This document shows, piece by piece, positions 1 through 64,000 of a DNA stretch of 64,000 nucleotides. Numbering within the stretch: position 1 is the stretch's first letter; the number at the start of each line of letters is the position of its first letter. Under the pieces are notes generated by a model. That model was not told the DNA's origin, searched no databases, and saw only the letters and a program-made list of their open reading frames with translations. Origin of the DNA: Sycon ciliatum (taxonomy: Eukaryota; Porifera; Calcarea; Leucosolenida; Sycettidae). The stretch lies in the NCBI RefSeq assembly GCF_964019385.1, contig NC_088654.1, positions 13,551,700 through 13,615,699 of the forward strand, written 5' to 3'. Both the position numbers and the translations under genes were made by a program.

Positions 1-29
1 GCCTGCTCTGTGGGACATTTGATAAATTT

Positions 30-159
30 GTTATCGCATGGTTGCTGCGGGCCTTATTGCATATTATAGCCCCTCGAGGTTAGCCCAGGGGCCGTAGGCC
101 CGAAGGCTAACCTCTCGCTGCAATAATATGCCATAAGGCCATCGCAGCCATGCGATAAC
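30..159. repeat. Foldback (inverted-repeat) element
   Basis: Two arms of about 55 bp are imperfect reverse complements. The left arm begins GTTATCGCATGGTTGCTGCG and the right arm ends CGCAGCCATGCGATAAC. They meet around a short GC-rich centre (GGGCCGTAGGCCC) that can itself form a hairpin. No ORF and no clear target-site duplication were seen. It is probably a small non-autonomous foldback element or MITE. Confidence 0.6.
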
Positions 160-169
160 ATATACGTAT

Positions 170-1075
170 TCCGCATGCTAGTGAATCACAATTATATGAC
201 CAAATTTAGTTCCCATGGAGACGGTCAAATCACCATCAAAACATCAAAAAGGCTCCATCAGTTACATATCCACGTTTACGGATGGTACGAACAAGGCATA
301 TGCGCTAGATATACTGGTTCCTGAAATCAGGTAAATATGAGGTATATCTGGGTCTCGGATGGGGCCAACGTTCCATTTTGGGAACATCGAAGAAAGACGG
401 CAGGTTTCTATGTGCCATGACCAAATTTTCGGTGAATCTTCAGGCCAGTTGGGTGGCCATAGTAGCAGAGTGCACTTCTTACGTGTGGATTAGTCTGATA
501 AAGACAATTTTTCACACCAAAATTTCACCAATTCTGAAGTACGGCCGAATACCGAAAATTCACGACATTTCGCGTTATGTAGTCCGATACTTGAAAATTT
601 CAAAAGCCTGACAAATATTCCAAGATTCATGATCATCAGCCTTCTAGATATGTATATCAACAGAAACTGCTGAAAAAATGAGTTTCCCTAATCATGAACA
701 AATCGCATGCGGAAAGATATGTTTCCTTTTAGAACATTGGCTTGTTTAAGATTAAGGTTAATTTAACTTCATAGAAGGTTCAGAGAAATCGGTTTTTCTC
801 CGGCGATGGGCGTCAAATGGTCAGTTTGGGAGAGAGGTCTTTTAGAGTTCGAGTAAGTGCGTCTGTAGAGGAGTCGCTAAACTGGCGTTGATGTAGCTCG
901 TTGTGCTGACGCCATCCAACAGAGCATTCTGCGTTTGCCGTTGCGCAGCACCACAGGCACAGTGCGCAGTGCAATTCTGCCAAGAAGAACTGGCATTGAC
1001 GACTCCCCTCGGTGGCTTCTACAATTCGTTTGCGCACAGCTTCCCCTTCTGTACTTATCTTTGACATTTATGACC
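170..1075. other. Unassigned non-coding sequence
   Basis: Only short ORFs without recognisable motifs or splice context are present. No repeat structure was recognised. Probably intronic or intergenic. Confidence 0.4.
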
Positions 1076-1480
1076 CACCCAAGTTGAGTGGTGTGCTGCT
1101 TTGCTGCTTCGAATTTTAGTTAGACCGCTTTGTCAAATATCGTACTGGTCTCGTCATAGTCCAGTAACAATTGACATTCTTTGTTCCGTTGGGACTGTAG
1201 CTTGTGCTCATTTTCGTTGCGCTTGCCTTCCCCTCTTTGGTCTTTCCATAATCTTGAACCTTCCAATTTGGAAGGCTGTCGGTTAGCGCTACGGAGATGT
1301 GTTGAAGCTAGGTGTCAGGACGTCGACTGTCTCAGTACTCGGTCAGTTTTGTTCCTAGTTGTTGCACTTTCTGACTGTATATCGTATCTGGTTACAGTGA
1401 TGGAGAGTTAGTCTCAACTCGTATCTATATTTCCTTTTCCTTTCTACATTTATTATTGGCTCAACATCCGAGTTTCGAAC
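1076..1480. mobile_element. Diverged copy of the palindrome-bearing MITE family
   Basis: It contains the 17-bp imperfect palindrome CCTTCCAATTTGGAAGG at 1259-1275, preceded by CTTGAA and followed by GCTGT. Close matches recur at 21171, 35981, 46479 and 52649 inside inverted-repeat elements. The tail (about 1430-1475) ends with CAACATCCGAGTT, like the right ends of other copies. Terminal repeats are not clear here, so this is a remnant. Confidence 0.4.
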
Positions 1481-1481
1481 A

Positions 1482-2485
1482 TTTATACAAAGATTTTACG
1501 TAGTGTGGCCACGGACTAAATGAAGTACAACATCCGAGTTCGAATATAAAAACATGTAGAGGAAAGGCAATTTATTTTGTGGGAAGTGGAAACACATGAG
1601 GCACTTTTGCAAATTGAGATTTCAAAAGCCCTTGAAGTCAAAAAATAATGCTGTTGTGAAAATTGTGGTAGGTCGACCGAAGAGAGTGTAGTATGTGTCG
1701 AGTAGTCAATTCACTCTTGGAATGTTAGTTGCATAATACCGCTTTTCCTCCTATACCTTGCAGGCATTTGCATTCCGACAGACTGTCATCATTGCCTCGA
1801 CGGATTTTCGACAGGCTCACCAAGCTTCGGACGCTGTAAGTAAGGGTGAAGATGTCAAGAGTTCCCTAAATTCATTCATTCATATTTGCAACTCTCTCTT
1901 GCGTCCATTGCAGTTTTTCAGCACGAATTCATGCAAAAAGAAAAATACATTAACATAATTATAAACTCCGACGCAAGATCAATGCCAATGGCAAGGTGAA
2001 TCCTTGGAATGCTGGGCCCCTTTTCGCCAATTGGCCGACTGTCCAGCGCCCTGACTCGCTTGGTGGAGTTTGGGCGCGCAGCTCCGAAGAAAGATCAGGA
2101 CCAGGCGAATCCATCATGGTATATTTCAGCGACAAAATGTCCACTTCTACCTCCTCTCCACCGTGCCTCGGAACGACACAGCAACTCAAAATCACGTTCT
2201 TGTTAAGCATCCCTTCCCGAATTCAACAGCTTTTAAAAATTCAAACTGCGATACAACGCTGAGATCCAAGCTCTTTATTCTACGTCTATCAAGCATGCAT
2301 CATGACAAAGGGAAATCCCCTAGCACGCTCCAAATAACTGCGAAGTCATGACCAAAACAATTCACGTTGTTTGTTTGTTTGTATATTTTATTTGAATTCG
2401 CTAATCCAAACGAGCACGAATGCTCAATGACAAGGCAGCGAATATGTTATTATGTTACAGGGAAGGAGGGTTGGGGAGAAATAAG
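1482..2485. repeat. Segmental duplication, copy 1 (contains an LRR exon)
   Basis: About 1 kb is repeated at 4213-5225 with high identity by eye. The shared block runs from TTTTACGTAGTGTGGCCA, through an LRR exon and its donor, to GGAGGGTTGGGGAGAA. A coding exon and its flanking intron sequence were therefore copied together about 2.73 kb apart. Confidence 0.8.
1764..1835 (+). CDS. LRR-encoding 72-nt exon A
   Basis: The exon lies between a polypyrimidine tract ending CCTTGCAG and a GTAAGT donor. It is exactly 72 nt and begins with one base completing a codon and ends with two bases of the next, so it encodes one 24-residue leucine-rich repeat. The readable part is LSSLPRRIFDRLTKLRTL, matching the extracellular LRR pattern LxxLPxxxFxxLxxLxxL. 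Such repeats build solenoid ligand-binding ectodomains. The usual Asn of the LxxN position is Asp in this copy. It duplicates exon B. Protein identity beyond an LRR ectodomain cannot be given. Confidence 0.8.
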
Positions 2486-2575
2486 GAGAGAAAAGAGAGA
2501 TTGGTAGATATTTCAATGAATCAAAACTACAGGTAACCCAGCGAACGACAGTTCTGTAACCCGCCTAAAAAACTA
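2374..2575 (-). repeat. Interspersed repeat R1, copy 1 (LINE-tail-like)
   Basis: The block with GAATTCGCTAATCCAAACGA, then ATGCTCAATGACAAGGCAGC, then GGGAAGGAGGGTTGGGGAGA recurs near 5110-5720 (interrupted) and 56290-56500. Read on the minus strand it ends in an A-rich tail (ataaaatatacaaacaaac), as expected for a LINE or SINE 3' end. No coding sequence is retained. Confidence 0.6.
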
Positions 2576-2604
2576 AGTACTAATGTTTTATAAATAGTAT
2601 GCTT

Positions 2605-2830
2605 TTTGGAATTCACGGGAAGTGTGAGTTACAAAGTCTGCAGACGAGGTTGAGCGCTCTCTGCCGGTATGACGACTACTCCATAGCTCCGTGGTTAGAA
2701 CATTGCTGGCTCAAAGCGAAGGTCCCTAGTTCGAGTCCAGATGGTGACAGTCAATATGTTCTTCGTACATCTCCCGTCTGTGTCTTTCCATCAAACCAGT
2801 GAATTTTATACTTCGAAGTAATTATTATTA
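2605..2830 (+). mobile_element. tRNA-derived SINE, diverged copy
   Basis: It has an A-box-like CATAGCTCCGTGG near 2690 and a B-box GTTCGAGTCC near 2730, then GGTGACAGTCAAT and a TAATTATTATTAT tail. The leader GGGAAGTGTGAGTTACAAAG matches the tandem SINE units at 57946-59050. Point differences in both boxes indicate an older insertion. Confidence 0.7.
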
Positions 2831-3320
2831 TCCTTGTGATTATGCAATCCCGTTTTAAGGATGGGTAGTCCACAATAACCGTCTGACGATCTCTGGTACG
2901 AATCAGCGCGACGTAGGCGGCGAGGAGGATGGATGTCCTTGTAACCAATTGCTCGGATTGGTGCATCCGTTGAATCGCCATTTTCGAGCATCTTTCTCAG
3001 TTGCAAGCATAATAAATTTGTAGTATCTGAAGTACCCATATTGCACATAGGTTGCCAGTACATTATCTCGGGGAGAAGGGAATCATAGCCACAACAAATC
3101 GCTACTGAAGTAGTGGAATTTCACGACACAAAAAAGAACACACCACTCTAGGCGAAATGTTTCGAACGCCAACAAAGCCAGGAGAATTATTTTATATAGA
3201 ATTTTTTTTGAATCTCCCTGTCCTGTCCCAGTCCATGGCACACGCTCTGGTACGACAAAGTCACATTCTCGTCGCGTGAAAGCGTCATGTATGCAGACCG
3301 AAAAGTGCAGTGTGGTTGCG
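2831..3320. other. Unassigned non-coding sequence
   Basis: No coding motif, tandem repeat or inverted repeat was recognised. Probably intronic. Confidence 0.35.
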
Positions 3321-3324
3321 TACC

Positions 3325-4195
3325 GACTTTATTTATTTTATTTATTTATTTATTTATTACAGCATCTCATAGCACAGTGAGAACACCGGCCAATACAAAG
3401 AGAGAGGGTGTTAGCCAACCACGGCAAGGAAGGGAGAAGGGGAGGAGAAGAAAAAAAGAGCCGGCATGGATAAGCAGTGATTGCAACAAAATGAGAAACA
3501 CAAAATCAAAGTCAAGGTGCGACAAGGCTCTTAAAAAGGCGGAGGGAAGAAAGGTCCTTAGCTTCTTGGGGAAGTGCCAGCCACGCAGAGTACGCAGTGA
3601 AAAAGGGAGAGTGAAGTAGAAAGGAGGACTTAGGTTTCGGGAGGAAAAGGGAGTTTCTCGTGCTACGGGAAGAGAACCAGTTGAAACAGTGGAGGTGAGG
3701 TGAACACAGATTGAGTTTGAGAGAATGGATAAGGGTGACAAGATGTGAATTACGTCTCTTAGACAAAGGGGTAGTGTCAGCAAGGGCATAAAGGATGGAA
3801 GATGGGAGCATGCGGGGTTTTCGGAGGAGGATTTTGAAAACTTTTTTGTGGTCAATTTCCAGCTTGGCAGCACGGGTTGTGGAAATTCCGGCCCAAGCAG
3901 TATTTGCATATTCATCAATCAAAGATTGGGCGTAGGTAAGCTGAGTAAAGAGGAGTTTACAAGAGATTGGGAGATGGTAACAGTGAGAAGAGAGGATTCC
4001 TTAAGATGAACTTGATCGTTTCCATAATATCGATGTGGGGTTCCCATGAAAGGTTAGATTCAATGAAAATGCCAAGATACTTATGGCTGGAGACTATGTC
4101 TATAGGCTGGGGGAAAGTGGGATGGAGGGGGGGGGGGCTGGAACATCGGGCTGAGAAGAAAAGAGCATGATTTTAGTTTTAGACTTGTACTGAAG
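3325..4195 (-). pseudogene. Non-LTR retrotransposon 3' remnant (RT C-terminal region)
   Basis: On the minus strand the open frame from 3960 to 3512 reads as the post-RT domain of a Jockey/CR1-type LINE. Recognisable pieces are YAQSLIDEYANTAWAGISTT, AAKLEIDHKKVFKILL and HCFNWFSSRSTRN. Further 5' (4170-3960) an interrupted frame keeps KTKIMLFSSQP, typical of the segment after the RT palm. The 3' end is a (TTTA)n run on the plus strand at 3329-3358, i.e. an (AAAT)n tail. The RT catalytic part is absent, so this is a 5'-truncated, mutated copy. Confidence 0.7.
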
Positions 4196-4212
4196 TATGC
4201 ACGAACATTTAA

Positions 4213-5225
4213 TTATACAATAATTTTACGTAGTGTGGCCATGGCCTAAATGAAGCACAACATCCGAGTTCGAATATAAAAAAAATATAGAGGAAAGGTA
4301 ATTTATTTTTATGGGAAGTGGAAACACATGATGCACTCTTGCAGATTGAGCTTTCCAAAGCTCGTGAAGTCCAAAAATGATGCTGTTGTGAAAATTGTGG
4401 CAGGCCGACCGAAGAGAGTGTGGTATATGTCGAGTAGTCAATTCACTCTCGGATTGTTAGTTGCATAATATTACGTTTCCTGCGTTACCTTGCAGGTATT
4501 TGCATACCAACAGACTGCCGTCATTGCCTCCACGGATTTTCGACAGGCTCACCAACCTTCGGCTGCTGTAAGTAAGGGTGAAGACGTCAAGAGTTCCCTA
4601 GATTCATTCATTCATATTTGCAACTCTCCCTTGCGTCCATTGCAGTTTCTCAGCACGAATTACTGCAAAAAGAAAAATACATGAACATATAAAAACTGCG
4701 ACGCAAGATCAATGCCAATGGCAAAGTCAATCCTTTGAATGCTGGGCCCCTTTTCGCCAATTGGCCCGCTGTCCAGCGCACTGACTCGCTTGGTGGAGTT
4801 TAGGTGCACAGCTCCAAGGCAATATCAGGTCCAGGCGAATCCATCATAGTATATTTCAGCGACAAAAACACAAAAGATCCACTGCCACCTCCTCTCCAAA
4901 CTACTCCACCTCGCCTCGGAAAAACACAGGAATTAAAATATCACGTTCAGCATCTTTCCCAAATTCAACAGCTTTCCAAAATTCAAACTGCGATACAACG
5001 CTGAGATCCAAACACTTTATTCGACGTCTATCAAGCATGCATCACGTCGAAGGAAAATCCCCTAGCACGCTCCAAATAACTGCAAAGTCATGACCAAAAC
5101 AATTCGCGTTGTTTGTTTGTTTGTATACATTATTTGAATTCGCTAATCCAAACGAGCACAAATGCTCAATGACAAGGCAGCGAATATGTTATTATGTTAC
5201 AGGAAAGGAGGGTTGGGGAGAACAT
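4213..5225. repeat. Segmental duplication, copy 2 (contains an LRR exon)
   Basis: Partner of 1482-2485, carrying exon B, the same downstream intron sequence and the start of repeat R1. Small indels and substitutions separate the copies. The duplication includes the R1 insertion, so R1 was in place before the copying event. Confidence 0.8.
4496..4567 (+). CDS. LRR-encoding 72-nt exon B
   Basis: The acceptor is CGTTACCTTGCAG and the donor GTAAGT. It has the same 72-nt length and phase as exon A. The readable core is LPSLPPRIFDRLTNLRLL, preceded by LHTN, so the canonical LRR asparagine is present here. It differs from exon A at several codons but keeps frame and splice sites, which suggests both remained under constraint for some time after duplication. 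Confidence 0.85.
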
Positions 5226-5858
5226 ACCGTATTTCCGCTCAAATAAAGCCATGGCGTTATAGGTGAAACATCGCTGTTTTGGACCAATTTTTTGGAGAAA
5301 AAAGCCTCGGTTTTAACGCCATGGCGCTAGAAGTGAGAGACGCTTACATGCAAAAAATCGGCAGAGTATGAACTTCGAGTACTCGAACGGTGGCGTTTCA
5401 CGTTCATGTCGAGCATCCATGTACTTTTAATTTGCCCTGAAAATTTCAAATTGTGAACCTATTGTGTACAAGGTGGCATGGAAGAAGATTGCTCTCAGAA
5501 AAGCTAACTTTTTATTTTTTTTGTACAAGGTGGCATACAAACTTGTGTGAAGGTGCGGTGGCGGTATGGCATGTGACAGTGGGAATGGGTACATGCAGAG
5601 AGAATCAAGGATAAAAAAAAGAGGGAATGGTAGGTATCTCAGCGAAGAGCGAAGCGTTATCAAAACTGCAAGTAAGCCAGCGAACGACAGTTCTGTAACC
5701 CGCTTAATAACTAAGTACTTTTTTTCAGGCGTACAATGGACTGTCATTAAAACAAAACAGAAATAAAAGAATAAGGCACCCATTTTGATAGTCCACGCCT
5801 TGTAACGTTCGCACTGGCCCGAGGTTTTTTTAATTTTTTTACAGAATGCACTTCCTAC
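5226..5858. other. Insertion-interrupted repeat R1 copy and unassigned sequence
   Basis: R1 stops at about 5225 and resumes near 5605 with AGAGGGAATGGTAGGTATCT and CAGCGAACGACAGTTCTGTA. The intervening 380 bp (starting ACCGTATTTCCGCTCAAATA) is therefore a later insertion. The segment near 5720-5800 (CATTAAAACAAAACAG, AAGGCACCCATTTTGATAGT) is shared with 19860-19920 and 20240-20300. Confidence 0.5.
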
Positions 5859-6363
5859 TAGGGAGGGCCCAAATATGCTCAAAAATTTCGCATATTATGC
5901 TTTTCGCCTATTGGCCACTTGCTTCAAAATATGCTTCGAAATCACACAAAAGCAGAAAAATATGATCGAAATATGCTGGAAATATGAACTGATATCAGTG
6001 ATAATTATGCGAATTCTTTGCTCCTTGTAGCAAAATATGCTACATTTGGTACAATATGCTAGATTTGCTACTTTATGCAACCTTGAGTCGCGGACACTCT
6101 CTTCTCGGGTCAAAATTTCGCCCCTTTTTTGGATGAGCATTTTTCCTTCCGGGCTAAGTTTGGAAGTGTTCCCTGACCGAGCGTGCCGTAGTAAGTTTCC
6201 TTGCCCATTCCCGCACTCTGCCCTATAACTATGCGAATTCTTCGCTCCTTGTAGCAAATATGCTACATTTGATACAATATGCTAGATTTGCTACTTTATG
6301 CGACCTTGTGTCAAAAGGACCAAATATGCGAAAATATGCGCAAGCATATTCGGGCCCTCCCTA
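5859..6363. mobile_element. hAT-like MITE with 8-bp target duplication
   Basis: The ends are inverted repeats: left TAGGGAGGGCCCAAATATGC, and the right end is the reverse complement of TAGGGAGGGCCCGAATATGC. Flanking octamers CTTCCTAC (5851-5858) and CCTCCTAC (6364-6371) match at 7 of 8 positions, fitting the 8-bp duplication of hAT elements. The interior has no transposase. It contains a direct duplication (about 6005-6078 and 6231-6305) with the GAATTCTTTGCTCCTTGTAG motif and many AATATGC words. Confidence 0.75.
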
Positions 6364-6418
6364 CCTCCTACTGATAGACTATAACAAAGAGAGGAGAAGA
6401 AGAACACAAAAGATTATA

Positions 6419-7000
6419 ATGATCGAGACAACAAAGGAGGAAGAAAGACAATGTACTAGCAGGGGCTCTCAGGGAGCCTGTGACGGTGAGGCGGGACTAG
6501 CAACACCGACCTAGGGTGTCGGCGTAGCGCTATCCAGCGCACCATGGACGGGATTACGAAACACATGTAAATAGATAAGTGAGGGAGAGGGAGCTGATTA
6601 TGGATATATGGGGTGTTACAGCGAGTCTGCAGCCCGATACCAGCGGCTTTGTTGTAGGTGCTGATGCACGTTGCCATTGGACGACTGGAGAGACGTCACA
6701 AAAGAATATAATGATCGAGACAACAAAGGAGGAAGACAGACAATGTACTAGCAGGGGCTCTCATGGAGCCTGTGACGGTGAGGCGGGACTAGCAACACCG
6801 ACCTAGGGTGTCGGCGTAGCGCTATCCAGCGCACCATGGACGGGATTACGAAACACATGTAAATAGATAAGTGAGGGAGAGGGAGCTGATTATGGATATA
6901 TGGGGTGTTACAGCGAGTCTGCAGCCCGATACCAGCGGCTTTGTTGTAGGTGCTGATGCACGTTGCCATTGAACGACTGAAGAGACGTCAGGCGTGGCGT
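6419..7000. repeat. 292-bp tandem repeat, two units
   Basis: ATGATCGAGACAACAAAGGA begins at 6419 and again at 6711. The two units are almost identical to about 6988, with a few substitutions (CTCAGGG versus CTCATGG). Each unit holds short inverted repeats (CCGAC-CTAGGGT-GTCGG and AGCGCTATCCAGCGC). The ORFs inside are short and lack known motifs. No hammerhead core was found. Confidence 0.8.
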
Positions 7001-7650
7001 AGCCTGCAGCACAGTTGGGGGCAAGGTGTTCCACTCGTCAATGATGTTGTAGGGGAAGCAGCGTCGCACGTTTCCGTGTTCATCTTGTCGCCGCTCAGTG
7101 AACCTTTATCCTATCGCGACGAACCTTATATCCCCGGAAAAATGTGCTCAAGAATTTTCCAACATTGTATTGGTCGCGATGCGTTTATGTTTCAGTGAGT
7201 GACACTGGTCTATGCACTGTGATGTAATGCACGGTTTTTTTGGACATATGCGCTCTTTAGATTTCAGAGTCCGTAGAGATCGGGGCTTTGACGCGAGCAT
7301 GGACCTGATGCGAGCTCGTGTCGGAGGTTGCGCTGACTAGTTGGCGGCGGCTAGCCTAACTGGACGATGTGCCTCGACAACGGAACTGTCACCCCAACAC
7401 CGACAACGCAACGGGTGCAATCTTCCTATCAACTTCCTCTCCTCAGCACCACTGACAAAAGGACATAGGAGCAGAAACACAACCCTCCCTTATCTCCGGA
7501 AAATAAATTCAACGTCCACGGCCACGCAGAGATCTGGTCCCCACATTTTTGTATTTTCCAGCGCGCACTGTTTTTGACCCAAACGCTGAAAATCTCAAGT
7601 AGAGTATGATATCACGTCTTGCGTTTACCGGTCTCAAACGCAAACGTACA
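7001..7650. other. Unassigned non-coding sequence
   Basis: No recognisable domain or repeat. The segment near 7580-7670 (GCGTTTACCGGTCTCAAACG, then AACGGCCTAA) resembles terminal sequences of DNA transposons, but no partner end was identified. Confidence 0.3.
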
Positions 7651-7661
7651 CCCAAACGCGC

Positions 7662-8450
7662 CTAAAAAAACCCGCAGTGTGATAACGGCCTAAACCAGCA
7701 CTGCATATCAGAGGGTCCGACCTCATCTTTTGTTACTCGAGCACGCTGAAACAGCCGATTTATGTGAGGGTGCAGCTTGCTGACGTACCGCTTCACGGTG
7801 GCAGCCTGCTGCTCAGTGCTCATCGTCGATAACGCCTTCGGCCTGGAATCCCTTGCGGGCGAGACCACCACGGTTGTTCTTCGTTCTGAATTCATTTGCG
7901 ATGGAAATGGTCTCTTTTCCGTCCACCGTGGAGAAGACCAAATTGTTCAGGCGGGCTTGCAGCTCATCACCTCGTAAACAGAAATGGCTGAATAACAGGT
8001 TCCAGACGTACATCGTCAGCTTTCGCGGGTTGTTGCTGGTGAGAACGTCATTGAAGTAATCTTCAAATTTCGTCCAATCACGGTCGGAAATGTTCTTCTT
8101 GTTCTGGGCCCCAGTCTCTTTTCCACTTCGTTGTTTCTCTTTCAGTACGGCGTCCAGAATTTTTCTGCTGGTGGTGAACTCCCGGCCATGGACAAGATCG
8201 TAACTCGGGCCCACGTCGCTGAAGTGCCAACGAGGGCAGATCGAGCGGCGATCAAACTGTTGCTTCTGTACTGACTGCCGTCCTGCTTCCGGACATCGGA
8301 TAAGTTTTGCTCGAGGAAACAGGCGAGTTCTTCAGCCGTAATCGTGCTTGCGTTGCAGTGCAAAGCATTGTCTTCGGACTTCTTCCTGACAAACTCACCC
8401 AAAACGCGGTGGCAGCAGTAGTTCTCTTGGATGTAACATCGCTGAGTTAT
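7662..8450 (-). pseudogene. Crypton/DUF3504-type recombinase-like pseudogene
   Basis: Three minus-strand frames join into one degraded protein. The first (from about 8402) has TAEELACFLEQN and VRKQDGSQYRSNSL. The second (about 8230-7860) has TTSRKILDAVLKEKQRSGK, NKKNISDRDWTKFEDYF, MYVWNLLFSHFCLRGDEL and RTKNNRGG. The third (about 7860-7662) has AATVKRYVSKLHPHINRLFQ. This order matches the DUF3504 domain of KIAA1958/QRICH1-like proteins, a family linked in the literature to tyrosine-recombinase Crypton transposons. Frameshifts lie near 8215 and 7860. I judge it a decayed transposon or a domesticated-gene pseudogene. Confidence 0.65.
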
Positions 8451-8654
8451 TTCCGTCCACCCTCTTCGCTCGTGGATCCGAATCGTGATTTTTCGGTCTC
8501 CAAATACTCAGCCATAGCACAGAGAAAATCACAACCTTCACTCACAACCTCACCATGAAAACTAGGCTCTATGTTCTAGGCCGAACCTTGAAGGCGATGA
8601 CAAGTTTTGGACTCCAAAGGCAGCTCAAAACACTGCGCCTTCTAGGCTGAGCCC

Positions 8655-8745
8655 GGTCCCATAGCTCAGTGGCTAGAGCATTGCCCATGACAAGCCAGGT
8701 CCGGGGTTTCAGTCCTGGTGGGTCCCCGACTGATACTTTGAATTT
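8655..8745 (+). mobile_element. tRNA-derived SINE-like sequence, second type
   Basis: An A-box TAGCTCAGTGGCTAGAGCAT at 8660 and a B-box-like GGGGTTTCAGTCC at about 8713 are spaced as in a tRNA. The flanks (GGTCCCA and GGTGGGTCCCC) could pair as an acceptor stem. B-box and body differ from the other SINEs in the window, so it is probably a separate or older family. Confidence 0.5.
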
Positions 8746-8806
8746 GAAGCTCTCCCAATCCTTTCAAAATTAAACCGTTTGTTTTTTTTCTTTTTCAACT
8801 CTGTAG

Positions 8807-8878
8807 TCAACTAGAGGATAACAAGATTAATTCATTGCCCAGTTCGCTATTCAAAAACAATATCAGACTCGAGACACT
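8807..8878 (+). CDS. LRR-encoding 72-nt exon C
   Basis: The acceptor is a long T-rich tract ending AACTCTGTAG and the donor is GTAAGTCC. The exon is 72 nt in the same phase as A and B. It encodes EDNKINSLPSSLFKNNIRLE, with the LRR asparagine, the LP turn and the conserved Phe. Length, phase and orientation place it in the same gene or gene family as the other LRR exons. Confidence 0.8.
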
Positions 8879-8956
8879 GTAAGTCCAGAGGCATTGGGAG
8901 AGATTACACGCTTGATTATGGTGATACTCTACGCTCACAGTGTTCGTGCGAGTGTG

Positions 8957-9030
8957 AGTATGAGTGTGTGTCTGATTGTTTTGGCGTGTGTATGTGTATG
9001 TTTGTATGTGTATGTGTGCCTTTGCCCAAA
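8957..9030. repeat. GT-rich microsatellite
   Basis: Imperfect (GT/TATGT)n run lying just downstream of exon C, within its presumed intron. Confidence 0.8.
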
Positions 9031-9217
9031 GGATGGTGTGCATATTATAATTATAGTTTCGTTGCACTTTGTGTTCCATCATATAGGTCAATCTCAATTA
9101 TTTTCTCTTCCATCCTGATGATGGCTCCTGGCCGAATATTTGATTGCGATATTGTAATTTGCAGTGAAGAAACCACTTTTGTTTAGGAGGGTGCGTGTAG
9201 GGTTTTTCATCTATTAG

Positions 9218-9570
9218 ACATGGTTAGCATGTTACAGTTCGAGCTATTTTCGACGGTAGGCCTGTACCGTTTTTTGTGTGTGTAGACATGGCATTTTACA
9301 GTTAACGCCCTAGGTCCAACGGTACTCGTACCCAACATCCAAAATACCGTCGGTTAGGTACCGTTTCGACAATAGAAAGCTCTGTTTAGCGGGAGAACGA
9401 AACGGTAAGATTCCAACTAGGGTTACGTCACAAGTCCATCGATGCGCCAGGAGTCAGGACTCAGAAGCGGCCCTGCTAACCGTGTCTCGAAAACACATCA
9501 AAAACAATAGACTCGCCCTCTACACGCCGACCGTCGAAAATAGCGTGAACAGTAAAATGCTAACCATGTT
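9218..9570. mobile_element. MITE with about 50-bp terminal inverted repeats
   Basis: The left end ACATGGTTAGCATGTTACAG, continuing to GCTATTTTCGACGGT, is mirrored at the right end (AACATGGTTAGCATTTTACT, then GCTATTTTCGACGGT on the minus strand). There is no ORF of note. A tRNA-derived SINE abuts the right end. Confidence 0.7.
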
Positions 9571-9574
9571 GAAG

Positions 9575-9750
9575 TCTGAATAATACGTTGAACGGTCTCT
9601 GCTGGGATGACGACTACACCATAGCTCAGTGGTTAGAGCATCGCTGGCTACAAGCCAGGGTCCCTGGTTCGAGTCCTGGTGGTGACAGTCAATTTTTTCT
9701 TCAGACTTTTCCCGTTTGTCTCTTTCCCTCAAACCAGTTAACATGTTTAT
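9575..9750 (+). mobile_element. tRNA-derived SINE
   Basis: A-box TAGCTCAGTGG near 9616 and B-box GGTTCGAGTCC near 9667 are followed by TGGTGGTGACAGTCAATTTT, TTCAGACTTTTCCCGTTTGT and CTCAAACCAGTTAA. The anticodon-arm region CTGGCTACAAGCCAG still pairs, and part of the acceptor stem (CACCA with TGGTG) is retained. The extra 3' body marks it as a SINE rather than a functional tRNA gene. Confidence 0.8.
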
Positions 9751-10200
9751 TACCATAATATTACATTAACAACGGAAGTACAACACACAGTAGCTTGCGG
9801 CGCGGATTGTAGGGGGGGGGGGGGTGTTGGTCAGCAGAGTGAGAGTCTACAATATACAACGTTCTCGTGTAAACGGTGAAAACAGTGAAAACGATTGGAA
9901 ACGGAGCGCGGTCATGGAAAACATTCCGTGCTGGAGTATATTTCGCTGGAAATACCCAATCCTTGCGACCACCAGCACGTACCAACTCCAACTAACGTGT
10001 TACTTCCCGCCCTTGCGCCAGGCCAGCACGTGCTAGCTCCAGCCTGATCGCCCGTTTTCCGTTTTCGTGTGAACGGTTCAAAACGTTTTGCAGTTCTCGT
10101 GTAAACGGTTTGAAAACGATTTCGTTGCGTTTCATTTCATCTCCGTGTAAACGCAGCCTTAGGTGCTCGAATCAGAAACAGCAAACTCGTCATTATCGTC
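9751..10200. other. Unassigned, transposon-end-like sequence
   Basis: Repeated motifs TCTCGTGTAAACGGT (9852 and 10095) and GTGTGAACGGTTCAAAACG resemble DNA-transposon termini. A G-run of 13 lies at about 9818-9830. Boundaries could not be set. Confidence 0.3.
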
Positions 10201-10204
10201 TCAG

Positions 10205-10380
10205 ACTCAAGCACACGGGTCTACCATGGGTTTTTTTCCTTTTCTTTTTTTACGGCAAACCACGAACCTCGAGAACAGAATACTGCATGATAGAGGTGGT
10301 TGCAGACGCAACTGTGGTGGTGAAACTGGAGCATCTCCGCCGACCTGAGGTCTCGGCTTCAGCGACACTTCAGTGCACCA
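10205..10380 (-). mobile_element. LINE 3'-end fragment (relative of LINE A tail)
   Basis: Read on the minus strand it carries CCGAGACCTCAGGTCGGC, also present in the 3' UTR of LINE A (near 31230), and ends in an A-rich tail. A second copy is at 62510-62670. It appears to be a short, 5'-truncated 3' end. Confidence 0.55.
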
Positions 10381-10687
10381 AAAACTGGGGAGGAGTAGGC
10401 ACAGGGGAGGGGAGGGGAGTACATTTGAATCAGGGAGTAGTAAAATACCGGGAGATGATACGGGCACACATCCGGGATTACGAGCTTTGCCTCACACAAA
10501 AAATACAAACCGCGCGAAAATTCAAATTTTTGCTCTTTTGACAGCGCTGAGAAACCTTCAAATAGTGACGAGAAGACCAGACGTATACCTTCGTGACAAG
10601 CTGCCACTTGTTCTTTTCAGCTCGAGCCTTTTTTGGGAGCTAGTCTGGTACATCGTCCACACTGCTGCCAAGTCTCGACTCGCCAAA

Positions 10688-10725
10688 ATGGATGGAAGTG
10701 ACGAATATGGAGGACGCTATCCTAG
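10688..10725 (+). CDS. Possible short first coding exon (tentative)
   Basis: ATG at 10688 in a reasonable context (GCCAAAATGG) opens MDGSDEYGGRYP and runs to a consensus donor AG/GTAAGT at 10726. A plausible acceptor (TTTTTTAATTCCCAG) ends at 11018. Continuing there would read RTRGQKRKSDDLGVAAK before a stop near 11121. The protein is not recognised. The splice sites are the only support, so a chance open frame is quite possible. Confidence 0.22.
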
Positions 10726-10729
10726 GTAA

Positions 10730-11319
10730 GTAACGTGATGGAATTTTCTCATCTTGACATGGTGTAACACGAACCTGAATTTCTCATTTGGACCCACTCG
10801 GACACCTCACCAAGTTGGGATATTTAGAAACTATACCTATTTGTCTACCATTCTACTTCATTTCAACGTGTTAGAGAATGTATCACTTTGGAAAACTCAT
10901 TCCGAAAATTTCGAAGTCTTATTTAGTTGTATAGATTTGAACATAATGTTCAAGATCACTTGTTTTCAGCACTGAATGAGGCCAGGGCTGGTTGCTTTGT
11001 TGCTTTTTTAATTCCCAGAACTCGTGGACAGAAGAGGAAGAGCGACGACTTGGGTGTGGCTGCGAAGTCTGCCTGCCCAACGCGAATTGCAATTACACCC
11101 ACACACATACACACACCCTCTTGACCTTGTACTACACACACGCGCGCACACGTGCGAATACATAAAACTATTCGTCTTTATCCTTTTGTGTTTGACATGA
11201 TCACCTTTTGTACTACTCCCTAGTGATTATTTGCATAACATGAATGGCACAGGGATGACTTGTGGCATTGTACGCTGTACACGATTCCACGGTGCCATAA
11301 AAGTAACATTGGTTATAAT
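10730..11319. other. Unassigned sequence upstream of the satellite
   Basis: A short CA-rich stretch (ACACACACGCGCGCACACGT) lies near 11130-11150. Otherwise no repeat or gene was recognised. The satellite starts abruptly after GGTTATAAT at 11319. Confidence 0.4.
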
Positions 11320-11454
11320 AAAAGGGTTTGCTCCCCACACCGGAGCTCGCGCTATTCCGCCGACTTTACTTGACACTTGACTGACTCACGACTGCCATCC
11401 AGAGGACACGAGAAGTCCATCGAACCTTCGACTCGGCAAACCTGCAAGAAAGCA

Positions 11455-11518
11455 CCACTCCCTGCTCAATACACAGTGTTTCGGGGAATTCACCCCTCAT
11501 CAGTTGAGCTTGAGTAGG
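11455..11518 (-). ncRNA. Type I hammerhead ribozyme (first of 17 copies)
   Basis: Minus-strand order: stem I strand GCTCAA (11509-11504); core CTGATGA (11503-11497); stem II GGGG, loop TGAATT, CCCC (11496-11483); core GAAA (11482-11479); a very short stem III CACTGTG closed by the last A of GAAA with the U of the cleavage triplet GTA; cleavage expected after the A at 11470; stem I partner TTGAGC (11469-11464). All essential core bases are present. Beyond 6 bp, stem I has an asymmetric internal loop and then pairs again (CCTACTC with GAGTGG, including a wobble), the kind of loop that docks with loop II in natural hammerheads. The minimal stem III resembles newt and schistosome satellite ribozymes, where dimeric folding can help activity. 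Cleavage is inferred, not shown. Confidence 0.85.
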
Positions 11519-11530
11519 CTGAGGAAGATT

Positions 11531-11570
11531 GTGCCTGAAGAGCACCACTTATATAGTGCTCTCCAGGCAC
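11531..11570. repeat. Conserved hairpin in each satellite unit (first copy)
   Basis: GTGCCTGAAGAGCAC and GTGCTCTCCAGGCAC can pair over 15 positions with one mismatch, around the loop CACTTATATA. It recurs in every complete unit. In the minus-strand RNA it lies just 5' of the hammerhead and could form part of a rod-like fold. The loop also contains a TATATA word, so a promoter role cannot be excluded. Confidence 0.7.
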
Positions 11571-14500
11571 GACCATCACCAGGGATACAAACTTACAGAG
11601 ACGCTCCATTTTCAGCGCGACAAACACCTCGTGAGCACCAGATAGCAGCGTAAGTCAGTGTCGCTCTTGGACGGTGAGACAGACGTCGAGGACCCTCGGT
11701 CATTCGCAACGCTGTCACCTCCAAACCAACTAGTCGCAAGCCCGCGCTGGGCACAACAGAACGAAGTAGTCGTTGCGACCTCGGCGATGATTTGTAAGAA
11801 AAGGGTTTGCTCCCCACACCGGAGCTCGCGCTATTCCGCCGACTTTACTTGACACTTGACTGACTCACGACTGCCATCCAGAGCACACGAGAAGTCCATC
11901 GAACCTTCGACTCGGCAAACCTGCAAGAAAGCACCACTCCCTGCTCAATACACAGTGTTTCGGGGAATTCACCCCTCATCAGTTGAGCTTGAGTAGGCTG
12001 AGGAAGATTGTGCCTGAAGAGCACCACTTATATAGTGCTCTCCAGGCACGACCATCACCAGGGATACAAACTTACAGAGACGCTCCATTTTCAGCGCGAC
12101 AAACACCTCGTGAGCACCAGATAGCAGCGTAAGTCAGTGTCGCTCTTGGACGGTGAGACAGACGTCGAGGACCCTCGGTCATTCGCAACGCTGTCACCTC
12201 CAAACCAACTAGTCGCAAGCCCGCGCTGGGCACAACAGAACGAAGTAGTGGTTGCGACCTCGGCGATGATTTGTAAGAAAAGGGTTTGCTCCCCACACCG
12301 GAGCTCGCGCTATTCCGCCGACTTTACTTGACACTTGACTGACTCACGACTGCCATCCAGAGCACACGAGAAGTCCATCGAACCTTCGACTCGGCAAACC
12401 TGCAAGAAAGCATCACTCCCTGCTCAATACACAGTGTTTCGGGGAATTCACCCCTCATCAGTTGAGCTTGAGTAGGCTGAGGAAGATTGTGCCTGAAGAG
12501 CACCACTTATATAGTGCTCTCCAGGCACGACCATCACCAGGGATACAAACTTACAGAGACGCTCGATTTTCAGCGCGACAAACACCTCGTGAGCACCAGA
12601 TAGCAGCGTAAGTCAGTGTCGCTCTTGGACGGTGAGACAGACGTCGAGGACCCTCGGTCATTCGCAACGCTGTCACCTCCAAACCAACTAGTCGCAAGCC
12701 CGCGCTGGGCACAACAGTACGAATTAGTGGTTGCGACCTCGGCGATGATTTGTAAGAAAAGGGTTTGCTCCCCACACCGGAGCTCGCGCTATTCCGCCGA
12801 CTTTACTTGACACTTGACTGACTTACGACTGCCATCCAGAGCACACGAGAAGTCCATCGAACCTTCGACTCGGCAAACCTGCAAGAAAGCACCACTCCCT
12901 GCTCAATACACAGTGTTTCGGGGAATTCACCCCTCATCAGTTGAGCTTGAGTAGGCTGAGGAAGATTGTGCCTGAAGAGCACCACTTATATAGTGCTCTC
13001 CAGACACGACCATCACCAGGGATACAAACTTACAGAGACGCTCCGTTTTCAGCGCGACAAACACCTCGTGAGCATCAGATAGCAGCGTGAGTCAGTGTCG
13101 CTCCTGGACGGTGAGACAGACGTCGAGGACCCTCGGTCATTCGCAACGCTGTCACCTCCAAACCAACTAGTCGCAAGCCCGCGCTGGGCACAACAGTACG
13201 AAGTAGTGGTTGCGACCTCGGCGATGATTTGTAAGAAAAGGGTTTGCTCCCCACACCGGAGCTCGCGCTATTCCGCCGACTTTACTTGACACTTGACTGA
13301 CTCACGACTGCCATCCAGAGCACACGAGAAGTCCATCGAACCTTCGACTCGGCAAACCTGCAAGAAAGCACCACTCCCTGCTCAATACACAGTGTTTCGG
13401 GGAATTCACCCCTCATCAGTTGAGCTTGAGTAGGCTGAGGAAGATTGTGCCTGAAGAGCACCACTTATATAGTGCTCTCCAGGCACGACCATCACCAGGG
13501 ATACAAACTTACAGAGACGCTCCGTTTTCAGCGCGACAAACACCTCCTGAGCACCAGATAGCAGCGTGAGTCAGTGTCGCTCCTGGACTGTGAGACAGAC
13601 GTCGAGGACCCTCGGTCATTCGCAACGCTGTCACCTCCAAACCAACTAGTCGCAAGCCCGCGCTGGGCACAACAGTACGAAGTAGTGGTTGCGACCTCGG
13701 CGATGATTTGTAAGAAAAGGGTTTGCTCCCCACACCGGAGCTCGCGCTATTCCGCCGACTTTACTTGACACTTGACTGACTCACGACTGCCATCCAGAGC
13801 ACACGAGAAGTCCATCGAACCTTCGACTCGGCAAACCTGCAAGAAAGCACCACTCCCTGCTCAATACACAGTGTTTCGGGGAATTCACCCCTCATCAGTT
13901 GAGCTCGAGTAGGCTGAGGAAGATTGTGCCTGAAGAGCACCACTTATATAGTGCTCTCCAGGCACGACCATCACCAGGGATACAAACTTACAGAGACGCT
14001 CCGTTTTCAGCGCGACAAACACCTCGTGAGCACAAGATAGCGGCGTGAGTCAGTGTGGCTCCTGGACGGTGAGACAGACGTCGAGGACCCTCGGTCATTC
14101 GCAACGCTGTCACCTCCAAACCAACTAGTCGCAAGCCCGCGCTGGGCACAACAGTACGAAGTAGTGGTTGCGACCTCGGCGATGATTTGTAAGAAAAGGG
14201 TTTGCTCCCCACACCGGAGCTCGCGCTATTCCGCCGACTTTACTTGACACTTGACTGACTTACGACTGCCATCCAGAGCACACGAGAAGTCCATCGAACC
14301 TTCGACTCAGCAAACCTGCAAGAAAGCACCACTCCCTGCTCAATACACAGTGTTTCGGGGAATTCACCCCTCATCAGTTGAGCTTGAGTAGGCTGAGGAA
14401 GATTGTGCCTGAAGAGCACCACTTATATAGTGCTCTCCACGCACGACCATCACCAGGGATACAAACTTACAGAGACGCTCCGTTTTCAGCGCGACAAACA

Positions 14501-17500
14501 CCTCCTGAGCACCAGATAGCAGCGTGAGTCAGTGTGGCTCCTGGACGGTGAGACAGACGTCGAGGACCCTCGGTCATTCGAAACGCTGTCACCTCCAAAC
14601 CAACTAGTCGCAAGCCCGCGCTGGGCCCAACAGTACGAAGTAGTGGTTGCGACCTCGGCGATGATTTGAAAGAAAAGGGTTTGCTCCCCACACCGGAGCT
14701 CGCGCTATTCCGCCGACTTTACTTGACACTTGACTGACTCACGACTGCCATCCAGAGCACATGAGAAGTCCATCGAACCTTCGACTCGGCAAACCTGCAA
14801 GAAAGCACCACTCCCTGCTCAATACACAGTGTTTCGGGGAATTCACCCCTCATCAGTTGAGCTTGAGTAGGCTGAGGAAGATTGTGCCTGAAGAGCACCA
14901 CTATATAGTGCTCTCCAGGCACGACCATCACCAGGGATACAAACTTACAGAGACGCTCCGTTTACAGCGCGACAAACACCTCGTGAGCACCAGATAGCAG
15001 CGTGAGTCAGTGTCGCTCCTGGACGGTGAGACAGACGTGGAGGACCCTCGGTCATTCGCAACGCTGTCACCTCCAAACCAACTAGTCGCAAGCCCGCGCT
15101 GGGCACAACAGAACGAAGTAGTGGTTGCGACCTCGGCGATGATTTGTAAGAAAAGGGTTTGCTCCCCACACCGGAGCTCGCGCTATTCCGCCGACTTTAC
15201 TTGACACTTGACTGACTTACGACTGCCATCCAGAGCACACGAGAAGTCCATCGAACCTTCGACTCGGCAAACCTGCAAGAAAGCACCACTCCCTGCTCAA
15301 TACACAGTGTTTCGGGGAATTCACCCCTCATCAGTTGAGCTTGAGTAGGCTGAGGAAGATTGTGCCTGAAGAGCACCACTTATATAGTGCTCTCCAGGCA
15401 CGACCATCACCAGGGATACAAACTTACAGAGACGCTCCATTTTCAGCGCGACAAACACCTCGTGAGCACCAGATAGCAGCGTAAGTCAGTGTCGCTCTTG
15501 GACGGTGAGACAGACGTCGAGGACCCTCGGTCATTCGCAACGCTGTCACCTCCAAACCAACTAGTCGCAAGCCCGCGCTGGGCACAACAGTACGAAGTAG
15601 TGGTTGCGACCTCGGCGATGATTTGTAAGAAAAGGGTTTGCTCCCCACACCGGAGCTCGCGCTATTCCGCCGACTTTACTTGACACTTGACTGACTTACG
15701 ACTGCCATCCAGAGCACACGAGAAGTCCATCGAACCTTCGACTCGGCACACCTGCAAGAAAGCACCACTCCCTGCTCAATACACAGTGTTTCGGGGAATT
15801 CACCCCTCATCAGTTGAGCTTGAGTAGGCTGAGGAAGATTGTGCCTGAAGAGCACCACTTATATAGTGCTCTCCAGGCACGACCATCACCAGGGATACAA
15901 ACTTACAGAGACGCTCCATTTTCAGCGCGACAAACACCTCGTGAGCACCAGATAGCAGCGTAAGTCAGTGTCGCTCTTGGACGGTGAGACAGACGTCGAG
16001 GACCCTCGGTCATTCGCAACGCTGTCACCTCCAAACCAACTAGTCGCAAGCCCGCGCTGGGCACAACAGTACGAAGTAGTGGTTGCGACCTCGGCGATGA
16101 TTTGTAAGAAAAGGGTTTGCTCCCCACACCGGAGCTCGCGCTATTCCGCCGACTTTACTTGACACTTGACTGACTTACGACTGCCATCCAGAGCACACGA
16201 GAAGTCCATCGAACCTTCGACTCGGCACACCTGCAAGAAAGCACCACTCCCTGCTCAATACACAGTGTTTCGGGGAATTCACCCCTCATCAGTTGAGCTT
16301 GAGTAGGCTGAGGAAGATTGTGCCTGAAGAGCACCACTTATATAGTGCTCTCCAGACACGACCATCACCAGGGATACAAACTTACAGAGACGCTCCGTTT
16401 TCAGCGCGACAAACACCTCGTGAGCACCAGATAGCAGCGTGAGTCAGTGTGGCTCCTGGACGGTGAGACAGACGTCGAGGACCCTCGGTCATTCGCAACG
16501 CTGTCACCTCCAAACCAACTAGTCGCAAGCCCGCGCTGGGCACAACAGTACGAAGTAGTGGTTGCGACCTCGGCGATGATTTGTAAGAAAAGGGTTTGCT
16601 CCCCACACCGGAGCTCGCGCTATTCCGCCGACTTTACTTGACACTTGACTGACTCACGACTGCCATCCAGAGCACACGAGAAGTCCATCGAACCTTCGAC
16701 TCGGCAAACCTGCAAGAAAGCACCACTCCCTGCTCAATACACAGTGTTTCGGGGAATTCACCCCTCATCAGTTGAGCTTGAGTAGGCTGAGGAAGATTGT
16801 GCCTGAAGAGCACCACTTATATAGTGCTCTCCAGGCACGACCATCACCAGGGATACAAACTTACAGAGACGCTCCGTTTTCAGCGCGACAAACACCTCGT
16901 GAGCACCAGATAGCAGCGTGAGTCAGTGTCGCTCCTGGACGGTGAGACAGACGTCGAGGACCCTCGGTCATTCGCAACGCTGTCACCTCCAAACCAACTA
17001 GTCGCAAGCCCGCGCTGGGCACAACAGTACGAAGTAGTGGTTGCGACCTCGGCGATGATTTGTAAGAAAAGGGTTTGCTCCCCACACCGGAGCTCGCGCT
17101 ATTCCGCCGACTTTACTTGACACTTGACTGACTCACGACTGCCATCCAGAGCACACGAGAAGTCCATCGAACCTTCGACTCGGCAAACCTGCAAGAAAGC
17201 ACCACTCCCTGCTCAATACACAGTGTTTCGGGGAATTCACCCCTCATCAGTTGAGCTTGAGTAGGCTGAGGAAGATTGTGCCTGAAGAGCACCACTTATA
17301 TAGTGCTCTCCAGGCACGACCATCACCAGGGATACAAACTTACAGAGACGCTCCATTTTCAGCGCGACAAACACCTCGTGAGCACCAGATAGCAGCGTAA
17401 GTCAGTGTCGCTCTTGGACGGTGAGACAGACGTCGAGGACCCTCGGTCATTCGCAACGCTGTCACCTCCAAACCAACTAGTCGCAAGCCCGCGCTGGGCA

Positions 17501-19370
17501 CAACAGAACGAAGTAGTGGTTGCGACCTCGGCGATGATTTGTAAGAAAAGGGTTTGCTCCCCACACCGGAGCTCGCGCTATTCCGCCGACTTTACTTGAC
17601 ACTTGACTGACTCACCACTGCCATCCAGAGCACACGAGAAGTCCATCGAACCTTCGACTCGGCAAACCTGCAAGAAAGCACCACTCCCTGCTCAATACAC
17701 AGTGTTTCGGGGAATTCACCCCTCATCAGTTGAGCTTGAGTAGGCTGAGGAAGATTGTGCCTGAAGAGCACCACTTATATAGTGCTCTCCAGGCACGACC
17801 ATCACCAGGGATACAAACTTACAGAGACGCTCCGTTTTCAGCGCGACAAACACCTCCTGAGCACCAGATAGCAGCGTGAGTCAGTGTGGCTCCTGGACGG
17901 TGAGACAGACGTCGAGGACCCTCGGTCATTCGAAACGCTGTCACCTCCAAACCAACTAGTCGCAAGCCCGCGCTGGGCCCAACAGTACGAAGTAGTGGTT
18001 GCGACCTCGGCGATGATTTGAAAGAAAAGGGTTTGCTCCCCACACCGGAGCTCGCGCTATTCCGCCGACTTTACTTGACACTTGACTGACTCACGACTGC
18101 CATCCAGAGCACATGAGAAGTCCATCGAACCTTCGACTCGGCAAACCTGCAAGAAAGCACCACTCCCTGCTCAATACACAGTGTTTCGGGGAATTCACCC
18201 CTCATCAGTTGAGCTTGAGTAGGCTGAGGAAGATTGTGCCTGAAGAGCACCACTATATAGTGCTCTCCAGGCACGACCATCACCAGGGATACAAACTTAC
18301 AGAGACGCTCCGTTTTCAGCGCGACAAACACCTCCTGAGCACCAGATAGCAGCGTGAGTCAGTGTGGCTCCTGGACGGTGAGACAGACGTCGAGGACCCT
18401 CGGTCATTCGAAACGCTGTCACCTCCAAACCAACTAGTCGCAAGCCCGCGCTGGGCCCAACAGTACGAAGTAGTGGTTGCGACCTCGGCGATGATTTGAA
18501 AGAAAAGGGTTTGCTCCCCACACCGGAGCTCGCGCTATTCCGCCGACTTTACTTGACACTTGACTGACTCACGACTGCCATCCAGAGCACATGAGAAGTC
18601 CATCGAACCTTCGACTCGGCAAACCTGCAAGAAAGCACCACTCCCTGCTCAATACACAGTGTTTCGGGGAATTCACCCCTCATCAGTTGAGCTTGAGTAG
18701 GCTGAGGAAGATTGTGCCTGAAGAGCACCACTATATAGTGCTCTCCAGGCACGACCATCACCAGGGATACAAACTTACAGAGACGCTCCGTTTTCAGCGC
18801 GACAAACACCTCGTGAGCACCAGATAGCAGCGTGAGTCAGTGTCGCTCCTGGACGGTGAGACAGACGTGGAGGACCCTCGGTCATTCGCAACGCTGTCAC
18901 CTCCAAACCAACTAGTCGCAAGCCCGCGCTGGGCACAACAGAACGAAGTAGTGGTTGCGACCTCGGCGATGATTTGTAAGAAAAAAGTTTGCTCCCCACA
19001 CCGGAGCTCGCGCTATTCCGCCGACTTTACTTGACACTTGACTGACTCACGACTGCCATCCAGAGCACACGAGAAGTCCATCGAACCTTCGACTCGGCAA
19101 ACCTGCAAGAAAGCACCACTCCCTGCTCAATACACAGTGTTTCGGGGAATTCACCCCTCATCAGTTGAGCTTGAGTAGCCTGAGGAAGATTGTGCCTGAA
19201 GAGCACCACTTATATAGTGCTCTCCAGGCACGACCATCACCAGGGATACAAACTTACAGAGACGCTCCGTTTTCAGCGCGACAAACACCTCGTGAGCACC
19301 AGATAGCAGCGTGAGTCAGTGTCGCTCCTGGACGGTGAGACAGACGTCGAGGACCCTCGGTCATTCGCAA

Positions 19371-20340
19371 TCAATCTTAATTAGGCACACCTTGAGAGCT
19401 TTGAAAGTCGAATTGCTACGGTGGAGGCATCCCATTAGTCCACGCTTAGTACGGTTCGGGACATGGCAACAAGCATGGACTTCCTGTCATCAAAGTATGA
19501 CCACTTCGAGACATCCATGTCTGATCGGTATGCACCCACATGAGCGCGACCCAAAACAGCGCTGTTGACTTCAGCGCCCCCCCAAAAGCCCCATCCCCAT
19601 AACTGGACATCCCCAAAACAGACCACCCCGTCAGCGCGCACGCTCAATACAGGTCGACTCATTTACACTCAAACCCAAAAGATGGACACTCGACTTGTCA
19701 AAGACTCAAATCATGATCAACTCGAAATGGCCAATTCAGTATTGAAGGGCGATATTGCCTGGACTCAATTTATAATCAACTCTAGAAAGCAATGATGAAC
19801 TAAAAGAAGCAATTATCGACTCAAAAACACCAGTTCAGTATTAAATGGCGATATTGCCTGGATGGACGTCATTAAAACAGAAAAAGAAAATAATAAGGCA
19901 CCCATTTTGATAGTCCAGGGGATGGCCCACGCCTGGTAAAGAGAAAAAAATAGAGAAAAGAAAAGACGGATATTTCACAGGAAGTACAGGTACATGTACA
20001 TGTACAATGGGGACACAGTGCAGTTCAGTATTAAATGGCGATATTGCCTGGAGCGAATCCATGAACAAATTGTGGGCAGTCACGAGATGGCTTGGACGTA
20101 ACCAAGTCCAGATATAAGTACTAGTAGGTTGTAATCAACTCTAGAAAGCAATGATCAACTAAAAAAAAACAACGGTCGTCTCAAAAAACGCTAGTTCAGT
20201 ATTACATATTTTGGTTTTCCGAAAATGGTAATCTGTGATGGACTGAAACAGAAACAGAAAAATGATAAGGCACCCATTTTGATAGTTTTTGATAGTCCAG
20301 GAGATGGCCCACGCCTGGTAAAGAGAATAGAGAAAAGAAA
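19371..20340. other. Post-satellite region with an internal direct duplication
   Basis: Sequence at about 19874-20110 (AAGGCACCCATTTTGATAGT; GGCCCACGCCTGGTAAAGAG; GAGCGAATCCATGAACAAAT) recurs at about 20247-20420. It is thus a partial tandem duplication with a period near 350 bp. Related fragments occur near 5750-5800. No gene was recognised. Confidence 0.6.
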
Positions 20341-20890
20341 AGACGTTAAATGGCTGCCTGGAGCGAATCCATGAACAAATTGTGGGCAGAGTCACGAAAT
20401 GGCTTGGACGTTAACAAGTCACCGCAGCTGCAAGAGGAGATTGTGCTTCTGCTGGCCCCGAAACAAACTCCCTGTCCGTGCCAACACGGGTCAACATGCC
20501 AGAATATGGTCAACAGTCTCCCCCGGACCTCCGCACAAACGGCACACGTCAACCACGGAAGTGTCGCCAATGACTGACCTCTGGTAGTTCCTGGTATTAA
20601 CCACCTGATCCTGAGCAGCAAATAAAGATGACTTAGCAGATGGACAATGTGGCAGACTTTAAGAAGGAGAGAGGCATGTCCAATACACCGTCACTCGGCT
20701 GCCAATAGCGACCATGCAGGGGCTTCTGCCGCAGACCTTGGGTGGTGGTTACTATAGCAGACTTAAACAACATCAGTTGTTTCACCTCCGATGTCCGGGA
20801 TGTTGAAATGCTCCATAGCCGTGGTTGCCCGGGAGATGATCGACTTTGTAGGTGGGAGATTATCGGGATGAGAATGCAGAGCAGCAATCA
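20341..20890 (-). pseudogene. LINE remnant: RT C-terminal zinc-knuckle region
   Basis: On the minus strand, different frames keep KPLHGRYWQ, AAQDQVVNTRNYQRSVIG and CRLCGGPGETVDHILACW. This CxxC...H...C module after RNTR-type sequence is the C-terminal region of a family of animal non-LTR reverse transcriptases. The RT core is missing and the frames are broken by stops. The clade cannot be assigned from this fragment. Confidence 0.55.
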
Positions 20891-21050
20891 GTGGCAGGTC
20901 AGAGTGCACCTGGAGGTACCTAGACAGACGGATGTACTTCCTCTCCAGCAGGTGCTCAACCGATATAATCCCTCAGCCGCCCTCAGATTATTATTATTAT
21001 ATCTTTCTTAAACTCGGATACTGAGCCAGTAATAAAATTAATTAATGTAA
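20891..21050. other. Unassigned sequence
   Basis: Short spacer with an ATT run (AGATTATTATTATTATAT near 20990-21005); nothing else recognised. Confidence 0.35.
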
Positions 21051-21359
21051 AAAAAGAGAAGAAACACATGAGAACGAGTTATGCAGCAACTATCCACGAC
21101 TTTAACAAGGTAAATATTCAGAATTTTCGCTTCGCTCATCTTCCCTTCTTCGGTCCTACGTAACCACGAACCTTCCAAGTTGGAAGGTTGGTTTGCGCAC
21201 TGGAAATGTGTTAGAGCTAGGTCTTGGGCCGCTGAATGTCTCAGAGGCCTGTTAGTTTCGTGCCCTATTATCGCACAGTCACTTTCTGACTGTTTATCAT
21301 CTTGTTACAGTCGTGGATAGTTGCTGCACAACTCGTTCTCATGTGTTTCTTCTCTTTTT
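21051..21359. mobile_element. MITE with near-perfect 51-bp terminal inverted repeats
   Basis: The left arm AAAAAGAGAAGAAACACATG, continuing to ACTATCCACGACT, matches the reverse complement of the right arm at 50 of 51 positions by eye. The interior contains the family palindrome CCTTCCAAGTTGGAAGG (21171-21187). There is no coding capacity. The arm identity suggests recent mobility. Confidence 0.8.
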
Positions 21360-24300
21360 GCATATCTTTTTTAGGAACGGGTTTGCTCCTGATATCCACC
21401 ATGGTAATACTAACATCAAGAGTATATAAAACTGGTTATGCACTCTTGCTAACATGAGCCTGCACATTATGGGTCACGTGTGTAATGAGCTGGCTTATAT
21501 TCGGACGTTAACGTAATAGATGACTTGCACAAAGATTGTCTGGGTTCGAGACGGGGCAAGTGGACCTTCTGACTCTGACTTCCCCACCTTTTGAGTTCGT
21601 GACTTTGGCTTTTTGCCTGACGAACACTGAGCTAGTTTTTTGGCTAGAGAGTCGAGTTGTTTTGATTCGGCTTGTATCGTCATGCCGAAGCGCCGCTGCG
21701 CTCCTGAATGCACTAGCAGACGAGAGACGGAACTGAGGCTCCAATTCCATACGTTCCTTGCAGAGCCGGCCGGCCGGGAGGCAGAAAAATGAGGGAATAT
21801 TATTTTAGTATAATTGGCGGCTGCAACAAGCACATCGTGGTCCTGAAGTGTGACTACTTTCCCGCAGTGGAAGCGAAGTCAAGCACCACGAAAGTTTGTG
21901 GACGTCTGAGAAAGAACTCGATTCCCTTTGATTCGTCTGCATTAGCTCCATAGCGACCCTCTCTTGAGGACAGACTGCGGAGAGGCCAGGAACCTGCCGA
22001 GTCACGAGTGGAAGCCCAAACCACGAAAATGAAGGGTGGAAGGACTGAGTGTGAGAGCCAGATGGCCTTTACTAGTACTTCAAGTAGTATCTGAGTTGAA
22101 GGAGAGAACAAGTGTGCTGGAGAAACGCTGCCTCAGGCCTGATGTGTACTAGCTACTGTTGAAGTCTCACTTGTTCCGATATGAACATTTCATCAGCCCT
22201 GACTCTGAGCAGCTGTATCTAGACTTAGACTTAGGCCAGAGACATAGCATTGTAAACCTTACTGAAGCCATATGTATCCAATGCCTGGCTCTAGTGAGAA
22301 AGCAGTTTTGCGCAGGCTCGCAAACTATGATTGAATCAGGGAGTGGTGGAAAGTCACATTATACCTCTCCATGACTAGCTGGTAATGACGACGATGCGGC
22401 TCTGGCTGGGTCTCATGGGAAAGTAACTTGCATACCTGTTTAGTTGCAACGAGGCAACGGTACCCCATGTACTGAAGACATGATTGAACTACATTTTATC
22501 TCCTGGGAGAAGGTGGAACAAATAATGCCACAGTGTGTCTGATACACATCACAGTCTGCTGAGTGTGTTCATTATTGTGGACGTAACAGAACTGCGCTGC
22601 GAGGTACCTTCTGCGTTGGACCTACAGTTGAGCCACTACTCTTCTTACAAATTCAATACAACGGTGAAAGGATTCGTTGGAGCATCATCAAACAGTGCAT
22701 TCACCTTCATCATACATTGGCTCTGTTGCCTACAGTAGTTCACATTTTGACGGGGCGCGCTGGGACGATGCGGAAGGAGCGGCGGGAACCATTGGAGTGC
22801 TCATGATGCTGGTTCGCGGAGCCGGATGTGAGTGTCAGGAACGGGAACGCAACTGCACTACTGTACAGATCAGGAAGTGATGGAAGAGTTGAATCTATCC
22901 AACCTTCCATGCCGTGTACAGGGACACAAGCGTAAAAAATGGCTACATTTCGAATGTCAACTGGCGATGGCATTGTGTGGCGACGAACACAACTGCAACT
23001 GTTCAAATTTCAGCATTTCGAACATTACGCTTCCCATGATAACTCACTGAATGGCTCACATGACGGAGTTGGACATTATCAGGCTTGGATTATCATTTGC
23101 TGTATTTATGGATAGTCCTTGAGTTTTCAGATGAAGTGCTTTATCTTTTACCTGTCATTCCTTTAGAATGGCACAATGTCCATGGCTGCTTTCTTGTCTT
23201 CATAACAGACTGGTATAATCAGCATGATTCTGCTTTATTTGAGAAGAAATAAAACTTTCCTTTCGGAAAGGAAGCCCAGAAACGTCAACCCCCATGGGCT
23301 GTGCTGTATGACTCTCGTCCATCGACGTTAACTGTCGCAATAACTGCTGCATGTATGTTGTGCTGTGCGAACCGTACACGATTTTACAGCTCACCTACGC
23401 CTTCCCAACAGGCTCCTATATCCCGTACCGTTAGCGTTACATTGAATATGAACTAGGCCAGCACAGTTATCCTTCGTTCTTTTGATGGCGGCGGGTAGCA
23501 TGGAACATGACGTGTTCTTGGGATTCTCGTGCAACACTTGCTGCTCCCGGATGCCATATTATTGGGTGCATCGAGGTTGCTGCTATGCTCACTGTTGTTT
23601 GGTAAGACAATTTTTATATAACTATTTCACCGAAGAATAAGGCAAGAGTATTTTGGGTTGGTTTGGACGCCTGGCTTCTCTTCACATAATAATTATACAC
23701 TCATGTACTTCCACTAACCCTACAAGTGCACATGCATGACTCATGAGCTGCTGAAGACAGTGCACACTAGTGACGGTACTGATCATGTACATGTACATGC
23801 CGTGCACCATTCATTCACGCTGACAAAAAAAGTACACTACAGATGGTGTAGGGGGCCCGCAGTGTAGCCTGGGTGCACTTGCCCCGTCTCACTCGCGGCT
23901 CGGATCTTTGTGCAAGTCATCTATTGGTCGCGCCAAAATGGGGCGTGCAAGAGATGAGACGAGCTGTAGTGACACAGTGTCACATTAGGTCGCGCTGTAC
24001 TGGGGGTGCTAAAAGGGACACGCGCCGTTTATGGTTGCGCTGTTTTGGGTGTAAATCGTCTGATCATGCCACCAGCTCCCGTACTGTGATCACAACTTCA
24101 CAAGCATAGAAAAGCAAAGCACTGTACTGGCACGACATGACAATGCAATGCCAGAACTGCCTGACTCTGAGCATGTGAATCAGATGTCCAGTGACCTTGA
24201 GAAAGCGCAAGCCAAGATCAAACACACCACAAACACCACCACATGATCGAATGCACCTAATACTGGAGACAACAGGCCAGCCATTGCCGCCACTCCTATT

Positions 24301-24597
24301 GTTCAAACTGTACGGGAAATCGTACAGAAGGATCCGAATCAAGTTGAAATCGGATTACACCCGCCTTCAGCACCTCGTAGAGAAGGAGCCATTTCTCGAT
24401 TGAAATACTGGCTCTGATGATGTTGAAATGGCGCGGAAAGCTTGGGATACGCACATGCAGAGTCTCATAGATAGATCCTATTCCTGGTACCTTCACCAAC
24501 CCCGGAAGAAGGAAACAGTGTAGTAGTTGGTACGCTGCTGACTTCACAGCGTATAGCGTATAGTGTTTAGCGTATAGAACATTTCCGTACGTTACTT
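21360..24597. other. Unassigned intronic or intergenic sequence
   Basis: About 3.2 kb without recognised domains, tandem repeats or inverted repeats. One open frame near 22832-23050 contains several cysteines but no known motif or splice context. The end (24550-24597) has repeated GCGTATAG words and TTCCGTACGTTAC, similar to sequence 3' of LINE A. Confidence 0.35.
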
Positions 24598-24663
24598 GAC
24601 TTGCGTTGAGAGTCTTGAGACAGCTACTTTTGTAGTCTTTTTTTTTAGCTCTGAAAAAATCTC

Positions 24664-25866
24664 GTGGTTGGGCGTTTTAGCCCCACATATGCCCGTTCCG
24701 GGATCATAGAGACCACTGATACATCTCGGGAACCAGCTGAAGTCGACCCATGGCGGAAAGTAAGCGCCAGGGACCTGATGGCCCGAACTGTGCTATTTCC
24801 AGCTCCAAAGGATTTGAAACTCGCCGAGTACGTGAGCTGCCTCGAGCAACACGGAATAGGAGCTGAGCTCATCCTATCTATCCAGGTCAGTTCGGTAGGC
24901 CAATGCAGATTAACGTTCACAGATATCCAGCTTGCCCAGTTAGTCGTGAAGAATGGCTTCCATATCAATGGACAACATATCCTTCCAAAATCCTTGACAG
25001 AAAACACTCATGTTCAGTTGCACATTCACGATGTTCCTGTGTGGGTGTCGGATGGCGCCATTACAGCCGCACTTGCTCCATACGGTACCGTGCAGGGCGC
25101 CATCCGCCACGGTAAACTTAAGGTACGGGACAACGTTGTTATTGCAACCGGAGTCCGTTTTGCAACCTTTGTACTGGGGTCGAATAAAGCCGTACCTTCG
25201 TACGTGAAATCCAGAGACGGGAAAGGCACTTTCCGCGTACATTATAGTGGCCAAAAGCCCACGTGTCGGATTTGCAGCAAGCCAGAGCACCTTGCCAAGG
25301 ACTGCCCTGAGGCCCGCAGTACCACTGCCAGTACCGGTAGTACACAGCAGTCACGGCATTCAACGTCACCTACATGTACAGACACTGAACGCACACGTCG
25401 ACTCCTGTCTGATGTGGTCGCAAACCCAGCCCAGACAGAGCAGCAAAGTAAAGCCCAATCACAATGCCCAACATCCAAGTCTAAGCAGGCTGATCTCCCA
25501 GCAGCTGACAAGAGCGACTCCAGCTCCCCTGAGTCTGAAGAGTTGCCTCTTTCTGCTGATACTGAATCATTGGTCGACAACGAAAGCTTATCCAAGCCAG
25601 AGAACCAGCAGCTGTCTAACTTGCCCTGCGACTCCGACAGGGAGGCCAAGAAGGCAGACAGCGATGCATGTACAGCCCTAGGCCCACAGCTGGGAGGCCA
25701 TAGCGACGATGATCCTGATTCTGGCGGGTGGGAAGTCAACCGATCCAAGCGTTCACGCCATAGCGTCACACCTGATCGGGACCAGAGTGCCACCACCACT
25801 GGATCCAAGCAACGGAAAAAACGGAAACGAAAATCTCCTGAGAGTGGCCAACAAGTCCTGCAGTAA
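24664..25866 (+). CDS. LINE A ORF1 (gag-like nucleic-acid-binding protein)
   Basis: The 400-residue protein is expected to coat the retrotransposon RNA in the RNP. A CCHC zinc knuckle CRICSKPEHLAKDC lies at residues 201-214 (CX2CX4HX4C). It is preceded by a region resembling an RRM-like fold (from about VLFPAPKDL to VRFATFVLG). The C-terminal third is rich in Ser, Asp and Glu, with a basic tail (SKQRKKRKRKS). It ends 54 bp before the ORF2 start. ORF1 is intact, so the element could have been mobile until the LINE B insertion. Confidence 0.85.
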   Translation: MVGRFSPTYARSGIIETTDTSREPAEVDPWRKVSARDLMARTVLFPAPKDLKLAEYVSCLEQHGIGAELILSIQVSSVGQCRLTFTDIQLAQLVVKNGFHINGQHILPKSLTENTHVQLHIHDVPVWVSDGAITAALAPYGTVQGAIRHGKLKVRDNVVIATGVRFATFVLGSNKAVPSYVKSRDGKGTFRVHYSGQKPTCRICSKPEHLAKDCPEARSTTASTGSTQQSRHSTSPTCTDTERTRRLLSDVVANPAQTEQQSKAQSQCPTSKSKQADLPAADKSDSSSPESEELPLSADTESLVDNESLSKPENQQLSNLPCDSDREAKKADSDACTALGPQLGGHSDDDPDSGGWEVNRSKRSRHSVTPDRDQSATTTGSKQRKKRKRKSPESGQQVLQ

Positions 25867-25920
25867 GTCACTTCAGAAATTTACCGCTTTGATACACATT
25901 TACCTTTCATTTTTACACCC

Positions 25921-27316
25921 ATGCCTAGTTCTGTCATTCATCACAATACCGTTAAATGTTCACTCAGACTCCTTTGCACCAATGCATTTAGCTTAGGAAA
26001 CAAGCTAGCTGAGCTCCAGCACACACTGCACCAGCATAATCCCGACATAGCAGTAGTGACGGAAACAAAGTTTTCCTCTGAAACCGTTCCACCATCCGAC
26101 TCCACATTCCCTGGCTACACCACCTTCCGGCTGGATCGAACAGCACGCGGTGGCGGAGTGGCGGTATGGATCAGATCTACACTCCCAGCCATGGTAATTG
26201 ATGAGTTATTTTCTCCACATCACGAACTCATTTGGCTATCCATTCAATTGTCCCCTGGACAAAAGATAGTCTTGGGCGCTGCTTACAGGCCAGGTTCGAC
26301 GGGGCCCAGTGACCTTACGCTCATTAACCATCTCGATGACATCATTCCCTCTGCTCGTGCACTTGGTGCCAACCTCATACTCGCCGGTGATTTTAACGTG
26401 CATAACCGCAATTGGCTCCATAGCTCGAAGACCACACCTGCCGGGGAAGCCCTCGAAGACACATGCACAGCCCACTTTCTCACGCAGCACGTTCAGAGTC
26501 CTACTCGCGGGGATAACACACTCGACCTGGTGATGTCCACGTTCAACTCTCCAGTGACCACGCAGATAATGTCCCCTATTGGTCGATCTGACCACGCTGT
26601 AATTCTTTCGGACTTCACAGGTGTTCTTCCTACCCATGAAGCGGCGGTGCAACGAACTGTCTGGCGCTATGAAAAGGCAGACTGGAACCGCCTCCGATCC
26701 TTTTTCCGCCAGGTTGATTGGTCAACCGTCATTACTGCCAACCCAGAAACTTCGTCTGAGCACGTTACTGCCACAATCATGAAAGCCGTTTCCCAGTTCG
26801 TTCCGTCCAAGACACTGACAGTGAAGTCAACGGATCCGAAATGGTGGACACCTGAGTGTGCAGCCGCCATGAAGGAGAAGGACAAACGCTGGCGCACTTG
26901 GAGGAAGCACCCTCACGATTTTGCACTGAAACATGAGTTTACCCGTTCTGTAAACAATGCTATCGCAGTCCTCGCTAGATCTAGAGTTTCCAAAGAGAAC
27001 AGCCTCAGACATAGCTTGTCGAATGGGTCCCTGAAGGAGAAGGAATGGTGGACGAAGCTAAAGTGTGCTTGTGGCGAGGGTCGGAACACTGACATTCCCC
27101 TGCTCGTTGATAGTGAAGGTTGCGAGAGGGCCACAAGCTATGAGAAAGCGGAGGCTTTCGCACGTTTCTTTTCCCACAAGTGCAGTGTGCAAGGCCGCGA
27201 CCTTACCACGATGGACTCACCGGACACGGCATTCGCTGACGCACCTGCACTAACGACAGTCCACTTTCGCCCGGATGCAGTCCACCGGCTTTTAGCTCGC
27301 CTGGATGCCTCAAAGG
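25921..27316 (+). CDS. LINE A ORF2, N-terminal part (APE endonuclease)
   Basis: This part encodes the apurinic/apyrimidinic-like endonuclease that nicks target DNA. Motifs seen are VVTETK (catalytic Glu at residue 48), GGGVAVWI, AGDFN (residues 155-159) and GRSDHAV (Asp-His at 224-225). A linker and the first RT residues (RLLARLDASKA) follow. At 27311-27317 the frame is cut by LINE B. The remaining codons to the stop at 27519 belong to LINE B in the wrong frame. Confidence 0.85.
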
Positions 27317-27317
27317 C

Positions 27318-29466
27318 AGAGAGCTGCACCAGCTCGAACAGCGTAAACGGCGGCTGCACAGCCGTTGGCGGAAGGATAGGACAAACGGCACACTGTATGC
27401 AGAGTTTAAACAAGCACGTAGCACTGCTCGGAACGCGTATCGGCGCAAGCGAAACGAGTACTTCTCCCGTCAGTGCGAAGAAAATGTGGCCAACCCTAGG
27501 AAGTCTTGGGCCATTCTAAATGCAGTCACTGGGCGTTCACGTCGCCGCCAAGATCCTAGTTGTAGCATCAGCGAGGTGGCCGACACGTTCCACTCCATTG
27601 TCACCGATCCCAACCGTCCTGAACAACTCTGTACCCCGCACGGTCCCGCTGGACCCGTCTCCTTGACCGAACTTGATCCTGTGACTCCTGCTGACGTCCG
27701 ACGTCTCCTTGAGAAGTTGGATGCGCGGAAAGCCACAGGTAGTGACGGCATACCGGGCTCTCTGCTACAGCAGTGTGCTGACTTGCTTTCATATTCTCTT
27801 GCTGTGCTGTTCTGCACCTCGCTGAGGACTGGAACCATTCCATCCGCATTTAAATTGGCGTCTGTCGTGCCACTGTACAAGGCCGGTGACCCATCAGTCC
27901 CCACCAACTATAGGCCTGTATCCCTTCTCCCAATAGTGTCCAAGTTGCTGGAGAGGGTAGTGCAACACCAGTTAGTTCGTCATTTGGACTTGACCCAGGC
28001 ATTACCCGAAACACAATTTGCCTTCCGCAAGAAATGTTCCACGGAAGACGCCCTCTGTGTGCTGACTGATAATCTGCAGAAGGCGAGAGACAGTGGCAAG
28101 ACCACAGGGCTGTGCCTATTAGACATGTCGAAGGCTTTTGATAAAGTGCACCACGACAAGTTAATTCAAGACCTCCTTGCGGTTGGAATTTCTGGAAAAG
28201 CCCTTAATTGGTTCGTCGACTACTTGTCCGGCCGCAAGCAGCAGATCCTCATCTCGCCTTCAACCAGCCCTGCTCTGGCTTGCACCTGCGGAGTGCCCCA
28301 AGGCTCTGTTCTCGGCCCTGTCCTCTTCAGTATATACACACGCGATGTCCCTTTGGTTTCCTCGCCTGTGCCAAGTGTACAATTTGCAGACGACATAGCC
28401 CTGTACGACTCCCAGGCCTCAGCGGCGGAAGCGTCCAGAACCCTCACCACAGCGGCAACTGCTCTGGCCGGTTGGCTGAAGTCCCGAGGCCTTATCTTGA
28501 ACGCCACCAAGAGCCAGGTTCTGACTATCTCTCCCCAGCAGCATGTACAGGAAGTAACAGTCAAAAGCGGCGACTGTCTCCTCCCCTCAGCGTCTTCTGC
28601 GCGCTACCTCGGCGTTCACCTTGACAATCGCCTAGATTGGGACACCCATGTAAACTATGTGGTCACCAAGGTTGCCAAGAAAATTGGCGCCTTGTGGCGG
28701 GCACGCCGAAGCCTATCAAGACGCTCTCGTCAGGTGTATGTGAAGGCGGTCATAATGCCCGACCTGCTTTATGGCTCCTGCTGTTTTTCAGCCGCAATGC
28801 GAGAGGGTCAACTGAAACGACTGCAAACCACGCAAAACAGAGCCATCCGCTGTATCGATGGCAACCCGCCCCGGACAGCCATGCAGCCGCTGCTCACTGC
28901 TCACTCCCTGTACCGTGTCAGCGAGCTCTACAGGCAGAAAATATTGATCACCATCTGGCGGTGCATCAACGCCCGCACCAGCCCTGTGCTCGCCCAGCTT
29001 CTGACCCCGGCACAAGGCACCCCTACCCGCCATCAGCAGTCAAATGGCCTACTAAGCCAGGCAAACCGTAGCCGCCGCGGTCAGCGGAGATTTTCTGTTG
29101 CTGGTGCTCTGCTGTGGAACGCTCTCCCTGGTGAGGTCCGCACAATTACCCGGCTACCTGAGTTTAAGCATGCATGTGTACCATACGCCTGTAGGGAGTA
29201 GTTCGAGTTGCTGCTCATTGCTCTGCTCTCCCTCCCCGTGCAGTTCAGTAACCCGCACGTAGTATCACAGATACATCGTATTCTCTCTCTCCCCCCGTTT
29301 ACCCGCAGTTATTAGTATCCTATTCTCTTACTAACGTTATGTGCTTCCATAGCTTTTACTATGTTCTTCCATAGCCACTTCTAGGCTAAGCCTTCGCCGT
29401 CATTTTATTGGGTCGTCATCCCGTTTGAATGTGCGAAGTGAAATAAAAACCAACCAACCAACCAAC
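27318..29466 (+). mobile_element. LINE B: 5'-truncated LINE inserted in LINE A
   Basis: CAAAGGC at 27311-27317 is repeated at 29467-29473, a 7-bp target-site duplication. Removing the insert and one duplicate restores the LINE A reading frame exactly. LINE B is 5'-truncated within the linker before RT, retains its RT ORF and 3' UTR, and ends in a tandem (AACC)n tail at about 29448-29466 instead of poly(A). That marks a different family from LINE A. Confidence 0.9.
27321..29201 (+). CDS. LINE B ORF2 fragment (reverse transcriptase)
   Basis: Open for about 627 codons from the truncation point. The linker (NEYFSRQCEENVANPRKSW) is followed by RT blocks: ATGSDGIPGSLL, NYRPVSLLPIVSKLLERVV, LLDMSKAFDKVHHDKL, GVPQGSVLGPVLFSIY and FADDIALY (catalytic Asp pair near 28389). 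The post-RT region includes RCIDGNPPRTAM and LWNALPGEVR. It lacks the endonuclease, so it could not retrotranspose autonomously. A decayed relative lies at 33100-34130. Clade is near CR1/L2-like families. Confidence 0.85.
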   Translation, partial: ELHQLEQRKRRLHSRWRKDRTNGTLYAEFKQARSTARNAYRRKRNEYFSRQCEENVANPRKSWAILNAVTGRSRRRQDPSCSISEVADTFHSIVTDPNRPEQLCTPHGPAGPVSLTELDPVTPADVRRLLEKLDARKATGSDGIPGSLLQQCADLLSYSLAVLFCTSLRTGTIPSAFKLASVVPLYKAGDPSVPTNYRPVSLLPIVSKLLERVVQHQLVRHLDLTQALPETQFAFRKKCSTEDALCVLTDNLQKARDSGKTTGLCLLDMSKAFDKVHHDKLIQDLLAVGISGKALNWFVDYLSGRKQQILISPSTSPALACTCGVPQGSVLGPVLFSIYTRDVPLVSSPVPSVQFADDIALYDSQASAAEASRTLTTAATALAGWLKSRGLILNATKSQVLTISPQQHVQEVTVKSGDCLLPSASSARYLGVHLDNRLDWDTHVNYVVTKVAKKIGALWRARRSLSRRSRQVYVKAVIMPDLLYGSCCFSAAMREGQLKRLQTTQNRAIRCIDGNPPRTAMQPLLTAHSLYRVSELYRQKILITIWRCINARTSPVLAQLLTPAQGTPTRHQQSNGLLSQANRSRRGQRRFSVAGALLWNALPGEVRTITRLPEFKHACVPYACRE

Positions 29467-29471
29467 CAAAG

Positions 29472-30992
29472 GCGACTGGACCCGACGGTATTTCCGCTCG
29501 TGTCTTGAAGGAATGCGCCAGAGAACTTGCCAAGCCACTGTGTCAGCTCTTTGCTCTTTGCTTCCAGCACGGAGTCCAGCCACAAATGTGGAAGACTGCC
29601 AGCGTGGTTCCAATCCACAAGCGATCTTCACGATCCGCCCTCAGGAATTATCGTCCAGTTTCACTGCTGAGCATAATCTCTAAGATCATGGAGAGCGTTA
29701 TCAATCGTCAGCTCATGAATCACCTTGAGCGTTACAAACTCCTGACACCCCACCAGTTCGGGTTTCGTCGCCGCCTCGGGACCTCAGATGCGCTACAGGC
29801 TCTACACCACGCCTGGATCACAGCCGTCGGCCGAGGCGGTGCAGCACGTATTCTAGCCGTGGATATTGCCGGAGCATTCGACCGTGTGTCCCATGCTGGC
29901 CTCCTCCACAAAGTCCGCCATCTTGGCATTGGCGGCCCCCTGCATACCTGGCTCTCTTCCTACTTAGGTGGACGGTCCATTCAATGCTTGGTGGGCGGCC
30001 AAACCTCATCGCTGTATACCATATCAGCAGGAGTTCCCCAAGGGAGCATACTCGGCCCTACACTCTTCCTGATTTACGTGAACGACGCCTCAGAGACCCT
30101 GTCACCCGGAGCCCACCTGGAGGCATACGCGGACGATACTACCTTGTACAGCCTGATATCCCTCGACACATCCCCAGCCGACGCAGCATTGAGCCTCCAG
30201 ACTTCTGTTGATCGCTTGCATCAGTGGGGCCGCAGATGGCGCATCTCCTTCGAACCGTCGAAGTCCCAAGCCATGACCGCCACTCTCCGCAGAACCCCCA
30301 ACAATTTGCCTCGCATTGTCTTCGGCGGCACTCCTGTCCTTGAGGAGAAGGCTCTCTCTTTACTTGGAGTGACCTTTGACTCGAAGCTGTCATTCAGCAC
30401 TCATCTCCGGAAGGTTGCCACTCGAGCCAAACAACGCCTGGGCTTCCTGCGCCGTGCAGCGCACATTCTCTCTCCAGCCGGCCGCACCACTGTATACAAG
30501 GCATTTGTTCGACCAGTTATGGAGTATGCCCCCCTCATCTGGATAGGTGCTCCACCCAGCTACCTGCAACGCCTGGATCATATCCAACGCCTTGCTCTGC
30601 GAATCATCGGTCCAGGTGCACTATTACCTAGCCTGGCCATCCGTCGTACTGTTGCCTCGCTTGCCTGCCTATACAAGCTGCATTACCTGCCGGGCCCTCC
30701 GCAGCTGCTCTCTGTTTTGCCACCGCGCCATTTCCCCTCATCCAGCCCCAGAACTCGCAGCGAGCATGGTAGCGTCATTGGCCATGACCACCAGCTCCAA
30801 CACCAGCTGCTTGCATCTGTCCCGCTGGCATTAAAGCGCTCGTTCCCACACTGCAGTATTAGTGACTGGAACTCCCTCCCCGCCGCTCTTCTGTCCCAGC
30901 CTCCCCACAGCAAGGGAATGCAAGCATTCAAAACTAATGTTTATCGCCATCTGCGAAGCACAAACTGGCTCTGGGCAGTCGACTCGCTATGA
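29472..30992 (+). CDS. LINE A ORF2, C-terminal part (reverse transcriptase)
   Basis: It continues the frame interrupted at 27316, starting ATGPDGISARVLKECA. RT blocks are YRPVSLLSIISKIMESV, LAVDIAGAFDRVSHAGL, GVPQGSILGPTLFLIY and AYADDTTLY (Asp pair at about 30132-30137). The tail domain has VRPVMEYAPLIW and LDHIQRLALRIIG. It ends at a stop at 30992. Joined with 25921-27316 the protein would be about 970 residues, usual for APE-type LINE ORF2. Confidence 0.85.
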   Translation, partial: ATGPDGISARVLKECARELAKPLCQLFALCFQHGVQPQMWKTASVVPIHKRSSRSALRNYRPVSLLSIISKIMESVINRQLMNHLERYKLLTPHQFGFRRRLGTSDALQALHHAWITAVGRGGAARILAVDIAGAFDRVSHAGLLHKVRHLGIGGPLHTWLSSYLGGRSIQCLVGGQTSSLYTISAGVPQGSILGPTLFLIYVNDASETLSPGAHLEAYADDTTLYSLISLDTSPADAALSLQTSVDRLHQWGRRWRISFEPSKSQAMTATLRRTPNNLPRIVFGGTPVLEEKALSLLGVTFDSKLSFSTHLRKVATRAKQRLGFLRRAAHILSPAGRTTVYKAFVRPVMEYAPLIWIGAPPSYLQRLDHIQRLALRIIGPGALLPSLAIRRTVASLACLYKLHYLPGPPQLLSVLPPRHFPSSSPRTRSEHGSVIGHDHQLQHQLLASVPLALKRSFPHCSISDWNSLPAALLSQPPHSKGMQAFKTNVYRHLRSTNWLWAVDSL

Positions 30993-31368
30993 TGATGCTC
31001 TCGTCGTTCTCCTCTATCCCTATCTATGCACCACAACTGGCTCAGACAACCGACTCGCCATGATCAGCCATGATGATGCTCCTCTCAGTAACAGCCCTTG
31101 TAATTTGTTAATAGTCTCACAGTTTCTCCCGCACACTCGCTGATGTTAACCCTTCCTTTCTTTTCATTTTGCTGACTCGTACAGCTCTATCTTTTGTTTT
31201 TGGTGCGTGTTTTTGGCCGTGATGCCGAGACCTCAGGTCGGCAGAGCCATCAATGCCCCACCATCACTGCTGCGTCTCGGTGCAGCCCCTGCTCAATAGT
31301 TGTCACGTTCGTCCTAGTCTCAGTATCATTGTCTTTCTTTATTATTTTCGAGCTGGGAGTGTGAACAT

Positions 31369-31404
<36 letters not shown>

Positions 31405-31406
<2 letters not shown>

Positions 31407-32268
31407 TATCCCGTATGTCAGCATATTCCCGTACGTTACGATGTCCCCGTTTGTTAGCGTATCCCCGTACATTAGTGTACGGAGTTTGCCTGTGCATTAA
31501 AGCTGCTGCTCACGATTCTTTTATTGCCAGTCAGTTAATTATTATTATCACTCCCCCCTCACGTGACCGCGGACTCCTGCATATACACTCACACAATAAC
31601 CACACAACTGTTTGGGGATAGCGCGCTTATTGTATTATGCCAAACTTGACACGCTGAGTCCAGCTTGACTCAGCTGAGTCCCTAACTGCAATTTACTGCT
31701 CTAACATGAAGCCGTGCCTGGAAGAAGGGAAAGAGCGAAAAAAGAAAAGAAAAAATTCTGGCCTTCTGCAAGCAATAGCAAGTAATGAGTGACGGCTGTG
31801 TAAAGTCGCACAACCATGCAGTCGACCGGATGATGGTGAGTGTCCCGCACACATCTTGCTCTGCTGCTCCACCTGCGCATACCTGATACGGTGGTGCGCT
31901 TACGGGCGGGCTGCCTGGGCCCCAGATGCCTCCTTGATGCGCCACGGAGTGCCGTCGAAGCACCTGTATCACTTCGGTGATCCAAATGCGAATGCAGCCT
32001 TGCCGGTCGCCCGCCGGCCTGCCGCCTACGCGACCAGCCTGAGACTGGCCCTGCCTCATTTGGCGCTTCTAAACGCTGCGATCCGTTAGACAGCTCACTG
32101 GGCTGCCAAATACGTGACTGGCTTGAGGACAGTTCCATACTGGGCAGGGCGCCCAGCTCAGGTCGCACGCCGTAGCGGCGTGAGCTGGGCGCGGTGAGGG
32201 TTGGTGATAACTACAGTTTCCTCCTTCCTCCTCCGGAAACTTCCATTTTAGTTGCCAGTTAGTTAATT
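31405..32268. other. Unassigned; includes a TATA-bearing repeat fragment
   Basis: 31405-31515 (GTATCCCCGTACATTAGTGT, then GCATTAAAGCTGCTGCTC) resembles 63840-63920 (GTATCTCCGTATGTAAGCGT, then GCATAAAAGCGGCTGCGC), possibly pieces of one LTR or promoter. At 31840-32170 open frames on both strands have no recognised domain. Confidence 0.35.
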
Positions 32269-32404
32269 AAGTAGCCAGTCAGTTTATTTAGTTGCCAGCT
32301 AATTTCATTGCCAGTTATAGTTACATTTCAATTGCCAGTTACAGTGTGTTCACTGAGACCCGTGTCCATTTGCCTCCGAGAGAGACTGCGGCCCGCTACA
32401 TAAT

Positions 32405-32449
32405 TGGTGGCAGCAGTGGGGTTCGAACCCACGCCTCCGGAGAGACTGG
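32405..32449 (-). other. Antisense tRNA-Leu 3' half (candidate primer-binding site)
   Basis: The reverse complement reads as the end of a leucine tRNA: CCAGTCTCTCCGGAGGCGT (3' side of the anticodon arm plus variable arm), GGGTTCGAACCCC (T arm), ACTGCTGCCA (acceptor 3' side and discriminator), then CCA. CCA is not encoded in animal tRNA genes, so its presence points to copying from a mature tRNA during reverse transcription. Usual primer sites are about 18 nt; this one is 45 nt. Confidence 0.65.
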
Positions 32450-32805
32450 AAAGTAGCCAGTCAGTTTATTTAGTTGCCAGTTAATTTCATTGCCAGTTAT
32501 AGTGATCCAGTTTGGTTTGAACGATATCGTGCAATTTTGTTTGACAACGTTGGTAACGTTTAGTCTCTCACCAGCTACATGTATATATTGCCCAGGTTCA
32601 TTCAGCATACGTTTTTCTTCTTTTCTCTTTATGTTCACCACTCATCCCCCTTTTTTCTAAACATTTGAACATTTACACTGATGTATTGTTTATTTTTTAT
32701 TTTTTATTATTTTTTTGGTCCCATCGGCCTCTTCATATTTGTGCAGCTGCACTGTTGAGCTTCCGATGTAAAACAAATAATAATAATAATAATAATAATA
32801 ATAAC

Positions 32806-32975
32806 GAAGTCTGAAGAAAATGTTGAACGGCCTCTGCTGGGATGACGACTACACCATAGCTCAGTGGTTAGAGCATCGCTGGCTACAAGCGAGGGTCCCT
32901 GGTTCGAGTCCTGGTGGTGACAGTCAATTTTTTCTTCAGACTTTTCCCGTTTGTCTCTTTCCCTCAAACCAGTTA
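32806..32975 (+). mobile_element. tRNA-derived SINE in (AAT)n
   Basis: Same family as 57946-59050, with A-box TAGCTCAGTGG, B-box GGTTCGAGTCC and body TTTTTTCTTCAGACTTTTCC. It is preceded by (AAT)n at about 32783-32804 and followed by TAATAATAATA. Part of the insertion that splits the second LTR-like repeat. Confidence 0.8.
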
Positions 32976-33099
32976 ATAATAATAATAGTTACATTTCAAT
33001 TGCCAGTTACAGTGTGTTCACTGAGACCCGTGTGTATTTGCCTCCGAGTGAGACTGCGGCCCGCTACAACAGTATGGTACACGCCTCAGCTACACATGT

Positions 33100-34130
33100 T
33101 AAAGTGGAGGCAAAGCCGACTCTAGAAAGCGTACTCGCGAGATCCACAATGCACTGTGGCTAAGTCAGCTTACTGGATAGCTCGAAACATCCACAAGAAC
33201 AACCTTAGGGAAGCCAGGAGAATTACTCTAGATCGCTGAGGCATGGTGACGTCCCCCTGGCTTTCAAACACACTGTAATAAGCCATCTGTTCAAAGCTGG
33301 CCATCCATCAGCTAGCCATCCATCTGTAGCTGCAAATTATCTTCCTGTGTCGCTCCTGCAGATCGTATCCTAACTACTCGAGAAGATACTCCAGAAGCAA
33401 CGTGTTGCACATCTGGAGCGATCATGTGCCACACCACCGACGCCTTTTAACTTCCGCCGTGAGCACTCCACGGAGGACGCCCTAGTTATACCAACAGATG
33501 CCATCTTAAAGGCCCGGAACAAAACAGTTGACCTCCGGCGTCTGCCTAATCGATATGTCAAAAGCCTTTGACAAGGTCAATCACTGCCAATTGGTCCGGG
33601 ACGTATTTGATTTCGGCCTGGATAATTCTTCCCTTCGACGGCTCTGCAGCTACCTAAGCGATTGCATCCAGCAAGTACGAATTAGCCACACCTACAGTGT
33701 TGCTTCTAAGTGCTCATCCGGTGAACCTCAGGGCTCTGTCCTTTGACCGATCCTGTTTAGCATTTACACCCGTGATGTCCCTGCCATAATATCTCATCCT
33801 GCTACATCTCAGCAATTACTCGACGACATGTCTGACCTCCTATGCGGATCTAACACCTTCTCTTTCTCCCTCAAGGCTTCGCAGCTTGATTGCCTTCAGG
33901 TCCTGCAGAACGGAGGGGCCAGAGCGGTATACGGTTTGCCACCTCACACCTCTGCCCAGCCTCTGCTCGAACGGATGTCCCTGTACAGAGTTCGGGAGTA
34001 TTACGCCCAGATGCGACTCGTCCTGGTGCAGCGCTATGACAACGGGAAAGCCAGCAGTGTCCTCCTGGATCTATTCTCACCATCAGCTAGTAGCACCATC
34101 CGGCGCTAGGTTTCCACGGGGCGTCACTGT
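33100..34130 (+). pseudogene. Decayed LINE B relative (RT fragments)
   Basis: Plus-strand fragments in several frames keep RT motifs: STEDALV near 33470, GVCLIDMSKAFDKVNHCQLV near 33531, and GEPQGSVL near 33722 (Val replaced by Glu). The post-RT tail (LDCLQVLQNGGARAVYGLPP) follows near 33880. The catalytic FADD block and about 100 codons are deleted between 33780 and 33840. Stops and frameshifts throughout mark an old non-functional copy. Confidence 0.7.
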
Positions 34131-34384
34131 CCCCTGGGCACAATCATAAATTTGCACATTCACATCTCGCCTGGCCTTTCAGGCAGCCTTGTCCACCTTG
34201 CAGTGACTTGCAGTGACTGTCTCACTTTGTCCGTCCACACACTATGTGATGTACTCTTCTCGGGATGTCTGTGCACCTATGAACTCTTTGTGTTCCCTCT
34301 GTGGACGCTGCAAAGTCGCTTATCATAATTATACTAAAGAAGAAAGCACCAAGAAACTACAAGTTACGGTATAATGTCCACTAA

Positions 34385-35867
34385 TAATAGTAAACACAGC
34401 TCGCATCTTCCCTGGACCTGTTAAACAGGAGCAGGGTCAACGCATCTGGCAACAGTGTCAAGCGAAGTTAGTCTATCTCATGCAGCTTGGAGAGCGCTCT
34501 CCACGGAGAGATCCGCTGCCTTCAGGTCGTGCCGAATCGTATCTATCCACCGCAATGGCGGACGGCCACGGTTTTTTAAGTCATTTGTCTTGATTGATAG
34601 CTCCAGTGCTTGGAACGAGGCGGATTCTGGACCTTCTCGCACCACATGGCCAAACCACAGCAGCCTGCGTCGCCGGCATGCGGCACTAACTGGAGATTGT
34701 TTTGTTTCTGTGTATAAGTTGTTATTGGTGATGCGTTGCGGGTAGACAATCTGCAGCAGTATGAATAGCTTCCTCCGTTGCCATTTGTCCAATTTGTCGT
34801 TGAGTAATTTGGACAGAGTCCACAATCCGCAATTATATAGAAGTATCGGCATTATGTGGCAGTTAAACATACATAGTCGGAATTGAAAGGAATGCCGTCT
34901 CCAAGAAATCGAACCAAACGACCTGTTTGCTTTTGAGATTCTCATGTCCACGTCTTCTGCAGAGCCCAATAGAGAACCCAGGAGTGTGATTGATCTCCAT
35001 TCGTTGCTGTTTCTCGCAACATCAACATATTCAGTTTTCTGTGTATTGAGCTTGAGATTGTCCTCGATAAATATAGGTTCACACTCAGCAGCAAGAGCCT
35101 TCGCCTCATCGTCATTTCGGTTATGCAGAGTAGTATCGTCAGCATACTGCGTTGTTGGAGCAGGCATTGGTGAACGAATTGTGCATCTTTCCCTCATCTT
35201 GCGCATTGTGCCTTCTGCATATGTTATGAACATAATAGGGGACATCGGGTCTCCCTGGACCACTCCGATGTTATTTGGGAATGGTGGACTCAGGGAGCCA
35301 CTCAGCTTGATCCTGGCTGTCGTGTTGGAAAGTAGTGACTTGATAGTTGTTGTGCTGATATCTGCTTCCTCTAACCTGTCAAGTGCTGTGGTGCGAATTA
35401 TAGTGTCAAAAGCATCAGAGAAATCTAGGAGGGTGACGGAATATGTCCAGTTGCCAAGCAAGGCGCGCTCACACAGCGACCTTGTGTAAAATACATCATC
35501 AGTGGTTGAGCGAACTGGACGAACACCAGGCTGGGTTTCAGAGACATAAACTGTGATGTCATCCGTGTTACGTTTAGTAATACCTGACGTCAGCACCTTT
35601 CTCACTACAGAGAGTAACATGATCGTGGCTTGCCTAGTTTGTATACAGGTACCACCAAATCACTGCGCATATCGTCAGGGCAATAACCACACTCTGTATT
35701 GCGTTGAAGAAAGAGGCTAGCCAAGGACTGAGGAGGTCCTTAGCAGCTCGTAGCATTTCCGCACTCGGATTCCATCGGGTCCCGCGGCGCCTCCTTTTTT
35801 TGTTTACTGATTGCTGAAGTGACTTCTTGGGTGATAAACGGCAATTCCTCATCATTGATATCTTGCG
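34385..35867 (-). mobile_element. 5'-truncated RTE-like LINE inserted into the MITE
   Basis: CCACTAA flanks the insert at 34378-34384 and 35868-35874, a 7-bp target duplication. The element is on the minus strand and starts inside the RT region. The first 250 bp contain frameshifts (remnants TQEVTSAISKQKKEAP, SAEMLRAAKDLLSPWLASFF and DDMRSDLVVPVYKLG in different frames). The rest is one open frame. Confidence 0.75.
34478..35620 (-). CDS. RTE-like reverse transcriptase fragment
   Basis: 380 residues. RT motifs: VTLLDFSDAFDTI, VVQGDPMSPIMFITYAEG and QYADDTTLHN (catalytic Asp pair intact). The C-terminal RTE signature RRRLLWFGHVVREGPE is followed by NRGRPPLRWIDTIRHDL. The natural start is lost; the Met used here is internal. 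It resembles 59910-61181 only at family level. Confidence 0.8.
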   Translation of the reverse strand: MLLSVVRKVLTSGITKRNTDDITVYVSETQPGVRPVRSTTDDVFYTRSLCERALLGNWTYSVTLLDFSDAFDTIIRTTALDRLEEADISTTTIKSLLSNTTARIKLSGSLSPPFPNNIGVVQGDPMSPIMFITYAEGTMRKMRERCTIRSPMPAPTTQYADDTTLHNRNDDEAKALAAECEPIFIEDNLKLNTQKTEYVDVARNSNEWRSITLLGSLLGSAEDVDMRISKANRSFGSISWRRHSFQFRLCMFNCHIMPILLYNCGLWTLSKLLNDKLDKWQRRKLFILLQIVYPQRITNNNLYTETKQSPVSAACRRRRLLWFGHVVREGPESASFQALELSIKTNDLKNRGRPPLRWIDTIRHDLKAADLSVESALQAA

Positions 35868-36440
35868 CCACTAACACAACCTAATACTAAACAATAAGCT
35901 CATGCGAGAACATTGCACGATTCTGACCAACAGTACTGACGTTCTAAAACTAACTGGCTAATAGCTCCTCACTCCAACAGCCTTCCAGCTTGGAAGGTTC
36001 TAAGTTATAGAAATAACATTAGGGGGATGTGAGAGCAACCAAGACAAGTACGGGCTGAAATTGTCAGCTGTGAAGGACTTTGGCGGATGTTCATGCATGT
36101 CGATGACGATACTGGCAAGATCACTGGACAATACAGTCAAACTACCATTCAAGGACGCAAAGCAACATTCCACACAACTTGTGTGGCTCAAAGATGGGAA
36201 GATCAATAAAAGGGGGAGGTATGCGAACAAGAATCATGCAAAACTGGACGCCTCAGTAAAACAGCACTGTGCTTCGACTATAACAATTTAGATGGAGAAT
36301 GAGCTGCAATGTTATCGCGTGAGCTGATTGTTTAGTAACTGGTAGTCATAGTGGACATAACAGAGTAACTTGTAGTTTCTTGATCCTTGCTTCTTTACTA
36401 TAAATATATCCTTGGCTCTTCATCCGAGTCCATATTAAAT

Positions 36441-37163
36441 TACATCGCAATTTGTTCTTCGCTGCTACCCCCAACCACACGTTGATGGGCCCACCACGCA
36501 CCGATGCTCCTATTGTCACTGCTTCCGTCTCTGTATCTCTGTATCTGTATCCCGTAGCTCTATCCCGCTTTGAAATTGTCTTCCATAGAATGGGGCACCA
36601 TTGCCTTTTTGGCCTTGCGGAGTAAAATCAAAATCAAAAACAACAGCAACAAAGCACGCGTGGGTGCTGTGGAAGGCTATTGGAGAGCGCATCCAGCACG
36701 TGCCAGAATTTTGTAGAACGTCAGTAATGTTGGACAGTGCTTTGCAATGTTATCCCTTGCGCTGATTTTTTGGTACCTAGTGGTGTTAGTGGACATTACA
36801 GCGTGCAGCGTAAAGTGTAGTTTAGCGGTCCTTTTCTTTACTGTAACTTTTAACCCTTGGCTCTCCATCCGAGTTTATAATTATATACATCCACAAGAGA
36901 GAGATTGAAAGCTGTGTTGCAACTTCGAGTTTCCTGTGTTACTTACGATCATCAGGCAACTGATGGCTCCAAAACGGGCAGCCTGCACATAAGGGGGAGC
37001 AAGGTGGGAAATAATAAGGGGAACCAAAGCGTACATGTCAGGTGCAGACTAGAAATTGCTAAATCTCTCTCTTGTGTAGAAGGATCTGCCCTATTTGGGT
37101 ATTTAGCTCTCCTCGGACAGTGGAGCACGCTACTTGATCACGTATTTTTATATGAATTTCCAG
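36441..37163. other. Intron sequence with a MITE right-end fragment
   Basis: 36700-36880 (GTTAGTGGACATTACAGCGT, then CCCTTGGCTCTCCATCCGAG) matches right ends of the MITE family at 36325-36430 and 50745-50845. The rest is unassigned. Confidence 0.5.
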
Positions 37164-37238
37164 GCATCTTCGGAACAACAAACCCCTCAGCAGCCTGCCA
37201 GCATCCATCTTTGGAAATCTTCGAACATTGCAATTGCT
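37164..37238 (+). CDS. LRR-encoding 75-nt exon
   Basis: The acceptor is TGAATTTCCAG and the donor GTGAGTTG. The phase is the same as the other LRR exons, but it is three bases longer and gives a 25-residue repeat. The readable part is LSSLPASIFGNLRTLQLL, preceded by HLRNNKP. The one-codon insertion falls in the segment between the consensus Asn and LP, a position where LRR length varies. Confidence 0.8.
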
Positions 37239-37439
37239 GTGAGTTGATGATTTTGCATGCGTCGTTTCATTTTCATTATTATTGAATAAATCATGCAGGC
37301 TGCAGAGCCAGGGCATTGTACAGGTATACACAGGTCATTTCAATGAAGTTTCTGGCGACGTTACGCCGTAGAATTTCACCCAAGGCAGGAAATCACCTGG
37401 TAATTTGAATCGATACAAAAATGTTCCTGGTGATCCATT

Positions 37440-37560
37440 GGCTGGGAACGGGAAAAGTCCCAATGAAAAACTGACTGTCACCAACAGGACTCGCACCTGG
37501 GGTTCGCGTATGGCATGGATGCTCTACCACTAAGCTATCTGGACATTTACAGTATAATAC
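37440..37560 (-). mobile_element. tRNA-derived SINE, diverged, minus strand
   Basis: The minus strand reads AGCTTAGTGGTAGAGCATCC (A-box) and GGTGCGAGTCCTG (B-box), then TTGGTGACAGTCAGTTTTTC and GGGACTTTTCCCGTTCC, the same body as the plus-strand SINEs. Heavily substituted. Confidence 0.65.
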
Positions 37561-37919
37561 TCCAGTAACGGGAGGAGGTGGGGTGTGCGGAGAGGTGGAG
37601 GGAGCGTTTTGAATTGGTTTTAGCTCTTGATTTCATCCATCGACCCTCTGACCATGTTGAAAGAAGAAAACTGCTGCAAACTCTGCCGAGAGAGAGCATC
37701 AATAATTACAATAGTGATGAACATTATAAATTCACACTTCTATCACAAATAGGCATTTGCGGCTAATGCTCGTTTATTTAACTAGTGATGCTTTCAGCAC
37801 TGCTTTTCATTTCGGCAGATAATGCTAGTTAACACGCATGCATTCGCTATTGCAGACACATCATATGGAGGATTCATGGAGTGCTGGGCAACCGAATCTG
37901 GCATGTGATAATCATGTAG

Positions 37920-38130
37920 GATAGTCCACGCACGAGGTGCAGCCCATGAAATGGGCGCCCATGAACTGGGCGGAGTGTGGATAGCCTGTATGATAGTGCT
38001 TATGTATGTCCACGCACAAAGTGCAGCCCATGAGATGGGCGCCCATGAAATGGACGGAGTGTGGACGGCCCACGCACGAAGTGCAATGCCCGTTAGGAGG
38101 CAGGAGTGTGGGAGTACGAGTGTGATGGCC
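37920..38130. repeat. Short tandem repeat, about 85-bp period, 2.5 units
   Basis: The motif CCACGCAC(G/A)A(G/A)GTGCAGCCCAT, then GGGCGCCCATGAA and GGA(G)TGTGGA, recurs at about 37927, 38010 and 38070. It is rich in palindromic words (GGGCGCCC). Confidence 0.6.
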
Positions 38131-39490
38131 GAAGGCCGTGATAATTGCCAGATGAGAGGAGATAGCTGGCCCAGCACTCCTATTTATTTTCGTCTTGTAT
38201 GAATTATGATACCTGTGTTGAATCAAGGATATCAATATTATTCATAGATGGGAAGAGGTGGGTGGGTGAGAAAGGAACAAACCGGTGTTCTTCTCACGAC
38301 GCAAGCAAAGCAAATATGAAGTAGCAATGTGGCCAGCGCGAATTATGGTGTATGCGTTACGGGTTCAAGCTCCGATGTGTGCTGCAGCCGCATATGTCTT
38401 TTTTGCTGGCGAGTTCAGGTGAGTTCCGGCGTTCGCATGTTACATGCCACCGCAGCGTGCATGTGCGTGTTACTTGACATGCATCAATGAATAGCGTGGG
38501 ATCTGCGGGCTCTTTGGAAGCCGCTGGAGCGCGTGTGAAGTGGTGGTTTGTGCAATGTGTTAACCTACATTACCACAAGCTCTAATGTGCTATTTAAACG
38601 CTCGTTCTAAAATTTAATGCTCGTAACCCAAGTGACAATTGTGGGAAAACAGGATAGTGAATGACGTCATAAAATTCAAAATCGGCTTGGGTTTCAAAAC
38701 TTTCCATGTATCATGAATGCCGGTGAATGCACATGTGATGGGGTAAACAAAATCAAGACGGCTGGCATTGTTTTCTACCTCTCCTTGCGAAATATTTATC
38801 TCCGTTTCAAGCTCATAGCTCAGTACTCAGTTTATCATGGTTTTACTGCAGAATTAGCCCTTTGTGAGCCGATTGGACCTTTCAAAATTCTGTATATTTT
38901 ATGTTCTTTGGGACCTCACTTTAGTTCTGCTCACACAATCTCCACAATCTTGGGCCTCCTGGAACGGTCTCCGCGAGAGGAAGAGATTGACGACACGGAT
39001 GGTGACCATAACGCCATATCTCCAACGGCAGAGAGCAGCGAAATAGCGAAAATGGCTTGCAATGCGTGCAATTTCTTCCTGCTCCAGCCATTTCATTTTT
39101 CTCAATCGCAGAGTTTTGATTTTTTCACTGTGGACTCTTGGAAATACTACCCGTGAAACCCACACAAAATTGAGTCACTCCGCGTGAGGAAAAGTCTCAA
39201 AGTTCTCAACTTTCCCGTTGCACTCCACGCTTTTCAAGATGCCGCGATCGCGGCTGAACGTACGAGCGATTTATCTCAGGAACTGTTGATCGTAGTGCGT
39301 CGCGGACGGGTTCTTCGGCACGCTGAGAGTTTTCTCTTCGACAGCACCCTTGTAAGCGGATTGGTCAGGCTTGTGTCGTCGATCTGCTAACTATCCCTAG
39401 CCTGGTAATGCTTCCATGAGGCAGATCGAGTCGGTTTGATGGATCTTTACATGATATCACAGGCCTGGCACAATAACAAACGAAAATGCA
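38131..39490. other. Unassigned; part shared with 53860-54200
   Basis: 38930-39215 (GGGCCTCCTGGAA, ATTTTTCTCAATCGCAGAGT, GAAAAGTCTCAAAGTTCTCA) matches 53925-54190 with many differences, so both are old copies of a dispersed repeat. No protein domain was recognised. Confidence 0.4.
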
Positions 39491-39494
39491 AAAT

Positions 39495-39691
39495 GGCAAT
39501 AAATAAGATAAATTGTGCACTCGTAACACCAGCAAAAATGAAGAAAGTCAAGTTCCATAACGTTTTCTTGTGACTGTCCTTAGTGGAACGCCGTCACATA
39601 AACTGATCACAGTCACAAGAAAACGTTATGGAACTTGACTTTCTTCATTTTTGCTGTTGTTATGAGTGCACAATTCATCTTATTTATTGCC
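39495..39691. mobile_element. Foldback element with about 80-bp arms
   Basis: The left arm GGCAATAAATAAGATAAATT, then AAAAATGAAGAAAGTCAAGT and ACGTTTTCTTGTGACTGT, is repeated in inverted orientation to TATTTATTGCC with few mismatches, around a loop of about 30 nt. It could form a long hairpin RNA if transcribed with the host intron. Confidence 0.75.
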
Positions 39692-40010
39692 ACTTTACGA
39701 ATATTGTCTCCTCGTCGATTGTGAAAATGCAAAACCGAATTATTTTTTAAAGAAAAAAAATTGAACTTGAAAATTTACAGATAAATCTATTCATGATAGT
39801 CTCTGTTGGATCGTCCCCTCAAATTACTGGTGGCGTTCCTCCTACGGATGCGGAAAACTCGGTTTCCAGCTGAATCTCACGCGAAACGTGAAATATAATA
39901 TTTTTTAATAGTCAAGTAATGATGACCCAAACACCCGAAACACTCAATATCGAGAAAGAAATTTGATTTGCCAAATGGTGGGTCTACCTTTTTGTGATTT
40001 CGCGCTGTAG

Positions 40011-40082
40011 GACCCTAGACCGATGCAGTCTGACGTGGCTGGATGCTAAGGTGTTTGAAAATGCAACAAGTCTTGAAAAACT
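40011..40082 (+). CDS. LRR-encoding 72-nt exon D
   Basis: The acceptor is TTTTTGTGATTTCGCGCTGTAG and the donor GTAAGTAC. The phase is the same. It encodes LTWLDAKVFENATSLEKL. The usual Asn is replaced (DRCSL) and LP is replaced by LD, giving a less canonical repeat. An Asn-Ala-Thr sequon could be glycosylated, consistent with an extracellular protein. Confidence 0.72.
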
Positions 40083-41051
40083 GTAAGTACATGGGCAAAG
40101 CTTGATCATGTGCGTATGTAGTTCTCATTTCATCAACATCCAACTCATTTCTCGTTGCACTCAAAAACCGTATCAATGTTACTCTGATCACCGCGATGCT
40201 GATACACATGTGAACAACGTACTTGTAATACATGTTACACTTCATCATTTAATTTACCTAATGAAGTGATCTCATCATCCTCATCATGATCATCACGATC
40301 ATCATCATCAGCCCTTTCGCGTTGGAATCGGCGTCAGCCTAGCCCTCGTTTGGGCCACACCCAATGGTAGACATGATACCAGAAGAGAAGGGGAGTAAAG
40401 AGAAGCGACGAAGAAAAAAGGGCAAAGAGAAAGGTGAACAAACACTTCATCATAATTTATGCATACTACTCAAAAACATGAACCATGCAACCCGTCTGGC
40501 GCAGGAAAAAGATATTGCGAGTACATGTAGGTATAAGTTAGATTGCTCAGTGGTGATATCACTGATATCACATCAGTAGTAGATAATTCACGCCACCCAG
40601 ATCACGTGCGCCCAATTTCACGCAATTCTCTTCTCCGCAAACTCAATGATCTCAACCAAAAGCCCGTCGATCACGGAGCCATCATAACAACTGAGGAGAG
40701 AAACCGGTAATGTTGAGTTACATGTGTATCGAACTACACGAAGTAGAATGAAACTATGCCACACGTGATAAAGGTTAAAGGGGAACTACACCCAAAAATC
40801 AAAACTTCATGGTCCGTAGAGTTTTGGACGCTGAGTCGAATGGTGAAGGTTCCACTTCGATCCGACCAAGCGTTCCTGAGATATCTTCGGTTTAAATTGT
40901 ATTTTCGGGGGACGCGCCATGACGTCATGCGGCCGCGACGCACCCCCAAAACGCCCTTCTTCGTCATTGAGACTAGCCTGCTTGGGCCAAGCTCAGAAGT
41001 ACAGGTATTTTGGTATGTGAAAGGAATAGTTCTGACAAAGACGTCCTCACC

Positions 41052-41308
41052 ATGAGCGATTCCGACCTATCAGACGAGCTTGAAAGCTCAGAGCCTGAGC
41101 TGAAAATGTTTGGCTTCGGGCATGAGCCGAAATTTTCAGGAAAGGACATGGCAGCGCAAGCGGTGGCTTCCATTCGGGCTGTAAATGTGGATGAAGCAGA
41201 AATGACTGCAATTGGAGAAGTCGCTCTCCATCAGCAACATCTGCCGAACGGTTGGCTGGGCTATTTCGAAATGAAGCGGCAGCCAAAGCAACTCAGACAA
41301 CCCAATCA
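41052..41308 (+). CDS. Acidic-N-terminus exon of unknown gene in the TTAA element
   Basis: ATG at 41052 in good context (CTCACCATGAG) opens MSDSDLSDELESSEPELKMF, continuing to WLGYFEMKRQP, and runs to a GTAAGTG donor at 41309. The Ser/Asp/Glu start resembles N-termini common in transposon-encoded proteins, but I do not recognise the family. Downstream exons were not identified. It lies inside the TTAA-flanked element, 270 bp from its left end. Confidence 0.4.
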
Positions 41309-42334
41309 GTAAGTGTTTTCACAGTATAGTCCTTCGTAATGCTCACAAATCGAATCGTTCTCTTCATATCGTAAATTGTGTGAAATTTTGTATTCACACA
41401 GTACTCAGATCAATAGTCTCCTCACTCGCACTCCTGTCCATGGAGTTTGCTGCGTAACATGGCTAGCATTATCTCCGTGCAAGTCGTGCAATGTGTATCC
41501 GTTCACTTCTGCTGTATCTCACATAAGTTGACTGCACCTGAATTCGTATTGTAGCGAAATACATTCTCACCTTTTGCATAATCACTTAGTCCTTACAGAA
41601 TGTTGTATTTCACGTAGCTGTGTACCAACAATTACGCTGTGCACTCTAGCAGCAGCAGCACAGTAGCATATTGAGTGCGTTTTGCCCTACTGTGGTGTTT
41701 CATGACTGCATTACCGGAACAGCTCTCTGTTCTTGTTGATTATTATTCTAACATGTGTGCAAATATCCGCCTGCGTTCCACACAGACACACGCACATGTG
41801 CTCACCTTGGTGGGCACCTAGTATAGTAGTCACACATGCTCACGCACGCAGACACGCAATTTCACAAGCGCGTGCGCACACGAGTGCATAAGCATACAAG
41901 TGCCTGTGCACATGCTCGTTCACGCGCACATGCGCGCACTCATGCACTTGGTTGCATACGCACACATCCCTTAGGATCACTAACGGCAATGCATCTACTA
42001 CTTGTCATTCCATGTCCCTCCCGCAAGGGGAGAGAATGACATAAAGGATAACACAGAATAGATGATAGCTACTTGCAAGTATGAAAAGTATGAATGCCGC
42101 AGACACCACCACGCAACATGACAATTTGTTCCAGGTTTAAGATTGTGTGTTTCCAGAATCGATTTTCAAGCTCCGATCATCAGTGGAAATACGGAACTAA
42201 AAGTGATCAAGGGAAAAACAAAGGTTAAAAATCCAAAGACGTGTGACACATGACGCGTAAGTATTACAAAAAGTGAGGGCTAAGATAAAAAAAAAGCAAG
42301 AGTGACAAATGGGCATGAACAGTGCAGAAACAAC

Positions 42335-43363
42335 TCATGAACACGGGGTGCAAACTAACGAAAATAACCTAAGTGCTACAACATGTTCTTTTTGCTTACA
42401 CAAATCGGGCTTATGCGTACGAATACAAACAGCTTCAAGGACCTTCAACTGCTGGACATAACGGGCACGACACAGTACAGAGAAGTGGGAATCATCATAC
42501 ACACTCAAACAATCGGGACGAGATAACAAATGCAAGTACACAGCTGACTTCTTACAAAAAGAATAGAATGGGATACGGAGGTTGGGTTGGCTGTGACTCA
42601 AAGTTTCACGCCTGTGGCGATCATCAGACAGCAATGAATACAAAAACTCAATGAATGTTCTTGACTTCTTACGAATTTCACCCTCATCAGCTCCATTACC
42701 TTCCCTGCCATCTGACTCCTCCTCGTCCGTTTTATCACCATCACCACCAGCCGTCTCATCGTCATCCGCCTCGTCATCATCCGCCTCGTCGTCATCTGTA
42801 TCTTCGTCATCCGCCGCATCATTACCCAACTCACATTCACCACCAGTCAGTCGTCTCATACCATCCGTGTTCTCCTTCCTACGTGTGTCCCGTGCGACTT
42901 TTCTTACCTCATCTACGTCCCGAGATTGTGTTCCGTTTAGCTTCAGGCTTCTGTTCTCCTTCGATGCTCCGCATGGGCCTTGGCCATTCCTAGCATATAT
43001 TTTGGTTGAATAATTGGCGGTCGACCTACGTGGTCCCTGGACCCACGGATCAAGCGCCGGAGGGTGCTGCGGTGTCCGCACAACCGGATACTGTGTCAAA
43101 GAAATGGGATCAATTTCTGTGATTGGCGGTACTGTCGTTGTTTCCGACTCTACCCCAACCCCAACCACCAACGGCACTGGTGGTGGCTCCGCTGGCGGCA
43201 AGGGCAACGGTGGAGAAGGCACATTCGGTTGGCCTAGTGATCCACCACTCTTCCTCTGCACCATGTGTTCGACTTGCTCTGGCTGTGTCGGTGGTAGAGG
43301 GAGCGGGTTCTTGCGTGGTCTTCCCCGCTTAGGGTGCTTCGCTTTTGCTGCGTCCGGCAGCAT
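42335..43363 (-). CDS. Proline-rich and acidic ORF with an AT-hook-like motif
   Basis: The 342-residue open frame has KRGRPRKNPLP near the N-terminus (an AT-hook core GRP followed by basic residues), then Pro-rich segments, and a run of Asp/Glu (DADDDEADDDE type, residues about 185-225) from GA-rich codons. No catalytic domain was seen. Low-complexity composition could open the frame by chance. It lies within the TTAA element, antisense to the 41052 exon. Confidence 0.35.
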   Translation of the reverse strand: MLPDAAKAKHPKRGRPRKNPLPLPPTQPEQVEHMVQRKSGGSLGQPNVPSPPLPLPPAEPPPVPLVVGVGVESETTTVPPITEIDPISLTQYPVVRTPQHPPALDPWVQGPRRSTANYSTKIYARNGQGPCGASKENRSLKLNGTQSRDVDEVRKVARDTRRKENTDGMRRLTGGECELGNDAADDEDTDDDEADDDEADDDETAGGDGDKTDEEESDGREGNGADEGEIRKKSRTFIEFLYSLLSDDRHRRETLSHSQPNLRIPFYSFCKKSAVYLHLLSRPDCLSVYDDSHFSVLCRARYVQQLKVLEAVCIRTHKPDLCKQKEHVVALRLFSLVCTPCS

Positions 43364-44053
43364 GTGAGGTGGTACGTGCTGCTGTGGTCGTAGCTCATCA
43401 GTGAGTCACAGCGACCGATGGTACAGCCGCTCTTGATCTTCTTCCTGTAAAATCAAGAACAGCAATCGCAGACAGGTTCATCGATCGCAAGCAGTATAAC
43501 CTAGGAAAACAGTAGATCTACTGCCGTCTACCTGTCATCAGGCCGGTTTCGGAAAGCTTCACATTTCGTAGTGATCTAGTCCAAAACAATTCTACAAATG
43601 CTTTGGAAAAGAAAGAACTACATACAGTAGCTAGTGTTTTTGAAATATTGCACTCACCTCCGCTTTTCGACTGACGCTTCACAGTGTGGCGTGCGAAAAA
43701 AGGACACACCACAGTTTCATCCACCAGCGTCCGGATCGGAAGAGTGCATAATATTCCTCCTGAAAATCCTCCTCTGCCAAATGGCTGGAACACACGCGAA
43801 GGATTTACATTGTAGTCCCGAAATTGTCAAGCAAATAATTACATGTATGTCGCTTGATAGCTGCTATGGTACACTGCTCGGCCTGTGCCAAGCACAATCC
43901 TTCGGAAATTGGTGCAGGTTCATCCCAGGGGGTTGCCAGTACGATTATAGTAGCCAACAACACAGCCAGAAGCCATGATGGCAGCAAATACCCTATTCTT
44001 CCATGGACAAACAGAAAGAAGATGCGAAATCCGAGTGTGAAGTTCCCCTTTAA

Positions 44054-44795
44054 AGGGGAACTCCGGTCCAAAATCACCCCCATTTTATTGCGGAATCCAT
44101 TAGAGTATGTCGTAAGTGGTAGAATGGCGAAAACCGGAAGCTTCTACGACAAGGATAACATACCTATATTGCCAATTGCACAAATCCATGCTACGACAGG
44201 CGGGCAGGGGCCTCTTTCTTCGTGTCATTGTCGCATCCAGAGACGCAGCAGCGAGTCGTGACAATAAATCGGGCATGGCACAGAACAACAAGCACTTCAA
44301 CAATCAAAAAAATGTAATGGCCAAGGACTTTTCATTTTTGCTTCAATTATTGGAAAATTTCATCTGAGTGGATCATGGACCGGACTGAGAACGCTTTACG
44401 TCACAGGGTAGGCATATGCGGATAATGCCGGCAGGAAAATTGGCAGAATTCGGTACTTTTTCTGGTAAGTTTCATGCATGTTTGGTATGTGGATAAAGAA
44501 ATGGAGCAGAATTCGAGGAATTGCCCGCCATAAGGTTTGTATACATAAGGTTTGTATGGTTCTGCCAATTTCACTGCTTTTCGAGCAGAATCTGCCACCT
44601 TTTCGAGCATTATCCGCACACCCTAATCACAGGGTAGGCGGGGCCCCTCGTGCCAAATATGGAAAATTGCAATTGGTAATTTAGGAATGTTATCCTTGTC
44701 GTAGAAGCTTCCGGTTTTCGCCATTCTACCACTTACGACATACTCTAATGGATTCCGTAATAAAAATGGGGGTGATTTTGGACGGGAGTTGCCCT
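44054..44795. mobile_element. 742-bp TTAA-flanked MITE with long inverted repeats
   Basis: TTAA at 44050-44053 and 44796-44799. The left arm AGGGGAACTCCGGTCCAAAA, then GTATGTCGTAAGTGGTAGAA and CTTCTACGACAAGGATAACA, is mirrored at 44690-44795 over about 110 bp. No ORF was recognised. It abuts the larger TTAA element and shares one TTAA with it. Confidence 0.8.
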
Positions 44796-44814
44796 TTAAA
44801 ACATCATTGTGTTA

Positions 44815-44965
44815 CGCACACACATACATGCATACACATACGCATCCACACCCACACACACGCATGCACACACGCGTGCACACACACACACGCGCGCACG
44901 CACACACACATACCAACTCTTACACTCACACACACACGCACACACACACACACACACACATACCA
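44815..44965. repeat. CA-rich microsatellite
   Basis: Imperfect (CA)n with CG-containing variants, ending in a pure CACACA run. The long open frames here are artefacts of the repeat. Confidence 0.85.
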
Positions 44966-45395
44966 AATCTTACACTCTAGTACTGAATCCTACCCGGCTA
45001 CTTGACAAGACTCAAACTTGCCAAAGTCCCTAAATCAACGTCAACTACAACTGCGCTGCAGGGATCACGTCTGGCTCTGCCAACCGGGTTATGGTTGTAG
45101 TCAGGAGAACTACGCGTCCTCGCCTTGTAACATGCTGTCAAAATCGAAAAACATGTTAAACTATCAAGCAAGACTTCTGTATATACACAAAGACATGTAG
45201 GTTTGCGTAATGCCGCGATGAAGAAACGTTTATACTATATTCAGAAAAATGATTTGAATACAAAACAGGGTTTAAGAATTGTAGGCCGTTCTTACTCTGT
45301 TGATTTCACTCCTATGTTAGTACTAACACTTTTATCTCCCCGCAGTTCATTCACGTGCTTCTTTTAAAATACTTTGTTGTCTTTTTACCTTTCAG
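44966..45395. other. Unassigned intron sequence
   Basis: No motif recognised. It ends in the polypyrimidine tract of LRR exon E. Confidence 0.4.
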
Positions 45396-45467
45396 TGGAC
45401 TCGCATCCAATGAAATCCAGTTCCTTCCTCGAAATTTATTTTCAAAGAACGCTCATCTGGCACACCT
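45396..45467 (+). CDS. LRR-encoding 72-nt exon E
   Basis: The acceptor is CTTTTTACCTTTCAG and the donor GTAAGTATT. The phase is the same. It encodes SNEIQFLPRNLFSKNAHLAH: the LRR Asn, LP turn and Phe are all present. This is the last LRR exon I could find before the EGF exon 10.5 kb downstream. Confidence 0.82.
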
Positions 45468-45689
45468 GTAAGTATTTGAATCGGAAAATGTTTCAACCAC
45501 TCAGCAGAACTCATATTTCCCAAGCCGACATAATATAATAATATAATAATCTTTATTTCAGGATTACCTAAAGGCTGACGCCTACCGCGGGCATCTCTTA
45601 TATGTGTATATAGGAAGGAGCCAATTTGTTGTTGAAAGACAGAGACGTAATCTCGCACAACTTTTCCGATAGCTAGAAAGATACCGAAA

Positions 45690-46200
45690 GGGGAATAAAA
45701 AGAAAAAGGAAAAAGGATCAAGGAACTTCAAGTTACGCTAAAATGTCCCCTGACACCACCAGTTACTAAACATCAGTTCATCTGATAACATTGAACGACA
45801 CTGACCGCGGTAATGATGTTGTACAACTAACTGGCTAACAGCTCTAGCATATCTTGGATGGGTCCTCCAACTGTTTCCAATTTGGAAGGTTCTAAGTTTA
45901 TATAATAACATAGGAGGGGCAGGTGAGCACCACCAAGACAAGCACGAGCTGAAAATCTCAGCTGTGAAGGACGTTGGCGGATGCTCATGCATGTCGATGA
46001 CGATACTGGCAGGACCATTTTACAATACAGTCTAACCTCGATTCCAGGACGCAAAGAAACATTCCACACAACTTGTGTGGCTCAAAGATGCGAAGATCAA
46101 TAGTAGGGTAGGCTACGCGGACAAGATTCATGCAAACCCGAGCGCCTCAGTAAAACAGCACTGTCCTTCGACTATGACAACTTAGATGGACAATAAGCAG
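45690..46200. mobile_element. MITE-family copy (long form, right end missing)
   Basis: It starts GGATCAAGGAACTTCAAGTT, then ACACCACCAGTTACTAAACA, includes a variant of the palindrome at 45874 (TTTCCAATTTGGAA), and continues with the interior shared with 36010-36290 (CATGCATGTCGATGACGATA, ACACAACTTGTGTGGCTCAA). Confidence 0.6.
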
Positions 46201-46310
46201 TGGTAACAAGCCACAGTTTCACAAGAAGATCATTTCGCCATATAGATAAAGACGGCTCATCAGGTGTGCAAGAATGGATTCGGATAGAGAGCCAAGGATA
46301 CATTTATAGT

Positions 46311-46520
46311 AACGAAAAAGAACCAATGAACTACAAGTTACCCTATAATGGCCAACACCACCAGTTACTAAACAATCAGCTCATGCGATAACATTGCACG
46401 ACACTGACCGACGATACTGACGTTCTACAACTAACTAGGTAAAAGCTTTAGCATATAGTGGATTCGCACTCCAACAGCCTTCCAACTTGGAAGGTTCTGA
46501 GTTATACTCGTATGATATTG
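46311..46520. mobile_element. MITE-family copy (left half)
   Basis: AATGAACTACAAGTTACCCT, then CAACACCACCAGTTACTAAA, through the palindrome CCTTCCAACTTGGAAGG (46479-46495). It stops after GAGTTATAC. Confidence 0.6.
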
Positions 46521-46772
46521 TTCCGCGCAATCTGAGAATTTGCGCAATCTGAGAATTCCCAGATTACGCCGCCCAGTCACGGTACAACCGCGTTTCTGAC
46601 CTTCTAGGAGACTTTTGCGAGCACCCTCAAGTAAGTGTGTGGTTCGTGCAATCTGTGGATTTCTCTCAAAATCTGAAGAGCACAGCGACTTCATGTGGGG
46701 CGCAGTCTGCGGGTGCAATCTGTGTATTGCGTTGAAAATCATGGAGAGCACAGCGAATACGTGTGGGGCCAA
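46521..46772. other. Short degenerate tandem words
   Basis: About 60-75-bp degenerate repeats (GTGCAATCTGTGGATTTCTC, then GAGCACAGCGAATACGTG) that reappear at 47718-47860, on the other side of the inverted pair. Confidence 0.45.
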
Positions 46773-47715
46773 GGCTCCGGCGGATTATGCTCGCGAAATC
46801 ATGGAATTATGCTTTCAAGGATTCTCGCATTATGCTCATAAAATCCTCATATTATGCTTTGGCACACGGCGATATTATATTCACTTTGTTGTACTTATGG
46901 AGCCTCAAAGTTCGGAAATTGTGCTTTTTTCGTACTTGCAAGTTGCAAGTGGCCATAAGTACAACAAAATACATGAGTATCCCCATATCAAGGTGTCCAT
47001 GCATGTTATAGATCAACATAGAAAAGAGAAAACATTACTTCTTCTATTCATCACTTGATTTCAGTTGTACTTCAGGAAAAATATTATTTCATTGCCAAAT
47101 TGGTTTGAGTTACCTTTGCAAATTATCATGTTCAACTCACGGTCTTCGTAATCATCATACTCGTCCAACCGATGTCACCCTCACCCTGCGAATAATCAGC
47201 TCATCTCTCCCGTAGCTCAACTTCTCCTTCCATCATGACTGAACATCAACTATACATCAATTTCCAGCAATATCGATAGCCTGCAGTTATATTGACTTCG
47301 TAACATGCATAATGTACAAATGTAATGTAAACGGAGTTTTGCGAACTACCCGCCACTATCTCGTCCGCCCCGAGATACCTGATGAAGGCTGATTCACTCG
47401 CATCTTCTGCTACATGTACTGTGTCAGTGTGAGAAAGAACTTTGAAGAAGAAGAGTTCGAGTATACAATACTGTATTGCCATGATTTCTACCCTGGCTTT
47501 CACTGAAAACACTATCTGCATGATTTCCGAACCCTTTACCATGCAAACCACCAGCAATGATCATGTGCATTGTGCACAATTGTATAGCCTACCTACTAGA
47601 ACTGTGGTATAATGGTGTAGTTATGCTCCTACCTCCGCGAGGATGCCAAATTATCCTCCAAATTTTCAACCACCAAATTATCCCAATAATTATGCCGGCA
47701 TAATCCGCCGGTGCC
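46773..47715. mobile_element. Candidate DNA element bounded by inverted GGCGGATTATGC ends
   Basis: GGCTCCGGCGGATTATGCTC at 46773 is mirrored by GGCATAATCCGCCGGTGCC at 47697-47715. The interior has no transposase. The same degenerate tandem words lie on both outer sides, so the true element could be larger. An LRR-like stretch near 47065-47125 lacks splice support. Confidence 0.4.
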
Positions 47716-48190
47716 TACTGAGTGGGGCGCAACTTGTGGTTCGAGTTCCGTGGTAAAAAAGACCAGGAGCATAGCGAATCCATGAGGGACATCATCTGTA
47801 GGCGCAATCTGTGGATTTCTTTGAAAAAACATGAAGAGCACCGCGAATCCGTTTTGAGCGAAATGTAACAAGACTCTTGTACGGGCAAAGCAAATTTGCT
47901 TACATTATATTATGACAGAAAATCTCAATATAAAAAATAATAAAATAATAAATGAACAAAACGTCAAGAATCTGAAGAAAGAAAAAACTCAATCCAATTC
48001 TTTGTTGCCGTAACGGGAACTAAAACCCAACACAAATCTGAGAAGATGGCAGTTGGCGGTCACGCTGCAACGAAATCACCAAACGTAAGCACTAACAATG
48101 CGGAAACATGGTTGCAGGAGACAAACTACAAGTAAGCAAGCAACGCATAATTATAAAGAAACAATCAGACAATTAAAACACGTTTAATAC
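47716..48190. other. Unassigned sequence 3' of the RLE element
   Basis: Begins with the degenerate words described for 46521-46772, then AT-rich sequence. The 3' terminus of the minus-strand LINE lies within about 48100-48190, without an obvious tail. Confidence 0.4.
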
Positions 48191-48193
48191 CGT

Positions 48194-50715
48194 CTAGGCC
48201 AGTGACCTGCACAGGCAGCGGTGCAAGAAGCCGTGGTCTTGCCTGCGGCCATACGAACCCCTGCAACCGCGGAAGCATGTTATGGCCCAACGGAGCAGGG
48301 TAAACGACAGGAGGCTCCGAAGCTCACCCATCACCACGGAGTAGGCAAGCTCGCTATGCTTCTCCACCAGTTGCGATGACAGTGCCTTCAAACACAATGT
48401 CGTCTCTTTACCGCACATGCCGGAGGTACTGAAAACGAGAGGCGTGAAGTTTCTACGATCCACTCTGTTCACTCTGTCACAGTATGTTCTTTTTGCCTTT
48501 TCATGCGCCTGGAGCTGACTCAGGACTTCCGAACGAGACAGCAGGGAAGCTTTGGGGTGAGTGACCCGTACATCAAAGAAAGCATCGTGCTGGCTCGACC
48601 AAAAGCCCCGAGCCCGAATATCCAGGCGTGCTCCTGCCGACCGGTTGGCTGAACGGCCTGGCAAATCCTCTCCCTCATATGGGAGCAGAGTCGGCTCAGT
48701 CTCCACAACCTTCACCACCTCTCGCATCACCTCTGCCAGGAGATCTCGAATCTCATTATGGCGAGCGATGGGGTATCCCCCCACATGGGCACGCTAAAGC
48801 ATGATCCGTGGTGAGGGCAGCCCCACACACACAGGTACTGGGGAGGCCATCCAAAGAAAGACCGTAACGCAGGCACAGTGCATCACGGAAATCGGCTTTG
48901 TTCAGAATTGTTACTCTGTGCATGAGGGAAGGAGGTGTTGTGAGCCAGCTGGAGACTCCTTTTTCACCAGCCGTCTCCAGAAGCAACTGCTGTTGTGGTG
49001 ATACGGTGCCATGAAGGTTCCGGGATTGATCCTCATGTTCCCTCATCTGCACAGACCGGAGCTGGCGGGCAGTTTCGCGCACTGCGCCAATGGCGTCCAT
49101 GACCGGATCAGCCTCAACGGGGACAATCGCTGAATCCGGGACCGCTGTCAATGCGGCAACAACACCGGGGGCTGCGCGCTTGAATTCAATGCAGCAGGGG
49201 AAATCACCGGCCTGCCGGCTCGGGGCCGTCACAAAGCGGGCTTCGTCCGGGGTGCTGGCACCAGCAAGCGCAGGTACTTGAGTTGTCGGAGCAGCGTAAC
49301 CCGGCAGCTCAAGCCGGATCAGCGGTGCTGTGGTCCTGATGGAAGCATCGTGCTCTTGTCGCGCCATGGAGCTAAGAACGGGAATGGCCAGACCACCAAA
49401 ACGAACTGCCATGGCCAAGAGCTCGCGGAAGGACCCCGAACCCGAGACATTGTGCCCAAGGAGAGTCGGCAGCAGGACGGTATTTAGCACGTCATCCACG
49501 CTGGTAATGATGTCGCTGGGGCATGCCATCGCCTGCAGATGGTACTTGCACCTGCTCGATGAGCCTCTAGTGTTTCGGTGTAGGCAGCGTGAGGCTGAGT
49601 CTTGGCCATCACCGCCAGGACCCGCAGTTCATCAGCCCATTTCCCTGCCAACTCCGACAGATATCCATGGCAGAATTTTCGGGTGCCTATTCCGCCGCCC
49701 AGGTACCGGAATCCAGAACATGTGACTCTGATGCCCGTTCCTCCAAAGATGTCTCTTGCTCTGTCAAGTACATCAGCCTTAACAACCAGCACGGTCTTGG
49801 ATGGGTTTGGATGGTACCCATATCCAGGTCCTACCGCCTTCAGCTCATCCCAATATGTACGCAGGGGCTGGAGCCAGTCAGCTGCCGAATCATCATCTGC
49901 ATACCACAACTGCGTGAAATTAGGGCATACCTGGGCCAGATTCTTGACTAGGGGGCTGATGGCGACTGCGTATATAGCCATAGCAAGCGGATCTCCCTGG
50001 CAGGTTCCTTCGGCCGACAACACTTTGCCTCCACCGCTCACAAAAAGGCGAATTGGGCTGGAATAGGTGTTCACGAATACTCTTGCCAACGCTGGACACG
50101 GACGAGGCAAGTTGTGTAGAGCGACTTGTCTGTTTAGACTGTTAAACGCATTTGACTCATCCACCATCAGAACGCCTTCCACCATTGGGCGTGCAAACAA
50201 GGCTGACATGGTGTGAACCGCGGCCTCGCATGCAGGTGGCACACCCACACACGTCTGCAATGGGGCAATGGGGCCGTCACTCTTCTTACGTCGCTCTCCA
50301 CAACAGTCATGATCGCGCGGCAGATTAAACGTCGGCAGACCTCCCCAACGGCAATTGGGCGAACACCAGGTTTCTTATCTAGGGGTATGAGGCGTGCCGA
50401 GGTGAAGCCAATCATAGCATCAGCCTCGAGAGTCTCCGTGCACAGGCACCTTGCAGCCGCAGCCAGAGCACAGCAAAGACGATCCAAGGCTTCCCTGTAG
50501 CAGGTTGTCATCCTGCACCAGGCGTCCGAATCGAGGCCCGAGGGGCCAGACGAGCCTTTCATTTGTCGGCTGAGCTTTTTGATCACCTCGGGGGTTAGCC
50601 TCTGAAATATCACAGGAAGAGCCGGCTCTGCCTCCCCAGGTAGAACAACATCATCATGAGGCACTGCAGGCGAAATCGGGCCACAGATTGCCGCCACACG
50701 GATGCACTTTGCTCT
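48194..50715 (-). pseudogene. RLE-type non-LTR retrotransposon, 5'-truncated, three frameshifts
   Basis: The minus strand encodes, in four consecutive frames, one RT-endonuclease polyprotein. RT region: GVRPIAVGEVCRRLI, MVDESNAFNSLNRQVALHN, EGTCQGDPLAMAIYAVAI and WYADDDSAAD. Then a zinc knuckle CVCGAALTTDHALACPCGG and a restriction-like endonuclease (RHNEIRDLLAE, ARLDIRARGFW, DAFFDVRVTHP). The order RT, CCHC, then PD-(D/E)xK-like domain is that of R2/NeSL/Hero/Utopia-type elements. Breaks: an 8-bp tandem duplication CCCCATTG near 50265-50280; a frameshift near 49560; and an extra G in a G6 run at about 48775-48782. The element starts at about 50715 inside RT, so the N-terminal DNA-binding region is missing. 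Confidence 0.8.
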
Positions 50716-50744
50716 TCATGATTTTTCAACGAAATCCACACATT

Positions 50745-50850
50745 GCACCCATAGACTCTGGTGGTGTTAGTGAACATTATAGCGTAACTTGTAGTTCCTT
50801 GGTCCCTTTTCGTTTCTATAAATTTATCCTTAGCTCGTCATCCAAGTCCA
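50745..50850. mobile_element. MITE-family right-end fragment
   Basis: GGTGGTGTTAGTGAACATTA, then GCGTAACTTGTAGTTCCTTG and TCGTCATCCAAGTCC. It directly flanks the 5' end of the RLE element. Confidence 0.6.
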
Positions 50851-52231
50851 AAAATTAAAAAAATCCCAGAGGAAGATTGGCACCAGAAATTTCCGTCTAA
50901 CGCCATGCAAATTTCTTTGCCCACATGTGCATCCTAAAATCGCACAAAGTTGAGGAATTCAAAGTAAAACTAGGATATACAAATTGTACAGATCGCGACT
51001 GGCGTGTGTTTTAACTGCCATTTTCTCAGCAAGGCTTCATAAAAATGGGGATAGTATACCATTGGAAACCATACTTGAAAGTTATTCTTTGAAGTTGCGT
51101 GATGAAGTATCATGGTCGCTGTGAGACTCGTTTTGACCAAGATTACCGAATTGTAGAATTGCCACCATCCTCGCCGCAGATGCAGCTCCCCCAAACTAGA
51201 GTTTCAAAGAAAGAAAATCCTATCCGATTCATCCATGTCGCCCTTCTTCCAGGCTACGAGTTCCCAGTAAACTGTTGGGTATTATAGCAAAGAATAAAAA
51301 ATCTATTTTCTTCCAAGTACGACTTGAAACTGGTATCCTCTGTTTCTCAAACATTGACCATTCCACAACTCTTTCCTTGCTGGGAGATTTGGGGTTTGGA
51401 AGTGATCGCCAGGACATTGATCTGGCCTAGATTGGAATCTCAGAGGCCAGAGGGTCCATTCAAGATGGATCAATTCCTGTGTTTTGTAATAGACCTCATA
51501 CACCAGAATATGCATTCAATGTACTGAGAGTGCTCAACACAACGGAGGCAAAGTGTATTACACATGACAAAAAGGCGTTTGTTTGCTGCTACTCTGAGTC
51601 TCATTATCATGTAATCCTCAGGCTAGACTGCATTGCAGAATCTCTGTCCTTTTCTGCCACTTTGTACATTCTGTCGCCGTATTCAGATTTATCGGTGACA
51701 ACAAGCTTGCACGTTCCACAAACAATCTGTGTCCGTTGGCAAGTGTAAGGAGTCAATTGCAAGGTTTTCACGCCTCCTCAGCAGTAAAGAACAAGATCTC
51801 TCAAAGTAAGGTCAAACAATGGATAAGACTACTGTTCAATGTTAGAAGAAGTTCAATAATCTAGTGCTAACTCATAATATGCCTTGTTGTTTGTTTGTAT
51901 TCTATATTTACAGTGGGAAGTCCAAAACAGGCCCTAGTCTAATAACAATGGTCCCACTAGTGAGGGAATGCTGTATATATGTGCACAAGGATCAGTGAGT
52001 GTAACAGCAACTAGTAGGGAAAGAAAAAGAGAAAAGAAAACCAACTCAAAACAGGAGTTGCGACTCGCCTAGAGAGAAAATAACGTAAAGAGCAGTGCAT
52101 ACTAAATTTTGTAAAAAGGCTTATTTATCTGGTAAGCCTTGCTGAGACGTTTCTCACTTCAGATATACCGGACAGTTTAGTGAAAATACCCAGTTTTATG
52201 TTACATTCGGAGTTCACGACATGCGCCAAGA
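50851..52231. other. Unassigned intronic or intergenic sequence
   Basis: No domain, tandem repeat or inverted repeat was recognised in about 1.4 kb. Confidence 0.35.
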
Positions 52232-52423
52232 ATGAACACATTTGTCCGACACGACCTAAAAATGCTTCTGTTGTCTGTGCAAGATCGAGGTAGTCCGGTT
52301 ATGCTGGGAATTGTCTATCATCCTCCCAGCGAGGCCGAGTCCTTCTGGGAGAAACTTGCAGAAGTTGTAGACACCGGTCAGTCATCCAGGCTTGGTGTCT
52401 CTCTGGCGTTGGGTCACCTCTAG
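52232..52423 (+). pseudogene. LINE endonuclease fragment
   Basis: A short open frame contains VMLGIVYHPPSEAESFWEKL, typical of the mid-region of APE-type LINE endonucleases (VxGVxYRPPS...FW). No flanking LINE sequence is left. A small relic. Confidence 0.45.
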
Positions 52424-52466
52424 GGGGTTTCCAACCGAATCGCAACCAATGAGTTTTAATTTTTGG

Positions 52467-52837
52467 AAGAACAAAAAGGACGGAGGAACTACAGGTTACG
52501 CTATAATGTCCACTAACACCACAAGTTACTAAAGTTTAGTAACTTGTGGATTGATCTTCACATCTTTTGAGCCACACGAGTTGTGTGGAATGTGCTTATT
52601 CTGGTTGCGCTCAACTTCTCCTCCTTATGGTATTTCTATAACTTGGAACCTTCCAAGTTGGAACGCTGTTGGAGTGCACATCCAAGATGTGTAAGTGCTC
52701 TTAGTCAGTTACCTGTAGAACGTCAGTACCGTCGGTCAGTGTCGTGCAATGTTATCCCATGAGCTGATTGTTTAGTAACTGGTGGTGTTACTGGACATTA
52801 TTGCTTAACTTGCAGTTCCCCGGTCCTTTTTGTTCTT
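52467..52837. mobile_element. Complete copy of the palindrome-bearing MITE
   Basis: Left end AAGAACAAAAAGGACGGAGG, then AACTACAGGTTACGCTATAA; the right end (52770-52837) is the inverted match ending GGTCCTTTTTGTTCTT. Terminal repeats are about 65 bp with mismatches. The central palindrome region is at 52645-52664. At 371 bp it defines the family limits used for the fragments. Confidence 0.75.
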
Positions 52838-53219
52838 CTATAAAATTAATCTTACCTTTACATCCGAAAGGGTTTAACCCTTTTTAAGAGAAACAGGAAA
52901 ATGAAGTTGAAGACACAGAGCTCTCCTTCTCACCACCACCACCATCAGCACATAGATGATGACACAGCAACGCCATAGCTCGATGGCGACGTACGTTTCG
53001 TACGGAGCTTCATACGGAGCTTGACTCGGGACACCATATTATTTATCAACCATAAGGACAGTAGCTTGACTCGGGAGAATGAAGTTGAAGACACCACTGC
53101 AGCTGTACTTACGGTGGATAAATATGGTATCCCGAGTCAAGCTCCGTATGAAGACATCCAAGAGGAAGATTGCCTAATGACTCCCGCGTCAAGCTCCGTA
53201 TGAAGACATCCAAGAAGAA

Positions 53220-53262
53220 GATTGCCTGATGAGTCCAGCGGGGCGAAACGTACGTCGCAAAC
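53220..53262 (+). ncRNA. Type I hammerhead ribozyme, 352-bp family, copy 1
   Basis: Stem I strand GATTGC (53220-53225); core CTGATGA (53226-53232); stem II GTCC, loop AGCG, GGGC (one U-G pair); core GAAA (53245-53248); minimal stem III CGTACG; cleavage triplet GTC with expected cleavage after 53256; stem I partner GCAAAC (four pairs, then mismatch). The catalytic core is complete. The weakened stem I suggests this copy is less active than copy 2. Confidence 0.8.
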
Positions 53263-53571
53263 GAAACTATGCCGTTCCTGTGTCATCATCTATGTGCCAT
53301 GTGCTACTTGATGTACCAGCCTGCTTTGCCGGATACCACCAGCCATGCATCGACCAGGCGCCAGGCGCGAACTGATGGTGGTGGTGGTGAGAAGGAGAGC
53401 TCTGTGCCTGAACTTTGCAGCCTAGAGAGCGTGTGTGGGCAGGCGTGTGTTTACCGCCATATTGCCGGGTGTGTCTTTACCACCATATTTATCAACCATA
53501 AGTACAGCTGCAGTGGTGACTTCAACTTCATTCTCCCGAATCAAGCTCCGTATAAAGACATCCAAGAAGAA

Positions 53572-53615
53572 GATTGCCTGATGAGTCCAGCGGGGACGAA
53601 ACGTACGTCGCAATC
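53572..53615 (+). ncRNA. Type I hammerhead ribozyme, 352-bp family, copy 2 (canonical)
   Basis: GATTGC (53572-53577) pairs fully with GCAATC (53610-53615) as stem I. The core CTGATGA (53578-53584), stem II GTCC, loop AGCGG, GGAC (all Watson-Crick), core GAAA (53598-53601), a two-to-three-pair stem III within ACGTACGT, and the triplet GTC (cleavage after 53609) meet every hammerhead rule. Cleavage at this and the first copy would release a 353-nt RNA. Confidence 0.9.
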
Positions 53616-53859
53616 GAGCTATGTCGTTGCTGTGTCATCATCTATGTGCCATGCGCTACTTGATGTACCAGCCTGCTATGCCGGATACCGCCAGCCATGC
53701 ATCGACCAGGCGCCAGGCGCGAACTGATGGTGGTGGTGGTGAGAAGGAGAGCTCTGTGCCAGAACTTTGCAGCCTAGAGAGCGTGTGTGGGCAGGCGTGT
53801 GTTTACCGCCATATTGCCAGGTGTGTCTTTACCACTATATTTATCAGCAACAGGAAATG

Positions 53860-54379
53860 TTCGAAATCCTGCATTTTTTCGTGTTCCATGGATCATACCT
53901 TCAGTTCCAATCACTCAATCTTCATAATCTCGGGCCTCCTGGAAACGTATCGGGGAGAGGAAGAGAATGAGGTCAACCATGATCGTCAATACTGTTGACA
54001 GTGTATATCCAACGTGCGTCGGTGGTGCGAAAAATGCCTCAAATGTACTGATGGTAACCTGCTGTAGCTATTTCGTTTTTCTCGATTGCAGAGTTTCGAT
54101 CTTTTCTGTGTACTCTTGAGAATATCACAAGTGAAACCCGTGTAAATTTGTGCAAGTCAGCGTAGAGAAAAGTCTCAAATTCTCAATGCTCAAGTCACGA
54201 TGCCTACCGACAGCTGAGGGTGTTCTCTTCGACTTGGACTTATGGATCTTTCGATTTGATCGAGATTCAACTGAATTACGATCTGTTGAATTTTTGCATT
54301 CTTGCCAGATCGATCGTGTGCCCTACCAAAAATGCCCAAACACGTTGCACGTTTGGAACATTTGGAGGGTTTCCGGGCA
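53860..54379. other. Old dispersed repeat shared with 38930-39215
   Basis: GGGCCTCCTGGAAACGTATC, then TCGATTGCAGAGTTTCGATC and AAAAGTCTCAAATTCTCAAT match the earlier region with many changes. No coding domain. Confidence 0.45.
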
Positions 54380-55660
54380 ACGGGAACCCCCCTCCCCCCT
54401 CACTCACACTAATCCTGGAGCTTTTTGCAATCAGCGTCGCGTCAGATGCCTTGCCTTTGTTTGCTGACTACCTCAGCAAGCGTCGACAACGAGTTGCGTA
54501 AGTTGGTGGCACCAGTCGTCAACCGATCTCTGTAGTCTGCGATGGTGGCTGTGGCAGAGCTGCTCCATTCCAATTGTCTGTTCTCAATACTGCCAAGACA
54601 TAAGTCGTCGGTATCACAGCGAGCCGTCACACCACAGTCGACTTGTCTATCAACTGCCATGGTACCCTTCTGCAACAAGCATTCACTGTTTAGTACCTGG
54701 GTATCCAGCTCGACGAACGCATTCGTTAGGCCCCCACATCAAGCAGGAACACCTCTTCTACGATGCTCTGATAATGCCTCATGCTCTGTATGCAGCCAAC
54801 GCTTTTTGTCCGGGTCTTCCGGAAGAATGACGGCAAATTTTTTATGAGACTGAATAAGAGGTGTATCCGTTGCATCACCATCCAGCATCCACCAGCGCAA
54901 AAAAATTCACTCTATCTACAACTCGGAATCCGCCTTGTGATAGAGCGAGCAGAGTGCCAAACCCGCCTCCTAGTTTACCGTCATCACCAAGGAAGTGCCA
55001 GGAGTCTCCTGGAATTCTCTCTTCCAGGTCTGGATCGAACACGTTGCCCGCACAACGAGGGGCCGTGTGACAGGCGATGTGTCCCTGCCGATCATTGACC
55101 ACAGGTCGTGTCGACCAAATGTTGGGCTTCCTTCTTATGGAACAGCCTGCATGTTGACCTGAAAGCAGCAGACACACTCCAACCAATCAAACGCCGCATC
55201 AAATGTGAAAGCGGTGGGCCCTGACTAGTGCATAGCTACGGGAATTTCAGCGGTGTGGGTCCTGGTTAGCGCCAGACGCTATTGAAGTAGCGCTATTTTA
55301 ATCGCAACGTGAGTAGTCCGTCTTTGCCTTGTCCCGCAATGGAATCATGTGAGGATTGCAGGCCGAACATAACTGCTATTCTATGGAACTGTTTACCCCC
55401 AGTCTAACATGGGAAGCCTCGCTCTATAAGTTCAAAGCTGCCCTCAGGAAATTTACAGCTGACCATGCTTATGCAATCAACGGAATTCCGCCACCTTGCA
55501 GTTGATTTTCCCCATTTCTCTCCTCATCAATCCCTACTTGTCATTTTACAGACATCTACATGTACTAGTAGTAGTACTGCTCTTTCAATCAAATGAACCC
55601 TTTCGACAGGCACATTGCCTTTGGGTCATGTCATTTCATAATAATAATGATAATAATAAC
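54380..55660 (+). pseudogene. Decayed LINE, RT and C-terminal relic
   Basis: Plus-strand fragments in several frames: FADYLSKRRQRVA near 54460 (the RT segment before the GVPQGS block), YLGIQLDERIR near 54693 (interrupted), RLNKRCIRCITIQ near 54848, LLVYRHHQGSARSL near 54970, and a terminal WEASLYKFKAALRKFTADHA near 55405. An (AAT)n-like tail lies at about 55638-55660. The catalytic YADD segment is deleted and many stops are present. Confidence 0.6.
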
Positions 55661-55950
55661 AGAAAGCGCAAAAAAAGGAGGATGAGCTAGGTCCCGCGGC
55701 AGGAAAAAAATGCCGAACGTTACTGGTTGATGACGAAACTGGCAAGACAATGACATACCCGCCGCACTGTAACTTGACGACGCGAAGCAACAAATCACCC
55801 AGCTTACAAGGGAGGCTCAAGTTTATGTAATACCAATTTGAAAGGGAAGTTCGATATAGCCGAATCTCACACCAACAATGCGCCTTTTAAATCTACTGGT
55901 AATAACTTGTTGCACAAGCTTTTATTTCACATTCTTTCTCTCCTTTGCAG

Positions 55951-56283
55951 TGGTAAATACTTGTTCTGGTGCAGCAGTAAAATGTTACTTCCAAACCACT
56001 GCGTCGGATTATTTTTGTCACTGTCCCTTTGGCAAGATATTTACTGGATCTTCTTGTGAAGCCAAAGCAACTTGTGACACTCAGGATCGCTATCAGACGT
56101 GCAACCGATACCCAACCTGCAACAGTTCATCTGATAATGTCTTCCACTGCCAATGTGGCAGTGAGTTCACTCTGCAGGGTCCGATGTGCAGCCTGAAGCC
56201 AGAATGCACAATGTGTGGACCGCATGAAGCTTGCAGTCAGGTATCAGGAGGATACAAATGTCTTTGTCCTCCTCACCAGTCAG
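55951..56283 (+). CDS. EGF-like cysteine-rich exon (phase 1-1, 333 nt)
   Basis: The acceptor TTTCTCTCCTTTGCAG and donor GTATGT bound 333 nt, starting with two bases and ending with one base of split codons, the classic symmetric phase of EGF exons. The 110-odd residues carry three cysteine clusters: CSGAAVKC with FCHCPFGKIFTGSSC; CNRYPTC with FHCQCGSEFTLQGPMC; and CTMCGPHEAC with YKCLCPP. EGF modules occur in secreted or membrane proteins. The frame can be read upstream to an ATG at 55878 followed by a hydrophobic stretch, so this could instead be a first exon with a signal peptide; I prefer the acceptor. Coding past 56283 runs into repeat R1 and is intronic. Confidence 0.75.
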
Positions 56284-56289
56284 GTATGT

Positions 56290-56500
56290 ATGTATGCATG
56301 TATACTTTATTTGAATTCGCAAATCCAAACGAGCACAAATGCTCAATGACAAGGCAGCGAATATGTTATTATGTTACAGGGAAGGAGGGTTGGGGAGAAA
56401 ATAAGGAGAAAAAAGAGAGAATGGTAGATATCTCAATGAAGAGCGAAGCGTTATCAAACTACCAGTAAGTCAGCGAACGATAAGTCGATAGTTCTGTAAC
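56290..56500 (-). repeat. Interspersed repeat R1, copy 3
   Basis: TTTATTTGAATTCGCAAATC, GCTCAATGACAAGGCAGCGA and GGGAAGGAGGGTTGGGGAGA as in 2374-2575. Inserted just inside the intron after the EGF exon. Confidence 0.7.
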
Positions 56501-56992
56501 TGTAGGTAAGAGTGGTATCTAACAGTTTCAAGTTATATGTGACCACTTTTCAGGAAGCCAGGACATATTTTGCTCGTCTTCATCTGCGGTTTCCCTCTTA
56601 TTAATAATGCTACTGGCCCTATTTTGATGTTGACCAGCCGTGCACAGCCATTTAAGGGGGGGGTGGGGGCACCGGAGAGAGGTAAAAGAACTGGAAGGAA
56701 GTGAATTAAAATAGTTTGGTTTACTTTCAGGAAGGGAGCGGCACGCCTGGGATGGTCGAATGTGTCCGCTATGGCCTGTACGCATTAAGCTTCTTAGGTG
56801 CAGATCGCTGGAATTCGCTCCCTGCTTCTGTTCGTATTTGCTCCACGCTATCAGACTTCCGCTCATCCATACAAAACATATAGGGTACCCCATAAGAATG
56901 CCTTAGGCCTGTGGGAATGCCCTATTCAAAATTTAACGAGAGAGCTTGGAAGCTCAGGGCCCTACGCTATGCTTTTTTGCCTTGATGACCTA
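56501..56992. other. Unassigned intron sequence
   Basis: Contains a G-rich run near 56655 (GGGGGGGGTGGGGG). Fragments near 56760-56880 (RSLEFAPCFCS-like frames) have no secure identity. Confidence 0.35.
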
Positions 56993-57488
56993 GACAAAAA
57001 AAAGCATAGGGGTGTTATAAATTCTTTAAAAATTTCCTTTCTTTTTTAAACATAACCTGGGATTCGAACCCGCACTATCGCGAACCCTGCATGCATACCC
57101 CGATACACTTCGCATACATACTAATTCTTCCAAGTTGTTTCACATTGTGATCTTGCATTTGAAAGCCCTATTTAAATATGCATTGTGGCCAGCCGTCTTT
57201 GATGGCACGGTACGGTAGGGGATAGGTACGGGACAGGTATGATCGAGGGTAATACGACACCGTCTCCCGTACCGTACCATCAAACACAGCTGGCCACATA
57301 CAGCTGCCCGCAATATTCAAATAGGGCTTTCAAACGCAAGATAATAACGTAAAGCAACTTGGAAGAATGGGTATGAATGCGAAGTGTATGTGGGAATGCA
57401 TGTAGGGCGATAGTGAGGGTTCGAATCCCAGGATATGCCTGAAAAAAAAGGAGAATTGAACAATTTATAACATCCTATGCTTTTTTGC
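56993..57488. mobile_element. Large foldback element with tRNA-like arms
   Basis: Arms of roughly 215 bp run from AAAAAAAAGCATAGG through GGGATTCGAACCCGCACTAT, CTTCCAAGTTG and GAAAGCCCTATTTAAATATG to the centre near 57240, then back in inverted orientation with scattered mismatches. Each arm contains a B-box-like GGTTCGAATCCCAGG, on opposite strands. No ORF. Confidence 0.75.
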
Positions 57489-57945
57489 CGTCAGATACGG
57501 ATAGCGCCAGGCGTGACACAAACAAACACACAAACAAATACCAAATTAAAGCTGTGTGGACCCTGGCTAGCGCCAGACGTTACTGAAGTAACGTCTTCTG
57601 CATAGGTACGGGAATATATATTTTAATAATCATAATGATAATGTGCACACGGTATAATATTACAGTATGTGTTGATGAATGTGCAGAACTCCAAAAATAT
57701 GAGAGAGGCGGCCGCATGTACTCATATTCATACCAATAGGCAAAGCTCATGTACCTTCGCTATACTTCCGGAAATATTTTCGACGTATAGTTATCTGCTT
57801 AAAACTGCATCGAATAGAATGCAATAGGAATCGGAAAAGGAAGAAAAGGAGAAAGAGAGAACGAAGGAAATACAGAGGAAAGGAGAGACAGAGATCCGGG
57901 AGCTAAAGTGCACGTTTATTATTATTATTATTATTATTATTTTAC
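57489..57945. other. Unassigned; ends in (TTA)n
   Basis: 57545-57610 (GGACCCTGGCTAGCGCCAGACG, then TACGGGAATATA) shares words with 55225-55290. A purine-rich tract is at 57830-57900 and (TTA)n at about 57917-57942. Confidence 0.4.
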
Positions 57946-59048
57946 CCGCGTGCTAGTTTGTACGTGAAGTGTGTGGGTTACAGTGAGGGCTGCGTCCCAC
58001 CCGCCTGTGTGGATTCACAGGAAGTGTGAGTTACGAAGTCTGAAGAAAATGTTGAACGGCCTCTGCTGGGATGACGACTACACCATAGCTCAGTGGTTAG
58101 AGCATCGCTGGCTACAAGCGAGGGTCCCTGGTTCGAGTCCTGGTGGTGACAGTCAATTTTTTCTTCAGACTTTTCCCGTTTGTCTCTTTCCCTCAAACCA
58201 GTCAATATTTTATGACTTGGGGCTCCCCGCGTGCTAGTTTGTACGTGAAGTGTGTGGGTTACAGTGAGGGCTGCGTCCCACCCGCCTGTGTGGATTCACA
58301 GGAAGTGTGAGTTACGAAGTCTGAAGAAAATGTTGAACGGCCTCTGCTGGGATGACGACTACACCATAGCTCAGTGGTTAGAGCATCGCTGGCTACAAGC
58401 GAGGGTCCCTGGTTCGAGTCCTGGTGGTGACAGTCAATTTTTTCTTCAGACTTTTCCCGTTTGTCTCTTTCCCTCAAACCAGTCAATATTTTATGACTTG
58501 GGGCTCCCCGCGTGCTAGTTTGTACGTGAAGTGTGTGGGTTACAGTGAGGGCTGCGTCCCACCCGCCTGTGTGGATTCACAGGAAGTGTGAGTTACGAAG
58601 TCTGAAGAAAATGTTGAACGGCCTCTGCTGGGATGACGACTACACCATAGCTCAGTGGTTAGAGCATCGCTGGCTACAAGCGAGGGTCCCTGGTTCGAGT
58701 CCTGGTGGTGACAGTCAATTTTTTCTTCAGACTTTTCCCGTTTGTCTCTTTCCCTCAAACTAGTCAATATTTTATGACTTGGGGCTCCCCGCGTGCTAGT
58801 TTGTACGTGAAGTGTGTGGGTTACAGTGAGGGCTGCGTCCCACCCGCCTGTGTGGATTCACAGGAAGTGTGAGTTACGAAGTCTGAAGAAAATGTTGAAC
58901 GGCCTCTGCTGGGATGACGACTACACCATAGCTCAGTGGTTAGAGCATCGCTGGCTACAAGCGAGGGTCCCTGGTTCGAGTCCTGGTGGTGACAGTCAAT
59001 TTTTTCTTCAGACTTTTCCCGTTTGTCTCTTTCCCTCAAACCAGTCAA

Positions 59049-59050
<2 letters not shown>
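57946..59050 (+). repeat. Tandem array of four tRNA-derived SINE units (281-bp period)
   Basis: Units start at about 57946, 58227, 58508 and 58789 and are almost identical. Each has a leader (CGTGCTAGTTTGTACGTGAA, then CCACCCGCCTGTGTGGATTC), then A-box TAGCTCAGTGG (58086 in unit 1), B-box GGTTCGAGTCC (58130), then TGGTGGTGACAGTC and CAGACTTTTCCCGTTTGTC. AAGTCTGAAGAAAA before the tRNA part and TTTTCTTCAGACTT after it are perfect inverted 14-mers. Units join through CAATATTTTATGACTTGGGG, and the array is bounded by (TTA)n on both sides. Anticodon-like ACA is present, but arm mismatches and the 3' body argue against a working tRNA. Confidence 0.9.

Positions 59051-59090
<40 letters not shown>
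59049..59090. repeat. (TTA)n microsatellite
   Basis: About 14 perfect units following the last SINE unit, in the position of a SINE tail. Confidence 0.9.
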
Positions 59091-59102
59091 GCACTTACGC
59101 GT

Positions 59103-59554
59103 CAATAGGGAGGTTTCGCTCTACGGAATTACGTATGAAAATATCGTAGGAACTGCACGGAATTTTCATACGTAAAAAACAGAACTGTTGGGTTTCGCTC
59201 TACGTGATTTCTCCACGACTACTAAACATGCGTTGTTGCTTTGGAGACGCGTTGGCTTCATGCGCCCACCGGTGCACCGCATGCACCATGAACCGAAACC
59301 GCGTTTTCCATCTTATTTTGCACGTGGTGTACGGTGTGTGTACCTTGTGTTTCGCGCGGCTTGAACGTTGCCATGGACAAATGCGGAAAATGCCGAGAAA
59401 TATTTCAAAAAGTGATACGGAGGACCCAACGTAGGAAAGAGCTTTCCTACGGAATTCCGTAGAGAGATTTACGTATGAAAGCTGCCCTCGCTCCCCGGCG
59501 CGTACGACATACGGATATTCATACGTAATTACGTAGAGCGAAACCTCCCTATTG
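59103..59554. mobile_element. 452-bp MITE with CAATAGGGAGG ends
   Basis: Left CAATAGGGAGGTTTCGCTCT, then ACGGAATTACGTATGAA; right end is the inverted match (TTCATACGTAATTACGTAGA, then CGAAACCTCCCTATTG). Near-palindromic TACGTA words also occur inside. The ORF within has no known domain. Confidence 0.75.
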
Positions 59555-59909
59555 TCAGCGGTGGTAAACCGACCACAAATTCGCACGTGCTGAATGGACT
59601 TGGGAAATGAAAAATAAAAATAAAAAAGCAATGACAACAGAAATAGAAATACAATACAAGACGTACCTGCTAAGGGGCACATGACAGCATTGCTCAGATT
59701 GAACAGAGGACGCAGACACAGGATAAAGGGCATTGTCGACTCCGTTTTGAGAATAATCCAGTAAAATGGTGGCATATGAATGTTAATCCATGCACTACGT
59801 TTTAGAGAGGGGAATTTTGTTAGTATTTAAAAAAGATGTTAATTATTACTATTACCGCAGCAGTTATGAAAAGCAGTACTGTGATATTTCGGAGCAATAT
59901 TATTTGGTT
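59555..59909. other. Unassigned spacer
   Basis: No motif recognised. It contains the 3' end region of the minus-strand LINE. Confidence 0.35.
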
Positions 59910-62230
59910 TTAGTCGTAGACGCCACTATTGGACTTGCAGACGTCCTCGCAAAGGTCCTTCCACTCCCCTCTGCCCTGTGCAATCTCCCGGATGGAGAGG
60001 AGATCAGACAACGTCTTGAGTCCCCTCCGCCCTACTCTCTGCAGGTCACGGGATAGCACGATAGGCAGAGTCGTTCTTGGCCGTCCCCTCCACACTGTTT
60101 CCTTCACCTGGTAGTAGTTAATCATAGCCGCCACAGCAGGACATCCGTCAGGCATGCGCAGTATATGGCCAAAGCGTCTCCATCTGGCTAGGCGAACAAA
60201 GTTAGATATCGGTTGTGCTTTGCACCTCTTGTAGAGAGCAGCATTGCTTATTGTTTGTGGCCACCTAATACCGATGAGACTACGCAACTGCCTGCGGTGA
60301 AACGAATCCAGTTGGGCCTCGGCCACTGAAGTGGGTGCCCAGGTGCCGCTGTTGTACAGTAGGACCGGCATCACGAACACGTTGTACAGCCTCAGTCTCA
60401 ATTCCTCACGCACTAATGTTCTCCGCTTCCAAAGACTGTACATTGCTCTGTAGGACACTGTGGCGAGCTGTTTTCGCCTGGTGATGTCTTCGTCGTCACG
60501 AATCAGAGAACCTAACTTTTTCGTCATTCTCCATTCTTCCGAGACTCGATCCTGCTGCCGGGTGAGTTTTGTGTGTTCGGTCTTCTCTGCGTTGACATGG
60601 AGATTCCATTGCCTGAGAACTGTTGCGGCAAGAGGTTCAAGCTGTGCTAGCCAAGCAGATGAGGTACTGACAAAATCGGTGTCGTCCGCGTAGATGATGT
60701 CGATTGGTAGAGTGCTATCTGCAAGACAGCGAGGTGGGGCTGTGGCGAGGACATCGCGCAGTGCTGCGTCTAGATAGACTACAAATAGCACAGGGGAAAG
60801 TGAGTCTCCCTGTGGAGTGCCAATTGTTGTGTGGAAAGGGGTAGACTTAAAACCTCCAAGTCGAAAACTCAGCGTCGTGTTAGCGATGAGCAACCTTACC
60901 AAACGTAGGTCATCCGGAAGTAGGAAGGTCTCCAAAACGGCCAGAAGTCGGTGCCGCTGAATGGTGTCAAATGCTTTTGACATGTCTATACCGAGAATTT
61001 CAATGACATACTTATATTTCTGGACTGTTGCTGCAAGCCATTTGTGACACCAAACTGCATCTACCGTTGATCGTCCTGCCCGGAATCCACTCTGGTTGTC
61101 ACTGAGAAAGGTATTAACTCTATGTGAGATGCGTTTCAGGGTGATAAGTGACACCGCCTTCCTGAGGGCAGTTAGAAGCACTATGGGACGAAGATTTCCA
61201 GGTGGTCCCTTCTTTTTGTTAGGTTTTTGAAGAGCAATCAGTGTGCCTAGGCCGAGGCTGATGGGTTTCGAAGACCCTGTTCAACAGGCGGATCATAGCC
61301 TCCAGGAGTTTCTCACCACCATATTTCAGGAGTTCGGCCGCAATACCATCCGGGCCACATGCTCTACCATTGTTTAGTTTCTTGAAGCTATCTCGGAGCT
61401 CGGAAGTTGTGATAGACCGATCGAGTGGTCAAGGCTCACCGATGAAGGGCTCTATGGCTGAAGCATGTTTATCTGTAAACTGGTGTTGGAAATGTTCTTT
61501 AACGATAGCTACTGCTTCCTGGGCTCTGCCGACCAGTTTGCCGTGTTTATCCTGCACTACCGTGGTCACTGCCGGCCGCCTCCGCATTGTGGCAACTGCC
61601 TTGAACATTTGTGCGCCGTTCTTCAGTTTCTCTACTTCCTTAGCCTTCAGGTCCAGTTCTTCCTCGGCACGGTCTAGGCACAGCTTCCGCACCTTGTGTT
61701 GAATTCGGTTACGTTTGGGTTTGAGGGATTCTCTCTTCTTGTCGTCAGTGACAAATGTCAGCTGTATGCGCAGCTGCCTCTGCTCCTTCGATAGGGCTTC
61801 TAGTTCTGCATCATCGTATTTTTGGTGTTTTTCTCTTGGCGTATCCCACAGTTGTTGCTGCTGCACTGTGAATGTGTTTTTGAATAGCGTTCCAGTTCTC
61901 CTGCACGTCGTCTCCTGCCTCCCCAGTAGGCTCTGCAAGTGAATCTGATAGCTTCTTTGCATAGGCGAGCTGTACTTCTTTCTCTGATGCCAGGCGTAGT
62001 GTATTGACACTGGGCTGTCTGCTTATGCTCCGTTTGTGCGTCAGGCTACCCAAGACACCATACACTCTCGATATCTCTAGGTTTGCGATTACAATTCTAT
62101 GATCTGAGTATTATAAGTCTCCATCCCGCCGTAGCTCCTGCAGTTCTTCAAGAGACGTTTCTGTGACTCACGGCAAATAATATAATCAATCTGATTGTGC
62201 AGAGGGACTTTTTGGTCTGCTTCTCACGTT
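59910..62230 (-). pseudogene. RTE-like LINE, 5'-truncated, with stops and frameshifts
   Basis: Minus-strand order: endonuclease C-terminus (QKVPLHNQIDYIICRES near 62210; SDHRIVIANLEISRVYG near 62090), linker (62065-61811 and 62010-61429 in different frames; DDVQENWNAIQKHI, LVGRAQEAVAIVKEHFQHQF), RT N-terminus near 61420-61260 (KKLNNGRACGPDGIAAELLK), then a 423-residue open frame 61181-59910 with DNQSGFRAGRSTVDAVW, LGIDMSKAFDTIQRHRLL, GTPQGDSLSPVLFVVYLD and IIYADDTDFV. The RTE-type tail is RWRRFGHILRMPDGCP. Frameshifts near 61870 and 61265 and a stop near 61430 inactivate it. The RT catalytic core itself is intact. Confidence 0.82.
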
Positions 62231-62509
62231 TAGTACGATGATTTTAACTTTTTCACTTAATGTATCGAAAAATTTTGGTCATTGCCCCTCTTGCTCACAA
62301 ATCCCACCGAGCCACACTAGCTATAGAAATCCGATAACATCGAAACAAACCAGAATAAGAACCTTAGAAGCAGCCACCAAATCGAAACCAAGCGCACGCT
62401 CTATTACAATGCATGGACCCACCAGGAACCCGACTGGGCTTTAGTTATGCAGATAAAGAACCTCAAATTGACATTGCCGTCGACCGTCGTAGTAGTGGCA
62501 GTTTTAAAG
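62231..62509. other. Unassigned spacer
   Basis: No recognised feature. Contains scattered ACC/AAA-rich words near 62330-62420. Confidence 0.35.
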
Positions 62510-62670
62510 CACCGAGTCTTTTTTGGGGGGGGGGGTTAACGCGAAACTATGAACCTCGAGAACAGACTACTGCATGGTAGAGGTGGCTGCAGACGCAACC
62601 GTGGTGGTGAAACTGGAGCATCTCCGCCGACCTGAGGGGTCAGCTTCAGCGACACTTCAGTGCAGGGAAG
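62510..62670 (-). mobile_element. LINE 3'-end fragment, second copy
   Basis: GAACAGACTACTGCATGGTA, then CTGGAGCATCTCCGCCGACC match 10271-10378 closely. Read on the minus strand it ends in a CCCC/AAAA-rich tail at 62513-62537. Confidence 0.55.
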
Positions 62671-62929
62671 GATTGAGAAAACAATTACTGTAAGCCCTAT
62701 GATAGGGTATTACTTACGAAGATGTACGCACGAGGATATAGCGGCCAGCCTTTGACATTCAACTGATTTAATTCAGTCCTGGGCAAGTCAGGCTCACGCA
62801 ATTGGCGTCCTGGGCTTGGCCCTACTTATTAGCTTGCAGCACAGTCAGGGTGCTAGCGTGGACCACCCTTCTCTCCGCACGGCACTCACTGGAGACTCCG
62901 ATGGCGATTCCAAGCGACGCGCTACCTAC

Positions 62930-63300
62930 ATGTATACTACCGGTGGTGATGGCGAAGCTGATGAGGACGACGACAGGCAGGCTGCTGCCCAAGACAAGGA
63001 GGGTATTCCCCAAGACCAGCAGCGATTGATTTTCGCCGGCACGCAGTCGGAAGCAGGAGCCCACTCTTCACTTGGTACTTCGTCGGTGGGATGCAGATTT
63101 TCGTCAACACTATTCCTGGCTAGACCATCACTCTTTACGTCGCGCAAAGCGATGCTATCGACAATGTGAAGACCACGATTCAAGACGAGGAGGGAGGTCA
63201 TTTGTCTGACGCCGAGCTAGCCGCTCTGAGTGACCGGCTCAACCAAGATGAAGATAAAACCTGGCTTGCTCTCCACCATAGCTCCAGCCGCCGCCGTGGT
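62930..63300 (+). pseudogene. Polyubiquitin-like pseudogene
   Basis: QDKEGIPQDQQRLIFAG at about 62990-63040 is nearly the ubiquitin segment around residues 31-47. After a frame change, a second unit begins at 63091 with MQIFVNTIPG, a stop in place of Lys-11, then TITLYVAQSDAIDNVK and TIQDEEG, matching ubiquitin 12-34 with many changes. Gly-Gly precedes the second Met in its frame, as at a polyubiquitin junction. Stops, frameshift and lost C-termini show it is dead. It could come from a polyubiquitin or a ubiquitin-like fusion gene. Confidence 0.7.
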
Positions 63301-64000
63301 TACTAACGCTGATTCCAGGTATGGCATTTTCTTTCCTGTCTTCCTTCAGTCTCCCTGTACTTTTCAGTCTTCCTTTATGCGAGTGTGTGAATCCAGTTTA
63401 GTTTGGTAGGCGTCTGATCATGGTGAGCCACGGTTTACCCAGCTAACGTGGGACAATGTGTGTGACAACGCCCCTTATAGTTATAGTGTATTCAGTTCGG
63501 TTTTTGAACTGCGATGTTCCTGGCGGGTTGTGCCAGCGTTGTGCAGCAAGAGTGCTGTGGATTTTCAGGTCCTATTTGGAGAACAGTTCTTTCCCCTTTT
63601 GACCCCGGTGAGATCGTGTGAACCTGGTGTGCTTCTACTTTATGATTTGTTATCAGTTCATTTCTTCTGTCTACTCTAAACGTTATCATTTCCGATATAA
63701 TTTGCCATCTTCCGGTTGACGCTGTGTTCATAACTCTTCACTAATTTTTTGAAAACCACGAGGGCGTGATAATCTGTAGGAAGGGAGGGTGTAGTATCCC
63801 TGCCCGACCAATACGGAAGCAGTACGGAACTAATACGGAGCTTGCCTGATGTATATTTAGTGTATCTCCGTATGTAAGCGTACGTCGTCTGCTGCATAAA
63901 AGCGGCTGCGCATTTCTGTTTTGAAGAAGATTAGATTAGATTAGATTAGATAGCAACGAAAGCTAACTCGAAGATGAGATTTTGATAATAACGAGCTATT
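63301..64000. other. Unassigned; LTR-like words and (GATTA)n
   Basis: 63790-63920 (GTAGTATCCCTGCCCGACCA, TACGGAGCTTGCCTG, TGCATAAAAGCGGCTGCGC) resembles 31405-31515 and might be LTR or promoter sequence. A short (GATTA)n run lies at 63928-63951. No gene was recognised. Confidence 0.4.

Follow-up and report, generated by a model that had tools for sequence, protein, structure and literature searches.

The tandem array of 479-bp units described here lies in a window of 64,000 nucleotides from the genome of the calcareous sponge Sycon ciliatum. It probably represents a single locus of a retroelement that codes for nothing itself and relies on a Penelope-like element (PLE): the self-cut monomers of the retroelement would be circularised and then copied by the PLE from both nicked strands of the target. 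By its sequence, the unit is also scattered through the genome as a non-autonomous retroelement (retrozyme). Which enzyme inserts animal hammerhead retrozymes was previously an open question; here, the scars that the insertions have left make a PLE from this genome the putative mobilising enzyme.

The array and its predicted hammerhead ribozymes

The array (Table 1) shows 98% matches at a period of 479 over 16.8 copies and has a GC content of about 0.54. Measured from cleavage site to cleavage site, 13 of the 16 complete units are 479 bp long and three are 478 bp (in unit coordinates, u1 is the base right after the predicted cleavage site). No coding frame of at least 130 aa was found inside the array among the listed reading frames. 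LINE-like reading frames are present in the window.

The core of a type I hammerhead is CUGAUGA...GAAA...UH with A15.1-U16.1, and all 17 minus-strand copies have this conserved core in identical form (CTGATGA-GGGG-TGAATT-CCCC-GAAA-CACTGTG-TA), each flanked by GCTCAA/TTGAGC. Repeat and motif analysis thus bears out the preliminary description, which had reported seventeen unchanged minus-strand cores every 479 bp (478 in three units); its reading as ribozymes and its comparison with metazoan retrozymes also hold. The window units have 30 variable columns, none of them inside the 46-nt core (about 0.05 by chance alone), and 15 of the 30 are intermediate, in contrast to the dispersed loci. A TATA-like TATATAAG is intact in 13/16 units and lacks one A in the other three.

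The predicted stem I has 6 bp, with further pairings outside them (ACUC/GAGU and CC/GG), and stem II has 4 bp; an internal loop in stem I (AA/AGG) and loop II (TGAATT) are present. Stem III, of 3 bp with a 3-nt CTG loop, is missing in the folded monomer, and the two-copy fold is a double hammerhead with an 8-bp stem III common to both, so that multimeric transcripts are the likely substrate of self-cleavage. The self-processing of a long transcript that had been proposed earlier needs an amendment, in that the monomer fold lacks stem III and multimers would be cut.

The Rfam type I covariance model (RF00163), with which a scan had been suggested, reported none of the 17 copies at any of three settings: 0/17 at the gathering score, none at E<=1 over 9 kb, and no match to one 101-nt array piece even at E<=10. 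A genome-specific model trained on 13 hammerheads of this genome, all from outside the 479-bp family, matched exactly these 17 array copies in the window (23.7 bits, E=2.2e-4, a rough value); its only other window matches up to E=5 were two of its own training sequences. The score serves as a detector and lies outside the definition of a type I hammerhead.

Table 1. Features of the window.
Feature	Position	Strand	Basis
479-bp tandem array of retrozyme unit, 16.8 copies	11316..19370	-	Tandem Repeats Finder
A-type outer end of array (u154)	11316..11316	-	position as in A ends of dispersed insertions
5' end of array (u240)	19370..19370	-	array end
Putative reverse-transcription start site A (u154), one unit; equivalents in others	11795..11795	-	outer end of dispersed insertions
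Putative reverse-transcription start site B (u189), directly after ...CTACTTCGT	11760..11760	-	insertion ends
TATATAAG, TATA-box-like, 44 nt upstream of CTGATGA; putative promoter	12506..12513	-	sequence
Hammerhead copy 1; predicted cleavage site 11470/11469	11464..11509	-	core motif, genome-specific covariance model
Hammerhead copy 2	11943..11988	-	core motif, genome-specific covariance model
Hammerhead copy 3	12422..12467	-	core motif, genome-specific covariance model
Hammerhead copy 4	12901..12946	-	core motif, genome-specific covariance model
Hammerhead copy 5	13380..13425	-	core motif, genome-specific covariance model
Hammerhead copy 6	13859..13904	-	core motif, genome-specific covariance model
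Hammerhead copy 7	14338..14383	-	core motif, genome-specific covariance model
Hammerhead copy 8	14817..14862	-	core motif, genome-specific covariance model
Hammerhead copy 9	15295..15340	-	core motif, genome-specific covariance model
Hammerhead copy 10	15774..15819	-	core motif, genome-specific covariance model
Hammerhead copy 11	16253..16298	-	core motif, genome-specific covariance model
Hammerhead copy 12	16732..16777	-	core motif, genome-specific covariance model
Hammerhead copy 13	17211..17256	-	core motif, genome-specific covariance model
Hammerhead copy 14	17690..17735	-	core motif, genome-specific covariance model
Hammerhead copy 15	18169..18214	-	core motif, genome-specific covariance model
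Hammerhead copy 16	18647..18692	-	core motif, genome-specific covariance model
Hammerhead copy 17	19125..19170	-	core motif, genome-specific covariance model
Locus of second hammerhead family (352 bp); minus arm followed by plus arm	52900..53850	.	hammerheads 53220-53262, 53572-53615

Dispersed insertions

A first look across the genome gave 896 candidate copies of the unit. The dispersed loci (39, with L068 left out of the analysis) were taken around the strongest matches that the unit has in the genome, and their ends played no part in the choice. Most consist of a minus arm followed by a plus arm, with the 3' ends outward, and all 31 two-ended insertions have one A end (around u154) and one B end (around u189), A+A and B+B pairs being absent. 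Ends were called by a script and pairs listed by hand; script ends underlie 29 of the 31, and in L033 and L060, with a second arm of 9-13 nt, the ends were read by eye. L047 is a duplicate and was dropped from the pairs, and L039 and L051b have a common target sequence and may be one event. Eight of the 39 loci are not two-ended: L030, L036, L049, L053, L056 and L064 are single-ended, L062 runs into Ns, and the 3' ends of L043 face inward. L048 and L050 each carry an additional arm without partner.

The flanks share 9-14 bp in 19/19 insertions outside microsatellites (mismatched flank pairs share 5.3 on average, with at least 9 in 12/342), and a paralogous empty site has a single copy of AATAAACAAGAA where L039 carries two; beside microsatellites (L053, L054, L056) a target repeat was looked for and not found. 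The unit shows both the tandem non-coding arrangement with one type I hammerhead per unit and the scattered copies with target duplications of metazoan retrozymes. It also bears the marks expected of PLE mobilisation, namely a target duplication around head-to-head arms whose 3' ends lie 30-40 nt from each other (31/31). The earlier designation as a satellite array holds for the tandem 479-bp array and is incomplete, since copies also occur elsewhere in the genome as a retroelement whose insertions bear Penelope-type scars. The window array is the longest among those seen, the arms at the 39 other loci having 0.1-4.8 copies; only an A end is present there, and a second arm and a target duplication were looked for and not found.

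The arms cross the predicted cleavage site intact, and inner ends do not cluster there (1/60). Inner joins abut or overlap in 26 of 31 cases, with a mean microhomology of 2.0 nt vs 0.67 in random joins. The rule of one A and one B end makes a clear prediction for PLE biochemistry.

One-monomer origin of each insertion

Among the variants of 24 two-armed loci, 41 occur throughout the copies of both arms, 66 are confined to one copy and four follow other patterns; no variant is fixed in at least two copies within one arm while missing from the second arm. Fifteen of the 41, at seven loci, are private to their locus, being absent from all others of the 39 loci and from the window units. Divergence is 0.42% within arms, 0.51% between arms and 1.37% between insertions. 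Fixed-variant counts leave out L043, L045-L048, L050 and L051, and divergence and core-change counts L043, L045, L047, L048, L050 and L051 (multiple insertions, extra fragments or duplicates). Since variants extend over all copies of both arms, every insertion derives from repeated copying of a single monomer, a pattern that offers genomic evidence for a circular intermediate, the form that we infer for this monomer.

The Penelope-like element of the same genome

Two-arm pairs of the GIY-YIG PLE have one tailed and one tailless end in 9/9 cases, seven of the nine with target duplications of about 9-13 bp (by eye); a possible tenth pair (C12:9665840-9669640), with a minus match without end, was left out. 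The last nine bases, CTACTTCGT, are common to the retrozyme B end and to a PLE end, where they were seen ending four copies, and each of these ends lies about 35 nt beyond A. A 60-nt end-anchored alignment of retrozyme and PLE, tested only after the motif was noticed, scored 43 vs 20.7 ± 5.0 (0/2000 shuffles, 1/2000 in a second run), and minus the nine shared bases it is weak (113/2000 shuffles equally good), so that the match depends on those nine bases.

In a blastn comparison of the retrozyme with PLE and hammerhead loci, no stretch in common with any PLE was found, the sole matches (L025 and L026) being tiny two-armed retrozyme insertions. The array lacks the reverse transcriptase and GIY-YIG frame of an autonomous PLE; such frames sit in separate elements such as L079, where GIY-YIG is the only Pfam domain and the reverse transcriptase was read from relatives. 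The L079 frame lacks a Met near its start, and its 5' part may be missing. An Rfam search of the PLE terminal repeat reported no hammerhead; a CTGATGA...GAAA motif with an upstream TATA box occurs in it, but its stem III does not fit and the candidate was rejected.

Proposed mechanism and alternatives

Tandem units would be transcribed from the minus strand, with a TATA-like box just upstream of each ribozyme, and the multimeric transcripts would be cut into 479-nt monomers, most likely by double hammerheads sharing stem III, as the fold prediction suggests. A host ligase would presumably circularise the monomers. A PLE reverse transcriptase/GIY-YIG endonuclease, suggested by the footprint and the end motif, would then cut both strands of AT-rich target DNA, and copying would begin at internal RNA sites, u154 (A) off one target strand and u189 (B) off the other; the two sites and their pairing are the observed part of this step. 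Both polymerases would travel round the same monomer circle, giving tandem copies, and the two cDNA ends would be joined, mostly at short microhomologies, into the head-to-head arms between short target duplications that the insertions display. The long window array was probably one such arm at first, enlarged later by unequal exchange.

The anole PLE, in purified form, cleaves the two target strands and extends each of them, and two internal RNA start sites bound its 30-40-bp tail (PMC11167929, in the part drawn on here). In vitro its start sites did not differ visibly between top and bottom strands, and RNA with a dead hammerhead went in just as well; neither observation demonstrates a one-per-strand rule or a ribozyme requirement. 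We lean, with reserve, towards a PLE enzyme pair that copies a closed RNA circle from both nicked strands, with start sites strictly one per strand and the polymerases rolling round. If so, internal initiation, known for PLEs, would make a template without 3' end usable, and retrozymes would amount to terminal repeats of PLEs reduced to a minimum.

The same machinery might instead take as template an uncut linear multimer off a tandem locus, the hammerhead being unnecessary for transposition, which we regard as rather unlikely. The arms intact across the cleavage site and the scattered inner ends would suit it, as would the equally good insertion of hammerhead-dead RNA by anole PLE in vitro (reported in the part of PMC11167929 used here), and arm homogeneity could also result if the template were an uncut transcript from a different locus that is itself homogeneous. 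However, the copies in old insertions bear copy-specific mutations (the 66 single-copy variants), so mixtures would be expected, and the 15 single-locus variants that fill all copies of both arms need a one-monomer bottleneck; the mixed pattern is seen in the window array instead. Snap-back self-priming, a suggestion made for the Penelope elements of rotifers (PMC3846280, in part), would make head-to-head arms but is highly improbable, since it predicts a palindromic centre, whereas inner ends were never within 20 nt of each other (0/30, 2.6 expected), and since the outer ends are two different sites.

The involvement of a LINE-type reverse transcriptase, in a SINE-like manner, is very unlikely: LINE-like frames exist in the window and LINEs too give target duplications, but the presence of two internal start sites, one for each end, agrees with the PLEs of the genome, and a circle would offer no 3' end for priming. 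An ordinary satellite spreading by unequal exchange, with the hammerhead-like sequence as a passenger, has next to no probability. Scattered window units share variants, as from unequal exchange, and the window array has no target duplication, yet the dispersal of short, two-armed copies with constant 3' ends over many contigs does not fit, nor do the core changes (8/194 events vs 10% expected, p=0.0016), and the empty site and target duplications already contradict it.

Relation to known systems

In SINE/LINE pairs, a non-autonomous RNA has a 3' signal in common with its autonomous partner, and likewise, going by the nine shared terminal bases, the retrozyme may have one with the PLE, although the retrozyme template is probably circular, with internal start sites and both target strands used. 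The mobilisation of animal retrozymes by PLEs is a proposal based on type I hammerheads, tandem arrangement and hosts in common (PMC7229834, PMC7761336, PMC11722881, in the parts used here). Like the metazoan non-LTR retrozymes of Cervera and de la Pena 2020 (PMC7229834), the unit is short, does not code for protein, occurs in tandem and carries a type I hammerhead; its target duplications are large, it is without LTR, PBS or PPT, and PLEs co-exist with it. Its length (479 nt vs about 170-400) and GC content (about 54% vs <45-50%) differ from theirs, the published ranges being descriptive and no definition, and paired A/B ends in two-armed insertions are not described in the part of PMC7229834 drawn on here, which names no sponge among the hosts. 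The sponge appears to be a new retrozyme host; the parts of PMC4918200 and PMC3088659 consulted, which do not make a survey, contain no mention of a poriferan.

With PLEs bearing a pLTR, a tail and an inverted pLTR (as described in parts of PMC3846280 and PMC11167929), the insertions have in common head-to-head arms, AT-rich targets, a TATA box, a 30-40-nt tail at one end and a hammerhead association, and target duplications are of 8-10 bp in rotifer PLEs (PMC3846280) vs 9-14 shared bases here. Unlike PLEs, the retrozyme has no coding capacity, the 479-nt unit is the entire element and both arms are made up of a single monomer copied in tandem. A weak stem III, favouring dimeric ribozymes in multimeric transcripts, recalls the newt and axolotl satellite hammerheads (PMC7229834, in part), whereas the 3-bp stem with CTG loop and the PLE-type insertion scars set the present family apart.

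Other hammerhead families in the genome

Nearly all arms of a 226-bp hammerhead family end at one place (u10-16), without an A/B pair, so that this pair is not a general property of hammerhead repeats, nor is it a mapping artefact. The 352-bp family locus of the window has AACAGGAAA on either side and a rearranged minus arm, and its outer ends lie about 37-41 nt apart in unit coordinates (by eye).

Hammerhead array

The window is C13:13551700-13615699 in a genome assembled into 313 contigs (538 Mb). Positions in the retrozyme unit run from u1, immediately after the predicted cut, to u479, the A of GTA. The 17 identical minus-strand hammerhead cores that the preliminary description had recognised by eye are confirmed, the array copies carrying the full set of core nucleotides. 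Stem I (GCTCAA/TTGAGC) continues past an internal loop with the pairings ACTC/GAGT and CC/GG, GGGG/CCCC forms stem II, and stem III is only ACA/TGT enclosing CTG. The Rfam hammerhead covariance scan proposed in that description reported no match in the array. A genome-specific model, built from 13 other hammerheads of the same genome with the retrozyme family left out, found the 17 array copies and otherwise, up to E=5, only two of its own training sequences. In 33 dispersed loci, the core changes in 8 of 194 events, against about 20 expected (p=0.0016), three of the eight being due to one deletion in locus L038.

A single unit is predicted to fold without stem III (-19.3 kcal/mol), whereas two copies would form a double hammerhead (-49.3 kcal/mol) with a shared stem III of eight pairs around a U-U mismatch. 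Dimer folding would allow cutting of transcribed multimers and survival of a monomer circle. In the axolotl, hammerhead cleavage is far more efficient in dimers (PMC7229834), and cleavage of hammerheads from Penelope-like elements (PLEs) as dimers has been reported, according to the title of a cited paper. Metazoan retrozymes, their circles and ligation have already been described (PMC7229834); compared with these, the array unit is larger, more GC-rich and anatomically linked to a PLE.

Dispersed insertions

The unit also occurs as a dispersed retroelement. When one unit was searched against the genome, 40 of the 896 candidates were scored and yielded 216 matches. About 150 of these matches were listed; those lying outside the window led to the 39 loci that were fetched. 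In most of these loci a minus arm comes first and a plus arm second (each a run of 0.1-4.8 tandem copies in one orientation), with 3' ends outward, and the outer ends cluster at two places, most commonly u154 (A) and u189 (B). All 31 two-ended insertions, found in 30 loci (L051 holds two), pair A with B, A being on the left in 14 and B in 17; independent ends would give this with a probability of about 5e-10. L039 and the second insertion of L051 (L051b) sit in identical target sequence; they are possibly one event, which would make 30 insertions. Six loci are single-ended (L030, L036, L049, L053, L056 and L064), L062 is interrupted by Ns, the arms of L043 face inward, and L048 and L050 each carry an extra unpaired arm. 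L047 is a duplicate of L045, and their plus arms have 3.76 and 4.76 copies, respectively, indicating that copy number shifts after insertion.

Flanks share 9-14 bp in all 19 insertions outside microsatellites (mismatched pairs average 5.3). AAT/ATT repeats, where duplications cannot be read reliably, adjoin 18 of 37, and beside such repeats no target duplication was seen in L053, L054 and L056. A paralogous empty site in the L033 locus has one copy of AATAAACAAGAA, which is present twice in L039 and L051. The inner joins are scattered across the unit. Microhomology at them exceeds that of random joins; 26 of the 31 abut or overlap, and the other five contain 1-33 extra bases. Plus-arm inner 5' ends recur around u262-276 (L029, L030, L031, L045, L046, L047, L048, L063 and L064), for example at u268 in L030, L046 and L064, perhaps a preferred polymerase stop. 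A tiny two-armed insertion in L025 and L026 (about 61 and 37-42 nt), consisting of nothing but the two start regions, is likely an abortive copying event. Repeats of 281-bp period flank some retrozyme insertions, such as L032.

One monomer per insertion

The template could be an uncut linear multimer or a monomer circle. Since old copies accumulate copy-specific mutations, an uncut multimer would transmit mixtures, whereas a variant filling all copies of both arms requires passage through one monomer, then read several times. In 24 two-armed loci, 41 variants are present in all copies of both arms, 66 in a single copy and four at intermediate frequency; in no case is a variant fixed in at least two copies of one arm and missing from the other. 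Among the 41, 15 variants from seven loci are locus-specific, being absent from the others of the 39 loci and from the window units. A monomer circle would be a simple route to this pattern. The window array probably grew after its birth, because 15 of its 30 variable columns are intermediate, as unequal exchange gives.

Penelope-like element as candidate partner

PLEs have been named strong candidates for retrozyme mobilisation (PMC7229834), a role that later reviews still give as a proposal (PMC7761336, PMC11722881); among the titles and abstract openings covered, a set outside which most subscription papers and all bioRxiv preprints fall, none described insertion scars linking both elements. 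PLE copies with a GIY-YIG domain are present in the same genome. One of them (L079) has a frame open for 807 codons that lacks an early Met; reverse transcriptase domains occur in relatives of L079. Nine two-arm PLE pairs were obtained (L079, L080 and seven found among the 40 best of 541 candidates); a tenth pair was set aside for lacking an end. The PLE ends resemble those of the retrozyme in their pairing. In all nine, one end bears a tail of at most about 36 nt, which terminates at CTACTTCGT or within about ten bases of it, and the other end halts short of the tail. Duplications are readable in seven; of the other two pairs, one is embedded in an ATT repeat and the other shows no duplication.

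The retrozyme B end and the PLE end have their last nine bases in common. Alignment of the last 60 nt scores 43, against 20.7 ± 5.0 for shuffles (best of 479 offsets), a score matched by 0 of 2000 shuffles and by 1 of 2000 on a second run. Once these nine bases are left out, significance is lost (113 of 2000 shuffles as good). The sequence link therefore amounts to a short motif where copying starts, and it is the footprint on which the argument rests. In vitro work on a lizard PLE showed cutting and extension of both strands, with two internal RNA start sites bounding the tail; the start sites were not seen to differ between strands, nor was the hammerhead seen to be needed (PMC11167929). In rotifer PLEs the arms are head-to-head, a tail may be present on one side and duplications measure 8-10 bp (PMC3846280). 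The PLE reverse transcriptase would copy the putative retrozyme circle into target DNA. In the L079 terminal repeat, TATATAA and CTGATGA...GAAA follow each other in the retrozyme order; stem III there does not match that of a hammerhead.

Other hammerhead families and neighbouring repeats

Two copies of the 352-bp family were read by eye, a rearranged one in the window and a partial one in L022: AACAGGAAA lies on both sides, and the ends are some 37-41 nt from each other. The window copy has a palindromic stem III (ACGTACGT). In a 226-bp family elsewhere in the genome (L009-L027), nearly all arms terminate at the same position, some 13 nt past the cleavage site and often within TA-rich repeats. 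This family, probably moved by another mobiliser, has no A/B pair, so the footprint marks some families only.

Features of the window and of fetched loci
Feature	Location	Strand	Remarks
Tandem retrozyme array	window 11316-19370	minus	479-bp unit, 16.8 copies, 98% alike
Second hammerhead repeat	window 52900-53850	minus arm + plus arm	352-bp unit; Rfam-positive copy 53572-53615
Head-to-tail repeat	window 6405-6990		292-bp unit, two copies, 98% alike; no hammerhead found
Tandem repeat	window 57945-59057		four 281-bp units, each with tRNA-like sequence, inside (TTA)n microsatellite
LINE-like reverse transcriptase frames (by reading)	window 24664-30992, 34478-35620, 48194-50697, 59910-61181
PLE terminal repeat	L079:4360-4460
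Tiny two-armed insertion	L025:840-945, L026:835-930

The window region is transposon-rich. Contig C291 (L069, 17.5 kb) contains a bacterial-looking UvrC-type reading frame, named by reading the sequence, and is probably a symbiont or a contaminant in the assembly.
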